64,000 bases of DNA from the NCBI GenBank assembly GCA_030576275.1, contig JALIBN010000012.1:124001-188000 (forward strand), written 5' to 3'. Every line of letters begins with the position of its first letter. Positions within the stretch are counted from its first letter, which is position 1. The position numbers and the translations under genes are program-made. Under the pieces are notes generated by a model, which worked only from the letters and a program-made list of their open reading frames with translations, had not been told where the DNA came from and made no database searches. Positions 1 to 64,000 of this stretch are shown in pieces. Source of the stretch: Pseudomonadota bacterium (GTDB taxonomy: Bacteria; Pseudomonadota; Gammaproteobacteria; Nitrosococcales; Methylophagaceae).

Positions 1-385
1 GAATGGACGAAAATACTGCGGTGTTTCTTCTTGAGCTGGATTATCTTAAAACACTAAATAGTAACTTAGGGCATGTTGTTGGTTTTCTTGCTTTTGCAAG
101 AAGTAGCGCAGCGTCTTACCCAATGTAACCTTGAAGGATATACTGCGCAACGGATAGGCAGTGATGAATTTGTGGTGCTATTGGAAGATTTAAGGAGGCA
201 ATCGTTTGAGGCGGCATTTCAAACGGAAGTAATTGCTCAACAAATACTGTACTCATGCCCATCAACCCTATCGCCTTGATGGGCATGAGTATCATCTTAG
301 TCCCATTATAGGAGTTACACTATTCAACGATCATGGAGCTGTAATAGACGTCATAACCTTACCATATGGAAACTTATTATCCTGA
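1..385 (+). pseudogene. Decayed GGDEF (diguanylate cyclase) gene fragment
   Basis: Three successive reading frames carry consecutive parts of one GGDEF domain. From base 3 the frame reads LLELDYLKTLNSNLGH, like the start of a GGDEF domain. From base 73 a second frame reads QEVAQRL and then RIGSDEFVVLLEDL, where the GGDEF signature has become GSDEF. From base 287 a third frame reads YHLSPIIGVTLFNDH, the usual SIGVTLF segment, and stops at 383-385. Two frame changes and a palindrome at 251-290 interrupt the domain, so no functional cyclase is expected. The 5' part lies outside the window. The assignment rests on motif recognition only. Confidence 0.75.
251..290. repeat. Perfect 15-bp inverted repeat inside the GGDEF relic
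   Basis: The arms ACTCATGCCCATCAA (251-265) and TTGATGGGCATGAGT (276-290) are exact reverse complements around a 10-base loop. No T-run follows, so it is not a simple terminator. It sits exactly where the GGDEF relic changes frame, which suggests a small inserted element or a repair scar. Confidence 0.7.
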
Positions 386-417
386 AATTAGGTCATAAAT
401 TGGAATGAGTTATTATT

Positions 418-1755
418 GTGTTATTTCTGAATCATATTTCTGTTGGGGTTGTTCATTTGAGTAGAAAAATTGCTGTGATCGGCTCTGGTATTGCAGGTAT
501 GGCCAGCGCTTGGCTCCTAGGTAGGGATTATCAAGTCACTTTAATCGATAAAAATAATTATATTGGCGGACATACTAATACGGTGTCTGTTTCTGATCCT
601 GTGACAGGTAAGGCGCTAGCGGTTGATACTGGCTTTATCGTTTATAACGAACCCAATTATCCTAATTTAGTTGGATTGTTTAATTCTCTTGGCGTGCAAT
701 CTCGTCCGACAACCATGTCATTTGCAGCTTCTATTATGGATTCAGGTCTCGAGTATGCAGGCAGTGATCTCAACACCTTATTTGCTCAGCGAAGAAACTT
801 ATTATCACCCCGCTTTTTGAAATTAGTTTATGACATTGTAAGGTTTAATCGAGCTGCAAAAGCACTGATTAACGATACCAAATTGAGCTCAGAATTAACT
901 CTGGGTGAGTTTTTACAATTGCATAAGATCGGCAAGGCCATGCAGAACGATTATCTGCTACCAATGGCTGCCGCTATTTGGTCATGTCCACCCAATCAAA
1001 TGGCGGCATTTCCTGCGAGAAGTTTTGCACAATTTTTTGATAATCATGGCTTGCTTAATGTTAAAGATCGGCCTCAATGGCGAACCGTGATGGGGGGTAG
1101 CCAAGCTTATGTTGCCAAACTACTCAATTCTTTTTCAGGTCAAATTATTACTAATAATGGCGTCGTTAAGGTTGATCGGACAGCAGACCTCGTAACACTT
1201 ACCCTTTCAGATGGCCAACAACTAGAGTTTGATGACGTCATTATTGCTACGCATGCAGATGAAGCCTTAGCAATGTTAGCTGAAGCAACCAATGATGAGC
1301 AGCGTTATTTGTCTGCATTTCGTTATCAAGCAAATGACACTTATCTTCATACCGATGAACGTTTGATGCCTAAGCTTAAAACGGTATGGTCTTGTTGGAA
1401 TTATATTGCTAACAAAAGTGACGAGATTACCCCTGCTGTATCAGTCAGTTACTGGATGAATGCACTACAAGGTCTTGATACAACGTCCGATTATTTCGTC
1501 AGTTTAAATCCTATAACGGCTGTCGATCCCGCTAAAGTCATCAAACGAATTCATTACATGCACCCCGTATTTGATAATGTCGCGATGTCGGCTCAAAAGC
1601 AACTTGAATGTCTACAAGGTAAACAACATACATGGTATGCCGGTAGCTACTTTGGATATGGTTTTCATGAAGATGCATTAAGCTCTGCGGTATCGGTTGC
1701 TAAATCATTTGGTATTGACATCCCATGGGAAAGCACTAAAGGTGGGAGCGTATGA
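418..1755 (+). CDS. FAD-dependent amine-oxidase-like oxidoreductase (COG2907 type)
   Basis: The predicted protein is a 445-residue flavoprotein. A Rossmann FAD-binding motif, AVIGSGIAGMASA, lies near residues 19-31, followed by the acidic end of the second strand (LIDKNNYIGGHTNT). This is the amine-oxidase/desaturase-like family that travels with DUF1365 and cyclopropane-fatty-acid-synthase-like proteins. The start is uncertain: GTG at 418 or TTG at 457 (LSRKIAVIG), both with weak ribosome sites; the latter removes an odd 13-residue leader. Its stop overlaps the start of the next gene by four bases (ATGA). The substrate is unknown; the context points to acyl-chain chemistry in the membrane. 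Confidence 0.85.
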   Translation: MLFLNHISVGVVHLSRKIAVIGSGIAGMASAWLLGRDYQVTLIDKNNYIGGHTNTVSVSDPVTGKALAVDTGFIVYNEPNYPNLVGLFNSLGVQSRPTTMSFAASIMDSGLEYAGSDLNTLFAQRRNLLSPRFLKLVYDIVRFNRAAKALINDTKLSSELTLGEFLQLHKIGKAMQNDYLLPMAAAIWSCPPNQMAAFPARSFAQFFDNHGLLNVKDRPQWRTVMGGSQAYVAKLLNSFSGQIITNNGVVKVDRTADLVTLTLSDGQQLEFDDVIIATHADEALAMLAEATNDEQRYLSAFRYQANDTYLHTDERLMPKLKTVWSCWNYIANKSDEITPAVSVSYWMNALQGLDTTSDYFVSLNPITAVDPAKVIKRIHYMHPVFDNVAMSAQKQLECLQGKQHTWYAGSYFGYGFHEDALSSAVSVAKSFGIDIPWESTKGGSV

Positions 1756-2534
1756 GTAGCCTATTATACTTCGGCAATGTGATGCATCAACGGATGATGC
1801 CAATGCGCTATCGTTTTAACTATAAGGTGTTTGGCTTGTTGCTAGATATCGATTCCATTCAGCAAGAAGCTCAGGCAATGACATGGTTCAGCTTTAACCG
1901 CTTTAACTTGCTGAGTGTAAAAACCAAAGATCATGGTGCTTGCGATCAGTCGTCATGGCGGTCATGGGTTTCAAATATATTAGCGGATAGCGGTTTAAAC
2001 AATATTGGTAGGGTTCAACTTTTATGCTTTCCAAGAGTACTTGGATACAGCTTTAACCCCATGTCTGTTTGGTATTGTGAAAATACAGCGGGCGATACCG
2101 TTGCCATCATAAGTGAGGTACGTAATACCTTTGGCGGCCTATATCATTACGTTCATCATAATAATGGCAGTGCATTGAGTTGGCCTGTTGAGTGCATCGC
2201 AGACAAGCGGTTTGATGTCTCGCCTTTTATTGATATGAATCAGCAGTACCATTTTAAATTCAGCAAGTCACAGTCAGCGCTCACTATCTTAATTAACGAG
2301 TATCAAGATGACGCCCTTCATTTAGTTGCGTCACAAACGGTAGCGACTGAAGCCATTACAAACATGAAACTACTACGTGCATTTTTCATGATGCCGATGA
2401 TGTCATTCAAAATCATGCTGATGATTCATTGGCATGCATTAAAAATTTGGCTACGTGGCGGTAAATTTCACTCCTATGACAAAGCAAACCAACAAGAGGT
2501 CAAAAGCGAATGGCTAGTCAAAACGCCCAAGTAA
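1752..2534 (+). CDS. DUF1365 family protein
   Basis: A 260-residue protein with the DUF1365 signatures FNYKVFGLLLDID near the N terminus, FPRVLGYSFNPMSVWYC in the middle and EVRNTFGGLYHYV. Members of this family are almost always encoded between a COG2907 flavoprotein and a CFA-synthase-like methyltransferase, as here; their biochemical role is not established. Start and stop overlap both neighbours (4 bases upstream, 25 downstream), a sign of translational coupling. A hydrophobic stretch near residues 208-230 (LLRAFFMMPMMSFKIMLMIH) may associate with the membrane. Confidence 0.9.
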   Translation: MSSLLYFGNVMHQRMMPMRYRFNYKVFGLLLDIDSIQQEAQAMTWFSFNRFNLLSVKTKDHGACDQSSWRSWVSNILADSGLNNIGRVQLLCFPRVLGYSFNPMSVWYCENTAGDTVAIISEVRNTFGGLYHYVHHNNGSALSWPVECIADKRFDVSPFIDMNQQYHFKFSKSQSALTILINEYQDDALHLVASQTVATEAITNMKLLRAFFMMPMMSFKIMLMIHWHALKIWLRGGKFHSYDKANQQEVKSEWLVKTPK

Positions 2535-3727
2535 CGTTATTACCTAACTCAAACGCACCTATCGCGGTTCGGTTGTTATACAAACTACTATCTAATTGTA
2601 AAGTCGGTTCACTTCATATCAAATTAGGTGAGGAAGTTTACCTTTTACAGGCAAAGGGCGCTGGGCCAGATGCTCATATTGAGGTGCATAATCCCTTTAA
2701 AATGATCAAGCGTTTCAGCCGACATGGTGAAGTTGGGTTTGCTGAATCATATATGAGTGGTGACTGGGAAACTGAGAATTTATCAACCTTGCTCTATTGG
2801 GGGGCGCTTAACTTAGAGGGTTTGTTTCATGCTCTGCAGGCTAACTTTTTTGTCAAATGGTTTAACCGTTTTCGCCACCTGATTCGCCATAACAGTGAAC
2901 AGGGAAGTAAGCGTAATATATCTGCACACTATGATCTCGGTAATGATTTTTACGCGCTGTGGCTAGATTCGACAATGACCTATTCAAGTGCAATCTTCTC
3001 ATCAGAAGACCAGCCACTTGAGCAGGCACAAATAGCTAAATACCAACAACTACTGGACTCGTTGAATGCCAAACCTGGCCAGCATATTCTCGAAGTTGGC
3101 TGTGGTTGGGGTGGTTTTGCCGAATATGCTGCTCAGAGAGGGTTTCGTGTAACAGGCATTACCCTATCGACCGAACAATTGGCGTGGGCGCAAAAACGTA
3201 TTTCGGATGCCGGCTTAAGCCATTTGGCTGATCTCAAACTTCAAGACTATCGTCACCTCACCGATGAGTTTGACCATGTAGTGAGTATTGAAATGTTTGA
3301 AGCGGTTGGTGAACGCTATTGGCCTGAGTATTTCAATATGTTGTATGCGCGACTCAAGCCAGGTGGCAAAGTCGCCTTGCAAGTGATTACTATTGATCAT
3401 CAATATTTTGATTATTACAGGCAAACGGTCGATTTTATTCAGCTTTATATCTTTCCCGGTGGAATGTTGCCATCCCCCGAAGTCTTTGCTGAGCATGCAG
3501 ATAAGGCAGGATTGATAATCGATAAAGCAACGGATTATGGTCATGATTATGAACAGACACTAAAGCTATGGCATAAGCGTTTCAACGAGGTTGTTCATAA
3601 TGTTGAGGCCCTTGGCTATGATCAACGCTTTATCAAAATGTGGCGTTATTATTTGTCTTATTGTGAAGCGGGGTTCCGGACAGAGCATACTGGCGTTTAT
3701 CAGTATCTGATGTCAAAACCCATCTAA
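2510..3727 (+). CDS. cfa: Cyclopropane-fatty-acyl-phospholipid synthase-like methyltransferase
   Basis: A 405-residue SAM-dependent methyltransferase of the CFA synthase family. The SAM-binding glycine motif EVGCGWGGFAEYAAQRG begins near residue 195; SIEMFEAVGERYW and FPGGMLPSPEVF are the conserved active-site segments. The reaction is expected to be methylation or cyclopropanation of unsaturated acyl chains in membrane phospholipid. The start overlaps DUF1365 by 25 bases. Pairing with a flavoprotein leaves open that the product is a methylated or furan-type fatty acid, not a plain cyclopropane; this is inference from context. Confidence 0.92.
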   Translation: MASQNAQVTLLPNSNAPIAVRLLYKLLSNCKVGSLHIKLGEEVYLLQAKGAGPDAHIEVHNPFKMIKRFSRHGEVGFAESYMSGDWETENLSTLLYWGALNLEGLFHALQANFFVKWFNRFRHLIRHNSEQGSKRNISAHYDLGNDFYALWLDSTMTYSSAIFSSEDQPLEQAQIAKYQQLLDSLNAKPGQHILEVGCGWGGFAEYAAQRGFRVTGITLSTEQLAWAQKRISDAGLSHLADLKLQDYRHLTDEFDHVVSIEMFEAVGERYWPEYFNMLYARLKPGGKVALQVITIDHQYFDYYRQTVDFIQLYIFPGGMLPSPEVFAEHADKAGLIIDKATDYGHDYEQTLKLWHKRFNEVVHNVEALGYDQRFIKMWRYYLSYCEAGFRTEHTGVYQYLMSKPI

Positions 3728-5023
3728 ATGTTAACCAAAAAACTACATTATTGGTTTTATGGCTTGCCTGCATTGCCTCTGGCTGCCTTAGGATTGCCAC
3801 TTTATATCTATCTACCAACCTTTTATGCTGATCAACTTGGCTTGGGTCTGACCCTCGTCGGCAGTATCCTGTTGATTTCTCGTATTACTGATGTGATTTC
3901 TGATCCATTGATTGGTTTGCTTTCGGATTGGTTACCCATTAAATCACGGCGAAAATGGTTAATGGCAATAGCGACGCCGTTGTTGTTAGTGGCTGTCTGG
4001 GCGTTGTTTATACCGCCCCCTGATGCTGGTATCTGGTGGTTATTCTGCTGGAGTATTCTGGTCTATTTAGCTTGGAGTTTATTAACCTTGCCCTACACCG
4101 CTTGGGGGGCAGAGTTATCGACAGATTATGACCAACGTAGTGTTATTACGGCAAGTAGAGAAACGTGTGTTCTGATTGGCACATTGATTGCTGCAGGGCT
4201 TCCATTAGCTATGGGATTAACCAGTGACGAACCTGGTGAAGCATTAAGACTTCTCGCACAATTTTTAGTGGTGATGTTGCCCGTCACGATCATGATCTGT
4301 TTGTTCGGTGTTAAGGAAAACTCCACACCTTCTCGACCCATTAATTTTCTAGCAGGCTTATCGCTATTGAATGAAAATCATTTATTTAAGCGATTGTTAT
4401 TTGCTTACTTAATGAATGGGATAGCCAATGGATTGCCAGCTACCTTATTTTTATTATTTGTCAGCTATGTTTTAGTGGCACCCGATCAATTCGGGATGCT
4501 ACTATCTGCATATTTCTTGAGTGGATTGATTGGGTTACCTCTTGGCCTTGCCTTATCTAAACGATTTAGTAAGCATCGAATCTGGAGTATATCGATGTTA
4601 TGGGCGACCGTTATTTTTATGTGGGTGCCTTTCCTAGGTGAGGGTGACGTTGTAGCTTTTTTAGTGATTTGTATTTTATCTGGCCTTAGTTTGGGGATTG
4701 ATATGGCCTTGCCTGCATCAATTCAGGCGGATGTCATCGATATTGATAATGTTAAAGGTGGTGGTCAACGCAGTGGGTTTTTCTTCGGTATTTGGGGAAT
4801 GGTAACTAAATTATCGCTGGCATTAGCCGTTGGAATTGCCTTTCCACTTTTAACCTTCTTGGGCTTTGATACCACACATACCTCTATAGGCAATAATACA
4901 ATGGCCCTTTCATTACTCTATGGGTTAATGCCTATTCCGTTTAAACTAATTGCTGCATGGTCGATGTGGAGATTTCCTCTAGATCGAAAACAATACTCTG
5001 TGCTTCGCCAACAACTTGATTAA
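3728..5023 (+). CDS. MFS transporter, GPH/MelB-like
   Basis: A 431-residue membrane protein with about twelve hydrophobic segments. The loop after the second segment, DPLIGLLSDWLPIKSRRKW, matches the DPxxGxxSDR-type motif of glycoside-pentoside-hexuronide cation symporters. The ATG follows the stop of the methyltransferase gene without a gap. In this conserved lipid-modification cluster the transporter's cargo is unknown, and a lipid-related role is as likely as sugar transport. Confidence 0.85.
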   Translation: MLTKKLHYWFYGLPALPLAALGLPLYIYLPTFYADQLGLGLTLVGSILLISRITDVISDPLIGLLSDWLPIKSRRKWLMAIATPLLLVAVWALFIPPPDAGIWWLFCWSILVYLAWSLLTLPYTAWGAELSTDYDQRSVITASRETCVLIGTLIAAGLPLAMGLTSDEPGEALRLLAQFLVVMLPVTIMICLFGVKENSTPSRPINFLAGLSLLNENHLFKRLLFAYLMNGIANGLPATLFLLFVSYVLVAPDQFGMLLSAYFLSGLIGLPLGLALSKRFSKHRIWSISMLWATVIFMWVPFLGEGDVVAFLVICILSGLSLGIDMALPASIQADVIDIDNVKGGGQRSGFFFGIWGMVTKLSLALAVGIAFPLLTFLGFDTTHTSIGNNTMALSLLYGLMPIPFKLIAAWSMWRFPLDRKQYSVLRQQLD

Positions 5024-5033
5024 GGAACTTCTA

Positions 5034-5549
5034 ATGAAAAAATACTTCTTACTGTTACTTATTTTATTATCTGGATGTAGCACTATGTCGATCGAAAGCT
5101 ATCGTGAAAGTACACCGCGTTTTATTCTTGAAGATTATTTTGTTGGTCAAACACAAGCTTGGGGTATATTTCAGGGTCGTAATGGTCAGGTTGAACGACA
5201 GTTTACGGTTGATATCACTGGTCGAATGGAAGATGACAAGTTAATCTTAGAAGAAGATTTTCTATATACTGATGGTAAGCGTGACCGTCGTGTGTGGACT
5301 ATTACTAAGCTTGATGAACATACTTATCAAGGTCAGGCTGCTGATGTGGTTGGTGTTGCATCGGGTAAGTCATTTGGCAATGCACTTAATTGGTCTTATA
5401 CGATGGACCTGCCATACAAAGATGGCACCGTTAAAGTAAAGTTTGATGACTGGATGTTTTTGCAACCTGATGGAATTTTAATAAACAAAGCAAAAATGAC
5501 CAAGTTTGGTATTTACCTTGGTGAAGTCACATTGGTGTTTCAAAAATAG
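5034..5549 (+). CDS. DUF3833 family lipoprotein
   Basis: A 171-residue protein with a lipoprotein signal peptide, MKKYFLLLLILLSGC, with the lipidated cysteine at residue 15. The body fits DUF3833: FILEDYFVGQTQAWGIFQ near the N terminus and a closing segment rich in beta structure. The ATG at 5034 is preferred over an in-frame TTG at 5016 because AAGGAA lies just upstream and the signal peptide then begins at residue 1. The gene lies 10 bases after the MFS gene. Family function is unknown; it belongs to the CFA/DUF1365 neighbourhood. Confidence 0.88.
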   Translation: MKKYFLLLLILLSGCSTMSIESYRESTPRFILEDYFVGQTQAWGIFQGRNGQVERQFTVDITGRMEDDKLILEEDFLYTDGKRDRRVWTITKLDEHTYQGQAADVVGVASGKSFGNALNWSYTMDLPYKDGTVKVKFDDWMFLQPDGILINKAKMTKFGIYLGEVTLVFQK

Positions 5550-5560
5550 GATAAATAAAC

Positions 5561-6106
5561 ATGCGTTTAATACTCTTTTTTATATCTTTATTTTTAATGG
5601 GTTTGGCTCAGGCTACGCCATTAATTCACCCTGACTTTCAGCCTCTAAGAGAGAACATTGAATTAAAAGCAACTGCTACTGCCAAATGGTTAGCATTTGT
5701 CTCGGTATATGATGTTGGGCTTTATGCGAGTCCGAACGCTAAGACCAGTGATCTACTTCATTCAAAAATGCCATTATCTTTGGAAATACATTATCGGGTG
5801 GGGGTAAAGAAGCAACAATTAATTGAGGCGGCTGAGGTTGCTCTGGCACGACAGAATTCGGAGGAAACACGCCAAAAATTTAAAGCCTCTGTCGATGAGT
5901 TACATCATTTTTATCAAGATGTTGAAGAAGGGGATAGATTTAGAGTTGATATCAAGCTGGATTCTGGTTTAGCACTGTATTTTAATGATCAATTACGTTA
6001 TCAGAATACCAGCTTAGACTTTGCTAATTACTACATTGGACTTTGGCTGGCCGAAAATCCATTATCAGATAAAGTGAGAGCGTCATTACTTAATTGGTCG
6101 CTTTAA
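5561..6106 (+). CDS. Chalcone isomerase-like periplasmic protein
   Basis: A 181-residue protein with a Sec signal peptide cleaved after LMGLAQA (about residue 18). The mature part resembles the bacterial chalcone-isomerase-like family (WLAFVSVYDVGLYASP early, a short YFNDQLRYQ segment and a C-terminal FANYYIGLWL). It is the last gene of the operon starting at 418. Its 3' end overlaps the opposing SnoaL-like gene by 17 bases, tail to tail. Bacterial members generally lack demonstrated isomerase activity; the link to acyl-chain modification is by neighbourhood only. Confidence 0.85.
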   Translation: MRLILFFISLFLMGLAQATPLIHPDFQPLRENIELKATATAKWLAFVSVYDVGLYASPNAKTSDLLHSKMPLSLEIHYRVGVKKQQLIEAAEVALARQNSEETRQKFKASVDELHHFYQDVEEGDRFRVDIKLDSGLALYFNDQLRYQNTSLDFANYYIGLWLAENPLSDKVRASLLNWSL

Positions 6107-6530
6107 TAGCGCTCACTTGACGTTGAATAAATCGAAGTAAACCACCAATGAACGGTAGTTTCATATAAAACTGTTCGCTCGCATCCCAGTAGTCAATATG
6201 TTCCGAGGCCAAGCCTTGCTGATTAAAGACGACTCTACTTATACCGATCAATGTGATGCTCTTTTTTTTCAGTTGAGCATTAAATTGCCATTTAATATAG
6301 GCAACATCACCCGTTAACAAGGCTTCATCAACATGGAAGTTTGGATTACTGAGTGTGTTGAACATATGCTCAAAAATATGAGTGATTTTGTCTATGCCAT
6401 GAACTTCATTAAAAGGGTCTTTGAAGTGTGCATCTGATGTAAAAAAACGATCTAAGTGGACAAGATCATCAGTTTTCATATTTTCAAAAAACGATACATA
6501 ATCATTTAATGCAAGCTGGTGGTTTGCCAT
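6090..6530 (-). CDS. SnoaL/NTF2-like fold protein
   Basis: A 146-residue protein resembling the SnoaL-like / nuclear transport factor 2 fold: DYVSFFENMKTDDLVHLDRF, then TSDAHFKDPFNEVHG and a terminal beta segment including FNQQGLASEHIDYWD. The start at 6530 (MANHQLAL) is chosen because it lies just beyond the stop of the upstream dehydrogenase gene; a longer reading would overlap it by 55 bases. It is encoded with the SDR gene and converges on the lipid operon. Function unknown. Confidence 0.8.
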   Translation of the reverse strand: MANHQLALNDYVSFFENMKTDDLVHLDRFFTSDAHFKDPFNEVHGIDKITHIFEHMFNTLSNPNFHVDEALLTGDVAYIKWQFNAQLKKKSITLIGISRVVFNQQGLASEHIDYWDASEQFYMKLPFIGGLLRFIQRQVSAIKATN

Positions 6531-6535
6531 GACAG

Positions 6536-7291
6536 CTATTTCCCAGTGATTTTTGTGACAAGATAGAAATACCAACGGTAGGGCAAGCATCGTAATAGCT
6601 TCATGATATAAGTAAAACGCTTTGGAAAGGTGATTTCAAAGCTGTCATTGTCTAAGGCGTTAATTATTTTCTCTGCAGCTTTTTCGGCTGATATTTGTGC
6701 CGGCATCTTAAAGTCGTTTTGCTCGGTTAACTTGGTAGATACAAAACCAGGATTCACTATTCGCAGTAATACACCCTCTTTTTTTAGTGGGATATGTAAA
6801 GATTCAGCAAAATTAATCAATGCTGCTTTTGTAGCGCCATAGGGCCCTGCATCGGGCAACCCACAATAACCAGCCACACTCGACATAATTAAAATTTGTC
6901 CTTTATGTGCCGCTTTCATTGCAGGTAAGGCACTGGCTAGACCATTTATTACACCGAGGTAATTCACCGAGTTTAGTTTATGAATCAAGTCTAAATCAAA
7001 ATTTTCAGCAGCCATCGGCGTGTAGTCGCCGGCATTAAGGATGACTAAAGATGGGCTGCCCCATTGATTCAATATGGAATCAAATACTTTAACATTTGCT
7101 AACTTATCGGTAACATCAAGCACTAGATAGTCAATTGATGAATGTTCCATCGACAATAATTTAAGTTTAGATTCTGTTCTGCCAGACACAATGACATGCC
7201 AACCTAATCCTGATAAACCTATAGCTAAGGCTTTCCCTATGCCTGAACCACCACCCGTTATCCACGCTAATTTGTTTTTATCAACAGTCAT
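6536..7291 (-). CDS. Short-chain dehydrogenase/reductase
   Basis: A 251-residue SDR. The cofactor motif TGGGSGIG is at residues 12-19, the NAG element appears as LNAG, a serine lies in IMSSVAGYCGL, and the catalytic YxxxK is Tyr151-Gly-Ala-Thr-Lys155. Substrate unknown; the C-terminal hydrophobic tail (LLRCLPYRWYFYLVTKI) suggests membrane association. The downstream SnoaL-like gene is 5 bases away. SDR plus SnoaL-like genes often accompany the CFA/DUF1365 cluster, so a shared lipid role is plausible. Confidence 0.9.
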   Translation of the reverse strand: MTVDKNKLAWITGGGSGIGKALAIGLSGLGWHVIVSGRTESKLKLLSMEHSSIDYLVLDVTDKLANVKVFDSILNQWGSPSLVILNAGDYTPMAAENFDLDLIHKLNSVNYLGVINGLASALPAMKAAHKGQILIMSSVAGYCGLPDAGPYGATKAALINFAESLHIPLKKEGVLLRIVNPGFVSTKLTEQNDFKMPAQISAEKAAEKIINALDNDSFEITFPKRFTYIMKLLRCLPYRWYFYLVTKITGK

Positions 7292-7345
7292 TATTTGATT
7301 TCACTCATTAATTTATCAAAATGAGAACAGTCTAATCAAAGGGCA

Positions 7346-7525
7346 TCAACTTGGTTGATTAACCCTTTTCGACTCTTCTAATAGTGTTAGTATCGTTGAA
7401 TCAGTCATTCGCCAAGGCTTTCCTTCGCATTTAGAAATGTATATACAATCAGCTGTACAGCCTCTGCAAGGTACGATTGGATTTACAACATTAGCTTTTT
7501 CTGGTGTTGACTGACTTGAAGACAT
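7346..7525 (-). CDS. Small cysteine-rich protein, 59 residues
   Basis: A complete 59-codon frame. The protein begins MSSSQSTPEK and contains VPCRGCTADCIYISKCEGKP, with cysteines at residues 20, 23, 27 and 33 (C-x2-C-x3-C-x5-C), a spacing that suggests metal or Fe-S binding. AGAG lies about 7 bases before the ATG. The run CxGKPWR looks conserved-protein-like, but I cannot name a family. It lies upstream of the SDR gene on the same strand, 54 bases away, and may share its promoter. Confidence 0.6.
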   Translation of the reverse strand: MSSSQSTPEKANVVNPIVPCRGCTADCIYISKCEGKPWRMTDSTILTLLEESKRVNQPS

Positions 7526-7867
7526 AAATTCTCTGCTTTTATTACGTTAATAATGGCAATAATGCATATTGCTGGACGTTATTATCCTAGCTAATGACTA
7601 GATAAAATAACTTAAGTTCATATCTTACCTGACATAAAAGCAGATTAGAGAAATTATCTCCCCTCCTTCTTCGTATATAAGAGATAAAGTGATGCCAAAA
7701 CATCCTGCTGGTTGTTTGATGAAGGTATTTAGTTGTCAGCATATATCGAGGTCTTTTCACCTATGTGGTATCCATTTTTTATGGTTCACCATCCTGATCT
7801 TGGCTGTTGAAAACAGAGTTGTTATATAGTAGATTAATTTTCGATAGTTATTTTGATTGGTGAGTAT
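7526..7867. other. Intergenic stretch without a recognised gene
   Basis: This gap separates a minus-strand small gene from a plus-strand lipoprotein gene, so it should hold two divergent promoters. AT-rich stretches are present but no convincing -35/-10 pair, riboswitch or RNA gene could be picked out by eye. A weak TTATCTC / GAGATAA inverted repeat is near 7655-7690. Confidence 0.4.
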
Positions 7868-8137
7868 ATGAATATTAAATTTACAGTCCTGTGTCTTGCT
7901 GTTTTTCTAAGTGGTTGTGCCATTGAGCCAACGCCACTTAATCGGGCTGATGGTCAACAGGGCTTCACTATGAATTGCAATTCAGGTTTAGAAAAGTGCA
8001 ATCAGAAATCTGCTGAATTGTGTCCTGCAGGCTACGATATTATCGAACACTCTAAAAAAGCATCAACAGTTGTGCCGCATTATGGTGAATATCCTATGAC
8101 CATAAAGACCGAGAGCCTTACTATTAAGTGTAAGTAG
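7868..8137 (+). CDS. Small secreted lipoprotein, function unknown
   Basis: An 89-residue protein with a lipoprotein signal (MNIKFTVLCLAVFLSGC, lipidated Cys17). The mature part has further cysteines in GFTMNCNSGLEKCNQKS and AELCPAGYDII, plus one near the C terminus, spaced for disulfides. The ATG at 7868 is preferred over TTG at 7853 because GGTGAG precedes it. Similar short cysteine-containing lipoproteins occur in many gammaproteobacteria, without known function. It stands alone between intergenic stretches. Confidence 0.75.
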   Translation: MNIKFTVLCLAVFLSGCAIEPTPLNRADGQQGFTMNCNSGLEKCNQKSAELCPAGYDIIEHSKKASTVVPHYGEYPMTIKTESLTIKCK

Positions 8138-8289
8138 CAAGATAAGTGTTGTATCCTCGCCGCGACCTTTCGTTGCATTCTTTATATTCCAAATTATAGT
8201 AGCTACAAGAGTTTTGTTATATTGCCTTAATGATAGTATAGGGCGTTATTCAGTAAATTTAAGCCATCAACACTGGGAAGGATGACGTT

Positions 8290-8841
8290 ATGTCTAAAAC
8301 AGCATTAATTATTGTCGATTTACAAAATGATTATTTCAAAGGTGGTAAGTGGGAGCTAGAGGGAACCGAAGCTGCAACGATAAAAGCAACCTCATTGCTC
8401 AAACGCTTTAGAGAAAAAGGATTGCCGGTCGTGCATATACGCCATGAGTTTCCAACGGATGATGCACCATTTTTTGCGCCTAATTCGGAGGGTGCAAAAG
8501 TATATCCGCCAGTGCAGGAAGTGGCGGGTGAGCCCGTTGTAGTGAAGCATCAAATCAATAGCTTTAGAGAGACCGGACTAAAAGAAGTTTTAGATGGATT
8601 ACAGGTTGATAGTGTATTGATTTGTGGCGCCATGAGTCATATGTGCATTGATGCCGTTACTCGTGCCGCGAATGATTTTGGTTATAAGTGTTCGGTGGCT
8701 CATGATGCCTGTGCTACCTTAGCCTTGGAATTTGATGGTGTCCATGTTCCAGCAAAACAAGTGCATGCTGCTTTTATGGCGGCCCTTGGTTTTGCTTATG
8801 CAAATGTGGTTTCAACGGAGAAGCTTTTAGCTGAAATCTAG
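8290..8841 (+). CDS. Isochorismatase-family cysteine hydrolase
   Basis: A 183-residue hydrolase. The catalytic triad is visible: Asp10 in IIVDLQNDYF, Lys86 in VVVKHQINSF and Cys119 in AMSHMCIDAVTRAA. The fold covers nicotinamidases, isochorismatases and related amidases; the metal-binding histidines typical of nicotinamidase are not clear, so a general amidohydrolase label is safer. GGAAGGA lies 9 bases before the ATG. It is monocistronic, followed by terminator-like hairpins. Confidence 0.88.
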   Translation: MSKTALIIVDLQNDYFKGGKWELEGTEAATIKATSLLKRFREKGLPVVHIRHEFPTDDAPFFAPNSEGAKVYPPVQEVAGEPVVVKHQINSFRETGLKEVLDGLQVDSVLICGAMSHMCIDAVTRAANDFGYKCSVAHDACATLALEFDGVHVPAKQVHAAFMAALGFAYANVVSTEKLLAEI

Positions 8842-8940
8842 ATTGTCGTTATAAAACATATTTCACAAGCAGGATGCTACTTATCGCTTCAAAACCATTC
8901 GGTTTTTTGGCCGTTCGGGTTCTACTAAGATTATGCCTTG

Positions 8941-8977
8941 AAGCCCCTAGTTGTTAATTTTTAAGGGACTTTTTTGT
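8941..8977 (+). terminator. Probable rho-independent terminator of the cysteine hydrolase gene
   Basis: AAGCCCCT and AGGGACTT form an eight-pair stem with one C-A mismatch, followed at once by TTTTTTG. It lies 100 bases after the stop codon. A smaller stem, AAAACC-attc-GGTTTT, precedes it near 8891-8906. Confidence 0.5.
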
Positions 8978-9069
8978 TGACGAAATTTTGATTTTTTAGA
9001 AGATATCTAGCTTATTTAAATCCTCCATATTAGATGTCATCGAAGTATCGATAAATAATGGCAACAATT

Positions 9070-9650
9070 AACGAAGTTTAAATAACTCCTGATGGAATTG
9101 TTCCGATTGAAACCATGCTTAATAAAGTCTTTACGCAATGTATCACCAAACTCAGAGGTTCCAAAAAAACCAGATACTTGCAGATTGCTATTCTGGAACG
9201 CTAGAACCTATCCGTCCAGCATCTAAACGACCATTTTCGTTATGTACTATCAAATGTAGCTTAATATTTATTAGCGCGACATCAGCCAATAAACGATCTT
9301 TAACGACCTTATTGATTTGACGGGCCGGATTAAAAAAGTCGATAACTTTACCCTCAGACTGTTTTGCAAGCTTTTTCATTCGAGAAATAAATGGTGTTGT
9401 CCCTATACCGGCACCAATCCAGATTTGTCACTGTTGATTGTTGTTAAAATCAAAGGTGCCATAGGTGCCTTAGATTGTAATTAGCATACCACGTTTAATT
9501 TATCTTTCCGTCTGGCAGTATGAGCACCTAGCACTTTAACAATCAAGGGGATCAATCGGCTTTTTGTAGCCTTTCCGATTCGACATCGCAAAGGCAAACA
9601 GCCCTGCTTGGTGACTAGGCAACCGTCTGCAATCTTCACCTAAGTTCGTT
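9070..9650 (-). pseudogene. Decayed ferric-reductase-like FAD/NAD-binding domain
   Basis: Read on the minus strand, broken frames line up with the reductase half of ferric-reductase/NADPH-oxidase-like proteins. Near 9600 there is HQAGLFAFAM; then KVLGAHTARRKDKL in another frame; then IGTTPFISRMKKLAKQSEG and NIKLHLIVHNENGRLDAG; then an in-frame stop at 9188-9190, followed by SIWFFGTSEFGDTLRKDF down to about 9100. There are at least two frameshifts and one nonsense codon. The membrane heme domain that should precede it is not visible. The assignment rests on motif order only. Confidence 0.6.
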
Positions 9651-9914
9651 AAATCAGCTTATCAACATATATCTACGTGGGTTAAGGAAGCGGTAACCCA
9701 GCAATCAATCAGTGGAAACTAACTCAGCCAATATTAGGCGCTACTTTTAGTATGGATGTTGTAACGCTTGGTAGATGATAATGTACGCATGACATAATGA
9801 CGTTCCAAGGTCGATGCTATCTGTTGTAAACATCGATACGCTAATTATTGTAGAAATATTAAACTGTAAATCATCAAAATAATAACCACCACAAATACCA
9901 TTTAGGAGTTTGAA

Positions 9915-10424
9915 ATGAGCCACAATATTGATTCGCCGGTCACTGAGTTACTCAATCAGCTGGCGATTGCATTTGAAGTGATTGAAATCCCATTGTCGGA
10001 AGACCAAAAACCAATCCGTAACCTTGAAGAGTTACTGATTTCTGAGGGGCGCGATCCGTCATCGGTTATTCGTAGCATTGTATTCAAAACAGGCTCCGGT
10101 GCCTTTGTGCTACTGGGTGTTGCTGGTGGAGGACGTGCTGACTGGGCCGTATTACGTAAACACCTTGATGAACGAAAACTACGTATGGCCGAATTTGATG
10201 AGGTAACACAGGTGACTGGCTATGTTGTGGGCGCTGTTCCTCCAATTTCTTTGCCGGAAAGCATTCGGGTGTTACTCGATAAAAGCGTGACTGATTACGA
10301 CACGGTTATTATCGGTAGTGGTGTACTCGGCTATGCGCTATCGCTTTCTAGCAAGGATCTGCAAACTGCCATGAACGATGCAGATATCGGTGATTTTGTA
10401 AAAGCTGTGAGCACTGACAACTAA
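9915..10424 (+). CDS. YbaK/EbsC-type aminoacyl-tRNA deacylase
   Basis: A 169-residue single-domain protein of the YbaK/prolyl-tRNA-editing fold. The core includes VIRSIVFKTGSGAFVLLGVAGG, the conserved lysine segment for tRNA-end binding, and the later TGYVVGAVPPISLPE loop typical of the family. Such free-standing domains hydrolyse mischarged aminoacyl-tRNA in trans; which amino acid cannot be told here. TAGGAG lies 8 bases before the ATG. The MFS gene follows after a single base, so the two are co-transcribed. Confidence 0.85.
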   Translation: MSHNIDSPVTELLNQLAIAFEVIEIPLSEDQKPIRNLEELLISEGRDPSSVIRSIVFKTGSGAFVLLGVAGGGRADWAVLRKHLDERKLRMAEFDEVTQVTGYVVGAVPPISLPESIRVLLDKSVTDYDTVIIGSGVLGYALSLSSKDLQTAMNDADIGDFVKAVSTDN

Positions 10425-10425
10425 G

Positions 10426-11643
10426 ATGGATTTAAACACCCCAAAGAATTATCTCAGCCTGATAAAAAATCATGCAGGGTTACTGTCAATCGCATTTCTT
10501 GCTGTATTTACAGGCAACCTGGGACAGAGTTTTTTTATCGGTCTGTTTCAGGCGCCAATCAGTCAGACGCTTAATTTATCAGCTGGTGAGTTTGGCAGCA
10601 TCTATTCAGGGATCACCATCTTTGGTGGTTTTATGGTGATGTATTTTGGCCCTAAAATTGATTGGGTTTCGCCTAAACGTTATGCCATTACACTGCTGAC
10701 TGCATTAACAATCGGTTTACTGATGCTGACCCTCTCGCCATGGTGGGCACTCGGTGTTTTAGGGCTGGGCTTACTACGTTTATGTGGTCAGGGTCTAATG
10801 ACCCACCTCGGGAGTACCTTGGCTGGCCGTGAATTTGATGTTAATCGTGGTCGTGCTCTAGGCTTTGTGGGTTTGGCAATGCCATCGGGTGAAATTATTC
10901 TGCCACCACTCACCGCTTTGTTATTGGTTTGGCTAACGTGGCAACAAGTATGGTGGTGCATACTCGCCATAATCATCGTTTCCTGGCTGTGTCTTTTTAT
11001 CTTTGTTGACTGGCCCAATGCCCCACACGAACATAAAGCCGCGGCTGATAAGCGTCTGCAGGGTTCTAGTCCACTACGAGAATTACGATTCTGGTTATTA
11101 ATGCCCATGCTATCGGCTCTGCCATTCACGTTGACGGGTATTTTTGTCTATCAAGCACAATTGACGGAGAGCCTTGGTGCATCAACGACTACCTATGCTC
11201 TTGCTCTAACGGGCATGGGAATGATTCGCTTTCCGATGGCATTATTGGGTGGACGTTGGATAGATGATTTGGGCGTTAATCTTATCGCCCGGCTTTATTT
11301 ATTGCCTTTTGCAATCGCCTTATTAGGTGCTGGCTTATTTGGAGGCAATATCGGTATCTGGATATTGATGATGGGTGCCGGTTTATCAATGAGCATGTCG
11401 TCAGCGGTGTCTGACAGCTTACTGACTAAACTGTGGGGCAGGGAACATCTGGGACGGGTACGCTCTCTTAGATCAGCTTTTCTGGTGTTTTCGACAGGTA
11501 TCTGCCCTGCCTTACTCGGTTTTTTGCTTGATGCTGATGTCCACTTCCAGCACATCCTGTTCGGCATGCTTGTGTTTGTCATCATCGCGTGGCTGATGGC
11601 GCAAATGCCGATTAGGCAAGCACATCAACAAGCCGAAGCTTGA
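10426..11643 (+). CDS. MFS transporter
   Basis: A 405-residue membrane protein with twelve probable transmembrane helices and the general architecture of the major facilitator superfamily (FTGNLGQSFFIGLFQAP in helix 1; the loop GRALGFVGLAMPSGE in the first half). Substrate unknown. It follows the YbaK-like gene with one base between stop and ATG, so expression depends on the same promoter. It is slightly more GC-rich than the surrounding intergenic DNA but similar to neighbouring genes. Confidence 0.85.
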   Translation: MDLNTPKNYLSLIKNHAGLLSIAFLAVFTGNLGQSFFIGLFQAPISQTLNLSAGEFGSIYSGITIFGGFMVMYFGPKIDWVSPKRYAITLLTALTIGLLMLTLSPWWALGVLGLGLLRLCGQGLMTHLGSTLAGREFDVNRGRALGFVGLAMPSGEIILPPLTALLLVWLTWQQVWWCILAIIIVSWLCLFIFVDWPNAPHEHKAAADKRLQGSSPLRELRFWLLMPMLSALPFTLTGIFVYQAQLTESLGASTTTYALALTGMGMIRFPMALLGGRWIDDLGVNLIARLYLLPFAIALLGAGLFGGNIGIWILMMGAGLSMSMSSAVSDSLLTKLWGREHLGRVRSLRSAFLVFSTGICPALLGFLLDADVHFQHILFGMLVFVIIAWLMAQMPIRQAHQQAEA

Positions 11644-11870
11644 TTGCTAGCCTAGTTATATTCACATCTCGAAGCCTCAAGCGTTTATTGTTTGGGTGTT
11701 GTTTAAACTTAATTTCATGGTCACGGTTACAATTAGGCTTACTTTCAAATAGTGATTCTGACAAAATAATATCTAAGCGTTATGGTCATATGAGTAGTTA
11801 TAAGCTTCAATAGGTTTATTTAAATGGGGCCAGGAAGTCTAATTGAGATCATTCATCTAATTGATGTGGC

Positions 11871-12198
11871 TTAGCGAAGCGAGTGTGCTCTTAGAGAGAA
11901 TGATACTATCTGTAGAGTTTGGGGCGATGAGTTTATTTTACTGATTGGTGGTCTTGGTTCGGCCGAAGAGTGTACTGAAATACTTAAGCGACTTATTACT
12001 GAATTAGCGCGACCTTTTTTAATTGAAACTTATACGATAAAAATTAGTGGCTCTTGTGGTGTGACACTTTATCCTACCGATAATGAAGAGCTAGATATTC
12101 TGTTACGCCACGCCGATCATGCAATGTATGAAGCAAAAGCCTCTGGCAAAAATCAATTTAAATTTTTTGATAGTCAGACTGAAATGTCAAAAACCTGA
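11871..12198 (+). pseudogene. 5'-truncated GGDEF domain
   Basis: An open frame following a stop at about 11868 encodes the second half of a GGDEF domain: RENDTICRVWGDEFILLIG, then ISGSCGVTLYPTDNEELDI and HADHAMYEAKASGKNQF, ending at 12198. The signature is WGDEF, and everything before the catalytic loop is missing. No start codon with a ribosome site is visible. It is unrelated in position to the relic at base 1 and is the second of four cyclic-di-GMP gene remnants in this window. Confidence 0.75.
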
Positions 12199-12304
12199 GC
12201 ATTGTGGTGACACTTAGTATAACTTAATTAAGTAGATTATTTGCTCCATTATGACGCGTCGAAACGGTTTCATTGTGACCTTATAAACAAGAGGTATTGA
12301 ATGT

Positions 12305-12673
12305 TTATTGTGTTGCGTTAGCCGTTGTAATTAATAACTCCATCATAAGATTTGAAGCCCCGAGATGTGGTGCGATTTTTATGTTGATATTTGGATAGTG
12401 TGGCTTGGTTTCGTTGACGATGTTAGGAATATCTTCGATGACATGGCGGCCCGAATTCAAGAAGTAAGGCAACACAACAATAGATGTTGCACCATCATCG
12501 ACGCACTTCTTTATGCCGTCAGGGATCAGCATTTCTGCAAGTTCTAAAAAGCCAGCATGAATAATTTCATATTGCTCCGAGCAGTTGAGTTTTAATCTAT
12601 CTGCCAAAATAACGACTTCGTCATTAGATTGTTTTCTACGGCTACCATGTGCAATGAGTAATAATGCTTTCAT
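12305..12673 (-). CDS. CbiX-like sirohydrochlorin chelatase
   Basis: A 122-residue class II chelatase of the small CbiX/SirB type. The active-site His is in LLIAHGSRRKQSND (His9), and the second conserved His is in YFLNSGRHVIEDIP. These proteins insert cobalt or ferrous iron into sirohydrochlorin for cobalamin or siroheme synthesis. No tetrapyrrole genes are adjacent; the ChrA gene lies 103 bases upstream on the same strand. Cobalt versus iron cannot be decided from the sequence. Confidence 0.85.
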   Translation of the reverse strand: MKALLLIAHGSRRKQSNDEVVILADRLKLNCSEQYEIIHAGFLELAEMLIPDGIKKCVDDGATSIVVLPYFLNSGRHVIEDIPNIVNETKPHYPNINIKIAPHLGASNLMMELLITTANATQ

Positions 12674-12776
12674 ATTGAATATCCTAACGATTTAGATTTT
12701 TTTGTATGGGGTGCTCTGTTGATAGCTCAATATTAAAGACCGCATGTTATTAACTCAAGAGATTCTGCTCATTGGA

Positions 12777-13979
12777 TTAAACCAGCACAATCAAAATACT
12801 GGCCACAACCGACCAAACTACAACGGCTATCGCCGATAGTCGCCAAACGAAGAGCATAGCAAAAGCCACTATGCCAATAGCCATATCTGCGCCACTTTGA
12901 ATCGCTGAAATAAAGATGGGGTCATAGAGTGCGGCCGCTAGAAGTCCAACCACTGCCGCATTGACACCGGCAACGGCTCTGGCAACTGCAGTATTGTGAG
13001 AAATGGCGCGCCAGAATGGAAGAACGCCAGCGACCAGTAAGAACCCAGGCATAAACATAAATATCAGAGCAATTGAGGCGCCAAGCCATTCATTATGTCC
13101 TGTCGGTGTAACGACGCCCAGATAAGCTGAAAAGGCAAATACTGGCCCAGGAATAGCTTGAGAAGCACCATAACCGGCAAGGAAGGTTTCGCTGGTTATC
13201 CAACCAGATGAAACTACTGAATCTTCCAGTAGCGGCAGCACCACATGTCCACCTCCAAATACCAGTGCTCCGGCACGATAGAAGGCTTCGGCCATCGATA
13301 TGAGTGAGGCGTTCTGGGTTGAAAATAAGGGTAAACCCGCAAGTAATCCAAAGAACAGTAACAGCAGTATGCCGCCGAGCTTTCTTCCATAATGGATGGG
13401 AATTTGTGAGTCTGTTTGTGTAGCGCCACCCCTACACAAATAAATGCCAGCAATAGCACCGCCGATCACGACGAGTAATTGAATCCAAGCATTACCTACA
13501 ACAAGCAACACGCCAGCCGAAAGTATCGCAATAGTGGCTCGCTGTATATCTGGGCAGAGTTTTTTAGACATGCCCAAAACAGCATCAGCAACGACAGCAA
13601 ACGCAACGATTTTTAAACCGTGGGTAGCAGCTTCGCCGACAGGACCAGATAAAGCAGGCAATAGCGATGCAAATCCAATTAACAACAGTGCAGAGGGTAA
13701 AGTGAAAGCAATAAAGGCGGCCAGCCCGCCCAACCAGCCTGCGCGGGCGAGACCAAGACTAAAGCCCAATTGGCTACTAGCGGGCCCCGGCAAGAATTGA
13801 CAGATGGCAAGGAGCTGGCTGAATTGACTTTCGCTCACCCACTTTCGGCGTTCTACAAGTTCTTTTCGAAAATACCCTAAGTGAGCAATAGGCCCACCAA
13901 AGGAAGTAAGTCCAAGCTTTAAAAATGCAGCAAAAACTTCGGCAGGTCGGCCGCGGCTGTTTTTCATAGACCTACTCAA
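12777..13979 (-). CDS. chrA: Chromate transporter, ChrA family
   Basis: A 400-residue membrane protein with two homologous CHR halves. The first has FLKLGLTSFGGPIAHLGYF and CQFLPGPASSQLGFSLG; the second has FYRAGALVFGGGHVVLPLL and GYGASQAIPGPVFAFSAYLG. This is the long-chain CHR family, which exports chromate from the cytoplasm; some members transport other oxyanions. An FMN reductase gene lies 35 bases upstream on the same strand, which would fit a chromate-reduction-plus-export pair, though that pairing is inference. Confidence 0.9.
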   Translation of the reverse strand: MSRSMKNSRGRPAEVFAAFLKLGLTSFGGPIAHLGYFRKELVERRKWVSESQFSQLLAICQFLPGPASSQLGFSLGLARAGWLGGLAAFIAFTLPSALLLIGFASLLPALSGPVGEAATHGLKIVAFAVVADAVLGMSKKLCPDIQRATIAILSAGVLLVVGNAWIQLLVVIGGAIAGIYLCRGGATQTDSQIPIHYGRKLGGILLLLFFGLLAGLPLFSTQNASLISMAEAFYRAGALVFGGGHVVLPLLEDSVVSSGWITSETFLAGYGASQAIPGPVFAFSAYLGVVTPTGHNEWLGASIALIFMFMPGFLLVAGVLPFWRAISHNTAVARAVAGVNAAVVGLLAAALYDPIFISAIQSGADMAIGIVAFAMLFVWRLSAIAVVVWSVVASILIVLV

Positions 13980-14014
13980 TGGTAGTCATTATCAATAGTC
14001 ACGTCCCACATTAC

Positions 14015-14557
14015 CTACTTGTCAGTATCTTTTTGCACAGCACGTTTAGCGGCATCTATTAATTGGCCTTTTATTTCATCATTAATCATCGTGCCAGATT
14101 CAACATCAAAATTTCCGTAGAAACTCGGCACAGATAGACTGGCTTTTACATTACCATCAAAGAAAGGACATGAGTGTTCAGCTGCAGACAATACGCTTTG
14201 AGCGCCTCCTGGACCGGGTGATGTAGCAAGCAGGATCATTGCTTTACCTTGATAAACTTTTTTCTCAATACGTGAGCACCAGTCAAACAGGTTTTTAAAG
14301 GCGGTAGCATATGAGCCATTATGCTCAGCAAATGAAATGACAACGATGTCACTAGAACCTATTTTATTCAAAAACGCTTTGGCTAATGCAGGTTGTCCAA
14401 GCTCTTCTTCTTTGTCTACGCTAAATAATGGCAATTCATAGTCATTCAAATCCACCACCTCGACCGTTGCCCCTTCAATTAGGCCTGCGGTATAAGTGGC
14501 TAATATTTTATTGATCGATTTTTTACTGCTACTGGCACCAAATGCTAATACTTTCAT
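14015..14557 (-). CDS. NADPH-dependent FMN reductase-like flavoprotein
   Basis: A 180-residue flavodoxin-fold protein. The phosphate-binding segment is LAFGASSSKKSINK at the N terminus, followed by NDYELPLFSVDKEEE, the aromatic loop AEHNGSYATAFKNLFDW and ATSPGPGGAQSVL. The family includes azo-, quinone- and chromate-reducing enzymes (ChrR/YieF-like). It is upstream of chrA by 35 bases and probably in the same transcript. Confidence 0.87.
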   Translation of the reverse strand: MKVLAFGASSSKKSINKILATYTAGLIEGATVEVVDLNDYELPLFSVDKEEELGQPALAKAFLNKIGSSDIVVISFAEHNGSYATAFKNLFDWCSRIEKKVYQGKAMILLATSPGPGGAQSVLSAAEHSCPFFDGNVKASLSVPSFYGNFDVESGTMINDEIKGQLIDAAKRAVQKDTDK

Positions 14558-14622
14558 TTTAAATCCTATATTTTATGGGGTGTAATTCTAGCGCGCAGAC
14601 TAAGCTTACTATTATTTTCAGC

Positions 14623-15447
14623 CTACTTACCATGGCTTGTTATCGCCGCGTCATAAAGCGGCATGACTTTGGGTGCCAAAGCTTGTAAATCGCTAATCCG
14701 ATTTTGGCTAGCAGGGTGAGTGCTTAAAAATTCAGGTGGTGAGGCTGGGTTTTGAGTCGTCATTTTTTGCCATAGTGTCACAGCGGCATTGGGATTGTAG
14801 CCTGCACGAGCAGCCAGCTCTAAGCCAATACGATCGGCTTCACGTTCATGCTCGCGACTATTGGGCAAAGCAAAAAATAACTGTGATCCTAACTGGGCAC
14901 CTTGGGTGGCGAGTACACCGGTGACTCCATCACCCGCTAAAGTCGCTAATGCTTGGATGCCGTATTGTTGGACATAAGCTTGTGACATCTGTTCGCGGCC
15001 ATGTTCACGCAAAGCATGGGCAATTTCATGGCCAATAACGGCGGCGAGTTCATCATCTGTGGCGTCGATTTTCTCGACTAACCCACTATAAACCATTATT
15101 TTTCCACCTGGCATACAGTAAGCATTCAGTTGCTCATTCTTTTCGACATTAACTTCCCACGCCCATTGGGGAGCATCGGCTCTAAATATACCAACTTGGG
15201 CGATAAGCTTATTTGATATGGTCGTAATGCGTTTGAGCATGGCGGGATCGGTGTTGAGTGTTTTTGCAGTTTTGGCTTTTTCTAGTGTTTCGTTATAAGC
15301 CTGACCAGACATTGTGACAACACTGCTTGCGGGTAGCATCAAAAATTGACTGCGATCTACGCCTGATAGACTGCTGTTTGTGGTTGTGGCACAGCCCGTG
15401 ACTAAGATAACTGATGTCATAAGAAATATTAGACTGATTATTTTCAT
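14623..15447 (-). CDS. M48-family periplasmic metallopeptidase lipoprotein
   Basis: A 274-residue lipoprotein. The start at 15447 (MKIISLIFLMTSVILVTGC) gives a clean lipobox with Cys19, and AAAGGA precedes it; an upstream in-frame ATG at 15465 adds six residues. The zinc-binding motif is AAVIGHEIAHALREHG, and the third ligand is in NSREHEREADRIGLELAA. This matches LoiP/YcaL-type M48 proteases, which act on misfolded outer-membrane proteins in the periplasm. Neighbours give no specific clue. Confidence 0.9.
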   Translation of the reverse strand: MKIISLIFLMTSVILVTGCATTTNSSLSGVDRSQFLMLPASSVVTMSGQAYNETLEKAKTAKTLNTDPAMLKRITTISNKLIAQVGIFRADAPQWAWEVNVEKNEQLNAYCMPGGKIMVYSGLVEKIDATDDELAAVIGHEIAHALREHGREQMSQAYVQQYGIQALATLAGDGVTGVLATQGAQLGSQLFFALPNSREHEREADRIGLELAARAGYNPNAAVTLWQKMTTQNPASPPEFLSTHPASQNRISDLQALAPKVMPLYDAAITSHGK

Positions 15448-15655
15448 GTGAATCCTTTTTGTCACTCAAGGGGGGGTATGATTTTAAATATATGGACAGC
15501 GAGGTGGTGATGTCCAGCTTTGTTGTGCTTATCGAATTATAGCGTTTATTAAGTATTCTATGAACAATACTTAAATGATATTATGTAATGGTATGCTTCA
15601 ATTTGTACCTTATTTTTGGAGATTGGCCCTTGTTCTGGGCCGGTTATAACCAATT

Positions 15656-15674
15656 ACTAGACGACTGGTCTATT
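15656..15674. promoter_or_regulatory. TetR-type operator upstream of the tetR gene
   Basis: TAGAC-GACTG-GTCTA is a 5+5 inverted repeat at 15658-15672, 15 bases before the chosen ATG of the TetR gene. Its twin lies before the YqhD-like gene. Position and symmetry suggest autoregulation by the adjacent TetR protein. Confidence 0.7.
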
Positions 15675-15686
15675 CTGAGTTATTAT

Positions 15687-16298
15687 ATGTCCATGAATGC
15701 AATAACTCAAACTCGAACAGGCGATACACGTCAGCATATTTTAGCTGTTGCTAAGACACTTATCTTGGGCAAAGGATTTAGTGCTGTTGGTTTAAATGAA
15801 ATCCTTAAAACCGCACAGGTGCCTAAGGGCTCTTTTTATCATTATTTTGATTCGAAAGAGCATTTTGGTACGGCCTTGCTCGAAAATTACTTTGATGAAT
15901 ATTTAGTTGCCTTAGATCTCGCGCTCAATGTGAGTGGCGAAAAATCGGCATTGCCATTGTTACTGAACTATTTTGATAACTGGAAAAGTAGTCAATGTAG
16001 CGATATTACCAATGATAAATGCTTAGTTGTAAAGCTCAGCGGGGAAGTGTCAGATTTGTCTGAGGCAATGCGTTTATCCTTAAAGCAAGGTACGCAACGC
16101 GTCATCACGCGTTTAGCTCAATGTATACAACAGGCTATTGATAACAACGAAGTCATACTTTCTGATGATGCTGAAATAGTGACCAAAGAGCTCTATTACC
16201 TATGGATAGGCGCCACATTGATGGCGAAAGTAAGCCACATGCCTGAGACATTTGATATAGCTATTAATGTACTTCATTCACGCCTCTACGCCGATTAA
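15687..16298 (+). CDS. TetR family regulator, NemR/AcuR-like
   Basis: A 203-residue regulator. The helix-turn-helix lies in AVGLNEILKTAQVPKGSFYHYFDSKEHF; the C-terminal half matches the ligand domain of NemR/AcuR-like proteins with cysteines in SSQCSDITNDKCLVVKL. Start: the frame is open back to 15588, but the operator-like palindrome at 15658-15672 and GAG near 15676 favour ATG at 15687 or 15693. It precedes a YqhD-like dehydrogenase and an old yellow enzyme. Such regulators usually respond to electrophiles (aldehydes, quinones, N-ethylmaleimide), often by cysteine modification. Confidence 0.88.
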   Translation: MSMNAITQTRTGDTRQHILAVAKTLILGKGFSAVGLNEILKTAQVPKGSFYHYFDSKEHFGTALLENYFDEYLVALDLALNVSGEKSALPLLLNYFDNWKSSQCSDITNDKCLVVKLSGEVSDLSEAMRLSLKQGTQRVITRLAQCIQQAIDNNEVILSDDAEIVTKELYYLWIGATLMAKVSHMPETFDIAINVLHSRLYAD

Positions 16299-16331
16299 TT
16301 GAGCAGAACTAAGGCATTTATTTACGCAGAA

Positions 16332-16350
16332 AATAGACGACCGGTCTATT
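16332..16350. promoter_or_regulatory. TetR-type operator upstream of the alcohol dehydrogenase gene
   Basis: AATAGAC-GACCG-GTCTATT is a 7+7 inverted repeat with a 5-base spacer, 29 bases before the dehydrogenase start. The core TAGACGAC(T/C)(G)GTCTA is shared with the site at 15658-15672, so one repressor probably binds both. Confidence 0.75.
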
Positions 16351-16378
16351 AAGACGCTATTAATTTAAGGAACGAACT

Positions 16379-17539
16379 GTGAACAACTTTAACTTTTATA
16401 ATCCTACTCGAATTTTATTTGGTGAAAATAAGATTGCCGAAATGACCAATTTTATTCCACAACATGCACGGGTATTAGTGCTTTTTGGGGGCGAAAGCGC
16501 ACGTAAATACGGAACGTTGAAGGAAGTGATTACTTCATTAGGTGATCGTTATATCGAAGAGTTCGGCGGTATTGAAGCTAACCCTAGTTACAGCACGCTG
16601 ATGAAGGCTGTTCAGCAAGTCAAAGATAATAAGCTTGATTATTTAATTGGTGTGGGTGGCGGTTCTGTTATTGATGGCGTTAAGTTTGTCTCTTTAGCGG
16701 TTTCATGTGAAGGCGATGCTTGGCAAGAAATTTTGGTCGGTAAAGCGAAAAGTATTACTAAAGCTTTACCATTTGGTGCCGTTCTAACCTTGCCTGCAAC
16801 AGGCTCGGAGATGAATAGTAACTCCGTTGTCACGCGGTATGAAACCCACGAAAAAATGGCTTTCAGTAGTCCACTTGTTTACCCACAATTTTCAGTACTG
16901 GATCCGACTAAAGTGGCCTCGTTGCCTCCTCGCCAGCTAGCCAATGGTGTCGTCGATGCCTTTACACACACCATGGAGCAATACCTGACTTATCCGGTGA
17001 ATGCTCGGGTGCAAGATCGATTTGCAGAAGGCTTGTTAACAACCTTGGTTGAAATAGGCCCAGCCTTATTAAAAAATCCTGATGATTATGAGTTACAAGC
17101 TAACTTTATGTGGACAGCAACTTTAGCGCTTAATGGTTTGATCGGCGCGGGTGTACCTCAAGATTGGGCAACTCATATGATAGGTCATGAGCTAACAGCC
17201 CTACATGGCTTGGATCATGCTCAAACATTAGCCATTATTTTACCGAGCGTAATGAATGAGCAACGCGATCAAAAACATGACAAATTAATTCAATATGCAG
17301 AGCGTGTTTGGAATATCACAGAAGGTGAAGACGAAAGTCGAATCGATCTAGCGATTGCTAAAACACGAGAGTTCTTTGAACAGATGGGTGTTCGTACTTA
17401 CTTAAAAGATTATCAACTGGGTCTTACCGATATTCCCGAAATGATTAAACAGCTGGGTGATCATGGACTTACCCAATTGGGTGAGCATGGCGATATCGAT
17501 TTAGCTAAAAGTACCAAAATACTAGAAGCCTGTGTTTAA
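16379..17539 (+). CDS. yqhD: Iron-containing alcohol dehydrogenase, YqhD-like
   Basis: A 386-residue group III dehydrogenase. The GGGS cofactor loop is in YLIGVGGGSVIDGVKF; the metal site is spread over VVDAFTHTMEQYLTYP and GHELTALHGLDHAQTLAIILP. Its N terminus, NNFNFYNPTRILFGENK, is that of YqhD/butanol dehydrogenases, NADPH-dependent aldehyde reductases that clear toxic short-chain aldehydes. The start is GTG at 16379 with AAGGAACG upstream. An operator for the neighbouring TetR lies 29 bases upstream. In a methylotroph, aldehyde detoxification fits the biology. Confidence 0.9.
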   Translation: MNNFNFYNPTRILFGENKIAEMTNFIPQHARVLVLFGGESARKYGTLKEVITSLGDRYIEEFGGIEANPSYSTLMKAVQQVKDNKLDYLIGVGGGSVIDGVKFVSLAVSCEGDAWQEILVGKAKSITKALPFGAVLTLPATGSEMNSNSVVTRYETHEKMAFSSPLVYPQFSVLDPTKVASLPPRQLANGVVDAFTHTMEQYLTYPVNARVQDRFAEGLLTTLVEIGPALLKNPDDYELQANFMWTATLALNGLIGAGVPQDWATHMIGHELTALHGLDHAQTLAIILPSVMNEQRDQKHDKLIQYAERVWNITEGEDESRIDLAIAKTREFFEQMGVRTYLKDYQLGLTDIPEMIKQLGDHGLTQLGEHGDIDLAKSTKILEACV

Positions 17540-17574
17540 AAGAACAGTAACTTACTATTATGAAGGAAAAATTA

Positions 17575-18678
17575 ATGAATATCACAACACAAAAAACGCT
17601 TACCCTGTTATCTCCTATTTCGCTAGGTGCTTTAAACCTGAAAAATAGAATAGTAATGGCCCCCTTAACGCGTAATCGTGCTGGTGAAGGTTTAGCACCA
17701 ACAGAAATGAACGTCGAATATTATAGACAACGTGCCAGTGCTGGTTTGATAATCAGCGAAGGTAGTCAAATTGCTCATGAAGCTGCTGGTTATCCCTTTA
17801 CCCCAGGAATCTATACTCAACAACAAGTAGATGGCTGGAAAAAAGTAACAGATGCCGTACATGAAAAAGGTGGCAAAATAATCTTACAACTTTGGCACTG
17901 CGGACGTGTGTCGCATAGCTCTTTATTGCCGAATGAAATGTTACCTCAAGCGCCATCAGCCATAAAACCTGCAGGGGAAGTTTATACCTACGAAGGCATG
18001 CAACCTTATGAAACACCTCATGCTTTAACAATCGATGAAATAACGGGTGTAATCGAGATGTATAAAAAAGCAGCTCAAAACTCGCTTGATGCAGGCTTTG
18101 ATGGTGTTGAAGTTCATGGTGCAAATGGTTATTTACTCGACCAGTTTTTACGTGATGGTAGCAATCATCGTGAAGATATCTATGGTGGTAGTCTTGAAAA
18201 TCGTTCACGATTATTACTTGAAGTCGTCGAAGCTGTTACTAAAATCTGGGGATCAGATCGGGTTGGGGTACGTTTATCTCCACTACAACCCTTTAATGAC
18301 ATTAAAGATAGTAACCCTGAAGCAACATTTAGTTACGTCGTCAAAGCATTAAATCAATTTGGACTTGCTTACCTGCATGTTACTGAAATGGGCGCTGAAG
18401 CACCTGGTGTAGCGGGACCTGCTTTTGATTTAAAAATCTTACGTCCGCTATGGGATGGTAATTATATGACCAACAGTCAATATGATTTTGAAAAAGGTAA
18501 TGCGGCCATCCAAAATAATGAGGCGGATGTTATTTCTTTTGGCAAATTACTCATTAGCAACCCAGATTTGGTAGAGCGTTTCGCCGCCAATGCGCCGTTA
18601 AATGATTTTGATGCAAGTACCTTTTATGGCGGCGATGAGCGTGGTTATATCGACTATCCTGCTATGAGTGAGGCATGA
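17575..18678 (+). CDS. nemA: Old yellow enzyme family ene-reductase, NemA-like
   Basis: A 367-residue FMN-dependent ene-reductase. Recognisable parts are LKNRIVMAPLTRNRAG, IILQLWHCGRVSHSS, the substrate-binding region FDGVEVHGANGYLLDQF and DVISFGKLLISNPDLVERF. These enzymes reduce activated C=C bonds in N-ethylmaleimide, quinones and nitro compounds. The ATG at 17575 has GAAGGA 8 bases ahead; an ATG at 17560 sits before that ribosome site and is less likely. It is 35 bases after the YqhD-like gene and belongs to the same TetR-controlled operon. Confidence 0.92.
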   Translation: MNITTQKTLTLLSPISLGALNLKNRIVMAPLTRNRAGEGLAPTEMNVEYYRQRASAGLIISEGSQIAHEAAGYPFTPGIYTQQQVDGWKKVTDAVHEKGGKIILQLWHCGRVSHSSLLPNEMLPQAPSAIKPAGEVYTYEGMQPYETPHALTIDEITGVIEMYKKAAQNSLDAGFDGVEVHGANGYLLDQFLRDGSNHREDIYGGSLENRSRLLLEVVEAVTKIWGSDRVGVRLSPLQPFNDIKDSNPEATFSYVVKALNQFGLAYLHVTEMGAEAPGVAGPAFDLKILRPLWDGNYMTNSQYDFEKGNAAIQNNEADVISFGKLLISNPDLVERFAANAPLNDFDASTFYGGDERGYIDYPAMSEA

Positions 18679-18743
18679 CATTATTGCACATGCTAACAAT
18701 CACTTTTCAATAATACTTGAGTGATATTTACTCATTTAATTAA

Positions 18744-18777
18744 CTAAACCCATATTCTATATATGGGTTTAGCACTT
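18744..18777 (+). terminator. Hairpin after nemA, probable terminator
   Basis: CTAAACCCATAT (18744-18755) and ATATGGGTTTAG (18761-18772) pair perfectly over a 5-base loop, 65 bases after the nemA stop. Only a short TTTT follows, so termination may be partial. Confidence 0.55.
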
Positions 18778-18830
18778 TTGGACTTAAAAAACATATAGTA
18801 CGCTGAATCTATAGTATTTAAAGGCAATAG

Positions 18831-19055
18831 CATTATGATGGTTCAGGCTATCCAGATGGTTTAAAAGGCGAAGAAATCTCACTTGCTTCGCGTATTATCT
18901 GTGTGGTTGATGTGTTCGACGCGCTAAGCAGTAGGCGTTGTTATCGGGATGCGATTAGCTCTAAAGATACACTGACCTATATGGCGGATGAGATGATTGA
19001 TCAATTTGACTCACTTGTCTTTGAATTTATTCTATATGACAAAGAAGCTAGCTGA
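18831..19055 (+). pseudogene. C-terminal fragment of an HD-GYP domain
   Basis: A 74-codon frame directly after a stop encodes the end of an HD-GYP phosphodiesterase: HYDGSGYPDGLKGEEISLAS, then CVVDVFDALSSRRCYRDA and a short tail. The catalytic HD histidine and aspartate are upstream and absent, so the fragment cannot be active. It is the third cyclic-di-GMP gene remnant in the window. Nothing else was recognised between nemA and ureG. Confidence 0.8.
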
Positions 19056-19057
19056 TT

Positions 19058-19085
19058 GCCTGCCTTGTTAGCTAACAGGGCAGGC
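19058..19085. repeat. Inverted repeat downstream of the urease operon
   Basis: GCCTGCCTTGTTA and TAACAGGGCAGGC pair with a single mismatch around GC. It lies 92 bases beyond the ureG stop on the minus strand. No T-run follows in either direction, so it may protect the transcript end more than terminate it. Confidence 0.45.
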
Positions 19086-19176
19086 TCGATCTAGGTTCGT
19101 AAGTGATCAGGTAATATGGGAACAACTACGCTAATCTAGCTACCTAGAGGTGTAGAAAGCTAATAAGCTTATCGTT

Positions 19177-19788
19177 CTAGAGCATGCCTTCCTTAACGAT
19201 AAACGCGATAATGTCAGGTAGGCCTTGGCCTATTTTAAGATTAGTAAAAACATAGGGTCTATCAATTCGCATTCTTTTAGTATCACTGTCCATTACCTCG
19301 AGAGAGGCACCCACATAAGGTGCTAAATCTATTTTGTTAATCACCAGTAGATCTGAACGTGTTATCCCTGGGCCTCCTTTTCTTGGGATCTTTTCGCCTT
19401 CAGCAACATCAATCACGTAAATCGTAATGTCTGCCAATTCTGGACTAAAGGTGGCTGATAAGTTATCCCCACCGCTTTCAATAAAGATTAAATCCAAATC
19501 AGGGAAGGTATCACTGAGATCTTCAACGGCCGCTAAATTCATCGAAGCATCTTCCCTAATCGCTGTATGTGGGCAACCGCCAGTTTCTACACCGACGATA
19601 CGATCTGCAGAAAGAGCTTCACTTTTTACTAAAAACTGAGCATCTTCTTTGGTATAAATATCGTTTGTTACCACGGCTAATTGATAGTCATCACGCATCG
19701 CTTTGCACAAGGCATCAAGCAGTGCTGTTTTACCTGAGCCTACTGGCCCACCGACGCCAATGCGTAAGGGTGCTTTTTTTGCATTCAT
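19177..19788 (-). CDS. ureG: Urease accessory GTPase UreG
   Basis: A 203-residue SIMIBI GTPase. The P-loop is [13 protein letters not shown] near residues 12-24, the metal-binding CPH motif is in [18 protein letters not shown], and the guanine-specificity motif is [12 protein letters not shown]. UreG supplies GTP hydrolysis and nickel for urease maturation with UreD, UreE and UreF. It is the last gene of the amide/urea run, 14 bases after ureF. Confidence 0.97.
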
Positions 19789-19802
19789 ATTTTTTCTCTT
19801 TA

Positions 19803-20477
19803 TCAGGATCTAAATAAACGGGTGTATTGCGTTTCATGACGGCTGCTAGCATAGGCTAAGGCGGGAGCTGAACTGCCAATATTGTCTTCGCTTACGCTTA
19901 ACCCTTTATCGACAGCTAATGCTAACGGTTGGGCTAGATCGCGTAAAATTCGCTGTCCAGCCATTTGCCCTAAGGGGATTAACTTCACGCCCGAAATTAC
20001 AATATTTTCTAACCATGACCAAGCAAAACCTTGTGCACCAAGATGTATGGGAATATTCCACTGACTCAATGCCAATGCAAAACCCGCAGTTTGAGATTTT
20101 GCTAATACCAGTTTCCATTGTTCGGCAAGATCCATATCTAAATCTTGCAATAGCCTTACCATTGCTCTGCCTCGATTCTTCTCTTCTAGTCTAAGTTCAC
20201 TGGTCTCGCGGTGAGCGAGCAGGATATCTATCCAGCGCGATAAGCTTAATTCGTCTTGCGTTTGACAGGCTTGTAGCATTCTAACGAGTAAAGGTATTTC
20301 AAGATATTGCAGATTAGTGTCAATAAGATCCGCTAGCCAATCATGCAACTCTTGCTCAGTATTGACCCACTGGCATTCAACTGCCCATTCGAGCCCTTGT
20401 GAATAGGTAAATCCACCAACAGGTAAGGCGCTACTTGATAATTGCATCAAGCGTATCAGGCTTATATCGACCATCAT
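19803..20477 (-). CDS. ureF: Urease accessory protein UreF
   Basis: A 224-residue helical protein with family landmarks [23 protein letters not shown] at the N terminus, [21 protein letters not shown] and the final [20 protein letters not shown]. UreF bridges UreD and UreG in the activation complex. It lies between a small membrane-protein gene (18 bases upstream) and ureG. Confidence 0.96.
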
Positions 20478-20495
20478 TTTGTCGAAATAACGCGT

Positions 20496-20678
20496 TTAAG
20501 AGCGTTGTTTTACGAATATTCCAATCGCCACTAACACGACGGCGATCGTTAATGGCCATGCATGTTCAGGACTAGCCAAAACATGCCAAATATTTTCCAT
20601 GAATGATGTGCCATGAGCTTCGTGAGCTGAAGCTAAAGTAGGAAATAGTGTGATGAGTAATAAAATAATTTTGTTCAT
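20496..20678 (-). CDS. Small single-span membrane protein inside the urease operon
   Basis: A 60-residue protein with a signal peptide cleaved after LFPTLASA, a short histidine-containing segment (HEAHGTSFMENIWHVL, HAWP) and one transmembrane helix (PLTIAVVLVAIGIFVK) with a basic end. It is flanked by 18-base gaps to ureE and ureF, so it is co-translated with them. The HEAHG start recalls the N terminus of HupE/UreJ-type nickel permeases, but the remaining helices are absent. A role in nickel supply is inferred from context only. Confidence 0.75.
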   Translation of the reverse strand: MNKIILLLITLFPTLASAHEAHGTSFMENIWHVLASPEHAWPLTIAVVLVAIGIFVKQRS

Positions 20679-20696
20679 ATGTATTCTCCATTCATT

Positions 20697-21158
20697 TTAA
20701 TGGTGATGATGTCCGTGGTTATGGCCACTACTTACATTACTACCGTAGGCGCCAGCTTCTGGTTCAAAGGGTACATTTTCAACTTGCACGGTCAATCCTA
20801 ATCCCGTCAGCATATCGTCTAAGACATGATCATGAAGATATTGGATTCGGTTAGGATTAATCTGTAATGCGACATGGCGATTACCGAGATGATAGCAAGC
20901 TCGTGCCATTAACCAAGCATCGTCACAGCTCACTGTAGAAACGGTTTCATTGGCCGCAATGATTTTGACAATGATGCCATCTTCACTCGCTAATACGTCA
21001 CCACTTTGTAGCACTTGACCTCGTTCTAGAAACAATCCCACATCACGACCATCATCTAAGACTGCACGTAGTCGACTTTTAACTCTGCTAGCGAGTGGCA
21101 GCGTTAGTGTCGCTGTTTCTTGTGGTTTATTATTTAGTTTTTTTATTAAATTAATCAT
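20697..21158 (-). CDS. ureE: Urease nickel chaperone UreE
   Basis: A 153-residue metallochaperone. The N-terminal domain has LPLASRVKSRLRAVLDDGRDVG and the C-terminal domain carries YHLGNRHVALQI, where His is the conserved nickel ligand, and the segment YLHDHVLDDMLTGLGL. The protein ends in a histidine-rich tail, SSGHNHGHHHH, that would bind further nickel. It starts two bases after ureC. Confidence 0.96.
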   Translation of the reverse strand: MINLIKKLNNKPQETATLTLPLASRVKSRLRAVLDDGRDVGLFLERGQVLQSGDVLASEDGIIVKIIAANETVSTVSCDDAWLMARACYHLGNRHVALQINPNRIQYLHDHVLDDMLTGLGLTVQVENVPFEPEAGAYGSNVSSGHNHGHHHH

Positions 21159-21160
21159 AT

Positions 21161-22867
21161 CTAAAATAGGAAATAGCGTTGTGCCAGTGGTAATTCCACC
21201 GCTGGCTCGCAGGTTAATAATTCGCCATCAGCAAACACTTGGTAAGTTTGCGAATCGACTTCTATATTGGGTTGGTAATCATTTAAAATCATATCGGCTT
21301 TTTTAATATTTCGGCAATTTTTAACCACGCCGATCATGCTCTTTAAATCGAGTTTTTCGACGATGCCATCTTCTTTTGCTGCTTGTGAAACAAAGGTCAT
21401 TCGCGTTGCATGACGCGCGCCACCAAGATTAGCAAACATCATCCGATAATGAACGGGTTGTGGTGTTGGGATCGATGCATTTGGATCACCCATCGGTGCC
21501 GCGACAATCATGCCGCCTTTAATAATTAAATTTGGCTTGGTGGCAAAAAATGCCGGTGACCACAACACTAAATCGGCTAATTTACCGACCTCAATCGAGC
21601 CTACTTCATGTGAAATCCCGTGTGCGATGGCTGGGTTAATAGTGTATTTAGCGATGTAACGTCTAGCTCGAAAGTTATCAGCATCGGTATTGACATCACT
21701 TGCTAATGGACCGCGCTGTACTTTCATTTTATGAGCAGTTTGCCATGTGCGAATGATTACTTCTCCTACACGCCCCATAGCCTGTGAGTCTGACGCTATC
21801 ATGGAGAAAGCACCTAAGTCATGCAGAATATCTTCTGCGGCAATTGTTTCGCGTCTGATTCGTGATTCAGCAAAGGCGACATCTTCAGCAATATTAGTGT
21901 CGAGATGATGGCAAACCATCAACATATCTAGATGCTCATCGACCGTATTTATTGTATAAGGTCGGGTGGGATTGGTCGATGAAGGCAACACAAATGATTC
22001 GCCACATGCTTTAATAATATCCGGTGCATGCCCACCACCGGCACCTTCAGTGTGATAGGTGTGAATTGTTCTGCCTTTCATCGCCGCTAAAGTATGCTCA
22101 ACAAAACCAGACTCGTTCAGTGTGTCGGTATGAATGGCCACCTGAATATCCATTTTTTCAGCGACCGATAAGCAGTTATCTATCGACGCGGGTGTTGTAC
22201 CCCAGTCTTCATGTAATTTAAGTCCTATAGCACCTGCTCGCACTTGTTCTTCTAAAGGTTCAGGCAAACTTGCATTCCCTTTGCCTAAAAAGCCAATATT
22301 CATTGGTAACTCTTCGGCTGCTTGCAACATGCGATGCATATTCCAGATACCCGGCGTACACGTTGTGGCATTAGTGCCCGTCGCTGGACCTGTTCCCCCA
22401 CCAATCATCGTGGTTACGCCCGACATTAATGCTTCTTCAATCTGTTGTGGGCATATGAAATGAATATGAGAATCTATGCCACCAGCCGTTAGAATTTGAC
22501 CTTCACCAGCGATGACTTCTGTTCCGGGGCCAACCACAATATCAACACCTGGCTGCACATCAGGGTTACCTGCTTTGCCAATGGCGACGATACGACCATG
22601 CTTGATACCGACATCGGCTTTAATAATCCCCCAGTGATCCATGATTAAAGCATTGGTGATCAGGACATCGACTACTTCGGCATCACAGCGTTGGCTTTGA
22701 CCCATGCCATCGCGAATAACTTTGCCGCCACCAAATTTAACTTCATCGCCATAAATCGTACGATCGTCTTCAACTTTTATCCACAGTTCTGTATCACCTA
22801 GACGGATACGATCGCCTGTCGTTGGCCCATACATTTCCATATAAGCTTGTCTGCTAATTGTGGTCAT
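21161..22867 (-). CDS. ureC: Urease alpha subunit
   Basis: A 568-residue catalytic subunit. The nickel ligands are in [14 protein letters not shown] (two His), the lysine that is carbamylated is in [12 protein letters not shown], further ligands are in [13 protein letters not shown] and [14 protein letters not shown], and the flap Cys/His lies in [20 protein letters not shown]. Urea is hydrolysed to ammonia and carbamate in the cytoplasm. Length matches the three-subunit bacterial enzyme. Its start overlaps ureB by four bases and ureE follows after two. Confidence 0.98.
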
Positions 22868-23181
22868 GCTTTATTCTCCAAAACACCCATTACTTCGGCA
22901 TTAAAGCCATAAACCTTGCGATCTCCCGCATAAGCAACCAGCTCAACTTCACGTGTTTGACCTGGCTCAAATCTTACCGCTGTGCCTGCTGCAATATTAA
23001 GTCTGAATCCATAGGTGTTATCCCGCTCAAAGTCCAGAGCTGGGTTGGTTTCAAAAAAGTGATAATGAGACCCTACTTGAATCGGCCGATCACCTTTATT
23101 GGCGACATCAACTACCACCGTGGCACGGCCTGCATTGAGCGTTATCTCACCTTCGGCAACGATTATTTCACCTGGAATCAT
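22864..23181 (-). CDS. ureB: Urease beta subunit
   Basis: A 105-residue subunit with the typical opening [19 protein letters not shown] and the core [18 protein letters not shown], followed by [20 protein letters not shown]. It packs against UreA and UreC in the (abc)3 enzyme. It overlaps ureC through ATGA and follows ureA after 24 bases. Confidence 0.97.
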
Positions 23182-23205
23182 GATTTATTCTCCAGTAGTA
23201 CGCAA

Positions 23206-23508
23206 TTAAACGATGGGATCATGAACGGTCACTAACTTAGTACCATCAGGAAAAGTCCCTTCTACTTGTATCTCATGAATCATTTCGGCAATACCGGTCA
23301 TCACATCATCACGGGTTAATAATGTACGACCATAATCCATTAACTCTGCAACGCTTCTACCATCACGAGCGCCTTCTAAAATAGCAGCACTGATGTAGGC
23401 TATGGCTTCAGGGTGATTGAGTTTTACGCCGCGTAGCTTTCGACGTTCAGCTAATAATCCAGCGGTAAATATAAGTAATTTATCTTTTTCTCTTGGGGTC
23501 AAATTCAT
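23206..23508 (-). CDS. ureA: Urease gamma subunit
   Basis: A 100-residue subunit with the classical N terminus [20 protein letters not shown] and [20 protein letters not shown], ending [17 protein letters not shown]. It is the first structural urease gene, 16 bases after ureD and 24 before ureB. Confidence 0.97.
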
Positions 23509-23524
23509 CTGTATAACCTAGTTA

Positions 23525-24367
23525 TTATGTGGCCCATATTCTTGGTGGACAAGCTTTACGTTCTAAAATGGCGGGTCTTAATACCGTCCATATTCGTGAA
23601 AATAATCGTCGACACTTAGCTGTGGAGTTCCCCAGATAACGGACAACTACGCAGTCTTCTATTAAGGTGGCGGCAATTAAATGTGTATCTTCATCAGCTA
23701 ATATAGCTCTTACCTTTTCTAGTAAATCATTATTAACCGGAGTAGCTACTAACATAGCCATTACAGGATGACCGCGTAAACCTGTGGGCGAATTTAATCT
23801 ATCTGCATTAATCTGCATTCGCTCCATCAATATGGGTACGCCATCCCGGCGAAGTGAAAAATCTAAGCTTAACTGGCCCGTTGTAAACGTTTCATTACTG
23901 GCGGGCAGGCCCAGACAATGTGTTTCCCAGCCAATAAAACGTGCTTTAGCCGCTAAATTAATATGAGTACTCATACGAGCTTGAGCACCAGGAAAATAGA
24001 TGTTTTCTTGGGGAAGCCATTCTAGTGAAGCGTTTTCAGCAACATGTAAATTCTGCTGTTGGTAAGCTGTTTCGCCTTGGCTACGATAAAACTTGGTCGC
24101 GCCAGGCGTGGTTAATAATGTACTCGCATTGGCAAGAACGGATGTGTTGATGGTTATGGTATCGCCACCCACTACACCACCTGGTGGATGAAGGATATAT
24201 AGATGACAGACATCACCTTCTGGGTAAAAAGCTCTTTGAACCGTTAATGGCCCACGTTGACTGCGATGTGACAACACGGTTTTATCACTTCGAAAGGAAA
24301 ACGCCAAATCGAGTTGTGCTTTCCAGCCTGACGGAATAGATTCAGCCAAGCTGTTCATTACGCTCAT
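23525..24367 (-). CDS. ureD: Urease accessory protein UreD
   Basis: A 280-residue scaffold protein. Landmarks are RSQRGPLTVQRAFYPEG, HLYILHPPGGVVGGDTI, TTPGATKFYRSQG and LEWLPQENIYFPGAQ. UreD docks on the apo-urease and recruits UreF and UreG. It begins 39 bases after urtE; ATG at 24367 or at 24358 (MNSLAE) are both possible. Confidence 0.95.
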   Translation of the reverse strand: MSVMNSLAESIPSGWKAQLDLAFSFRSDKTVLSHRSQRGPLTVQRAFYPEGDVCHLYILHPPGGVVGGDTITINTSVLANASTLLTTPGATKFYRSQGETAYQQQNLHVAENASLEWLPQENIYFPGAQARMSTHINLAAKARFIGWETHCLGLPASNETFTTGQLSLDFSLRRDGVPILMERMQINADRLNSPTGLRGHPVMAMLVATPVNNDLLEKVRAILADEDTHLIAATLIEDCVVVRYLGNSTAKCRRLFSRIWTVLRPAILERKACPPRIWAT

Positions 24368-24406
24368 GCTAAGTAGATACTCACTAATTGCTCCGCTAAC
24401 TTGATT

Positions 24407-25096
24407 TTAAACAGATAGGTATTTGCTTATTTTAGCAACATCGACATCTTTTCTAAGATCTTCATGAATAAACTTTCCTGAATCAATAACAATGAGTCTA
24501 TCGGCGATAGCCATGGTAAAGCTCAATACCTGTTCAGAAACGATAATAGTTATATCACGCATTTGTTGTATTTCATTAAGAATTTTAGCAATATCTTTAA
24601 TGATTGAAGGTTGAATGCCTTCTGTCGGTTCATCAAGTAAAAGTACTTTTGGATTAGTAACCAATGCCCTAGCGATGGCCAATTGTTGTTGTTGTCCACC
24701 CGATAAATTGCCACCTTTACGATGACGCATATCGAACAATACCGGAAACAAAGCATAAATGTCTTCTGGAACTCTTTTAAGACCAGATACCTGCATGCCC
24801 GTTTCAATATTCTCCAGAACACTCAATGTCGGAAAAATCATTCGACCCTGCGGTACATAGGCGATGCCACCGGCAACTCGTTGATGACTTTCATTCTTAG
24901 TCACATCTTCACCATCGATTTTAATACTACCTTCACCTACCTCTAAAATGCCAATTAATGATTTAAAGAGTGTCGTTTTTCCCATACCGTTTCGGCCCAT
25001 AATGGCCAATGTTTCATTCTTTTTTGCCTTAAAGCTAATGCCATGAATGACTTCACTCTGCCCATAGCTCACATGTAAATCGGATACTTCAAGCAT
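24407..25096 (-). CDS. urtE: Urea ABC transporter ATP-binding subunit UrtE
   Basis: A 229-residue LivF-type ATPase. Walker A is GRNGMGKTTLFK, the signature is NLSGGQQQQLAIAR, and Walker B is VLLLDEPTEGIQP. It is one of two ATPases driving urea import through UrtB/UrtC. It is 17 bases after urtD and 39 before ureD, linking uptake and hydrolysis in one run. Confidence 0.95.
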   Translation of the reverse strand: MLEVSDLHVSYGQSEVIHGISFKAKKNETLAIMGRNGMGKTTLFKSLIGILEVGEGSIKIDGEDVTKNESHQRVAGGIAYVPQGRMIFPTLSVLENIETGMQVSGLKRVPEDIYALFPVLFDMRHRKGGNLSGGQQQQLAIARALVTNPKVLLLDEPTEGIQPSIIKDIAKILNEIQQMRDITIIVSEQVLSFTMAIADRLIVIDSGKFIHEDLRKDVDVAKISKYLSV

Positions 25097-25113
25097 AATT
25101 AATACCTCTTAAC

Positions 25114-25860
25114 TTAGTGTCCCAGATAGACTTCAATGACATCAGGATTATTTTGGACTGTTTTCATATCACCTTCGGCAAGAATTTTCCCTTGGTGAAG
25201 TACCGTTACTTTGTGTGCAATTCGGGCAACAAACTCCATATCATGTTCGATTACAAGTACTGAGCGACCCTTACTGATGCGGTTCAATAATTCCGCTGTT
25301 TGTTCTCGCTCTCTAACGCTCATTCCGGCAACAGGTTCATCTAACATCAGTAATTCAGGATCTTGAATTAGTAGCATGCCTATTTCTAGCCACTGTTTCT
25401 GACCATGACTGAGCAAAGCTGCTTCCATGCTCAAAAAATCACCGAGAAAGACTTCATTCGCTATTTCTTTAATACGCGCATCTACTTTATCCGTGCGTTT
25501 AAATGCTAAAGCGCCAAATACCGTTCGACCTTCTGGATACGACACTTCAAGATTGTCGTATACCGAGAGATTTTCATAAATCGATGGTGTTTGAAATTTA
25601 CGTCCAACACCGGCATGAACAATCTGATGCTCAGAAAGTTTCGACAGCTCTTTATTTTTAAATTTGATACTGCCTGATGTTGACTTTGTTTTGCCACATA
25701 TCAGGTCAAGAAGTGTGGTTTTGCCAGCGCCATTTGGCCCAATCACCACTCTTAATTCATCTTTATCAATATAAAGACTTAAGTTATCTACGGCCTTAAA
25801 GCCGTCAAACGAAACCGTTAAGTCTTCAATGGCCAATGCGAAATCGGTATTACTACTCAT
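25114..25860 (-). CDS. urtD: Urea ABC transporter ATP-binding subunit UrtD
   Basis: A 248-residue LivG-type ATPase: Walker A GPNGAGKTTLLDL, a Q-loop region with GRKFQTPSIYENL, the degenerate signature SHGQKQWLEIGM as usual for UrtD, and Walker B LLMLDEPVAGMS. It pairs with UrtE. The urtC gene lies 52 bases upstream. Confidence 0.95.
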   Translation of the reverse strand: MSSNTDFALAIEDLTVSFDGFKAVDNLSLYIDKDELRVVIGPNGAGKTTLLDLICGKTKSTSGSIKFKNKELSKLSEHQIVHAGVGRKFQTPSIYENLSVYDNLEVSYPEGRTVFGALAFKRTDKVDARIKEIANEVFLGDFLSMEAALLSHGQKQWLEIGMLLIQDPELLMLDEPVAGMSVREREQTAELLNRISKGRSVLVIEHDMEFVARIAHKVTVLHQGKILAEGDMKTVQNNPDVIEVYLGH

Positions 25861-25912
25861 GACAAATGTTCCTTATGATGTGAAGTCGAGTAACAGTAAG
25901 TGTAAGAGAGGC

Positions 25913-27070
25913 TCATTTGCTGTCTCTAGCGGGGCTAGTACGCTTACTATTAATCAATGCTTTGGCCGAACTTATAAACTTCATTTTACTAATGCGATTG
26001 AGCTGGGTTTTACCATATTTATCCCAGATACCTGCTAGACCATTAGGAAAGAACATCACAACTGCTATGAATAAGCCACCCATTAAGAATAACCAGATTT
26101 CAGGGAATGTTTCTGAAAATACAGTCTTGCCATAGTTCACAAGTAATGTCCCATACACCACGCCAATAAGTGACATACGCCCACCGACGGCAGCAAAAAT
26201 AACCATCTCAATCGATGGCACGATACCGACAAATGAAGGTGACATGAAGCCTACTTGTAGTGTGAACATTGCACCACCAATTGCGGCGATGATCGCTGAA
26301 ACACAAAAGATAAATATCTTAAAGTTTGATACGTCGTAACCTGAGAAGCGAACCCGATCTTCTTTGTCACGCATGGCTAATAATAAACGTCCAAACTTAC
26401 TGGTCAGAATGAATCGGCTAACTAAAATGACACCAAACAATAGGAAGGCATTGATGAAGTACAGGATATATTTTGATGAATCATCACGAATATCCCAACC
26501 ATGGATGGTTTTTAAATCAGTGATACCGTTAATACCACCTGTATAACCTTGTTGTCCGACAATCAATACCGTAAGAATAACGGCAATAACTTGCGTGATA
26601 ATGGCAAAGTAAACCCCACCTACCCGACGTTTAAACATCGAGTAACCGATAATAAAGGCAAAAATAGCAGGTACAGCAATCACTGCGAATAAGGTAAAAG
26701 TGAAGCTATGAAATGGTACCCAGAACCAAGGTAGTTCGGTAATCTGATTCCAATCCATAAAGTCAGGAATACCCGGTGTTGATTGAATACTGGTACTGAT
26801 CGGATCAGAGGCTTCGAGTTTCAGAAACATGGCCATCGCATAACCGCCGAGGCCAAAGAACACACCTTGCCCAAGGCTTAAGATACCGCCATAGCCCCAT
26901 AATAAAACTAAGCTGACCGCAACAAAGGCATACGTTAGATACTTACCCACCATATTTAATCGAAATAGGTCTAGTGACATAGGTAAAATGATTAAAATCA
27001 ACACGGCAAGGATTGCCATGCCTATCGCCCCATTTTTGCCGCCTAAAAAACGTTCATACATAAAATTCAT
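25913..27070 (-). CDS. urtC: Urea/amide ABC transporter permease UrtC
   Basis: A 385-residue LivM-type permease with about nine or ten transmembrane helices. Landmarks are LLWGYGGILSLGQGVFFGLGGYAM, RRVGGVYFAIITQV and GFMSPSFVGIVPSIEMVIFAAVGG. It corresponds to FmdF of Methylophilus by gene order. It follows urtB after 18 bases. Confidence 0.95.
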   Translation of the reverse strand: MNFMYERFLGGKNGAIGMAILAVLILIILPMSLDLFRLNMVGKYLTYAFVAVSLVLLWGYGGILSLGQGVFFGLGGYAMAMFLKLEASDPISTSIQSTPGIPDFMDWNQITELPWFWVPFHSFTFTLFAVIAVPAIFAFIIGYSMFKRRVGGVYFAIITQVIAVILTVLIVGQQGYTGGINGITDLKTIHGWDIRDDSSKYILYFINAFLLFGVILVSRFILTSKFGRLLLAMRDKEDRVRFSGYDVSNFKIFIFCVSAIIAAIGGAMFTLQVGFMSPSFVGIVPSIEMVIFAAVGGRMSLIGVVYGTLLVNYGKTVFSETFPEIWLFLMGGLFIAVVMFFPNGLAGIWDKYGKTQLNRISKMKFISSAKALINSKRTSPARDSK

Positions 27071-27088
27071 GTTTTTCTCCTAGTTCGC

Positions 27089-28012
27089 TTATTTACGGAC
27101 TTTGTTTGAGAATAGACCTTCGGGGCGCATCATTAAGATAATCACAAGCGTTAATAGCGTTAATACTTTAGCCATTGAACCACTGATGAAAAATTCTAAG
27201 ATTGACTGTGCCTGAGCGATGGTAAAGGCCGATGCGATCGTGCCAAATAAACTTGCAGCACCACCAAAGACGACAACCATAAAGGTGTCAACAATATAAA
27301 GTGATCCTGATGTTGGTCCGGTTGAGGCAATTGTTGTAAAGGCGGCGCCTGCGATACCGGCTATACCGCAACCTAAAGCAAACGTTAAGCGATCTATTTT
27401 CTTGGTGTTGATGCCAACAGCACCACTCATGATTCTATTTTGAGTAGTTGCACGAACAGCTAAACCCCAATTCGATCTATACATCAAAATATAGACACCA
27501 ACCGTAACGACCAGCGTCAAACCTAGAACGAACATACCGTTGATTGGGATATAGATTGATTCTGTTGGTTGATACGCCCCCATTAACCAATCAGGTAATG
27601 TAGGGCTAACTTCACGTGCTCCAAATATTGAACGGAAACTTTGTTGCATAATCAAACTTAAACCCCATGTCGCTAGCAGCGTATCAAGTGGTCTCTTATA
27701 TAAATGTCGTATCAGAATAAACTCTGTGAGATACCCGAGTATCCCCGCGATGACAAAGGAGGCAAGGATCGCAAACAGGAAGTAGTATTGAAGAAACGAG
27801 GGGAAATACGTTTCACTTATAACCGACAATAGATACGTTGTATAAGCACCTACAGCCATAAATTCGCCATGGGCCATATTGATAACGCCCATTTGTCCAA
27901 AAATAATCGCCAGACCGAGTGCCATAAGTAAAAGTACACTAAACAAACTCAAGCCAGCAAAGCCTTGCATGGCAAAAATTGAGGTCAACTCTTGTATTGA
28001 ATACTCACCCAT
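27089..28012 (-). CDS. urtB: Urea/amide ABC transporter permease UrtB
   Basis: A 307-residue LivH-type permease: FGQMGVINMAHGEFMAVGAY near the N terminus, RATTQNRIMSGAVGINTKKID in the middle and VVVFGGAASLFGTI later. It would form the inner-membrane channel with UrtC and corresponds to FmdE by gene order. It is separated from urtA by 126 bases containing a perfect hairpin. Confidence 0.95.
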   Translation of the reverse strand: MGEYSIQELTSIFAMQGFAGLSLFSVLLLMALGLAIIFGQMGVINMAHGEFMAVGAYTTYLLSVISETYFPSFLQYYFLFAILASFVIAGILGYLTEFILIRHLYKRPLDTLLATWGLSLIMQQSFRSIFGAREVSPTLPDWLMGAYQPTESIYIPINGMFVLGLTLVVTVGVYILMYRSNWGLAVRATTQNRIMSGAVGINTKKIDRLTFALGCGIAGIAGAAFTTIASTGPTSGSLYIVDTFMVVVFGGAASLFGTIASAFTIAQAQSILEFFISGSMAKVLTLLTLVIILMMRPEGLFSNKVRK

Positions 28013-28077
28013 AACACCTACTCCGTAATAAAGTTTCTAACGAAAACATTACAATTAATCACTATTTTGAACTTAAT

Positions 28078-28106
28078 AACAGGTTGGTCATTACGACCAA
28101 CCTGTT
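28078..28106 (-). repeat. Hairpin between urtA and urtB
   Basis: AACAGGTTGGTC and GACCAACCTGTT (12 pairs, 5-base loop) form a stem 33 bases after the urtA stop. No T-run follows. Such intercistronic stems typically stabilise or attenuate transcripts so that the binding protein is made in excess over the permease. Confidence 0.7.
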
Positions 28107-28138
28107 TCAATATTAAACGTATGGAACTAGCGGATTGC

Positions 28139-29374
28139 CTATTGGTAACCTTCAGGGAATGGATTTGGTTCAATCAATTCAGATTCATATACTATTGTTG
28201 CTTGGCCATCTTTGTTCCATTGACCAACCCGAGCTTTACTCCATAAGTGATGGTTAGGATGCAATTTCACGTAACCTTCAGGTGCTGTTGTTAACTCGAT
28301 GTCACCTTTTTCAGATTCAGCAACAACTTTATCGACATCAAAAGATCCAGCTCTTTCGACAGCCGCTTTCCATAACCAAGGACCTAAGTAAGCCGCTTGA
28401 GTCACATCACCTATTACGCTGTCATCACCCCACATTGCTTTAAACTCTTTAACAAATGCAGCATTGTTAGCATTGTCTTGGCTTTGGAAATACTTCATTA
28501 CCGAGTAGAAACCTTCTAAGTTCTCACCACCAATACCTAAAACTTCATCTTCCGTTACTGAAATTGTTAACAGAGTTTGATTTTCACTGGTAATGCCCGC
28601 TGCTTTAAGTTGTTTAAACCAAGCAACGTTACTCCCACCTACTACTGCGGCATAAATTACATCAGGCTTTTTAAGGCGGATTTTATTGATGGTCGATCCA
28701 AACTGTGTGTCACCCAATGGTTTGTAATCTTCACCTACAACTTTGCCTCCCAATACATTTTCAATGTGTTTACGAGCAATTTTCATTGATGTACGCGGCC
28801 AGATGTAATCAGAACCAATCAAATAGAATGTTTTAGCTTCTTTCTCTTTAGCTACCCAATCTAAACCGGCAAGAATCTGTTGTGTTGCTTCTTGACCCGT
28901 GTAGATAACATTATGTGATTGCTCAAGACCTTCATAAAATGTCGGGTAATAAAGCAAGCCATTTTCTTGTTCAAATACTGGCAATGCCGCTTTACGTGAT
29001 GCAGATGTCCAGCAACCAAATACCGCAGCTACTTTATCTTGTACTAAAAGTTTACGAGATTTTTCTGCAAACGTTGGCCAATCACTGGCGCCATCTTCTT
29101 GAATAATCTCAATTTGACGACCTAAAATACCGCCAGACTCATTGATTTGCTTGATCGCTAATTTTTCTGCTTCTTGCGCTCCAGTTTCACTGATCGCCAT
29201 TGTGCCGGTCAGTGAATGCAAAATACCTACTGTCACCGTGGTATCGGTTACAGCCTGACCCGTTGTTGTTGCATCCATCGCCATTGCGCTGGTTGAAATA
29301 AACCCTGCAGCAACCATTGCACTTAGCAATGCCGCCGTTTTACCTAAGAATTTTCTTCGATTAAATTCACTCAT
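28139..29374 (-). CDS. urtA: Urea/short-chain amide substrate-binding protein UrtA (FmdD-like)
   Basis: A 411-residue periplasmic binding protein. The N terminus carries a twin-arginine signal, FNRRKFLGKTAAL, followed by a hydrophobic core and AMA, so export is probably by Tat. The mature protein has TVTVGILHSLTGTMAISE and FGCWTSASRKAALPVFE, typical of UrtA. The second of two adjacent ATGs (29374) is better spaced from AGGAG. By order it corresponds to FmdD of Methylophilus, described as binding short-chain amides and urea. Confidence 0.95.
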   Translation of the reverse strand: MSEFNRRKFLGKTAALLSAMVAAGFISTSAMAMDATTTGQAVTDTTVTVGILHSLTGTMAISETGAQEAEKLAIKQINESGGILGRQIEIIQEDGASDWPTFAEKSRKLLVQDKVAAVFGCWTSASRKAALPVFEQENGLLYYPTFYEGLEQSHNVIYTGQEATQQILAGLDWVAKEKEAKTFYLIGSDYIWPRTSMKIARKHIENVLGGKVVGEDYKPLGDTQFGSTINKIRLKKPDVIYAAVVGGSNVAWFKQLKAAGITSENQTLLTISVTEDEVLGIGGENLEGFYSVMKYFQSQDNANNAAFVKEFKAMWGDDSVIGDVTQAAYLGPWLWKAAVERAGSFDVDKVVAESEKGDIELTTAPEGYVKLHPNHHLWSKARVGQWNKDGQATIVYESELIEPNPFPEGYQ

Positions 29375-29427
29375 CATATATCTCCTGTTGATATAATTTT
29401 TAGTACATTTTTATAAAGTGGTGACGC

Positions 29428-29772
29428 TCAATGTCCCAGCATCCAAGGTCTTGCGGTTTTCTTCGTTTGCATCGATAGGCCGTGTCCTGTAGTTGTTGAG
29501 TTGTCTTTTTCTTTAGATGCCGGTTTGCAACTATGAGAACCTGTGCAGCCACAACTAGACCGTCGTGCTTGTCTAGGTTCATGAGCGGCTTTTTCATTTC
29601 GTTCATGTGCCACTCTCGTTGACGAGCTCACTAGGGCTAAATGAGGCGCAGAAATAATTCTGGGGGCCATTTCTCCACATGATTCACACAACGATGGATT
29701 AGCAGATTCACTCATTTTACGAAGCGCGGTAAACGTTCCGCATGATTCACATTGATAGTCATATAAGGGCAT
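29428..29772 (-). CDS. fmdB: FmdB-family zinc-ribbon protein
   Basis: A 114-residue protein starting MPLYDYQCESCGTFTALRKM, with a second CESCG at about residue 31; the four cysteines form a small zinc ribbon. The C-terminal half is polar and has another cysteine-rich patch, SSCGCTGSHSC. FmdB of Methylophilus was proposed as a regulator of formamidase, but its mechanism is not settled. It lies 13 bases after fmdA. Confidence 0.92.
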   Translation of the reverse strand: MPLYDYQCESCGTFTALRKMSESANPSLCESCGEMAPRIISAPHLALVSSSTRVAHERNEKAAHEPRQARRSSCGCTGSHSCKPASKEKDNSTTTGHGLSMQTKKTARPWMLGH

Positions 29773-29785
29773 CTAATTTCTCCGG

Positions 29786-31009
29786 TTACGATGTAGAGCT
29801 TAAATCTGAACCTGGCATAACCAGTTTCAATGGCCCATCAGCATTGGGGCGGATATCAAAATCAAATATTCCGGTTGGGATCCATAAGGTTGCACAAGCA
29901 TTAGGAATATCAACAATACCGCTGATATGGCCTTCTACCGGTGCTGTACCAAGAATTGAGACCGCCTGTTCACCGGTGTAACCAAATTTTTTCAGATATT
30001 CAATCGCGTTCAGACAAGCTTGTTTGTAGGCCATATTTACATCTAAATAACCTTGTTTTCCTTGCTCATCAACCGAAATACCTTCGAAAATCATATAGTC
30101 ACTGTAATTTGGACTTACTGGACTAGGTTGGAAGATAGGGTTTTTAACACCATATTTTTTAACGCCATCTTTAATCAGTGTCACCTTGATATCTAAGTAC
30201 CCAGCCATTTCAATGGCACCACAGAATGTAATCTCGCCATCGCCTTGAGAGAAATGGAGATCACCCATCGATAGGCCACCATCTTTGACATAGACAGGGA
30301 AAAAGACCTTTGAACCTTTGGTCAGATTCTTAATATCACAGTTACCACCATGTTCACGAGGAGGAACTGTTCTGGCACCTTCTTTAGCTGCTGCTGCCGC
30401 TGCGTCACCTTTTAAACGGCCCATTACAGCGGCTGTTTCGTTTGGCGGTAAGGCTAATGCAGGAACACGATCGGGATCAGTTGCGATTAAGTCACCTTCA
30501 CGTTTATTCCAGGTTTCTAATAACTCGTGAGATGGCAAGCAACCAATTAATCCTGGATGCATGATCCCAGCAAATTTAACATTAGGTACGTGTCGAGATG
30601 TGGTGTAGATACCGTGGAAGTCCCAAATAGATTTTCGTGCATCAGGATAATGGTCAGTTAAAAAACCACCGCCATTTTCTTGAGCAAAAATCCCATTAAA
30701 ACCCCATTGTGATTCATCGAAGGTGCCGACATCTAAGATATCAACAACCATTAAATCGCCAGGCTCAGCACCTTCAACACCTATTGGGCCACTTAGGTAA
30801 TGAACCTGAAGCAAATCAACATCACGGACATCGTCAGCGCTATCGTTGTTACCTATTTGGCCACCGGTCCAATCCATGCATTCAACACGAAATTCATCGC
30901 CGGGTTTGACCATGGAAATCATCGGAAGATCAGGATGCCAACGGTTGTGAATTTGACCGTCCTGATCCCATGGTTTTTTATCTAAATCTAGCTTTACTAA
31001 CGTTTTCAT
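29786..31009 (-). CDS. fmdA: Formamidase
   Basis: A 407-residue enzyme of the acetamidase/formamidase family (FmdA_AmdA). Landmarks include HNRWHPDLPMISMVKPGDEF, TGGQIGNNDSADDVRDVDLL, the active-site region VHYLSGPIGVEGAEPGDLM, and PPREHGGNCDIKNL. It hydrolyses formamide to formate and ammonia in the cytoplasm; formate is then a C1 energy source. It lies 42 bases after the porin gene and 13 before fmdB. Confidence 0.95.
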   Translation of the reverse strand: MKTLVKLDLDKKPWDQDGQIHNRWHPDLPMISMVKPGDEFRVECMDWTGGQIGNNDSADDVRDVDLLQVHYLSGPIGVEGAEPGDLMVVDILDVGTFDESQWGFNGIFAQENGGGFLTDHYPDARKSIWDFHGIYTTSRHVPNVKFAGIMHPGLIGCLPSHELLETWNKREGDLIATDPDRVPALALPPNETAAVMGRLKGDAAAAAAKEGARTVPPREHGGNCDIKNLTKGSKVFFPVYVKDGGLSMGDLHFSQGDGEITFCGAIEMAGYLDIKVTLIKDGVKKYGVKNPIFQPSPVSPNYSDYMIFEGISVDEQGKQGYLDVNMAYKQACLNAIEYLKKFGYTGEQAVSILGTAPVEGHISGIVDIPNACATLWIPTGIFDFDIRPNADGPLKLVMPGSDLSSTS

Positions 31010-31051
31010 TTTTCTCTCCAGTTATTGGAAAAATTTTTGTATGAACAGGTG

Positions 31052-32170
31052 TTAAAATTGAAGTTGCATGCCGACTACAATAGAATCTGTATCTGCAGCA
31101 TTTGTGACTTCTTGCATTCTGTAAGTCGCTGTTACTGAGGCGTTGTAGCCATCTATGATGTAGTTGACACCAAGGTCAGTACGCTCAGTTTCAATGCCAT
31201 TGTCTGCATCAAAGCTTTGGTATTTGACCATTGGCATAAATTGACCCCAGCCTACTTTCTGATTGAAGATAAAGCCCGCACCAACGGCATAAGCATCACC
31301 TTGTTCACTTAAGAACACATCATCAGTATCGTAGTCGTAATAAGCCGCTTCAAAAGAAATAGCACCCGCGGCTAATTTTTTCTCAATCAACAAGTCCGCG
31401 CCCCATTGACTGTAATCACCCACGTCCGTAGCAGAAGCCGCGCCATCGCCTTTAGAGCGGGCAAAAACACCGACAGTGAATATGTCTTTTGCTCCTAGGT
31501 AGTTACCTGTTCCGTAATAACCAGGTTCTTTATCCCAGAAGCTATATTGCAAACGACCGGCATACATAAGTTCGTCGCTTTGATTAGGATTATTGGTTAC
31601 ATCACCAACACCGCTATAGAAAAAGATTTTGTCAGCTTCAAAGGCACCAAAAGAATAAGCAAGACGTTCATCAAGTGTTGTACCTACAACTGCCACACCT
31701 TCATCACGACCTATCGTTCCGCCATTCCAGCCGTAACGGGCAGCGATGTTCTGCCAATAACCGTCACCTGAGGTGTAATAAGGACCTGCCATGTTGGCAC
31801 GGCTACTTGGTGATAAGAATCGACCTGCCCAGATAGCAAGATCAGGTGTAATCTGGAAAATACCGGCGGCATCGATTACTTTCATCGATTCATCACCATT
31901 CATTTCGGTATTAAACATACCTTTGATGTATTTATTTAAAGAACCGCCAAAATAAAGACGGGCACTATCAAGTGAAAAGTCATTAGAGTTGCCACCATCA
32001 TTTGCAGCATCTTCAACACTACTGAAACTACTACGAAGGCCAAAACCAACGCTGACGTATTTATCTTCACCAAATGTGATTGTTCCGGCCGCTTGTGAAA
32101 TTACTGGTGTCATGCTTGCTATACTTGCTATAGCAATGGCAATTGCTAGGCCTTTGTGTTTGATTTTCAT
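31052..32170 (-). CDS. fmdC: Outer-membrane porin, FmdC-like
   Basis: A 372-residue outer-membrane protein. A signal peptide ends at VISQA, the mature part is rich in alternating aromatic strands (SARLYFGGSLNKYIKG, WAGRFLSPSSRANMAGPYY) and the chain ends in phenylalanine (VVGMQLQF), as outer-membrane barrels do. It has the position of FmdC of Methylophilus, a porin induced by amides and urea. It is the first gene of the minus-strand run that ends at ureG. Confidence 0.9.
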   Translation of the reverse strand: MKIKHKGLAIAIAIASIASMTPVISQAAGTITFGEDKYVSVGFGLRSSFSSVEDAANDGGNSNDFSLDSARLYFGGSLNKYIKGMFNTEMNGDESMKVIDAAGIFQITPDLAIWAGRFLSPSSRANMAGPYYTSGDGYWQNIAARYGWNGGTIGRDEGVAVVGTTLDERLAYSFGAFEADKIFFYSGVGDVTNNPNQSDELMYAGRLQYSFWDKEPGYYGTGNYLGAKDIFTVGVFARSKGDGAASATDVGDYSQWGADLLIEKKLAAGAISFEAAYYDYDTDDVFLSEQGDAYAVGAGFIFNQKVGWGQFMPMVKYQSFDADNGIETERTDLGVNYIIDGYNASVTATYRMQEVTNAADTDSIVVGMQLQF

Positions 32171-32188
32171 GTGCTACCCCTTAAAGAT

Positions 32189-32216
32189 TTTGGACATATA
32201 AAATTTCGACATATAA
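32189..32216. repeat. Direct repeat upstream of fmdC
   Basis: On the plus strand TTTGGACATATAA (32189-32201) and TTTCGACATATAA (32204-32216) are near-identical 13-base units with a period of 15, lying 19-46 bases before the fmdC start. They could be a tandem binding site for the nearby LuxR-type regulator; this is inference. Confidence 0.45.
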
Positions 32217-32374
32217 CTTATAGTTCACTGACTAGCACCGTTGCTGATCAAAGTTGAACTTCAGGAGCCATATTAGAGAGATGTCTCTTAATCTTAAATA
32301 CGTCAAATTGCGTACAAACGATTACAGGGATATGCGGTAGGCTTAGCTTGAAATTTAAAACGGGGAGCATTAAA

Positions 32375-32860
32375 ATGACTGTGAATAAGCAAAAAACCAC
32401 AACCGTATTATTAATGAGCACACTGTTTTTAACGCTAAGTGCTTGTGGTGAATTTAGTTATAAACGTGGTGCGACTGCCACCGAGTTTCAGCAAGAGAAA
32501 AAAAGCTGCTCAACAGAATATACGGCCGAAGTTGACGTTGAGTCATGTTTAGCTAAAAGTGGCTGGATAGTCGTAGGTGTCGATAAACCATTGTTTGCTG
32601 AAGCAACCGCAAGTACAAAGAATGTTGAAACGATTTCTGAGGAAAAATTGATTCCAGAACAAGCGGCTGATCCTCTGGAACTGATAGCTGTGGGATCGTG
32701 GTGGAAAACAGGAGCTGCACCCAATGCACTGTTGGCGGATAGTGAACAATGTGTCGCTGAACTAGGTGAAGGTCATCAGACTCAGAATAATATGAGTTTG
32801 GTCACCAGAGGGTTGATAGGCTGTATGAGGGGTAAAGGCTGGTTTGCTTTAAAACAATAG
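32375..32860 (+). CDS. Lipoprotein of unknown function
   Basis: A 161-residue protein with a lipoprotein signal (TVLLMSTLFLTLSAC). The mature part holds paired cysteines in KKSCSTEYTAEVDVESCLAKSGW, EQCVAELG and IGCMRGKGWF, the last two elements being typical of small lipoproteins with a repeated short-helix motif. GGGGAG lies 7 bases before the ATG at 32375, which is preferred over an upstream TTG at 32348. It sits between the porin and the two-component genes, on the opposite strand. Confidence 0.8.
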   Translation: MTVNKQKTTTVLLMSTLFLTLSACGEFSYKRGATATEFQQEKKSCSTEYTAEVDVESCLAKSGWIVVGVDKPLFAEATASTKNVETISEEKLIPEQAADPLELIAVGSWWKTGAAPNALLADSEQCVAELGEGHQTQNNMSLVTRGLIGCMRGKGWFALKQ

Positions 32861-32927
32861 CCAGTGTTGCCATTAAGTTAGGTGCATTACCTTTTTGAAC
32901 ACATCAGTCTGTTTGTCATGTTCACCA

Positions 32928-33872
32928 CTAACTAGGTTTTACGTCACCTCTAATAGCATGTAATTTATTTGAGGCGAGTGATGCTGCTGCAGTTCTTGTT
33001 TCAACCCCCAGTTTAACGAAGATATGTTCGGTGTGTTTATTGATAGTTCTGGGGCTGGGGCCGAGAATTTCGCTAATACTTTTATCTGTTTTTCCCAAAA
33101 TCATCCAGTGCAATACTTCGGCTTCGCGGTTTGTTAAATTAAAAATGGCCTTGAGTGCTTCGATTTGAGCGATTTCAGACTCTTCCCGTAATATTATTAG
33201 CCATTGTTCATCATTATGAATGTCGGCAGGATTGAAAAGAAGCTTACCGGTAGGACATTCTACGATAAGAGGTCTAAGCCTTTTCTCGCCCCCAAGATGC
33301 AACTGAGATACCCAGTTATGAAATAGATCTGGCATGCCAGAATCGGGCTGGGCAGCACTTATCATATATTTAGCAATAAGTGACCTTGCCAAAGGTGTTT
33401 GCCAGATAATTTTTCCTGTTTCAGGGAGGACTGCAATTGCTGCCTGACCAAAGGCGTCAAGTGCACCTTGTGTCTGATTGAGTACCCGTGAATTTTGAAG
33501 GTGCGTATTTAAACGAGCGATCACTTCAATCGGGCTGAGCGGTTTAGTGACATAATCAATTCCACCAGATGAAAATCCTGCAACAACGTGCTCTGACTCG
33601 GTAAGACCGGTCATAAAAATAACGGGAATATGGCGTGTATTCAAATCATTTTTTAAGTTGCGGCAGACTTCAAATCCATCCATTTCGGGCATTAATGCAT
33701 CAAGTAAAATAATGTCTGGCGAGACCTTTCGACTGATCTCCAATGCCCGCTTACCACTGTTTGCAATTAATACGGTGTAGCCTGATTCCACTAAAGAATC
33801 ATGTAGCAGTGCCAGCGTTTCAGGAATGTCATCAACGATTAGGACTACTGCATCTTGTTGACCATCAGACAT
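32928..33872 (-). CDS. Response regulator with LuxR-type output domain
   Basis: A 314-residue regulator. The receiver has VLIVDDIPETLALLHDSL, the phosphoacceptor Asp in PDIILLDALMPEMDGFEV and the conserved Lys in YVTKPLSPIEV. A middle segment of about 110 residues resembles a PAS-like domain, and the C terminus is a LuxR helix-turn-helix (LTNREAEVLHWMILGKTDKS and PRTINKHTEHIFVKLGV). The start at 33872 (MSDGQQ) overlaps the kinase stop by 8 bases. Probably the partner of the permease-kinase and a regulator of the fmd-urt-ure genes. Confidence 0.92.
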   Translation of the reverse strand: MSDGQQDAVVLIVDDIPETLALLHDSLVESGYTVLIANSGKRALEISRKVSPDIILLDALMPEMDGFEVCRNLKNDLNTRHIPVIFMTGLTESEHVVAGFSSGGIDYVTKPLSPIEVIARLNTHLQNSRVLNQTQGALDAFGQAAIAVLPETGKIIWQTPLARSLIAKYMISAAQPDSGMPDLFHNWVSQLHLGGEKRLRPLIVECPTGKLLFNPADIHNDEQWLIILREESEIAQIEALKAIFNLTNREAEVLHWMILGKTDKSISEILGPSPRTINKHTEHIFVKLGVETRTAAASLASNKLHAIRGDVKPS

Positions 33873-36800
33873 CGGTAAGCCTCTCTTCAATAAATATTTT
33901 CATACTTTCCAGTTCAAAATTGTCTGTCATTCTACGTATATCAGTAATAAATGGCCCGTAGTCGGTATCTTGTTGAGCTATCTTAGTAATTAGTTTGCGC
34001 ACACCTACTACATATCCCATATCAATCATTTCTAACAGTTGATTGAGGACCTCTCTAGATGGTAATGGAGAATCATTAGCGTTAGATGAAGCTGATATTT
34101 CAGCTATTTGTTCTGGTAAAACCCACTCTAGACTCAGCCGATCGCCGATCCAGTTTATGAGTTCCAATAAATTGACAGGTTTCAGAATAAAATCTTTATC
34201 TGAGACGCCGGATGAATTTTCAAGATTCTTATCGAAAGCATTTGCTGAGATGATTCCTATCAGCACATCGTGTCGATGAACATTTCTGATCAAATGAATG
34301 GTTTCCCAGCCGTCCATTTCCGGCATAGCTAGATCCATGAAAATAATTTCTGGTTGGAACTGCGGGTAGAGTTGCAAACATTCTGCTCCAGAGGCGGCCT
34401 CTTGGACTTCAAAACCCAAAGGCTCAAGAATGTTGATTAAAAGTTCTCTATCAACTGATTCATTATCCACTACCAGTATTTTTCGCTTTGGACCTCTATA
34501 ACCGATCGGCATTCGCATGGTAAGTGCAGACAGTTCTTCTTCAATGATCACCCTTGGCAAGAACAGCCGAACTTTAAATAATGTCCCCACCCCTACTTGG
34601 CTTCCTACATTGATTTCCCCCCCCATTAAGTCAGTCAGTAACTTACTAATGGTTAAGCCTAAGCCAGTGCCTCCCACACCCTTAGATTCGGTACCGCGAA
34701 CAAAAGACTCAAAAATCGTCTCCAACTCGGAAGATTTGATTCCTGGGCCAGTATCCTCGACCTCCATCGATAAAAATTCACGGGCATAATTAAAACGTAA
34801 ATTGATCGAGCCTGTCTGGGTGTATTTAACGGCATTGCCAATAATATTGAGCAATATTTGACTTAAACGTTTCTGATCGGCGCGAACTACGCGTGGAATA
34901 TCTGCACTGATTTTACAGTTAAATTTCAAACCTTTATTAATCGCCTGAAGCTCAAACATACTGATAATATGTTGAATATATTCAGGAAGTCTTAGTGATT
35001 TAACATCAAACCTTAATTTACCATTTTCTATCCGTGCGATATCTAAAGTGCCTTCAATTAATGACAATAAATGATCGCCACTTCTAAGAATAACTTTAAC
35101 GGCATGTCGATTCTTGACCTCATCAGAAGCATTATTATCCAGTAATTGAGCATAACCTAAGATGCTATTAAGCGGTGTCCGTAATTCATGACTAATGCCG
35201 GTAATATAGCGACTTTTAGCCTGATTTGCTTGTTCGGCAACTAACCGCGCTTGCTGTAATTCTTTATCGGTGTGGTCATGCAGTACAATTTCTCGTTGTA
35301 ACAAACCGGTCTGATAATTTGACTCTTGCTGAGCAACTTTTCGGCTTTTTGAAGTCAATATTAGCCACCACACTATAATGCCACTGACCAGTACTAATGC
35401 TGAAAATGCTTTTATAAATGCAGCTCTAAGTTCCAACAAGACATAGGCAGCATTGTCAGTCACGGTTAACTCAATATGTAGGTAAATAAGACCAAAAATT
35501 GATGCGAGCAGCAAAAATGTCAGTACCATCAAAAGCAGGTAATGCCCGATGCCACTATCAATATAGGACCAGGCCGATTTCGGCAATAGCTTCATCATAA
35601 CGGCTTTCCACTGTTCGCTTAATTTGGCGTGTGGCTTACAGGCATCGTCACAACGGACATCAAGACAGCAACACAGAGAACAAATTGGCCCCTGATAGGC
35701 AGGACAATGAGCGATATCGTTAATTTCATATTCCCGCTCACAGATACTGCATATTTCTGTTTTTTTACTCGGATGAAATATGAAGGGTTGTCTCGCTAGG
35801 TAATATTTACCTTTTGTCAGCCACGCTATGGCAGGCGAACAAATCAAAGCGGTTACCATAGCAATAAAGGATGAAAATGCCTGAGCTTCAAGACCAAATA
35901 CACCGATAAATGCCAACACGGAAAAAAAGGATGCAACGACCATTGCACCGACGCCAACGGGGTTAATATCATATAAGTAGGCTCGGCGGAACTCAATTCC
36001 CTTCGGACTAAAGCCTAATGGTTTGTTGATAACTAAATCAGCCACTACCGCCGTAATCCATGCAATAGCAATATTGGAATACAAGCCTAAGACTTGTTCA
36101 AGTGCCTGAAATACATCTAACAGCATGAGCATCGTAGCGATCGCTATATTAAACACTAACCACACCACCCGTCCAGGATGACTGTGTGTCAGCCTTGCAA
36201 AGAAATTTGACCATGCTAATGAACCTGCGTACGCGTTAGTGATGTTAATCTTTATTTGTGATATCACCACAAAAAACACGGTGACAGCCAGTATTATTTC
36301 GGGATTCGAAAAGACATAACTAAAGCCAACTTCATACATATGAGTCGGGTTTACGGCTTCTTCTGGTGACTTATTGACTGTCAATGCGAGATAGGCCAGT
36401 AATACGCCAGCAAACATTTTAAGCATGCCAATGAATATCCAGCCTGGACCTGCTAGAATCACACCCAGATACCAACCGAGTTTATTTTTAGCTGTTTTCT
36501 CAGGCATGAAACGAAGAAAATCCACCTGCTCCCCAACCTGCGGGATCAATGCCATTCCAATACCCACTGCGGTGGCAAACATATAAATATTGAAGCTACT
36601 GTCATAGCCTGATTCACCAGAAAAACTCATCAGACCACGGATGGTTTGAGGTTCTTTGAGCAATATACAGATAAAAGGTAATGCCATGAGAATCAACCAT
36701 ATAGGTTGTGTAATCATCTGGATCTTACTAATTAATGTTACGCCGTGAGTAACAAGTGGAATGATGACAATGGCTGATATTAGATACCAAATATACAAGG

Positions 36801-37278
36801 GTATATCAAAATACATACCTAAGGCATACGCCATAATAACGGCTTCTAAGGCGAATAAAATAAAGGTAAAGGTCGCGTAGACAAACGAGGATATGGTCGA
36901 ACCGATATAGCCAAAACCTGCACCGCGTGTGAGCAAATCCATATCAAGACCAAACTTCGCAGCGTAGTAACTGATAGGTAGGCTGGTCAAAAAAATAATC
37001 AAACTGACAGCAAGAATTGCCCAGAATGCATTCACAAACCCATAATTAATAGCAAGCGTTCCGCCAATAGCTTCTAATACTAAAAACGAGATGGCACCTA
37101 ATGCCGTATTTGAAACACGAAAAATAGACCATTTTCTAAAAGAGTGTGGTGTAAAGCGTAAGGCATAATCTTCTAAGGTTTCATTGCCTACCCACGTATT
37201 GTATTCGCGACGACTTTTAATGATACGCATTGGTGCATTGTGTTCAGGAGGATCTAACAATGCATCATTTGTATTCAA
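33865..37278 (-). CDS. Hybrid sensor histidine kinase with an NCS1 permease input domain
   Basis: An 1137-residue fusion. Residues about 25-490 form an NCS1 (purine/cytosine permease-like) transporter with many helices (GLDMDLLTRGAGFGYIGSTI; LIPQVGEQVDFLRFMPEKT). Residues 510-550 contain nine cysteines including CSICERE and CSLCCCLDVRCDDACK. Two more helices follow, then a HisKA domain with His697 in GISHELRTPLNSILGY, an ATPase domain (VEDTGPGIK; GGTGLGLTISKLL) and a receiver with Asp982 in IIFMDLAMPEMDGW, plus a short helical tail. The design is that of a transporter-kinase sensor, like CbrA but with NCS1 in place of SSS. The ligand may be urea, an amide or a nucleobase. Confidence 0.93.
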   Translation of the reverse strand: MNTNDALLDPPEHNAPMRIIKSRREYNTWVGNETLEDYALRFTPHSFRKWSIFRVSNTALGAISFLVLEAIGGTLAINYGFVNAFWAILAVSLIIFLTSLPISYYAAKFGLDMDLLTRGAGFGYIGSTISSFVYATFTFILFALEAVIMAYALGMYFDIPLYIWYLISAIVIIPLVTHGVTLISKIQMITQPIWLILMALPFICILLKEPQTIRGLMSFSGESGYDSSFNIYMFATAVGIGMALIPQVGEQVDFLRFMPEKTAKNKLGWYLGVILAGPGWIFIGMLKMFAGVLLAYLALTVNKSPEEAVNPTHMYEVGFSYVFSNPEIILAVTVFFVVISQIKINITNAYAGSLAWSNFFARLTHSHPGRVVWLVFNIAIATMLMLLDVFQALEQVLGLYSNIAIAWITAVVADLVINKPLGFSPKGIEFRRAYLYDINPVGVGAMVVASFFSVLAFIGVFGLEAQAFSSFIAMVTALICSPAIAWLTKGKYYLARQPFIFHPSKKTEICSICEREYEINDIAHCPAYQGPICSLCCCLDVRCDDACKPHAKLSEQWKAVMMKLLPKSAWSYIDSGIGHYLLLMVLTFLLLASIFGLIYLHIELTVTDNAAYVLLELRAAFIKAFSALVLVSGIIVWWLILTSKSRKVAQQESNYQTGLLQREIVLHDHTDKELQQARLVAEQANQAKSRYITGISHELRTPLNSILGYAQLLDNNASDEVKNRHAVKVILRSGDHLLSLIEGTLDIARIENGKLRFDVKSLRLPEYIQHIISMFELQAINKGLKFNCKISADIPRVVRADQKRLSQILLNIIGNAVKYTQTGSINLRFNYAREFLSMEVEDTGPGIKSSELETIFESFVRGTESKGVGGTGLGLTISKLLTDLMGGEINVGSQVGVGTLFKVRLFLPRVIIEEELSALTMRMPIGYRGPKRKILVVDNESVDRELLINILEPLGFEVQEAASGAECLQLYPQFQPEIIFMDLAMPEMDGWETIHLIRNVHRHDVLIGIISANAFDKNLENSSGVSDKDFILKPVNLLELINWIGDRLSLEWVLPEQIAEISASSNANDSPLPSREVLNQLLEMIDMGYVVGVRKLITKIAQQDTDYGPFITDIRRMTDNFELESMKIFIEERLTDV

Positions 37279-37473
37279 TTTATTGCCTTGATATGTTTAT
37301 TAAGGTAGTTATTATCTAGCGTGTATCTAGATCGCCTCGGCTAACCAAAAATTTATACATTTATCATGCCTGAAATGCAAGTCGTTGATTGGTAGTGCTT
37401 TTATTTTTTTACCTATTGGAATAAAAGTTTATTGCACCAAAAAAGATCATAGCTAAGATATGGTTCATAAATC

Positions 37474-37968
37474 ATGGAGCGAGTAGCCATGATTTATATT
37501 CGCAATGTAGGGTTTATTAATCAGGCTTTAGAGCAATTACAGGATTGGAATAAGCAGGGTATAGAGCTTGAAGTCAGTGTCAATATCGCTTCACATCATC
37601 TACGGTCTGGGCCATTTTTCTTGCAACTTTCTGAGGCTTTCGCTGCACATTCAACTGTGAATGCTCATTCATTGCAACTAGAGGTATTAGAAAGTAGTGC
37701 TTTAGGTGACCTTGATGCCATCAGCAAGATTATTAAAACGGTTCAACATAAACTCGGTGTTAATGTCGCGCTAGATGATTTTGGCAGCAGATATTCGTCA
37801 TTAACACATTTACGAAATCTATCTGCTAACACGCTCAAGATAGACCAAAGCTTTGTCCGGGATATACTCGAAGCTCCAAGTGACTACGCCATGATTGAAG
37901 GTGTTATTGGTCTAGCTAATGCCTTTAATAGTAAGGTTATTGCTGAAGGAGTCGAGTCACATGTTTAA
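37474..37968 (+). pseudogene. Truncated EAL-domain gene
   Basis: A 164-codon frame covers the middle and much of the end of an EAL phosphodiesterase: LEVSVNIASHHLRSGPFF, LQLEVLESSAL, VALDDFGSRYSSLTHL, LKIDQSFVRDIL and KVIAEGVES. The N-terminal part with the EAL motif itself is missing, and the frame ends right after EGVES, before the final strand. Without the EAL glutamate, catalysis is not expected. The sequence continues directly into a response-regulator fragment, indicating a deletion junction. Confidence 0.75.
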
Positions 37969-38444
37969 GGTTTGATCTTAATATGCCTGGCCTTAGTTAT
38001 TACGGTGGTGTTGCTCAGCTCACGGCAGCAAATCCCAATACGCCAGTCATTGTAGTGACCTCATCTGAAGATCCGAAGGATACCCAGCTTGCGCTTAAAG
38101 CCGGGGCATTAGGCTACATGTCAAAAGCGATGAAAAGCAGTGACATGCTCAAAGCAATTCAACTTATGTTGAACAGTGGCATTTCTCTTCACCCGAATAA
38201 TCAGTTAGCAAACGATTCATCATCGACCTCTGCCACTAGTGAACCTGCTTCGCTTGATAAGTTAACGCCTAGACAACAAGAAGTTCTCAACCGGCTATGT
38301 GAGTGCGAATCAAATAAAAGTATAGCGCTCAATCTGGACTTAAGTAAACAGACGCTTAAATTACACGTTCGCGCCATACTTCATGCGCTTAATGCAGAAA
38401 ATAGAACGCAAGCTGTCATTGCGGATAAGCGTTTATTGTTTTAA
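37968..38444 (+). pseudogene. 5'-truncated response regulator with LuxR-type domain
   Basis: An open frame picks up a receiver domain exactly at the phosphoacceptor, RFDLNMPGLSYYGGV (Asp codon at 37974), and continues with TPVIVVTSSEDPKDTQLAL, GALGYMSKAM and a full LuxR helix-turn-helix (LTPRQQEVLNRLCECESNKS). The first half of the receiver is absent. ATG at 37983 could still produce a 153-residue protein with an intact DNA-binding domain, but no ribosome site is seen. Probably the remnant of a narL-type gene fused to the EAL relic by deletion. Confidence 0.7.
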
Positions 38445-38519
38445 AAAAACGGCTAAAATCGGAATGACGATATTTGTTAAGTTTGTACTGTTTATCTCTT
38501 AGCCCGAGTTCAGGTTAAA

Positions 38520-39443
38520 CTAGACTGTGTTCGATAATCTCGCTTTTTTTCTATGTTGATTTCGGCCAATAAGCACTAGCGCTAACCCCCCTAACATCAT
38601 CGCTGCCGCGATTAAGAAATGCAGTGTGATGGCTTCATCAATTAGCCAATGCGCCCCAAATGCTGCGAATAATGGCACGAGCAACTGACAGGCTGAAGCT
38701 AAGCTAGAAGATAGTCTTGGTAGGGCTTTATACCAAATAATATAGCCTAATCCGGATGTTACTCCGCCTGATAATATCGCCATGGCCATGCCAATAGGCG
38801 TTAAATTGATAACATCAGTAAAAGCTAAAGTTACGGCAATTAATAGCAAAACCATCGGTAAAGTACGGTAAAAATTATAGGCGGTATCTGTAATTGGGTT
38901 TAATGAATGCCGACCATTTAAGCTATAGCTTGCCCACGTGTACGCCGAGATAATTACCATCACTAAACCCCACCATGAAGGCGAGGTTAACTTCGGGTAC
39001 ATCAAATACACTAAACCGATCAGGGCCAAAATCAAACCCAACCATTCAGCGCCATGCAATTTATCACCGTTACGCAGTGCATAGCCGATCATCGTTAGTT
39101 GAACTACACCTGCCAATATTAATGTCCCTGTCGCGGTACTTATGGCGACATAACCATAAGAAAATGTCAGGGCATAGATGAATAAATAGATACTGGTTTT
39201 CCAGTCGCCTTTTTGGCTTGGAACCGTTGTCGTTTTTATTTTATTCTTGTTGGTTTGCCGCCCTGCTGATAGTGCCATGACAATAAATAACATGACAGCG
39301 CCCGCCCCTAAGCGAAATGACGTAAAACTCACTGGGTCAATAAAACCGTTATCTAGTGTCCAACGGCAAATAATGGCATTGGCCGAAAATCCCAATATGG
39401 CTATTAGCGTATATAACGTGGTCTGTAAAAAATAGCGACGCAA
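38520..39443 (-). CDS. EamA/DMT-family transporter
   Basis: A 307-residue membrane protein with ten probable helices in two EamA repeats (LIAILGFSANAIICRWTL at the start; TWASYSLNGRHSL opening the second half; AALMLGG-like segment near the end as AAAMMLGGLALVLIG). Drug/metabolite exporters of this type move amino acids, nucleosides or amines; no substrate is implied. Single gene, head-on to the response-regulator relic. Confidence 0.85.
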   Translation of the reverse strand: MRRYFLQTTLYTLIAILGFSANAIICRWTLDNGFIDPVSFTSFRLGAGAVMLFIVMALSAGRQTNKNKIKTTTVPSQKGDWKTSIYLFIYALTFSYGYVAISTATGTLILAGVVQLTMIGYALRNGDKLHGAEWLGLILALIGLVYLMYPKLTSPSWWGLVMVIISAYTWASYSLNGRHSLNPITDTAYNFYRTLPMVLLLIAVTLAFTDVINLTPIGMAMAILSGGVTSGLGYIIWYKALPRLSSSLASACQLLVPLFAAFGAHWLIDEAITLHFLIAAAMMLGGLALVLIGRNQHRKKARLSNTV

Positions 39444-39491
39444 TGTATTTAGCCTTGGTGATGTTTAACGGTAAGTTGCTGAGAGAGGATC

Positions 39492-40148
39492 TTAACCTTC
39501 CCCCTTATGTACCTCATTAATCCATTCTTCCATGGTGATAACGCCACCTTCTTTTTCTGGTCGACCTTGATCTTTTGGTGGCAAAACATCCTGCATTAAG
39601 TCAACACGCTTCCAACCTGCTAGCGGTGTTGTCTCTTTTTGGCCTGGAACGTAATGCGATAATTCTTTCAGTTCATATTTATGTATATAACGCGGACAGT
39701 TCACCCACATTTTTGATAATTTCACGCGGACGATCATTTCTGCTTCATTGAAATGTTCCATTAATGGGTCATCTTTTGAGGCCGTGGCTTCACCATGAAA
39801 GCGTATACGATGGGGTGTTTCAAAATCGAGGAATAAAATACCGACTTTGTTAGTTTGTTCAATATTACCCATAGAATAAAACATGCCATTACCATCATAA
39901 GAAGGGAAGGCAATGCTTGTTTGATCAACTACTTTTACAAATCCGGGTGCGCCGCCTTTATAAGAAACAGTTGGTTGGCCATTCTGATCAACGGTAGACA
40001 GGAAAAACATCGGGCGACTTTCTATAAAGCCTTGTTCTTCTTCACCAATTTCATTTTGAACGATAATATCTTCCAAACGATCGGCTAATTTGCGTGTTTC
40101 AAATTCATCTTGTAAAGCGCGATGTTTATCGCCATATATTTCACTCAT
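39492..40148 (-). CDS. Pyridoxamine-phosphate-oxidase-fold flavin protein
   Basis: A 218-residue protein with the split-barrel fold: FIESRPMFFLSTVDQNGQPT is the flavin-phosphate-binding strand, followed by SYKGGAPGFVKVVDQTSIAF and VGILFLDFETPHRIRFHGEA. The N-terminal helix and C-terminal extension (CPRYIHKYELKEL; the PRYIH element is a family mark) fit a PNPOx-like subfamily of uncertain substrate. It lies 48 bases from the EamA gene, same strand. Confidence 0.85.
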   Translation of the reverse strand: MSEIYGDKHRALQDEFETRKLADRLEDIIVQNEIGEEEQGFIESRPMFFLSTVDQNGQPTVSYKGGAPGFVKVVDQTSIAFPSYDGNGMFYSMGNIEQTNKVGILFLDFETPHRIRFHGEATASKDDPLMEHFNEAEMIVRVKLSKMWVNCPRYIHKYELKELSHYVPGQKETTPLAGWKRVDLMQDVLPPKDQGRPEKEGGVITMEEWINEVHKGEG

Positions 40149-40438
40149 TATGTCGGCCTCAGAAGTTAAAGTAAGGCATGGAATTTAACATGCTTGATTT
40201 GGATATGCTCAATAAAGAAAAGCTGTGGTATTAAATTTAGCTAAGGTATAGTGATAGCTACTATTTTTGGTTTAATGATGTTGATAAAAGAGTAGCTACG
40301 TACAATCGTTTTTACCACTTGTAGTTATGGGAATAATTCATTTTACCTATCGTATGGTTTTGTGGATAATGAGTATCAATCAGGCAATTCACAAGGAGTT
40401 GCTCTAGATGAATCACTTTTAGATAAGAAGGAATGGAA

Positions 40439-40957
40439 ATGAAAAATACAGTACCAGAAATTACATTTATAACCCGTGTACGTGATGCAAGCCTCGGTGG
40501 TGATAATCCTTTCCGCTGGCAGGATGTTACAAGCAGTGACATCTTCAAAGGTAAAAACATTGTGGTACTTGCCCTACCAGGCGCGTTTACCCCAACATGT
40601 TCAAGCACTCATCTCCCAGGTTTTGAAGCTAAATATGATGAATTTAAAGCCAAAGGTGTTGATGAAGTCTATTGCTTAAGCGTTAACGATGCCTTCTCAA
40701 TGTTCCAATGGTCTAAAAACTTAGGTATCGAAAAAGTAAAAATGCTTCCTGATGGTAATGGTGATTTCTCTCGCCTAATGGGCATGTTAGTGAAAAAAGA
40801 AAACCTAGGCTTTGGTAGTCGTTCATGGCGTTATTCTATGCATGTGGTTGATGGTGAAATCAAACAACTATTTGCTGAGCCAGGTTTAATAGATAACTGT
40901 CCTGATGACCCATTTGAAGTAAGTGATGCTGACACAATGCTGAACTATTTAGCTTAA
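40439..40957 (+). CDS. Peroxiredoxin, Prx5 type
   Basis: A 172-residue thiol peroxidase. The peroxidatic Cys is in LPGAFTPTCSSTHLPGFE; other landmarks are YCLSVNDAFSMFQWSK and FGSRSWRYSMHVVDGEI. It reduces peroxides with glutathione/glutaredoxin or thioredoxin. ATG at 40439 is preferred over 40433, since AAGGA would otherwise touch the start codon. The glutathione reductase gene follows after 81 bases including a strong terminator, a functional pairing through glutathione. Confidence 0.92.
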   Translation: MKNTVPEITFITRVRDASLGGDNPFRWQDVTSSDIFKGKNIVVLALPGAFTPTCSSTHLPGFEAKYDEFKAKGVDEVYCLSVNDAFSMFQWSKNLGIEKVKMLPDGNGDFSRLMGMLVKKENLGFGSRSWRYSMHVVDGEIKQLFAEPGLIDNCPDDPFEVSDADTMLNYLA

Positions 40958-40978
40958 TAACAACATTTAGCGTTTAAA

Positions 40979-41012
40979 CAAGGCACCAGATACACGTATC
41001 TGGTGCCTTTTT
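40979..41012 (+). terminator. Rho-independent terminator between peroxiredoxin and glutathione reductase
   Basis: AAGGCACCAGATAC and GTATCTGGTGCCTT pair perfectly (14 pairs) over a two-base loop, followed by TTT. It lies 22 bases after the peroxiredoxin stop. It also rules out an upstream in-frame start for the next gene at 41003. Confidence 0.9.
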
Positions 41013-41038
41013 ACAGTGATAGCGAAAAGGTAAAAACA

Positions 41039-42394
41039 ATGAAATATGATTATGATCTTTTTGTAATTGGTGCCGGTTCTGGTGGGGTACGCGCTAGTCG
41101 TATGGCTTCGTCATTTGGCGCCAAAGTCGCTGTATGTGAAGACCTCTATATGGGTGGAACCTGTGTCAACGTAGGTTGTGTTCCCAAAAAACTTTATGTG
41201 TACGCCTCTGAATATTCACGCCATTTTAATGAAAGCAAAGGTTTTGGATGGAGTACGGGTGAAATAGCTTTTGACTGGGCTACTTTACGTGATAATAAAA
41301 TCGAAGAAATTACCCGATTAAATGGTATTTATGATGGCATTTTGAGTAATGCGAAAGTTGAAGTTTTAAAAGGTCGAGGCAGAATTGTAGATGCGCATAC
41401 GGTTGAAATTGATGGCAAAAAATATACGACTGAACGCATCTTGCTTGCTGTTGGTGGGTGGCCTTTCATTCCTGACTTTAACGGGCGGGAACATGTTGTT
41501 AATTCGAATGAGATTTTTGACTTAGAGACGTTTCCCCAGCGGTTGGTTGTCGTCGGTGGAGGTTATATCGCCGTCGAGTTTTCTGGTATTTTCAATGGCC
41601 TCGGTAGTGAAGTGACACAGCTATATCGTGGTGAAATGTTTTTGCGTGGCTTTGATGATGAAGTACGTCATTTTGCTGCACAAGAAATAGCTAAAAAGGG
41701 TGTGAATTTACGATTCAATACGGAAGTCACATCAATTGAAAAGCAAGCTGATAAATCATTAAAAGTTAACTTGAGTGATGGTTCATCCATCATTGCTGAT
41801 GCCGTGCTTTATGCCACAGGGCGTAAACCACAGTTAGATGATCTTGGCATGGAGAACGTTAATATTAGGTTGTCTGATAATGGCTATATCAAGGTCAATG
41901 ACCATTTTCAAACCAGTGAACCGAGCATTTATGCTCTAGGCGATGTTACTGGTGGCATGGAGTTGACGCCTGTCGCACTTGAAGAAGGCATGACTTTAGC
42001 CCGCGCGCTTTATAATAATCAGTCATGGAAAATTGACTATAGCAATATAGCGACTACGGTGTTTTGCCAGCCCAATATTGGCACGGTAGGTATGACAGAA
42101 GAGCAAGCAAGAGCTGACTACTCGAATGTAGTTAAGTATCGGTCTAGTTTCCGAGCAATGAAACACACCATTAGCGGTTCAGACGAGCGGACATTAATGA
42201 AATTGTTGGTTGATGCTGATACCGATAAAATACTCGGGGTACACATGGTTGGTCCTGATGCTGGTGAGATTATGCAGGGGATAGCGATTGCCATTAAAGC
42301 GGGTGCAACTAAGGCTGATTTCGATGCAACTATTGGCATTCATCCTACGGCTGCTGAAGAATTTGTAACGATGAGAGAGCCTGCAACTGATTGA
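41039..42394 (+). CDS. gor: Glutathione-disulfide reductase
   Basis: A 451-residue flavoprotein disulfide reductase. The N-terminal FAD motif is LFVIGAGSGGVRASRMA, the redox cysteines are in GGTCVNVGCVPKKLYVYAS, the NADPH motif is VVVGGGYIAVEFSGIFNGLG and the C-terminal catalytic His lies in GIHPTAAEEFVTM. AAAAGG precedes ATG 41039. It keeps glutathione reduced, of use for glutathione-linked formaldehyde handling as well as for the adjacent peroxiredoxin. Confidence 0.96.
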   Translation: MKYDYDLFVIGAGSGGVRASRMASSFGAKVAVCEDLYMGGTCVNVGCVPKKLYVYASEYSRHFNESKGFGWSTGEIAFDWATLRDNKIEEITRLNGIYDGILSNAKVEVLKGRGRIVDAHTVEIDGKKYTTERILLAVGGWPFIPDFNGREHVVNSNEIFDLETFPQRLVVVGGGYIAVEFSGIFNGLGSEVTQLYRGEMFLRGFDDEVRHFAAQEIAKKGVNLRFNTEVTSIEKQADKSLKVNLSDGSSIIADAVLYATGRKPQLDDLGMENVNIRLSDNGYIKVNDHFQTSEPSIYALGDVTGGMELTPVALEEGMTLARALYNNQSWKIDYSNIATTVFCQPNIGTVGMTEEQARADYSNVVKYRSSFRAMKHTISGSDERTLMKLLVDADTDKILGVHMVGPDAGEIMQGIAIAIKAGATKADFDATIGIHPTAAEEFVTMREPATD

Positions 42395-42421
42395 TTCAGA
42401 CTAAGAAAATTCCTGAGTAAC

Positions 42422-42441
42422 GTTAGGGGTTTTCCTCTAAC
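42422..42441 (+). terminator. Weak hairpin after gor
   Basis: GTTAGGGG and CCTCTAAC pair with one G-T wobble around TTTT, 28 bases after the gor stop. No T-run follows, so termination ahead of pqqA is possible but not certain. Confidence 0.4.
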
Positions 42442-42534
42442 ACTATGTTTTCCATCTAGGTATTATATGAATCATGGTTACCGGGGCGTATTTGGAAACC
42501 TACATTTAATATTAATTTTTGAGAGGTATTTATC

Positions 42535-42606
42535 ATGTGGACTAAACCAGAATATTCAGACATGCGTTTCGGTTTCGAAGTAACAATGTACATCTGCAAC
42601 CGTTAA
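42535..42606 (+). CDS. pqqA: PQQ precursor peptide PqqA
   Basis: A 23-residue peptide beginning MWTKPEYSDMRFGFE and ending TMYICNR. It carries the E-x3-Y pair (Glu15, Tyr19) that PqqE crosslinks to make pyrroloquinoline quinone, and the MWxKPxxxDxRxGFEVTMY pattern is diagnostic of PqqA. GAGAGG lies 9 bases before the ATG. A strong terminator follows at once and tpiA points the other way, so this copy is separate from pqqBCDE. PQQ is the cofactor of methanol dehydrogenase in Gram-negative methylotrophs. Confidence 0.95.
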   Translation: MWTKPEYSDMRFGFEVTMYICNR

Positions 42607-42622
42607 GCAAAACTTAAAATAT

Positions 42623-42662
42623 AAAAAAGCCCCAAGCTCGAAAGACCTTGGGGCTTTTTTTA
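42623..42662. terminator. Bidirectional terminator between pqqA and tpiA
   Basis: AAAAAAGCCCCAAG and CTTGGGGCTTTTTT form a long GC-cored stem with a 10-base loop and a T-run on both strands. It ends the pqqA transcript and the fba-fbp-tpiA transcript from the other side. Confidence 0.92.
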
Positions 42663-42675
42663 ACTGAATTCAGTG

Positions 42676-43497
42676 CTATATTTTATTGGGCTTCAGTGCT
42701 GCGGCAAAGCAAATTTGAATAAACTTATCTACATCTAATGATGCACCACCAATTAAGCCACCATCTACATCTGGTTTTGAGAAAATAGCAGCGGCATTAT
42801 TGGCATTAACACTGCCACCATAAATGATCCGTAATGATTCGGCGGTAGTTGCATCATGTTTAGCGATACGTTCACGCATAAATGAATGCACATCTTGAGC
42901 CCATTCAGGTGTGGCAGATTTTCCTGTGCCAATAGCCCAAACTGGTTCATAGGCAAAGACCGTCTGAGCGAGTGCTTTTGACCCTTTAGATTCAATAAGT
43001 ACATCTAGTAAGCGAGCAATCACTTCTTCAGTTTTACCTTTAGCATAGTCTTCTTCTGTTTCACCGATGCATATGATAGGCGTTAAACCATGGCTGGTGG
43101 CCATTTCATATTTTTGTGCCACAATCTTATCTAGAACAAATTGATCTAATTCTAATGTTTCGTATATACAGCGTCGTTCAGAGTGGCCAATTAGAACATA
43201 GTCACAACCAAAACCTTGCAACATGGATGCTGAAATCTCACCAGTGTAAGCACCCTCATCGTAGGCCGATACGTTCTGAGTACCCCAGTGTAATGATGAT
43301 CCGGTTAAAATTTCCTGTGTTTCTTTCAAATACACCGAAGGTGGAAATATAGCGATATCTAATGCTGAAGCTTTTCCATCTTTGGCGAGCATGCTCTCGA
43401 GTAGTTCTGCCTGATGTAAAATATTTTCTAGTAGTATTTTTGAGCTTTCAATTGGATTATTCATTTTCCAATTTCCGGCAACGAGCGGCTTACGCAT
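42676..43497 (-). CDS. tpiA: Triosephosphate isomerase
   Basis: A 273-residue isomerase. Conserved parts are VAGNWKMNNPIESS (active-site Asn/Lys), VLIGHSERRCIYE (active-site His), VFAYEPVWAIGTGKSATPEW (catalytic Glu and loop 6) and YGGSVNANNAAAIF with GLIGGASLD. It is about 20 residues longer than common TpiA, mainly in the region after the first active-site strand. It closes the operon fba-fbp-tpiA. Confidence 0.96.
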   Translation of the reverse strand: MRKPLVAGNWKMNNPIESSKILLENILHQAELLESMLAKDGKASALDIAIFPPSVYLKETQEILTGSSLHWGTQNVSAYDEGAYTGEISASMLQGFGCDYVLIGHSERRCIYETLELDQFVLDKIVAQKYEMATSHGLTPIICIGETEEDYAKGKTEEVIARLLDVLIESKGSKALAQTVFAYEPVWAIGTGKSATPEWAQDVHSFMRERIAKHDATTAESLRIIYGGSVNANNAAAIFSKPDVDGGLIGGASLDVDKFIQICFAAALKPNKI

Positions 43498-43556
43498 AAT
43501 AGTAACCTCGTGAGTATTTTAGCTTTTCAAACAACGGCCTTATTGCTGTTCCGTGA

Positions 43557-44558
43557 TTAATCAAGATGGTAAGACACGACTCTTTCGACTTCATTTTTTG
43601 AACCCAGAATAACCGGAACGCGTTGATGAATGGAGTCAGGAACAATATCAAGGATACGTTCACGACCAGTAGAGCATTGACCGCCAGCCTGTTCGACAAT
43701 ATAGCCCATTGGGTTGGCTTCATACATGAGGCGAAGCTTGCCTGATTTAGAGGTGTCTCGAGTATCTTGCGAGTAGATGAAAATGCCGCCTCGTGTCAGG
43801 ATGCGATAGACTTCTGCCACCATTGAAGCCACCCAACGCATATTGAAATTAACACCACGCGGCCCCTCCTCACCTTGCATACACTCATCAATATAGCGCT
43901 GTACTGGTGTTTCCCAAAAACGATGGTTCGAGATGTTGATAGAAAACTCTTTGGTATCTTCAGGAATGGTCATATTGGGATGGGTCAACACAAATTCACC
44001 CACATCTTGATCAAGCGTGAAGCCATTAACACCCTGCCCTGTGGTTAGGATCATCATGGTTGAAGGTCCATACAATACAAAACCGGCACATACTTGCTCT
44101 GCACCTGTTTGTAGGAAATCTTCAAGGGTCGCATCAATGCCATCTTGACCTTTCATAATTGAGAAAATGGTGCCGACAGTTAGGTTAATATCGATATTTG
44201 ATGAGCCGTCTAGAGGGTCGAACAATGCTAAATATTTGCCCTTAGGATATTGCTCTGGAATAGGAATAAAGTCATCTACTTCTTCTGAAACCATACCCGA
44301 TAAGTGGCCAGTCCACTCTAATGCACCCACCATAATGTCATTGGTAATGATATCGAGTTTTTTCTGTGTTTCACCCTGAACATTTTCAGTTCCAGCACTG
44401 CCCAACATGCCTGTCATCGCACCACGACTGACGGTATGTGAAATTCGTTTGCAGGCATTAGCAATATCGACAAGCAACAAGGTTAAATCACCGGTTGCAT
44501 CTGGCAATGTCCTTTGCTGTTCAATCATGAACTGCGTAAATGTTTTTTGAATACTCAT
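43557..44558 (-). CDS. fbp: Fructose-1,6-bisphosphatase, class I
   Basis: A 333-residue phosphatase. The metal site is [26 protein letters not shown]; other landmarks are [20 protein letters not shown] and [17 protein letters not shown]. It dephosphorylates fructose-1,6-bisphosphate to fructose-6-phosphate, needed for gluconeogenesis and for sugar regeneration in the ribulose monophosphate cycle. It lies between fba (73 bases upstream) and tpiA (59 bases downstream). Confidence 0.96.
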
Positions 44559-44631
44559 GCAATCGTTTCTCCAATTAATGTTCAGCCGTGCTAGCTTGCT
44601 TGCAGTGCCGCGTAGCTCAAATCGTTACTTA

Positions 44632-45699
44632 CTAGGTAGCTGAACTTAATTCACCACTGGCATAACGTTCCATCATGTGATTTAGCGAAAGAACTTTGAT
44701 TTTGCTGGCATGACCTGCACTACCAAAAGCTTCATAACGAGCCTGACAAATGGCTTGCATTGCTACCGTGGCAGCCTTATAGAATTTGCGAGGATCGAAG
44801 TTTGATGCATTTTCTTTTTCAGCTAAATAACGACGAATAGCCCCTGTTGATGCCATACGAAGGTCGGTATCAATATTAACCTTACGCACACCAAATTTAA
44901 TGCCTGCAACAATCTCATCCACAGGTACACCATAGGTTTGGCCGATATCACCACCATAAGTGTTGATGATTTCTAACCAATCTTGTGGCACTGAACTAGA
45001 ACCATGCATTACAAAATGGGTATTAGGTAGGCGTTGCTGTAGCGTCTGTAAATGACTAATCGCTAAGACATCACCAGTAGGTGGTTTGGTAAATTTGTAT
45101 GCACCATGACTAGTACCAATGGCTACTGCTAAGGCATCAACTTGAGTTTGCTTAATGAACTCAACCGCTTCATCAGGATCAGTGAGCAATTGGCTGTGCT
45201 CGAGTTTCTCGATTGCCCCATGACCGTCTTCTTCACCCATCATGCCGGTTTCCAATGAACCTAAACAACCGAGTTCACCCTCAACAGATACACCGCAGGC
45301 ATGGGCCATTTCAGAAACAGTGCGAGTGACATCGATGTTATAGTCTAATGACGAAGGTGTTTTCATGTCAGCCATTAATGAACCATCCATCATGACTGAA
45401 CTAAAGCCTGATTGAATTGAACGTGCACATACTGCTGGTGCTGAGCCATGGTCTTGATGCATCACTACCGGAATATGGGGATACTCTTCGATAGCGGCTA
45501 AAATTAAGTGGCGTAAAAAAGGTTCGCCTGCATATTGGCGAGAACCTGCAGAGCCTTGCAATATCACGGGGCTATCAACCGCATTAGCTGCCTGCATGAT
45601 TGCTTGAACTTGTTCCATATTGCTGACATTAAATGCAGGAATGGCAAACTCATGCTCTGCTGCATAATCCAATAATTGTCGCATTGATATTAAAGCCAT
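44632..45699 (-). CDS. fba: Fructose-bisphosphate aldolase, class II
   Basis: A 355-residue zinc aldolase of the Calvin-cycle-type (CbbA-like) subgroup. Zinc ligands are in [30 protein letters not shown] and [12 protein letters not shown], followed by [15 protein letters not shown] and [24 protein letters not shown] at 45699 ([16 protein letters not shown]) has AAGGTGG just upstream; a longer frame to 45741 lacks one. With fbp and tpiA it makes and rearranges hexose and triose phosphates in C1 assimilation. Confidence 0.95.
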
Positions 45700-46100
45700 A
45701 TGATCCACCTTCAACTGATAAATATTTTTAAAATTAAGCACGTGATTGAATATCTTGTATTTCGAGTACGAGTTTTCAATAATGCATGGTTAATCTCTAG
45801 TCTAATTGAGTTTACTCATAATTAGTATGTAGAGATTGTTATGCTTACTATAAGTATCACTTATGACTTATCTAGTTAGCAAACAGGATTTCCCGGCTTA
45901 GGGTGATTAGCAATAGGGCTTAATTAAGGTGATCGCTAGGTACGAGGTGAGCCACTAAAATACAACGCTAAGGCCTTTAATCGGCGATCAATGTTTGATT
46001 AATATCGATCTTAATGAAAAGTCAGTGCCTAATCTAACTCAAGCCTATGTCTGGCGCGTATCCATATAAGCTTGAGTTAGCGACTTTAGCAGAACTTAAA
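45700..46100. other. Intergenic stretch between fba and a DUF4136 gene
   Basis: The gap holds the promoter of the fba-fbp-tpiA operon and a hairpin at 46034-46080: CTAACTCAAGC and GCTTGAGTTAG pair perfectly across a 25-base loop, 21 bases after the DUF4136 stop on the minus strand. No T-run follows. No other coding or RNA feature was recognised. Confidence 0.5.
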
Positions 46101-46661
46101 TTAGGGCCGATTACCAATGGGATATTGTGTAAACATTTGTGATACTGCTTTTTGCAATGTGGCTTGCAGATTGTTGAGATGCTCTTCGTTTATTCGTTCT
46201 ACCGCTTCGCCTTGCCAGATCACCTTGTTTGAGCGACTGTCCACGATATCAATACCAAGTTTACCTTCTTGGTAGTTATCAATGTATGTTCTATAACCGA
46301 CCCAAGAATCATAATAAATGTGGCCTCGATATTCACGGTAACCAGCATAACCTGTTATTGGTATTTCATTGATATGTTGTTTATTTTGAATATCACGATG
46401 AAAATTGATCAATAAGTCTGGTTTGTTATTGCTTAACACAAAACCTCGCCGAGTCATTTCAGTAACCGTGGCTTGTTTTAGATACTGACTGGTCAATGAT
46501 TCGTAGCGGGAATCGGTATCCAGTGGTTGAAAAAAACCAAATGTTTTGTATTGATTAAAATCAATCGATTGATTATAAGTTGAGCGAATTGTAGGGCTAA
46601 CAGTACATGCAGCGGTTAAAAAAACTATACAAAGCGTGATTAATACATACTTAAACTTCAT
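46101..46661 (-). CDS. DUF4136 family lipoprotein
   Basis: A 186-residue lipoprotein, signal KYVLITLCIVFLTAAC (Cys19). The mature part has QYKTFGFFQPLDTDSRYESL and GKLGIDIVDSRSNKVIWQGEA, which are marks of DUF4136, and a closing segment AVSQMFTQYPIGNRP. Such proteins are anchored to the outer membrane; role unknown. It stands alone, divergent from the outer-membrane barrel gene at 47093. Confidence 0.87.
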   Translation of the reverse strand: MKFKYVLITLCIVFLTAACTVSPTIRSTYNQSIDFNQYKTFGFFQPLDTDSRYESLTSQYLKQATVTEMTRRGFVLSNNKPDLLINFHRDIQNKQHINEIPITGYAGYREYRGHIYYDSWVGYRTYIDNYQEGKLGIDIVDSRSNKVIWQGEAVERINEEHLNNLQATLQKAVSQMFTQYPIGNRP

Positions 46662-47092
46662 AACAGGTCCTCTATATAAATATACGTGTCTTGTTGGTCT
46701 TAACTTTCACTCATCTACTCGACATAGACAACGATAATAGCTAAAAATCACCAGAAAATAACTGCACGCAGATTATTTTTTAGCAAAAAATAAACACATA
46801 ACAAAAGGTAAACAAAAGTTTACATCTTAACCTGGCCGGAATATGCCATTTAAAATCAATTGCTTACTTGGAATTGTTGGTCGTGACTGTTAACTTTATG
46901 TGACACAACTGTATGCGGTTCAAAAGAATAAAAAACATGAAAACTTATTACAATTAATACCTTACAACAATGGCATGATTTCTGCTTTGTCTTCTATTTA
47001 CACGCCTGCTTGCAATGGATTTAAGTTTAGAGCAGCTCCAAATAACTTAGATAGACATATAGTAAGCATATCTGAAAGACAAGGTTATAATT
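46662..47092. other. Intergenic stretch upstream of the envelope locus
   Basis: An AT-rich gap between divergent genes that should hold two promoters. An open frame at 46900-47106 was considered and not accepted. An A-rich track around 46760-46830, with several GTTTAC/GTAAAC-like words near 46808-46825, may contain an operator, but no firm site can be given. Confidence 0.35.
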
Positions 47093-49645
47093 TTGATAAT
47101 AACTAATAGTGGTTCGATCATATTGATGGCGACCGCGGTAATGATTTCCACAGAAGTAATGGCTGCTGATGATACTCAAGTTACTCAGAATGATGTCACT
47201 GCATTAATACAGAAAGCTACTGATGGCTATCGTGTAGGTTCTTTTTTGGTTAAACCCGAGGCCTCAGTCTCTGGTGTTTACGATAGCAATGTCTTTGCTA
47301 CTCGAAAGAATGAAGTTGAAGATGAAATTTTGCTTATTTCTCCTAATCTTCATGTTGGTTCTATGTGGGATAAACATAAGCTTGATCTTAATATGGGCGG
47401 TGATTTTGGTCGTTATCAATCTTATAACAGTGAAAATTATGATGACTATTGGTTGAATGCTGATGGACGTTACGATCTAAGCACAAAAACTAATGTCTTT
47501 GGTGGTATTGGATTTTCACAGGAACACGAAGACAGCTCATCGCCTGACTATATTCAGTCTGGGAGTGGGTCTGTCGTTATCGATTCAAACCGTGCACATG
47601 CTGGAGTGAGCCATAATTGGGGCAAGACGGCATTACGGTTCGGCGGCACTTATGAAGCACTTGATTTTGAGGATTCCGGTCCAATAACTAATCAAGATCG
47701 AAACCGAGATCTGACAGGATTAGGAGCTCGCTTAACCTACGCACTGCATCCTCAATATAGCATCTATGGGCAAGGAGTATGGGATGAGCGTAATTATGAT
47801 AGTTTTGTTGATGATAATGGTTTTCAGCGTGACTCTGATGGTTACCGTGCGGATGTCGGTTTGATTGCTACACTAAGTAATCGAGTGAAAGCCGAAGCTT
47901 ATATCGGTGTACTTCGACAAGATTATGATGACGCACGTTTTACAACGACCAGTGCAGTTGATTTTGGCGGTAATGTGAACTGGCGAATGGCGCCACGCAC
48001 TACAATGAACGTCACGCTAGATCGTAGTTTAGAGGAAACGACAGTAGCGGCTTCATCTGGCTATCTTTATACCTCGCTAAGTGGTGGTGTAACGCATGAA
48101 CTTACGCCACGCACTCACCTGACAGCAAGTATTTCCGTTGCGGAAGCTGACTATCAAAAAGTAGACCGTAATGAAGATTATTACGGCGCTCAGATTGGTA
48201 TGCGATATTACTTAAGCCCTAATTGGTACTTAGGTGCTGAATATCGCCTGCTTAAACATAGCTCCGATGTTCAAGATGAGATAAATAATCCTGCAAGCAC
48301 ACAAGATGTGAATGACTTTGATCGCAACCAAGTATTTTTTACCTTGGGCACGTTGCTTTACCCTGTTAAACCCAATGCTTATTGGGATGCACCTTCAACT
48401 CAAACGCTGGATTCGTCAGATGTTATCTGGCACGGACTTTATGGTGGTGCACAGTTAAGCCACGATACGCTTAATTTACATACTGAAGGTAGCCGCGATA
48501 AAGGTATAGATATCGCTCAATATAGTAATTCTGATGTTGGCGCGGGCCTATTTGCTGGTTATGGATGGTCTTGGGGGCGCTGGTATACCGGTTTAGAAGG
48601 TGGTTATGACGATAGCCAGACCAATATTTATCATAGTAAATCAAAACTACAGAGTCGTACAATCGATGTTGACAGAGATGATTCTTTATCACTTGCTGTG
48701 CGGGCGGGCTATCAATTAAAAACCGGGCCATTAGTTTATGCGCGGCTAGGTGGCGTTCGCACTCAGTTTGGAAGCTATGCAACGATTAATGATAGTCCTA
48801 ACTTTGCTGATAGTAATGATTATACTCAAAACGGCGTTGTATATGGCTTGGGTTCAGATATCCCTGTCAGTGAGCATGTATTTGTTCGCCTAAATTATAG
48901 CTATACCGACTACGAAAGCTTTGACGTTAATATTGGTGATCCATCTCAGTCAGAACGCTTTGATCCGCGTGAAGACTTATTTCATCTCGGCCTCGGTTGG
49001 CAGTTTGATGGTTTTGGTGGCAAGAATCAAAAACAGGATATTAATTACACTGGTTTTTATGCAGGTACACAGCTTGGCCATGGCGCTGTTCAGTCTCATG
49101 CAACAGGTACTCATTATGATGATGGCGATGGACCATTCTCATTTGTGAATGATTTTGGTGATAACTCTGCTTCAACTGCCGGTGTTTTTGTTGGTTACGG
49201 AGCTACCATTAACCAATTTTATATTGGCTTAGAGGGTGAGCTAGAAGATTCCAATGCCCAATGGGACCATGACCGTTCACCCACGGGTCGTAATTTCGCT
49301 GTAGAAAAAATGGGTACATTAGGCCTGTCTTTACGTGGCGGTTACGTATTAGACAATGGCTCTTTGTTGTATGCCCATGTAGGTGAAGCGAGAACTCGCT
49401 TCAATACTACATGGGTTAAAGGTGGACAGAGACGTAATGATGTCGACCGTGATGACACAGTAGGGGGCACACGATTTGGCGTTGGGGCTGAACTACCTGT
49501 CACTCGCAGCGCATTTATCCGCTTAGATTACAGCTATACAGATTATGACAGTTACGAGTTTGTGACCAGTCATGACAGTGCAGATAGTATGCAATTTGAT
49601 AACAGTGAATCACTGTTTAGATTGGGATTGTTAGTACGTTTTTAA
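47093..49645 (+). CDS. Outer-membrane protein with three fused beta-barrel domains
   Basis: An 850-residue protein. A signal peptide ends at STEVMA (about residue 24). Residues 40-430 resemble the BBP2-type putative porin family (FLVKPEASVSGVYDSNVFAT; DRNQVFFTLGTLLYP near its end). Residues 446-640 and 652-850 are two related small barrels: WHGLYGGAQLSHD and YTGFYAGTQLGHG open them, and each has FxRLxYSYTDYxSxxF and a final FxLGLxxxF strand. The chain ends in Phe. The start is TTG at 47093 with AAGG 9 bases upstream; the signal peptide leaves little room for a later one. It precedes three secreted-protein genes. Confidence 0.85.
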   Translation: MIITNSGSIILMATAVMISTEVMAADDTQVTQNDVTALIQKATDGYRVGSFLVKPEASVSGVYDSNVFATRKNEVEDEILLISPNLHVGSMWDKHKLDLNMGGDFGRYQSYNSENYDDYWLNADGRYDLSTKTNVFGGIGFSQEHEDSSSPDYIQSGSGSVVIDSNRAHAGVSHNWGKTALRFGGTYEALDFEDSGPITNQDRNRDLTGLGARLTYALHPQYSIYGQGVWDERNYDSFVDDNGFQRDSDGYRADVGLIATLSNRVKAEAYIGVLRQDYDDARFTTTSAVDFGGNVNWRMAPRTTMNVTLDRSLEETTVAASSGYLYTSLSGGVTHELTPRTHLTASISVAEADYQKVDRNEDYYGAQIGMRYYLSPNWYLGAEYRLLKHSSDVQDEINNPASTQDVNDFDRNQVFFTLGTLLYPVKPNAYWDAPSTQTLDSSDVIWHGLYGGAQLSHDTLNLHTEGSRDKGIDIAQYSNSDVGAGLFAGYGWSWGRWYTGLEGGYDDSQTNIYHSKSKLQSRTIDVDRDDSLSLAVRAGYQLKTGPLVYARLGGVRTQFGSYATINDSPNFADSNDYTQNGVVYGLGSDIPVSEHVFVRLNYSYTDYESFDVNIGDPSQSERFDPREDLFHLGLGWQFDGFGGKNQKQDINYTGFYAGTQLGHGAVQSHATGTHYDDGDGPFSFVNDFGDNSASTAGVFVGYGATINQFYIGLEGELEDSNAQWDHDRSPTGRNFAVEKMGTLGLSLRGGYVLDNGSLLYAHVGEARTRFNTTWVKGGQRRNDVDRDDTVGGTRFGVGAELPVTRSAFIRLDYSYTDYDSYEFVTSHDSADSMQFDNSESLFRLGLLVRF

Positions 49646-49655
49646 ATGAAGGAAT

Positions 49656-49690
49656 CAACAGTAAGTATCTAATAGAGATACTTACTGTTG
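49656..49690. repeat. Perfect 15-bp hairpin after the barrel gene
   Basis: CAACAGTAAGTATCT and AGATACTTACTGTTG pair completely over AATAG, starting 11 bases after the stop. It lacks a T-run. A related TACTTACTG word recurs in a second, imperfect palindrome at about 49755-49785. It probably stabilises or attenuates the transcript before the secreted-protein genes. Confidence 0.65.
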
Positions 49691-49822
49691 GAGTTATGGA
49701 GTTGGACCTTGATGGCTTTTATAAGTATTGAAATATTTATTTCCGCCACTATATCAGTAGTTAATACTATTAGTACTTACTGATAGTATTTTAAATTAAG
49801 CAAAATTTTAGGAGTCTATAAA

Positions 49823-50995
49823 ATGAAAACACAATCATTTACGATGAAAAAAACAGTAATCGCGGGTGCTACAGCACTCACTTTACTTTCTGCGCCATTA
49901 TTAATGGCTAGGCCCTCAATTATAGCAACTACTGGAGCTAGCTTTATTTCTACTGCTTTGGCTGCTGCTGGTGAGGGTTCTGGTGGTGAAGGTCATAAAG
50001 GTGCTGGCGCTGGTGGTTCAAAACAAGGTGGTCAAGCTGACGGAACAAAGGGCAGTGGTGGCAAAAAAGGCATGGATAAAGTGCTAGAAGAAGGTGAAGA
50101 TGATTCTGATCGTCCAGCATGGGCTGGTGGTGATCCGACTGCCAATCCTCATTCTGGTGGTGGTGAAGGTAAACCAGCAGGTGCCGGAACTAAGAAAGGT
50201 GATGACTATGGTGATCTGATAGTTTTATTGAGAAATCCACTAACAGGTGAGCCTATCTTAGAAGACGGCGAGTTTCTAGTATGTTTGGATGCCGCCTGTA
50301 CCTCTACCATACCCACTGTTGATGGTGAAGTTCCTGCTGGCGTGACACCGGTCGAAGTAGATTTTGGTCGCTCAGCGGTAGCACGTTCACCATCAAAAGT
50401 GAGCGATAAATCGTTGACAGATGCACTTTCTAAATTAACCGCTGATGGTGCTGTAATTTCTCAAGATGCCTCTGGACGCATCGTCGTTACTGTTGATGGT
50501 CTCAGCAGTACTATCGATTCACCGCTTGAAAATTTGGCCTTGTATATTGATTTGATGACGGGCTTAGCTTCAACAAGTGTTACTTCATTAACTGAAACGG
50601 CATTGGGTAGTAGTTTAGCCACACTACAAACAGCGGCTTCTTTGCTTGCTGCGGTTGGAGACAAAACTGGTGATATCTCAATTGATTATGTCGTTTATGA
50701 AAATGTCATTGCAGGTGTCGTTAACTCAGGTGATTACTATAATTTCACAACTTTTTCTTATGATAGATTGTATCCAGAAGACTATAGCTATTTTTATACG
50801 ATTGATGGTGGAACGACAGTTCTTTCTGCGGTGTTAAATATTAATACCTATCTAACAGAGATTAATGGTGCGCTACCTTCTGACGGTGGTGCGATTTTAT
50901 TTGCTGCAGCTGCAGATGATGCCGTTGAAGTTATCGAGTTACTTCACACTCAGATTTATTCTGAGATTCTACCAGGCACGGTTACAACACCTTAA
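49823..50995 (+). CDS. Secreted glycine-rich protein A, novel family
   Basis: A 390-residue exported protein of unknown family. The N terminus has a hydrophobic segment (TVIAGATALTLLSAPLLMA) and a likely cleavage site near ALAAA (residue 49). Residues 50-125 are Gly/Lys/Ser-rich. Three blocks are shared with the next gene: RPAWAGG at 97-103, VEVDFGRSAVARSPSKV at 177-193 and IDSPLENLALYIDLM at 231-245. Two cysteines (CLDAACT) may form a disulfide. The C-terminal half is a compact acidic domain of about 150 residues. AGGAG lies 9 bases before the ATG. Surface or extracellular function is inferred from the signal and neighbours. Confidence 0.8.
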   Translation: MKTQSFTMKKTVIAGATALTLLSAPLLMARPSIIATTGASFISTALAAAGEGSGGEGHKGAGAGGSKQGGQADGTKGSGGKKGMDKVLEEGEDDSDRPAWAGGDPTANPHSGGGEGKPAGAGTKKGDDYGDLIVLLRNPLTGEPILEDGEFLVCLDAACTSTIPTVDGEVPAGVTPVEVDFGRSAVARSPSKVSDKSLTDALSKLTADGAVISQDASGRIVVTVDGLSSTIDSPLENLALYIDLMTGLASTSVTSLTETALGSSLATLQTAASLLAAVGDKTGDISIDYVVYENVIAGVVNSGDYYNFTTFSYDRLYPEDYSYFYTIDGGTTVLSAVLNINTYLTEINGALPSDGGAILFAAAADDAVEVIELLHTQIYSEILPGTVTTP

Positions 50996-51020
50996 TTTGG
51001 TCTTGTTAATAGTAAATAGT

Positions 51021-51043
51021 GTGGGCGTTTTTTTGACGCCCGC
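51021..51043 (+). terminator. Short hairpin between the two secreted-protein genes
   Basis: GTGGGCGT and ACGCCCGC pair (one G-T) with the loop TTTTTTG. It follows the first secreted-protein gene by 26 bases. The T-run is in the loop, so it would attenuate or process the transcript more than fully terminate it. Confidence 0.45.
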
Positions 51044-51069
51044 ATGATCAAATTTACGAGGACATTAGT

Positions 51070-51906
51070 ATGAATAGTCATATAAAACGAAAAAAATGGC
51101 AGCACGTCATGCCTTCATTACTTATTGCCGTATTTTCAGTTGCTTTAAGTTCTAAAGGTGTAGATAAGGACGGTTTCCATTGGTGGACATCGGCTACTGC
51201 AGCCGAAGCTGGACATGGTAGTGGTCATTCTTCAAGTGGCCATGGTAGTAGCCATGATAGTGGTCATACCGAAGGCGCTGACGAGGAAGAAGGCGGGCAT
51301 GGTGGTAAAGCTTCTGGTCATAAAGGTTATGGCGGTGGCCGCGGTGGAAGTAGCCATGAAAGCGCAAGTGGTGGCGGTAAAGCAGTTGAATCTAAAATTT
51401 TTAATGGTCGGCGACCTGTTTGGGCACAAGAAGGCATACCTGAAGTAGAGTTGGGACGTTTGAATGTCTCCCGTGCACCTAGTCGAGTTTTAGCGCGAGC
51501 TGAAGAGGAAGCGTTAGCAACCTATTTATCAGAAATGTCTGTGCTCTACAATTTGTCAGCAGATGATGCCGCCAACCTACTTGAATCTAATTTTCGTGGA
51601 GTCAGTCGATATGATTCGCCAGTACAAAATTTAGCATTGTACAAAGACGTCATGATTTTTGGGCAGACAGAACTCAACGATATCGATCCCAATTTAACAC
51701 CAAGCAGTCAATTGGATTTGGCCGCTATATTTTTAGGATCAGCTTCAGATAAAACAATGCCTATCAGTGAAAATACAGTAATTGCTTTGAACCGTATTTT
51801 AGGTCTAGTGGAGCTGAGTCCAGAAGATCGAAATATACTTGCAACTAAGGCTGAAACTGTTCGCCAATCAATTTTGATTGGGCATGGACCAACAGATGAA
51901 CACTGA
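51070..51906 (+). CDS. Secreted Gly/His-rich protein B, paralogue of protein A
   Basis: A 278-residue exported protein. A basic N terminus and hydrophobic stretch (MPSLLIAVFSVALSS) act as signal; cleavage is likely near ATAAEA (residue 47). Residues 48-105 are Gly/His/Ser-rich with an acidic patch (GHGSGHSSSGHG; GADEEEGGHGG), a possible metal-binding region. The blocks RPVWAQEG (115-122), VELGRLNVSRAPSRV (126-140) and YDSPVQNLALYKDVM (181-195) match protein A. The C-terminal third is helical. It follows protein A by 74 bases and precedes the small charged protein. Confidence 0.8.
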   Translation: MNSHIKRKKWQHVMPSLLIAVFSVALSSKGVDKDGFHWWTSATAAEAGHGSGHSSSGHGSSHDSGHTEGADEEEGGHGGKASGHKGYGGGRGGSSHESASGGGKAVESKIFNGRRPVWAQEGIPEVELGRLNVSRAPSRVLARAEEEALATYLSEMSVLYNLSADDAANLLESNFRGVSRYDSPVQNLALYKDVMIFGQTELNDIDPNLTPSSQLDLAAIFLGSASDKTMPISENTVIALNRILGLVELSPEDRNILATKAETVRQSILIGHGPTDEH

Positions 51907-51982
51907 AACTAAAATGGCTATTTCATAAGTTTAATACGCTTAAAATGAACAATCTCACTTCTTTCTTAAGGAGGTTATTACT

Positions 51983-52390
51983 ATGAAACATCTTTTAACA
52001 TTATCGTCCTTGGCAGTTGTTCTTGCTCTTTCTAGCTGGCAGGCATTAGCGGCAGACCAAGATCGTGATCAAATTCAGTTACAAGACAAGTCTCAAGACC
52101 AATATAAAGATCGAGAACGGGGCCGAGTTGGTGATCAAAGCCAATTAAATGATCAGGATAAAATATACGGTAGTCAGCTTATGACGAACCAGGAACGGGC
52201 TGAATATCATGCCAAAATGCAGTCCGCAAAAACGAAGCAAGAGCGTGAACTCATACGCAACAAGCATCATGAACTAATGAAAATACGTGCCAAGGCTCAA
52301 GGTAGAACGCTACCTGATCAAGCACCAGCTAAAGGTGCTGGAATCATGAAGGGTCAAGGCGGTGATAAAAGGTCTGGCGGCGGTAGGTGA
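51983..52390 (+). CDS. Small secreted charged protein
   Basis: A 135-residue exported protein, signal MKHLLTLSSLAVVLALSSWQALA. The mature part is Asp/Gln/Arg-rich at first (DQDRDQIQLQDKSQDQ), then has IYGSQLMTNQERAEYHAKMQ, a segment common in a small family of proteobacterial exported proteins of unknown role, and ends in a Gly/Lys tail (KGQGGDKRSGGGR). AAGGAGG stands 9 bases before the ATG, a strong ribosome site. It is the last gene of the envelope locus. Confidence 0.82.
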   Translation: MKHLLTLSSLAVVLALSSWQALAADQDRDQIQLQDKSQDQYKDRERGRVGDQSQLNDQDKIYGSQLMTNQERAEYHAKMQSAKTKQERELIRNKHHELMKIRAKAQGRTLPDQAPAKGAGIMKGQGGDKRSGGGR

Positions 52391-52423
52391 TTTAGTTTCA
52401 ATCATTATCGTTTTTCCTGTCTA

Positions 52424-53317
52424 TCAATCTGTTTTCTTAAAATATTCAGATAGAAAATTGATTAAGCTACTGACGCGTTGAGAGAGGTGACGTGTTTGTG
52501 GATAGACGGCGTAAACACCTATTTCATTGTTATCCACATAATTAGCAAGAACAGGTGTCAATGTGCCAGCTTCAATTGCAGGCGAACAAATAAAATCAGG
52601 TAAATAAGCAATGCCCCAACCGCTTATGGCAGCCTCACATGCAAAGTCACCATTATTGACCGTCATGCTTTTAGGTAGATTAATACTGTATGGCTTGCCA
52701 AGTTGATCTTTGAAATGCCAATTATCTTGGGCTGCATGATAATGGAGCTTGATATGTCCCGTCATCAGGTCGTCGGGGGTCAACGGCAGGCCATGTTGTT
52801 GGAGATATTCTGGGCTGGCACAATGTACCAACTTGACCGTGCTAAGGCGTCTAGCAATCAGTGACGAGTCTGTTAAATGAGCAATTCGAATAGCAAGATC
52901 AAATCCTTCGTCAATAAGATCGACTTGGCGGTCGTTAAAATCAATATCAAAAATAATGTCAGGATAGAGGTCATGAAATTGCTTTAAAACAGGACATAAT
53001 CTGGCTATGCCAAATGATAGTGGCGCCGCTATTTTAATACGGCCAGTCAGTGCTTTATGTTCATTGCCAATCGATGATTCAACTTCATTAATATCATCGA
53101 TAATCCTAAGGCACTGCCTATAAAACTGCTCCCCAGAATCAGTCAGCGTTTGGCGTCGCGTTGTTCGTGTTAATAGGCTAATGCCCAAACGAGTTTCTAG
53201 TTCCGATAAGCGGCGGCTGATAGCGGATTTAACCGTATTCATTTGTTCGGCGGCTTTGGTAATACTGCCCGCTTCGACAATACGAATGAACGTCTGCATT
53301 TCTTCTAACTGACTCAT
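52424..53317 (-). CDS. LysR family transcriptional regulator
   Basis: A 297-residue regulator. The N-terminal helix-turn-helix is in EMQTFIRIVEAGSITKAAEQMN and VKSAISRRLSELETRLG; the rest is the periplasmic-binding-like ligand domain (GRIKIAAPLSFGIARLCPVL). ATG at 53317 (MSQLEE) has AGGAG at proper distance; the frame is open further to 53371. It is divergent from the cytochrome b561 gene, which it probably regulates together with yceI. The subgroup resembles the large AaeR/DsdC-like cluster of LysR proteins acting on neighbouring genes. Confidence 0.9.
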   Translation of the reverse strand: MSQLEEMQTFIRIVEAGSITKAAEQMNTVKSAISRRLSELETRLGISLLTRTTRRQTLTDSGEQFYRQCLRIIDDINEVESSIGNEHKALTGRIKIAAPLSFGIARLCPVLKQFHDLYPDIIFDIDFNDRQVDLIDEGFDLAIRIAHLTDSSLIARRLSTVKLVHCASPEYLQQHGLPLTPDDLMTGHIKLHYHAAQDNWHFKDQLGKPYSINLPKSMTVNNGDFACEAAISGWGIAYLPDFICSPAIEAGTLTPVLANYVDNNEIGVYAVYPQTRHLSQRVSSLINFLSEYFKKTD

Positions 53318-53614
53318 CTTGACTCCTGTGGCCCGTACATGCCCGCAAAACTGTTCTTTATGCGAGAACATAATGTTCTTAATTAGCCTATTTATTTATT
53401 ATAAAAGAACAGTAGAATAGAGTCATTTTAGTTTAAAAACTAAGAGGAAAGATGATTTATATATCAAAAACAAACAGTTTGATCGGTCGATGAATCATTA
53501 GCACGATTTTTTAATAGCTAGGTGGAGTATGGTCGGCGGATAAAAGCAAGTCATTTTCAATTTATGCCAGTAACGCTATTAATCCATCAATATTTATTTA
53601 TGAAGAGTAGCGAT

Positions 53615-54166
53615 ATGTTAAAAAATAACAGCAAGTCTTACGGATGGATCAGTATCGTTATACATTGGCTGATGGCTATGAGCATCTTTTTTATGTTCGG
53701 ACTAGGTCTCTATATGGTAGATCTGACCTATTACGATGCATGGTACAAAGGGTCACTGGATTTACACAAGAGCTTAGGGTTAGTGCTGTTAGGGTTCTTG
53801 ATATTTCGTATCTTTTGGCGTGTCATTAATACTCAGCCCACAGCCTTAGCAGGTCCTAAATGGCAGCAAGTTATGGCACATTGGATGCACCAGAGTTTAT
53901 ATTTCGTTATGTTGTTACTGATGGTTAGTGGTTACCTTATATCGACTGCTGATGGACGTGCAATTGTCGTTTTTGAACTAATAAATATACCTGCATTACC
54001 ATGGCACATTCAAAATCAAGAAGATATTGCAGGGGAAATACATGCCATATTGTCATGGCTATTAATGGCCTTATCAGCAGCTCATGCATTAGCTGCCCTC
54101 AAACATCACTTTATAAATAAAGATCGCACGCTTAAACGTATGCTAAAAGTCGACAACGTCAATTAA
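53615..54166 (+). CDS. Cytochrome b561 family protein
   Basis: A 183-residue four-helix membrane cytochrome. The heme histidines are in ISIVIHWLMAMSIFF, SLDLHKSLGLVLLG, VMAHWMHQSLYFVM and GEIHAILSWLLMALSAAH. The family moves electrons from the quinone pool. The start at 53615 (MLKNNSKSYGW) has GAAGAG upstream; an ATG at 53600 adds five residues. It is encoded with a YceI gene 36 bases downstream, a pairing common in proteobacteria, and divergent from a LysR regulator. Confidence 0.88.
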   Translation: MLKNNSKSYGWISIVIHWLMAMSIFFMFGLGLYMVDLTYYDAWYKGSLDLHKSLGLVLLGFLIFRIFWRVINTQPTALAGPKWQQVMAHWMHQSLYFVMLLLMVSGYLISTADGRAIVVFELINIPALPWHIQNQEDIAGEIHAILSWLLMALSAAHALAALKHHFINKDRTLKRMLKVDNVN

Positions 54167-54202
54167 CGCACAATACTTAAATAACTCTATATCAGGGATC
54201 TT

Positions 54203-54778
54203 ATGAAAAATTTATTATTAGCTAGTACTCTTACCGCTGCAACACTGTTCTCAGGATTCACTTATGCAGACGACTACAACATAGACAGAGAAGGCACTCA
54301 CGCCTCTATTATCTTTAAAATTAAACATTTAGGTTATAGCTGGCTGACAGGTCGCTTTAATGATTTTGATGGCAAGTTTAGCTACGATCAAGAAACTGCC
54401 GATGCATCAAAGATAAATGTGGTCATCCAAACAGCGAGTCTTGACTCTAACCATGCTGAACGTGATAAACATCTAAAAGGTGAAGAATTTTTAGATGTTA
54501 GCCAATATCCTACTTCAACTTTTACCAGTACAAAATACATGGCCATTGATGACAATAGTGGCACGCTAACTGGTGAATTCACATTGCACGGTGTGACTAA
54601 AACAATTAGCTTTCCTATCGAAAAAATTGGTGAGGGTACTGATCCATGGGGTGGTTACCGAGCTGGATTCAGCGGTAAAACCACACTAAAACTTACTGAC
54701 TATGGCATCGATTACAATTTGGGCCCTGCATCAACACATGTAGATCTTGAGCTTTTTATTGAAGGTGTTCGCCAGTAA
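54203..54778 (+). CDS. yceI: YceI family periplasmic protein
   Basis: A 191-residue periplasmic protein with a signal peptide ending FSGFTYA. The mature part fits the YceI lipocalin-like fold: YNIDREGTHASIIFKIKHLG, LTGRFNDFDGKFSYDQ, LTGEFTLHGVTKTISFPI and LTDYGIDYNLGP. Members bind polyisoprenoids such as ubiquinone precursors. It pairs with the preceding cytochrome b561, so a shared quinone link is likely. A 10-pair hairpin (CCTCAGAACG / CGTTCTGAGG at 54795-54827) follows. Confidence 0.93.
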   Translation: MKNLLLASTLTAATLFSGFTYADDYNIDREGTHASIIFKIKHLGYSWLTGRFNDFDGKFSYDQETADASKINVVIQTASLDSNHAERDKHLKGEEFLDVSQYPTSTFTSTKYMAIDDNSGTLTGEFTLHGVTKTISFPIEKIGEGTDPWGGYRAGFSGKTTLKLTDYGIDYNLGPASTHVDLELFIEGVRQ

Positions 54779-54794
54779 TTTATACCCAAACTTA

Positions 54795-54827
54795 CCTCAG
54801 AACGTCTTCAATTAAGTCGTTCTGAGG
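54795..54827. repeat. Inverted repeat after yceI
   Basis: CCTCAGAACG and CGTTCTGAGG pair perfectly over a 13-base loop, 17 bases after the yceI stop. No T-run follows; possible transcript stabiliser before the pirin gene. Confidence 0.5.
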
Positions 54828-54863
54828 AGGATCGACCTAATAATTTCAATCAAGGAGATACAT

Positions 54864-55751
54864 ATGCCTCCATTAAAACTTAATGATATACAACAAGCCG
54901 AGTTCTCTGTGGGGTCAGCAGAAAGGGTGAGACAAGTAGAACGCATTGTTAATGGCATTGAATCAACGGATGGTGATGGTGTTCAACTAACTCGCGTTAT
55001 CGGTTCTCATGAGTTGTCGATGCTTGATCCTTTTTTGCTGTTTGATGCCTTTGAATCTAATGAAGCGCAGGATTATATCGGTGGGTTTCCTAGCCATCCT
55101 CATCGAGGCTTTGAGACTGTGACCTACTTACTAGCCGGTCGTATGCGTCATAAAGATAGTGAAGGCCGTGAAGGTGTTATTGAGCCTGGTGGTGTGCAGT
55201 GGATGACGGCGGGACGTGGCATTATTCATTCAGAAATGCCTGAGCAAGAAAATGGTTTATTACATGGCTTTCAATTATGGGTGAATTTACCAGCAAAAGA
55301 CAAGATGACGGCACCAGCATATCAAGAGTTCGCTGCTGATAAGGTTACGCTGGAACAGCATGACAATAGCACTGAGATTCGTGTCATTGCCGGCAAGACT
55401 AATAATGGTGCTACAGGCCCTGTCGAGAATAATTATGTAAACCCGCTTTATATGGAGGTGTTTTTACCTGCAGGCCAAGTGTTTGAACAAACCGTTGATG
55501 ATAATGACAATGCTTTTATCTATGTTATTGAGGGTGGACTAGCTGTTAGCAATCAGCCAGAGATAATTAAAAAGCATCAATTAGCCGTGATGAGCAAGGG
55601 CAATATCGTTCATTTACAAGCAAATGAGAATACACGTTTCATGTTTGCATCTGCACAGCCTTTGAATGAGCCTGTTGCTCGCGGAGGGCCATTTGTAATG
55701 AATACCAAAGAGGAGATAGAACAAGCATTTATTGATTTTAGAAGAGTGTAA
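54864..55751 (+). CDS. Pirin family protein
   Basis: A 295-residue bicupin. The metal site of the N-terminal cupin is FPSHPHRGFETVTYLLAG with MRHKDSEGREGVIEPGGVQWMTAGRGIIHSEM contributing His and Glu; the C-terminal cupin includes YMEVFLPAGQVFEQTVDDND. Pirins are iron proteins with quercetinase activity in some cases and regulatory roles in others. AAGGAGA precedes the ATG by 6 bases. A CDGSH iron-sulfur gene follows after 18 bases. Confidence 0.92.
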   Translation: MPPLKLNDIQQAEFSVGSAERVRQVERIVNGIESTDGDGVQLTRVIGSHELSMLDPFLLFDAFESNEAQDYIGGFPSHPHRGFETVTYLLAGRMRHKDSEGREGVIEPGGVQWMTAGRGIIHSEMPEQENGLLHGFQLWVNLPAKDKMTAPAYQEFAADKVTLEQHDNSTEIRVIAGKTNNGATGPVENNYVNPLYMEVFLPAGQVFEQTVDDNDNAFIYVIEGGLAVSNQPEIIKKHQLAVMSKGNIVHLQANENTRFMFASAQPLNEPVARGGPFVMNTKEEIEQAFIDFRRV

Positions 55752-55769
55752 ATCGTTAAGGATAGCATT

Positions 55770-55901
55770 ATGACCAAACCAACTGTAGTCGATAACAAGC
55801 CTGTAGGTGTTGATTTTGAAAAAGGCAAAGAATATTATTTTTGCACTTGCGGGCAATCGGCAAGCCAGCCATATTGTGATGGTAAACATTCGACCGTATA
55901 A
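55770..55901 (+). CDS. Minimal CDGSH iron-sulfur domain protein
   Basis: A 43-residue protein, MTKPTVVDNKPVGVDFEKGK followed by YYFCTCGQSASQPYCDGKH. The C-x-C-x2-S-x3-P-x-C-D-G-x-H ligand set (Cys25, Cys27, Cys36, His40) binds a [2Fe-2S] cluster in the mitoNEET/CDGSH family. The protein is little more than one binding loop. AAGGA stands 8 bases before the ATG. It is 18 bases after the pirin gene, so the two are probably co-expressed. Confidence 0.88.
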   Translation: MTKPTVVDNKPVGVDFEKGKEYYFCTCGQSASQPYCDGKHSTV

Positions 55902-55975
55902 GCCATTGTGGCTTACCGAATATATTATTTAATATAATAACTAGTTATAAAGGTATGTGGGTGTTTACTTACAAT

Positions 55976-56013
55976 AAAAAAGACCGAGTTGATTGATCAA
56001 CTTAGCCTTTTAG
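55976..56013 (-). terminator. Terminator of the sucrose operon
   Basis: On the minus strand AAAAGGCTAAGTTGAT pairs with ATCAACTCGGTCTTTT, with one wobble and two mismatches, and ends in TCTTTTTT. It lies 28 bases after the amylosucrase stop. The stem can also serve the plus strand. Confidence 0.65.
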
Positions 56014-56041
56014 TTTCTTCGACATGCACAGCTTACAAGGA

Positions 56042-57997
56042 CTACATTTCATACAACCAGTAAAAACTAAAGCCTGGTACGACTAAGGTGTTTTTAAATA
56101 TTTCTGGGCGTTGACCCGTGTATAAATCAACCAACTGCCCATAATGCGGTGCCCCCCAAGAGACCAGTGAATCTAGATCTAAATTCTGTGATTTACCATC
56201 AAAGTTAGCAACGACTAAAACTCTTTCACTTACCCTATTAATGTCATAGCGTTCAAAAACAAATAAATGTGGGTTTTCCACTTCGATCAAATCACGATTA
56301 TTAAAGTCAGCAAAGATCCCTGTCTCTTTATGGACCGCAATCATGCGTTTTAATGCGGTGAATATGGAATATTCAACAGTACCGCTGGTGTGGCGTAATT
56401 CTGCTTTTTCCCAATCAATAACATGACGATGCACCCAGCGTGAGTCACTTGCTTTAATAGGATCATTGACATAGGAATTATCGTTAATAGTCCCTATTTC
56501 ATCACCATAATAGAGTAATGGAATACCGCCAAACGACAAAATCATACTGTGAAACAATAATATTAGTTTTATCGAACTTTCAGTGGCGACCGGATCGCCT
56601 GTTTCAATAGCGTATTGCAGACCGACTAGTGATGCTAAGGTTCCAGATATTCTAGCATCACCAGTTTTTTCATTTTCCCCAAATAATACGCCGCGCGCAT
56701 GTGAATCCTCAAATTTACCAGAGTAATAATCAATCAGAAACTTGCGATGATTAGCCGGCTCATAGCCCGCCAAGGCGATGTCTTTATCATCAAAACCTAA
56801 GCCGATATCATCATGACAACGTGCATAATTTAGCCATGTTGCACGTTCAAGTTTAACGGGGACATTTTTAATGCCTTGATTCAGTAATTTAGCATTTTTG
56901 GTAGCGACGGCATCCCATAATAGAGCCATATAGGTTGCGTTATAGGCTATTTCACACTCTTTGGCGATAATGGCATCTTCACCAAAATACTTGGTTACCT
57001 CAAGTGGCGCGACTATAGCCTCTGCAATAAATAACACACCTGGCGCAACTACTTGGCAACAATCTTTCAATAATTGCAGGATTAAATGTGCTTCACGTTC
57101 ATTCTGGCAGGTGCTCCCTATTTTCTTCCATAAAAACGCTACTGCATCGAGACGAAGAATATCTGTCCCCTTATTAGCCCAGTACAAAATAACATCGAGC
57201 ATTTCAATGAAAACGGCAGGGTTACTATAGTTTAGATCCCACTGATAATTATTGAATACGGTCATCACCCAGCGTTGCATTTCCTCGTTCCAAGTAAAAT
57301 TTCCTGGTGCTGTTTCTGGGAAGACTTCAAGCATATTTTGTTCAAACATATCTGGCACAGTGCGCGAGCCAAATGTGTAGAAATAATCTTGATATTTTTT
57401 ATCACCCGCACGAGCTTTTTTTGCCCATTCATGTTCATCTGAGGTATGATTCAGTACCACATCGAGCGTTAATAAGATGTCACGTTGTTGCATGTCATCT
57501 GAAAGATTTTCTAGGTCTTCCAATGTGCCGACACGTGGATCAATTTTTCTAAAATCACTGACCGCATAACCGCCATCACTTTTGCCTTCTGGGCAACGTA
57601 AAATGGGCATTATGTGAACAAGATTTATGCCTAGCTCCTGAAAATAGTGAAGGTTTTCACGCATACCTTTGAGATTACCAGCAAAGCCATTGCAGTATAA
57701 GGTCATGCCTACCCATTTTTGGCTCAGAAACCAGTTGTAATCTAATTCTCGTTCGATATCTAGTGTTCTAAGTTTATCTGGGCGACTGATGTATTGTTTA
57801 GCCATCGTTTCTACAAGCTGTTGTGCTTGTTCTTCAAAGTCTTCCCGACCGCCATACAATTTTTCAAATAATGAATGAATGGCATAGAAATTAGCTCCCA
57901 ATCGAGTATAAAAATAACGCAAGTCTTGTTTCGCGATTTTTGGCTCAATTTTATTAAGAATATCGTTGAGTAATGAATGGGATAGCTGTTCGTACAT
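56042..57997 (-). CDS. ams: Amylosucrase
   Basis: A 651-residue GH13 enzyme. Catalytic regions are LDVVLNHTSDEHEW, DILRLDAVAFLWKKIG (nucleophile Asp), LFIAEAIVAP (acid Glu) and YARCHDDIGLGFDD (third Asp). Length and the N-terminal helical domain fit amylosucrase. It transfers glucose from sucrose to glucan and releases fructose, or hydrolyses sucrose. It is the last gene of sps-spp-frk-ams, so it links stored sucrose with glycogen and, through fructokinase, with central metabolism. Confidence 0.94.
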   Translation of the reverse strand: MYEQLSHSLLNDILNKIEPKIAKQDLRYFYTRLGANFYAIHSLFEKLYGGREDFEEQAQQLVETMAKQYISRPDKLRTLDIERELDYNWFLSQKWVGMTLYCNGFAGNLKGMRENLHYFQELGINLVHIMPILRCPEGKSDGGYAVSDFRKIDPRVGTLEDLENLSDDMQQRDILLTLDVVLNHTSDEHEWAKKARAGDKKYQDYFYTFGSRTVPDMFEQNMLEVFPETAPGNFTWNEEMQRWVMTVFNNYQWDLNYSNPAVFIEMLDVILYWANKGTDILRLDAVAFLWKKIGSTCQNEREAHLILQLLKDCCQVVAPGVLFIAEAIVAPLEVTKYFGEDAIIAKECEIAYNATYMALLWDAVATKNAKLLNQGIKNVPVKLERATWLNYARCHDDIGLGFDDKDIALAGYEPANHRKFLIDYYSGKFEDSHARGVLFGENEKTGDARISGTLASLVGLQYAIETGDPVATESSIKLILLFHSMILSFGGIPLLYYGDEIGTINDNSYVNDPIKASDSRWVHRHVIDWEKAELRHTSGTVEYSIFTALKRMIAVHKETGIFADFNNRDLIEVENPHLFVFERYDINRVSERVLVVANFDGKSQNLDLDSLVSWGAPHYGQLVDLYTGQRPEIFKNTLVVPGFSFYWLYEM

Positions 57998-58059
57998 GCC
58001 TTTCCTTAATATTTATGTATAGTAGGATTTAGATACTGAAAATAAACGTAAAATGACGT

Positions 58060-58938
58060 TTACCCTATAAATGCTTTATAAAATCCGGGATCTTTTGACG
58101 TTGCCCCACGAATCGATAATGCTTGACTTGCAAACTGCTGTGCTAAGGACAATATGCGAGGGATAGGCCTGCTTGATGCTAAGCCGTGGATATACATTGC
58201 CGTAAAAGCATCACCAGCGCCGACAGTATCGATAATATCGGTCACTTTGTCTGGAACACATTCGTGAAATTGTTCGTTTTGGTCGCACACTATGGCACCC
58301 GCTTCACCGCGTGTCACAATGAGATGATCTAAACTAAATTTAGTGCGTAGTCTAAGCATATCCTGTTTCATGTCAGCTGAATCATAACCAAGAGCAATAA
58401 GCTCATGATGATTTACTTTAGCCCATCGTGCATTATGTAACCAGTGATGAGTCTCTTCTATAGACCACCAAGGCTCACGAAAGTTAACATCGAGAAAAAC
58501 AGATAAATTTGATCGGGAGGATAACTCTGCCAGTGTTTGACGGGATACGTCATTTCGTAATGCTAGCGTTCCGTGATAGAGCAGAGCCTCACTCGTCCAT
58601 TGACTCGCTTCCTCATCAACTTCAATGAAGTCATAGGCAACATTGGGCGCTATGTTGTAGCTTGGCTCGTTATCAATAATCTTCACATCTACTCGCCCCG
58701 TTGGATGTTCATCATCAACTTGGATTGAGCTTAAATTCATTCCCCAATCAGACATCGCTTCAATAATGGTGTCGCCGAGATCATCATTGCCAACACGAGA
58801 CAGAAAACGAACATCATCTTTTAATGCCTGTAAATGCCAAGCAATATTGAAAGGTGCACCGCCCAATACCTGTTCATTGGACGAAAAACAATCAAACAAT
58901 GCTTCACCAAAAATCAATAGTTTAGTCTGCCCCATCAT
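58060..58938 (-). CDS. Fructokinase, PfkB family
   Basis: A 292-residue sugar kinase. LLIFGEALFDCFSSNEQVLGG opens the chain, the PfkB signatures are GGAPFNIAWHLQAL and IDTVGAGDAFTAMYIHG, whose Asp is the catalytic base. It phosphorylates fructose released by amylosucrase. Its ATG overlaps the spp stop by one base, and ams follows after 62 bases. Confidence 0.92.
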   Translation of the reverse strand: MMGQTKLLIFGEALFDCFSSNEQVLGGAPFNIAWHLQALKDDVRFLSRVGNDDLGDTIIEAMSDWGMNLSSIQVDDEHPTGRVDVKIIDNEPSYNIAPNVAYDFIEVDEEASQWTSEALLYHGTLALRNDVSRQTLAELSSRSNLSVFLDVNFREPWWSIEETHHWLHNARWAKVNHHELIALGYDSADMKQDMLRLRTKFSLDHLIVTRGEAGAIVCDQNEQFHECVPDKVTDIIDTVGAGDAFTAMYIHGLASSRPIPRILSLAQQFASQALSIRGATSKDPGFYKAFIG

Positions 58939-59792
58939 TATTTTTCCTTAATATTAAGCATATCTCGAAATTGTGGCGCGTAATGCCATACACCCTGTAA
59001 AACACCGGCAGAATAATTACCATCTATATTAAAATCAGTGCTGTTAGCGATATAAAGTGCTTGTGAATTACTGTTTTCTAATGCTAATTGCTGTGCTTCA
59101 ACTTTAATGTCATTTGAGGCATTAGCGACCAAAACCGCATTAATTTGACTGGTTAAAACGGGGAGGTCATTTCCACTATCTCCTGCAAAAATGACTTCTT
59201 CATGTGCATATTTGAGTTTTTTTTGTAAAAATTCTATAGCATGTAACTTGGTGGCATGACGAGGTAATACGTCAATTAAACCGGTATTTTTAGGCTCATC
59301 AAGACTCCAAATAATACTCACATCAATATCGACTTCTGCTAACGCACTTTCCATCCGACGTATGATCGCTTGGTTATCAATATAAAGAGGTAAGTAATAA
59401 CTTAATTTATGGGTATTTTGCTTACGACTTTCTTGCAAAATTAACTCGCTAATAGGGGCAAGCACCTGTTTTATATCTTCTGGAGTTTTCCCCTTCCAAT
59501 CTTTTTCAATTTCGACTCGCCATTCAGGCATTTCTAGCCATTTATTTTCGACCATTTGATAAATTTTTGTACCCACATCACTAATTACATAGCTGGGTTC
59601 TGGCAATGTATAGTTATAGATTGCATCCTTTACGAGCTCTATGTGGCGACCAGTGACATAGGCTAACGTTACGCCAGCAACTGAACAAAACTGACTAAAT
59701 AGTTTACGAGCATCAGGATTTTCGGGCTGAAAACCATTTGGAACAACAGTGCGATCCATATCTGTACATAGCAATAATTGTGGTAAATTCAT
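58938..59792 (-). CDS. spp: Sucrose-phosphate phosphatase
   Basis: A 284-residue HAD phosphatase of the sucrose-phosphate phosphatase group. The nucleophile motif is LLCTDMDRTVVPNG (DxDxT), followed by LAYVTGRHIELV, and the acidic end is VIFAGDSGNDLPVLTS. It removes phosphate from sucrose-6-phosphate. It starts 11 bases after sps and overlaps fructokinase by one base. Confidence 0.93.
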   Translation of the reverse strand: MNLPQLLLCTDMDRTVVPNGFQPENPDARKLFSQFCSVAGVTLAYVTGRHIELVKDAIYNYTLPEPSYVISDVGTKIYQMVENKWLEMPEWRVEIEKDWKGKTPEDIKQVLAPISELILQESRKQNTHKLSYYLPLYIDNQAIIRRMESALAEVDIDVSIIWSLDEPKNTGLIDVLPRHATKLHAIEFLQKKLKYAHEEVIFAGDSGNDLPVLTSQINAVLVANASNDIKVEAQQLALENSNSQALYIANSTDFNIDGNYSAGVLQGVWHYAPQFRDMLNIKEK

Positions 59793-59803
59793 AATATAGA
59801 TCG

Positions 59804-61960
59804 TTAATCCTGAGATTCTTTGGTTTTATTAAAAAAGTCGTAATACTCTAAGGCTTCTAAAATACCCTCAGCATAAGCTTTACTCGCAAAATAGATGTGT
59901 TCTAAATCTATTAATTGTGACAATTCTTCATGATGACGATTGGCTACTACAGCAGCCAGCGTCTTGCCACGCATCATGTCTTCATCTGCGCCCGAACCAC
60001 CAGCAACAAATACATGCTCAAGTGGAATTTGCCAACGATCTGCCACATAACGAAGTGCCATCCCTTTTGATGCCCGTAGCGGTGTGATATCAAGGTATTG
60101 TCCAAAGGCTACTTGAATATGTACCGCTTGTTCTTCTTTGTGCAACATGCTTTTCATATCTTCAATATCCGCTACCTGGGGGTCAATAAAATAGCTTAAT
60201 TTAAAACGACTCTGCTCAGACTTAGGTTGCCTTTTTAAACCAGGATAATCATCTAATAACCGTCTGATAGCATGAGGTGACCATAAATGATCAATATGCT
60301 TGTTCCAAGCCATGTCCGGGGTTAATTTAGGGGCGTAGTAAATTTCTGTACCCGCACTAGTAATCAATATATCGGGTTCTGGTATCTTATGTTTTTTCAG
60401 TAGTTTTAACGCGATATCAAATCGCCTGCCGGTCGCAACAGCAAATTTAACCATCTTACGATTCTGGCGTAGCAATATGATCAGGCGTTGCAATGCTTCA
60501 TCATTACCGTCATCGCCAATCAAATTCAGATCGAGATCGGTGATTACAATATACTCATTTTTGTGAGATGAACGGCGAGTTACTGGCTGACGAATTAAAT
60601 ATTCTGAACGTTGAGCTATCGGCATAATGATTCTAAGATACCTTTTTACGTGGGCATCCCATGAATAATGCTGTTTCACACCTTTCAAACCTTTATCGAC
60701 TAAGTCCTGCCAGTGTTCCTTGTCTTGAAGTAATGACAATAGGGCCTCTGTAATGGTAGAACTTTCCAAAGGATCGATCAAATAGCCATTTTCACAGTTA
60801 CCGATAATATCTCTTGGCCCGCCATCTTCTGTTGCAACCAGTGGTAAGCCAGATGCAGCGGCTTCGATTAACGTTAAGCCAAACGGCTCAGTTAAAGCGG
60901 GATTAACAAATACCCCCCCCGATGCGGCTGCAATACGATAAATCAATGACACTTGACTACGCCGATGATGCTTGGGCATCGTCACTTTGCCGTAAAGGTC
61001 ATATCGATCAATGGCCACTAATAAAGTATGAAATACTTCTTGTGCACCCTCTTCAAGATCATCAATATCATCACGGTTGCCAGCAATTATGACTAAATTA
61101 GCTAATGATTGTAATATCTTTGATTGGCCAAAAGCTTCTATTAGAGCGCCTATGTTTTTACGCATATCAGGCCGAGATAAAGCTAAAATAATCGGCTTGT
61201 TCGGTTCGATTAAATGCTCGGTTAATTCAGTAAATAATGGCGAATCAAGCTCTTGACCACTAGGCGGTGTGAATTGTTTGAGGTTAGTACCTGGTGGAAC
61301 TACGCGCATCTGATCAGGTTGGTAGTGATCATAGATTTCATACTGTTCTTCGATTTCTTGATGTGTACTGGTAATGACTCGTTCTGCCGTTGCTAGCGTT
61401 AACTCTTCAGCTTCAATGCGTCGCGACATGTGATAGATGCGTTCTACTTGTTCAGCCGTTAAGCCGCTCGCTAACAAACGACTTCTTTTCACTCTACCTA
61501 GCGAATGTCCGGTATGAATCAGTGGTACGCCAAGCAAATTAGCGAGATGTACACCGACAATGCCGCCATCAGCATAGTGGCTGTGAATGATATCGGGAAA
61601 TTTGCCAGCATTACGCATAAAATCGGTAACGTTATCGGAAAAGATATCGAGATAATCCCATAACTGTTCTTTTGGGATATATTGGTCAGGGCCAGCATCA
61701 ATTCGAATAATGCGTAATTTATCGGTGATAATTTCGACGGGTTTGCCATAATCATCATCGACCAGATCATCAACTACACGGCGTGTAAACAAATCAACAC
61801 GTGCCACATTTGGCTCTAAAGCCAGTGCTTGAGCAAGTTCAAGCACATAGAGTGTTTGTCCGCCAGTATCCGCATCGCGGCCTAATTCTAGATCATGACC
61901 ACGTATTAAGCCATGAATACTGAGCAATGCAATATACAACTTACCTGATTCTTCGCGCAT
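59804..61960 (-). CDS. sps: Sucrose-phosphate synthase with C-terminal HAD-like domain
   Basis: A 718-residue bifunctional-looking enzyme. The first 450 residues are a GT4 glycosyltransferase: DTGGQTLYVLELAQAL, IIHSHYADGGIVGVHLANLL, VVPPGTNLKQF and the E-x7-E element in TEPFGLTLIEAAASGLPLVA. Residues about 470-710 are an SPP-like HAD domain (YIVITDLDLNLIGDDGND, ATGRRFDIALKLL), in which the nucleophile motif is DLDLN, so it may not be catalytic. It makes sucrose-6-phosphate from UDP- or ADP-glucose and fructose-6-phosphate. Sucrose is the likely compatible solute. Confidence 0.95.
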   Translation of the reverse strand: MREESGKLYIALLSIHGLIRGHDLELGRDADTGGQTLYVLELAQALALEPNVARVDLFTRRVVDDLVDDDYGKPVEIITDKLRIIRIDAGPDQYIPKEQLWDYLDIFSDNVTDFMRNAGKFPDIIHSHYADGGIVGVHLANLLGVPLIHTGHSLGRVKRSRLLASGLTAEQVERIYHMSRRIEAEELTLATAERVITSTHQEIEEQYEIYDHYQPDQMRVVPPGTNLKQFTPPSGQELDSPLFTELTEHLIEPNKPIILALSRPDMRKNIGALIEAFGQSKILQSLANLVIIAGNRDDIDDLEEGAQEVFHTLLVAIDRYDLYGKVTMPKHHRRSQVSLIYRIAAASGGVFVNPALTEPFGLTLIEAAASGLPLVATEDGGPRDIIGNCENGYLIDPLESSTITEALLSLLQDKEHWQDLVDKGLKGVKQHYSWDAHVKRYLRIIMPIAQRSEYLIRQPVTRRSSHKNEYIVITDLDLNLIGDDGNDEALQRLIILLRQNRKMVKFAVATGRRFDIALKLLKKHKIPEPDILITSAGTEIYYAPKLTPDMAWNKHIDHLWSPHAIRRLLDDYPGLKRQPKSEQSRFKLSYFIDPQVADIEDMKSMLHKEEQAVHIQVAFGQYLDITPLRASKGMALRYVADRWQIPLEHVFVAGGSGADEDMMRGKTLAAVVANRHHEELSQLIDLEHIYFASKAYAEGILEALEYYDFFNKTKESQD

Positions 61961-62144
61961 ATTCTTGTTACCAAATGAGGTGAATGAGCATGTTTCACGG
62001 AGTCTCGTACTACTTTAGGATAACAGGATCTGCCCTGCTTCTGCTTGAACAATCGGCAAAAAGGCCACTTTTTCTTCTCATTCCTATGGCGTTACCCATC
62101 CCTTAATAACGCTATACGATCGCAAATAATTGATAGGCTTTAGA

Positions 62145-63329
62145 TTAGTGTTGATCGGCGGTTTTTACTACAAAACAGCTTTGTTTGTTATTTTTTAACT
62201 GCTGACATAGTTTGCTCGCGTCATTCTGGTTATTAAACGCCCCTAACTGTAATCGGTAAAACTCCGGTTTGGTTGAATTATGCTCTGGTTGAGTGATGGT
62301 TGATATCTGTTGTGACAGTAGTTTAGGGAATTTTTCAGTGAGCTCAATTAATACCATAGCAGCCTGTTGTTTATGTTTAAATGCACCAATTTGCACGCGG
62401 AATTCTAGTTTATTCACTACGTGTTTTTGTGGAATTAGGGTATTAACTTTGTGCTGTTGCTTAAAAGCAGTCGTTAAGCTGTCGGCAAGACTAAGTTGCT
62501 CAGCACTGAGCTTACTTTTGAGTTGACTTATTTTGAGGCTTGCTTGAGGGTGAAGTTGTTCACTTGCTAATGTGAGCCATGAGTATGCAGTGACCTTATC
62601 TTGGGCCACACCTTGACCATTACATAGCATGTCACCAATCATCCATTGGGCATGAGCATCGCCTTTTTCTGCCGCTTTCTGAAGCCAATAAAAGGCATCT
62701 TTCTCTTGTTGCTGGATCGCGGAATTGGCCGCTTTCTTTTGCCTAAAGGCATTAGTTAAGCTGTCAGCAAGATCGAGTTGCTTAGCGCTCAGTGCAGTTT
62801 TAAGCTTTGTTTGGTCGTGGATTGCTTGTGGATGTTGTTGCTCGCTTGCTAGTGTGAGCCATGAGTAGGCCGCGATACTATCTTGGCTTACACCTTGGCC
62901 ATTAAATAGCATGATGCCAGTCATCCATTGCGCAGGGGCATTATCATTTTCTGCCGCTTTCTGAAGCCAAGAAAAGGCATTTTCCTCTTGATCGGGTCCT
63001 AACTTGCCAGAATAATACATCGTGCCTAAATTGAGTTGAGCAAGTGGATGATTTTTTTTGGCCGCTTTTAAATAATACGATTGGGCTGCTGGGTAGCTTA
63101 TCTTAACCCCCTGACCCAAACGATATAATTGGCCTAAGTTATATTCAGCATCGGCATCACCTTGTTGTGCTCCGCGATTCCAAGCATTGAGAGCCGCTTG
63201 ATAGTCCTGTTGTTGATAGGCAGTGATACCGACCTCAAGATCACCTGCAAGATTAGGTAAGCTTGTTAACCCAAATAATAGAGCAATGACCAGACGGCTT
63301 AAAATAGGTGGTGTTAAACGCATGATCAT
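62145..63329 (-). CDS. Sel1-repeat and SPOR domain protein with an internal duplication
   Basis: A 394-residue envelope protein. A signal peptide ends near LPNLAG. Sel1-type repeats run from about residue 35 to 290 (AEYNLGQLYRLGQGVKISYP; LAQLNLGTMYYSGKLGPDQ). Two units at 115-200 and 209-294 are close copies of one another, each with AxYSWLTLASEQxHPQA and a following helical stretch. Residues 307-392 form a SPOR domain (RVQIGAFKHKQQAA; YRLQLGAFNNQNDASKL) that binds denuded peptidoglycan. Role in cell division or wall growth is inferred from SPOR. The start may be the third codon. Confidence 0.88.
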   Translation of the reverse strand: MIMRLTPPILSRLVIALLFGLTSLPNLAGDLEVGITAYQQQDYQAALNAWNRGAQQGDADAEYNLGQLYRLGQGVKISYPAAQSYYLKAAKKNHPLAQLNLGTMYYSGKLGPDQEENAFSWLQKAAENDNAPAQWMTGIMLFNGQGVSQDSIAAYSWLTLASEQQHPQAIHDQTKLKTALSAKQLDLADSLTNAFRQKKAANSAIQQQEKDAFYWLQKAAEKGDAHAQWMIGDMLCNGQGVAQDKVTAYSWLTLASEQLHPQASLKISQLKSKLSAEQLSLADSLTTAFKQQHKVNTLIPQKHVVNKLEFRVQIGAFKHKQQAAMVLIELTEKFPKLLSQQISTITQPEHNSTKPEFYRLQLGAFNNQNDASKLCQQLKNNKQSCFVVKTADQH

Positions 63330-63406
63330 GAAAACGGACAGCTAAGCTTCATATAACGAATCATTCCAATAAAGATTTTAGTCTTACTACAATCAAAGAG
63401 GTTGTC

Positions 63407-64000
63407 TTATCTATGTTGCACGGCAACGATAACTTTTGCCCATGCTTTTTGAACATTATCTTTTAGATGCGTTAATTCATCATTACTTTCTTTGTTAGGG
63501 AAAGCAATTAAGAGCATTTCTATGCCAATAGAAATATAATTGGCACTGGTCATCAGCAATAAGGACATGTCTCCTATCTTTTGAACAATGGCATTTATAC
63601 CAATAATTTCATCGCCATAATCATCAAAAATAAGATCTGTTTCTATTGAATGTATGCTGGAATGTACTGATTGACCAAGTAATGGATAAGTGGTGCGATA
63701 GTCATTAAGCATTCCCGCCATATCTGCTTTCATATAGACTTTGAAATCCTCTCGATTGAGATCTTCAGCATTGGCAATAAGCTTATCTAAATCTTCGATT
63801 TCCTCTTGGGTATAGGTTGCAGTTGTTTTTTGTTGTTCTCTGATCTGAACCAGTAGTTGTAACCTTTGGTCATCATCACCGAAGATCAATGCATCAAACA
63901 AATCGTCATTCTTATGGAATGCGACTAGATCAAATAAGGTTTCTAGCATGCAACGTAGCATGATCTCTACTTGGTGCACCATTCCTCTTTCAGCCATAAG
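63407..64000 (-). CDS. DUF5677-like protein, 5' end outside the window
   Basis: The last 196 or more codons of a gene that runs off the window edge; the frame is open to base 64000, so the apparent start at 63997 is not the real one. MLRCMLETLFDLVAFHKNDD resembles the middle of DUF5677 (R-x2-x-E helix). The protein is helical and acidic without cysteine pairs or membrane spans in this part. Function unknown. Confidence 0.6.
   Translation of the reverse strand, partial: LMAERGMVHQVEIMLRCMLETLFDLVAFHKNDDLFDALIFGDDDQRLQLLVQIREQQKTTATYTQEEIEDLDKLIANAEDLNREDFKVYMKADMAGMLNDYRTTYPLLGQSVHSSIHSIETDLIFDDYGDEIIGINAIVQKIGDMSLLLMTSANYISIGIEMLLIAFPNKESNDELTHLKDNVQKAWAKVIVAVQHR

Follow-up and report, generated by a model that had tools for sequence, protein, structure and literature searches.

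A putative NCS1-type transceptor kinase for urea and short-chain amides, encoded beside fmd, urt and ure genes in Proteobacteria

The kinase gene and its neighbours

The window, by which we mean the whole stretch of 64,000 nucleotides that was analysed, carries on its minus strand a gene for a hybrid histidine kinase of 1137 aa (33865..37278), read as one open ORF from a TTG start with AAGG 7 nt before it. Within the 2.37-Mb genome it is the sole protein of such kind. The chain begins with an NCS1-like permease domain (residues 37-490, 35809..37170), which is followed by an eight-cysteine linker (residues 500-550, 35629..35781) and by two extra transmembrane helices that continue as a long signalling helix (residues 577-659, 35302..35550; helices 577-605 and 608-659 in an AlphaFold2 model). 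Pfam places thereafter a HisKA domain with phospho-acceptor H697 (residues 687-753, 35020..35220), HATPase_c (residues 801-907, 34558..34878) and a receiver domain with D982 (residues 934-1042, 34153..34479), the three parts of a hybrid histidine kinase. An earlier note on this DNA had described permease, cysteine-rich linker, HisKA, ATPase and receiver as a single polypeptide, and the ORF, Pfam, fold and profile comparisons all bear this out.

The region of the linker has no Pfam match and consists of eight cysteines (C510, C513, C525, C533, C536, C537, C543, C547), short strands that are zinc-ribbon-like in the AlphaFold2 model, and two long helices. Its cysteines rank among the most conserved residues of the kinase relatives, and in the sampled genomes the linker is almost confined to these kinases. 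The idea of a mix-and-match linker was dropped because kinases of other kinds in 249 genomes proved to lack it, bar one chain in a single genome (G316).

The end of the kinase gene is overlapped by the start of a gene for a LuxR/NarL-type response regulator (32928..33890, minus strand; REC and GerE by Pfam). Between this regulator gene and fmdC lies a small ORF on the opposite strand (32348-32860), and RNA folding of the interval revealed nothing unusual. The fmdC promoter contains, on the minus strand, a palindromic box, TACGCAATTTGACGTA (32299..32314), a probable binding site of the regulator by prediction, and a -10-like TAATAT (32270..32275) that begins at the 24th nt past the box, an offset conserved across loci. 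Downstream on the same strand are an fmdC-type outer-membrane porin (31052..32170; porin-like but below cut-off, assigned by position and homology to Methylophilus methylotrophus), the formamidase fmdA (29786..31009; NCBIfam equivalog, 785 bits against a cut-off of 500), the zinc-ribbon protein fmdB (29428..29772; profile match), the FmdD-type binding protein urtA (28139..29377; TIGR03407 above cut-off), the permeases urtB (27089..28012; TIGR03409 above cut-off) and urtC (25913..27070; match and gene order), the ATPases urtD (25114..25860) and urtE (24407..25096), both named after annotated homologues, and the urease cluster ureD-A-B-C-E-F-G (19177..24367; homologues at other loci). Formamidase, UrtA/UrtB urea ABC transporter and urease, the marks of an fmd/urt operon, are thus all present by equivalog or curated matches. 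The gene order given in the earlier note, with kinase and regulator upstream of fmdC-fmdA-fmdB-urt-ure, holds, as do the gene identities.

NCS1 fold, gene linkage and the binding pocket

Pfam and phmmer yielded nothing usable for the permease half, so profile-profile and fold comparison were needed: PF02133 has no match to the window kinase even at E 10, and matches none of 30 kinase relatives at E 0.01. Since Pfam does not detect the permease half, such kinases appear in public records as "ATP-binding protein". The NCBIfam cytosine permease profile gives a weak match (residues 36-203, E 1.3e-6), and profile-profile alignment with hhalign to CodB/Mhp1-type proteins a strong one (99.3 %, E 4.8e-20, 378 columns), at an identity of about 16-18 %. 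The AlphaFold2 model of the kinase (mean pLDDT 77, pTM 0.80) is closest to CodB (Z 36.2) and Mhp1 (Z 31.4), ahead of the next fold (24.4) and of the SLC5 folds SiaT, CHT1 and DUR3 (Z about 22-23), and NCS1 proteins take ranks 1-5 in Foldseek. The permease half is therefore full length and NCS1-like, as had been proposed, albeit detectable by sensitive methods only.

Relatives of the kinase occur in about 55 of 398 proteobacterial genomes in an even sample, about one in seven. The earlier note would have given up its reading had homologues turned out to be unlinked to amide, urea or nucleobase genes; in the survey, 54 of the 55 kinases adjoin urea/amide ABC (urt), formamidase or urease genes, and the remaining one is truncated where its contig stops. 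The regulator gene adjoins the kinase in 53 of these loci, and linkage recurs in most of 57 GTDB contigs. Among 29 genomes of the window's genus, urtA is found in exactly the 8 that have the kinase, with ureC in 7 and fmdA in 6 of the 8, and none of these genes in the other 21 (p 2.3e-7, kinship ignored). The kinase is carried in addition by hundreds of Klebsiella plasmids and by Acinetobacter baumannii. For a Sulfurimonas kinase (L053) and a kinase of the S. meliloti plasmid pSymB (L241), the stretch examined contains no box and reveals no linkage; these two may therefore have a different ligand.

We consider it probable that the kinase is an NCS1-type transceptor which senses urea or short-chain amides and, via its response regulator, activates the amide/urea regulon; "transceptor" is used here as a name, transport being putative. 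The pocket was compared by mapping residues onto CodB through an alignment of about 19 % identity, in which TM8 could be off by one. Gly29 in TM1 of CodB is retained as G61. In 107 relatives, both stacking aromatics are replaced on this alignment, W108 by L141 or F and F204 by I, V or M245. The Na2 hydroxyls of TM8 (T278, T279) likewise give way to K343, in 107 of 107, and I/V344, with a possible offset of one residue, such that the sodium site looks to have been replaced by a lysine. The residues E145, Q247, K343 and N345, which line the pocket, are invariant among relatives.

These observations bear on an alternative in which the NCS1 fold is a mere membrane scaffold and the same regulon answers to something other than a substrate, for example external ammonium, contact with the Urt ABC transporter, or nitrogen status, which the cysteine linker would sense by redox state or a metal. 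Ammonia also represses fmd expression in M. methylotrophus (PMC10781810), Ks-Amt5 keeps a transporter fold without transport (PMC8534201), and both the conservation of the linker cysteines and the lack of Na2-type hydroxyls would suit a scaffold. However, invariance is not confined to scaffold residues but extends to the four that line the pocket; a relative in Bombella ends in the cysteine linker, keeping the permease without the kinase, and adjoins urease genes; and some kinase loci with urease or fmdA have no urt genes nearby. We regard the scaffold explanation as unlikely.

A palindromic box before urea and amide genes

New here is a palindrome, TACGY-N6-RCGTA, in front of urea and amide genes. 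Kinase loci totalling 2.25 Mb contain 95 matches to it, and 93 of them fall in promoters, at 36-204 bp upstream of fmdC, urtA, fmdA or the kinase gene, compared with a mean of 2.15 and a maximum of 5 in Markov shuffles. A -10-like TAnnnT recurs at a fixed spacing: it stands exactly 24 nt past the box in 18 of 56 promoters of structural genes and in 25 of 57 promoters of kinase genes, whereas elsewhere the figure is 0.7-1.3. Genome-wide, M. methylotrophus has the box before the kinase gene, fmdC and amiE, and a Burkholderiales genome has it before amiE, which encodes an aliphatic amidase. It is present at 81 of 106 loci having the regulator, with an exact match at none of 8 without it, and at 10 of 13 further loci from a separate collection. 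The response regulator of the kinase operon probably binds this box.

It is conceivable, if decidedly improbable, that kinase and box are both real but unpaired, with another nitrogen regulator, perhaps one from the shared locus, acting at the box and the response regulator acting elsewhere or as an anti-activator. The pairing is a predicted one, and some clades have the regulator without the box: in a urease-only clade (L114, L116, L120, L122, L161, L235) kinase and regulator are present and the box is absent, and an alternative box sought there by alignment was not found. Against this, the kinase-regulator operon is itself fronted by the box in many species, even where fmdC has its own (L018, L055, M. 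methylotrophus); loci whose kinase has no LuxR-type regulator are also without the box (L058, L145, L148, L243); and the length of the palindrome and its -43 position fit a LuxR/NarL-type activator.

Ligand, proposed mechanism and known systems

Of the ligands listed in the earlier note, urea and formamide remain. Allantoin and purines fit less well, since every linked gene set is for urea or acyclic amides and the two aromatics that stack on a base are gone. A larger NCS1-type ligand that yields urea (allantoin, hydantoin, purine or cytosine), allowing the sensor to anticipate it, is very improbable: characterised bacterial NCS1 substrates, metformin excepted, are all N-heterocycles (PMC13390362) and the closest folds are CodB and Mhp1, but the loci read, in which fmdA, urt, ure and amiE recur, yielded no recognisable genes for allantoin, purines or hydantoin, and the base-sandwiching aromatics have, on the alignment, become aliphatic or a single Phe. 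We infer that the NCS1 domain binds urea or short-chain amides. In the window itself, where the kinase is linked to fmdA as well as to ure, linkage does not tell these two ligands, urea and formamide, apart; urea would be the common denominator of the window's clade, because its Oxalobacteraceae members have no fmdA anywhere in the genome. Four genomes carry paralogues, one at fmdA-urt and the other at ure or ure-urt, in which residue 141, at the stacking position of CodB (F or L), and residue 409 (G or larger) tend to track linkage. As specificity determinants, positions 409 and 141 are no more than suggestive; a rough estimate is that about 0.05 columns would change by chance in clades A, B and D. 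On balance, and by a narrow preference, we favour the fuller reading that this large, unnamed family detects acyclic C1 nitrogen compounds through an NCS1-fold receptor, the compound being urea in the clade of the window and formamide in fmdA-only clades, with lysine replacing the sodium ion and paralogues that discriminate urea from amides. If true, both NCS1-type receptors and bacterial transceptors for urea would have their first example here.

In the mechanism proposed, urea (or formamide or acetamide) would bind in the pocket at the centre of the NCS1-fold domain and shift the domain between open and closed states. The linker, rich in cysteine and probably zinc-bound, may relay this movement together with the two extra transmembrane helices, by way of the long signalling helix, to HisKA. 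Phosphate would then pass from H697, possibly via D982 of the fused receiver, to the LuxR-type regulator. Once phosphorylated, the regulator would bind TACGY-N6-RCGTA, centred near -43, as a class-II activator: 1) switching on fmdC-A-B-urt(-ure); 2) in many species, switching on its own kinase-regulator operon, and amiE where present. The box offers a ready read-out, in a promoter of about 150 bp, for the ligand and for transport versus sensing.

Fusions of transporter folds to kinases have been described as rare (PMC13022988), yet roughly one in seven of the proteobacterial genomes sampled has this NCS1-kinase fusion; the kinase is, in our estimation, likely to be a widespread and so far unrecognised urea/amide sensor. 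In the open-licence literature we found no description of an NCS1 kinase, a urea sensor kinase or an fmd/urt two-component system, though an earlier report is possible. The fmdCABDEF operon of M. methylotrophus, whose type strain carries kinase, regulator and box, is of the same type and is induced by formamide and urea, and a review mentions for it only a putative positive regulator, encoded in the gene cluster (PMC10781810); we propose the kinase and regulator as the missing regulator behind this classical induction.

Among known proteins, CodB and Mhp1 share fold and profile similarity with the permease half, and differ in that the latter is fused to a kinase, has its aromatic sandwich and Na2 hydroxyls replaced, and escapes PF02133. 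MetT, a metformin transporter, demonstrates that an NCS1 scaffold accepts an acyclic, urea-like guanidine compound (PMC13390362), although it is a stand-alone transporter. GrtK, an ammonia sensor of Burkholderia, was set aside, having a PilS-like domain and no permease. The ammonium sensor kinase Ks-Amt5 of an anammox bacterium likewise fuses a transporter domain that senses a nitrogen compound to a histidine kinase (PMC8534201), but with an Amt fold, ammonium as ligand and no linked urea/amide operon. CbrA of Pseudomonas and the SLC5/STAC kinases CrbS and RpuS similarly join a LeuT-fold transporter and a histidine kinase in one chain, with a second regulator nearby and control over uptake or catabolism of a small nutrient. 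They appear to differ in having an SLC5 rather than an NCS1 transporter and STAC and usually PAS domains in place of the eight-cysteine linker and two transmembrane helices, and their ligands are histidine, acetate or pyruvate. CbrA also has a lysine in its Na2 site (PMC13022988), to which site the invariant K343 of the window kinase maps from another position in the sequence.

Architecture and fold of the sensor

The hybrid kinase gene (33865-37278, minus strand) encodes a single uninterrupted chain of 1137 aa, so that permease and kinase do occupy one polypeptide, as the earlier note had read them. Pfam recognises only the kinase half (HisKA 687-753, HATPase_c 801-907, receiver 934-1042), where H697 and D982 are, by their motifs, phospho-acceptor and receiver aspartate; a Pfam permease match is absent even at E 10 here, and at E 0.01 in 30/30 relatives. 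NCBIfam returns a weak cytosine-permease match for the permease half, and profile-profile comparison identifies it as NCS1-like (99.3 %, E 4.8e-20, 378 columns). Using an AlphaFold2 model of residues 1-660 (pLDDT 77, pTM 0.80), Foldseek ranked CodB and Mhp1 first, and VIA-align gave Z 36.2 for CodB and 31.4 for Mhp1, with the next fold at 24.4. Because Pfam fails while profile-profile comparison and fold search both give NCS1, the proposed NCS1-type domain stands as an NCS1-fold, NCS1-related, yet non-standard member. The nearest kinase-free NCS1 protein (L162, 8985-10439) shares the motifs VEDYA and QIRINVMNLYSGS with these kinases and possibly represents the ancestor type; a nitrilase-superfamily gene comes after it.

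The cysteine-rich linker is equally real: eight cysteines (CxxC...C...CxxCC...C...C) separate permease half and kinase, followed in the model by two helices, membrane-spanning by appearance, and a long helix into HisKA. Matches to a linker profile across 249 genomes were nearly confined to these kinases. One permease-less kinase (G316 C6; L174, 5842-7710), adjoining an iron-type alcohol dehydrogenase, has a TM pair and a cysteine tail resembling these. The expected LuxR-type regulator also follows, as a REC-GerE gene (32928-33890, minus strand) whose start is overlapped by the kinase gene's stop. A search of the source genome found no second protein of the kinase's type. Upstream of the kinase lie two remnant-looking ORFs (37474-38444): one is an EAL domain whose start is missing (it covers profile positions 68-213 of 236), the other a LuxR regulator keeping just the second half of its receiver.

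Linkage to urea and amide genes

A pattern scan of GTDB contigs yielded 57 loci, almost all of which have urt, fmd or ure genes nearby. In a less biased sample of 398 evenly drawn proteobacterial genomes, giving 55 kinases with surroundings, the linkage that the earlier note had suggested surveying was found within about 9 kb for 54 (fmdA, urt or ure), the remaining locus, L131, being cut by a contig end; a LuxR-type regulator was present at 53 of the 55. Within the window's genus the kinase occurs in 8/29 genomes: urtA is found in exactly these eight, ureC in seven and fmdA in six of them, and all three are absent from the 21 kinase-free genomes. Four genomes hold two kinase copies, one at fmdA-urt and the other at ure or ure-urt. 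In Bombella, a stand-alone permease ending inside a shortened cysteine linker adjoins urease genes.

Amide/urea linkage was not seen for two relatives, L053 and L241, within the stretch covered. At L241 (S. meliloti pSymB) the kinase-regulator pair adjoins dctA-dctBD, and the adjoining 3.4 kb lacks both recognised urt genes and the palindromic box described below. In an alphaproteobacterial branch (L058, L145, L148, L243) the kinase is shorter, at about 875-895 aa, and fmdA is retained, without LuxR regulator or box; L243 also carries an AmiS/UreI channel, and at L058 a second REC-HisKA-HATPase protein follows. Kinase frames are broken after about 380-416 aa in L018, L055, L056 and L063, and near the start in L064, through sequencing error or decay. 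Kinase, box, urtABCDE and formamidase are plasmid-borne in Klebsiella pneumoniae (L173, pGN4539-1) and 342 Klebsiella plasmid records; on the single plasmid examined, clpK and fec genes flank the locus.

A palindromic box upstream of probable target genes

Aligning sequences upstream of fmdC revealed a palindrome, TACGY-N6-RCGTA, with 95 matches across 2.25 Mb of kinase loci against a mean of 2.15 (maximum 5) in Markov shuffles. Of the 95, 93 precede fmdC, urtA, fmdA or the kinase at distances of 36-204 bp (median 107). The exact box occurs in 81/106 regulator-bearing loci, several others having one mismatch, and in 0/8 loci without the regulator, one of which, cut close by a contig edge, shows a near match. 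The box is missing from the urease-only clade. It is correctly placed in 10/13 further loci from a plasmid collection, the other three being a urease-only type, a type without LuxR regulator, and the also unlinked S. meliloti pSymB locus.

A -10-like TAnnnT hexamer has its first base at nt 24 past the box in 18/56 structural-gene promoters (other offsets average 0.7) and 25/57 kinase promoters (average 1.3). With this spacing the box would be centred near -43, where class-II activators usually bind. The window's own box, the predicted regulator site, is 32299-32314, with TAATAT at 32270-32275. On the far side of the box from fmdC, and divergent to it, lies a small lipoprotein-like gene (CGE(F/L)SYK...), in the window (32348-32860, plus strand) as well as in M. 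methylotrophus (L230, 2331-2939); it may share fmdC's regulation.

Genome-wide, M. methylotrophus has seven box matches, of which three fit the central consensus, upstream of the kinase, fmdC and amiE (aliphatic amidase). In a Burkholderiales genome (G274), the best-scoring box outside kinase loci again precedes amiE; both amiE sites were left out when the box was derived.

Ligand, pocket and signalling

The ligand, previously left undecided, is probably urea or a short amide, judging from gene context and lost pocket aromatics. For the window's clade, urea is favoured as the common ligand, since the tree groups this kinase, with full support, among urea-linked sensors and its Oxalobacteraceae relatives lack fmdA altogether. 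In G013, of the window's genus, the same kinase and regulator precede canonical urtABCDE with urease, without fmdA.

The comparison with NCS1 sodium- and substrate-site residues, also proposed earlier, was made against CodB. Mapped from CodB roles (W108 base-stacking, TM8 Thr278/Thr279 sodium site; PMC9379551) by profile alignment at about 19 % identity, Gly29 is kept (G61), whilst the stacking aromatics W108 and F204 become L141 and I245, and Thr278 and Thr279 become K343 and I344, with a TM8 shift by one possible. K343 and N345 are invariant across 107 relatives, as are E145 and Q247 in all covering rows; correlation of positions 141 and 409 with gene linkage is suggestive at most.

We propose that urea or a short amide binds the NCS1 pocket and that the ensuing movement would reach the kinase by way of the linker, the TM pair and the signalling helix; the phosphorylated regulator would then act from the box as an activator of target genes, with positive autoregulation of the kinase-regulator pair in many species. 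Domain architecture, fold, gene linkage, co-occurrence, the box with its spacing and the amiE sites are direct observations, from which ligand, regulator-box binding, sign of regulation and any transport are inferred. Judged by its cysteines and modelled helices, the linker appears unlike a STAC domain. As in CbrA, whose Na2 site likewise holds a lysine (PMC13022988), the alignment-mapped Na2 site here carries one, K343, with CbrA's drawn from a different position in the chain.
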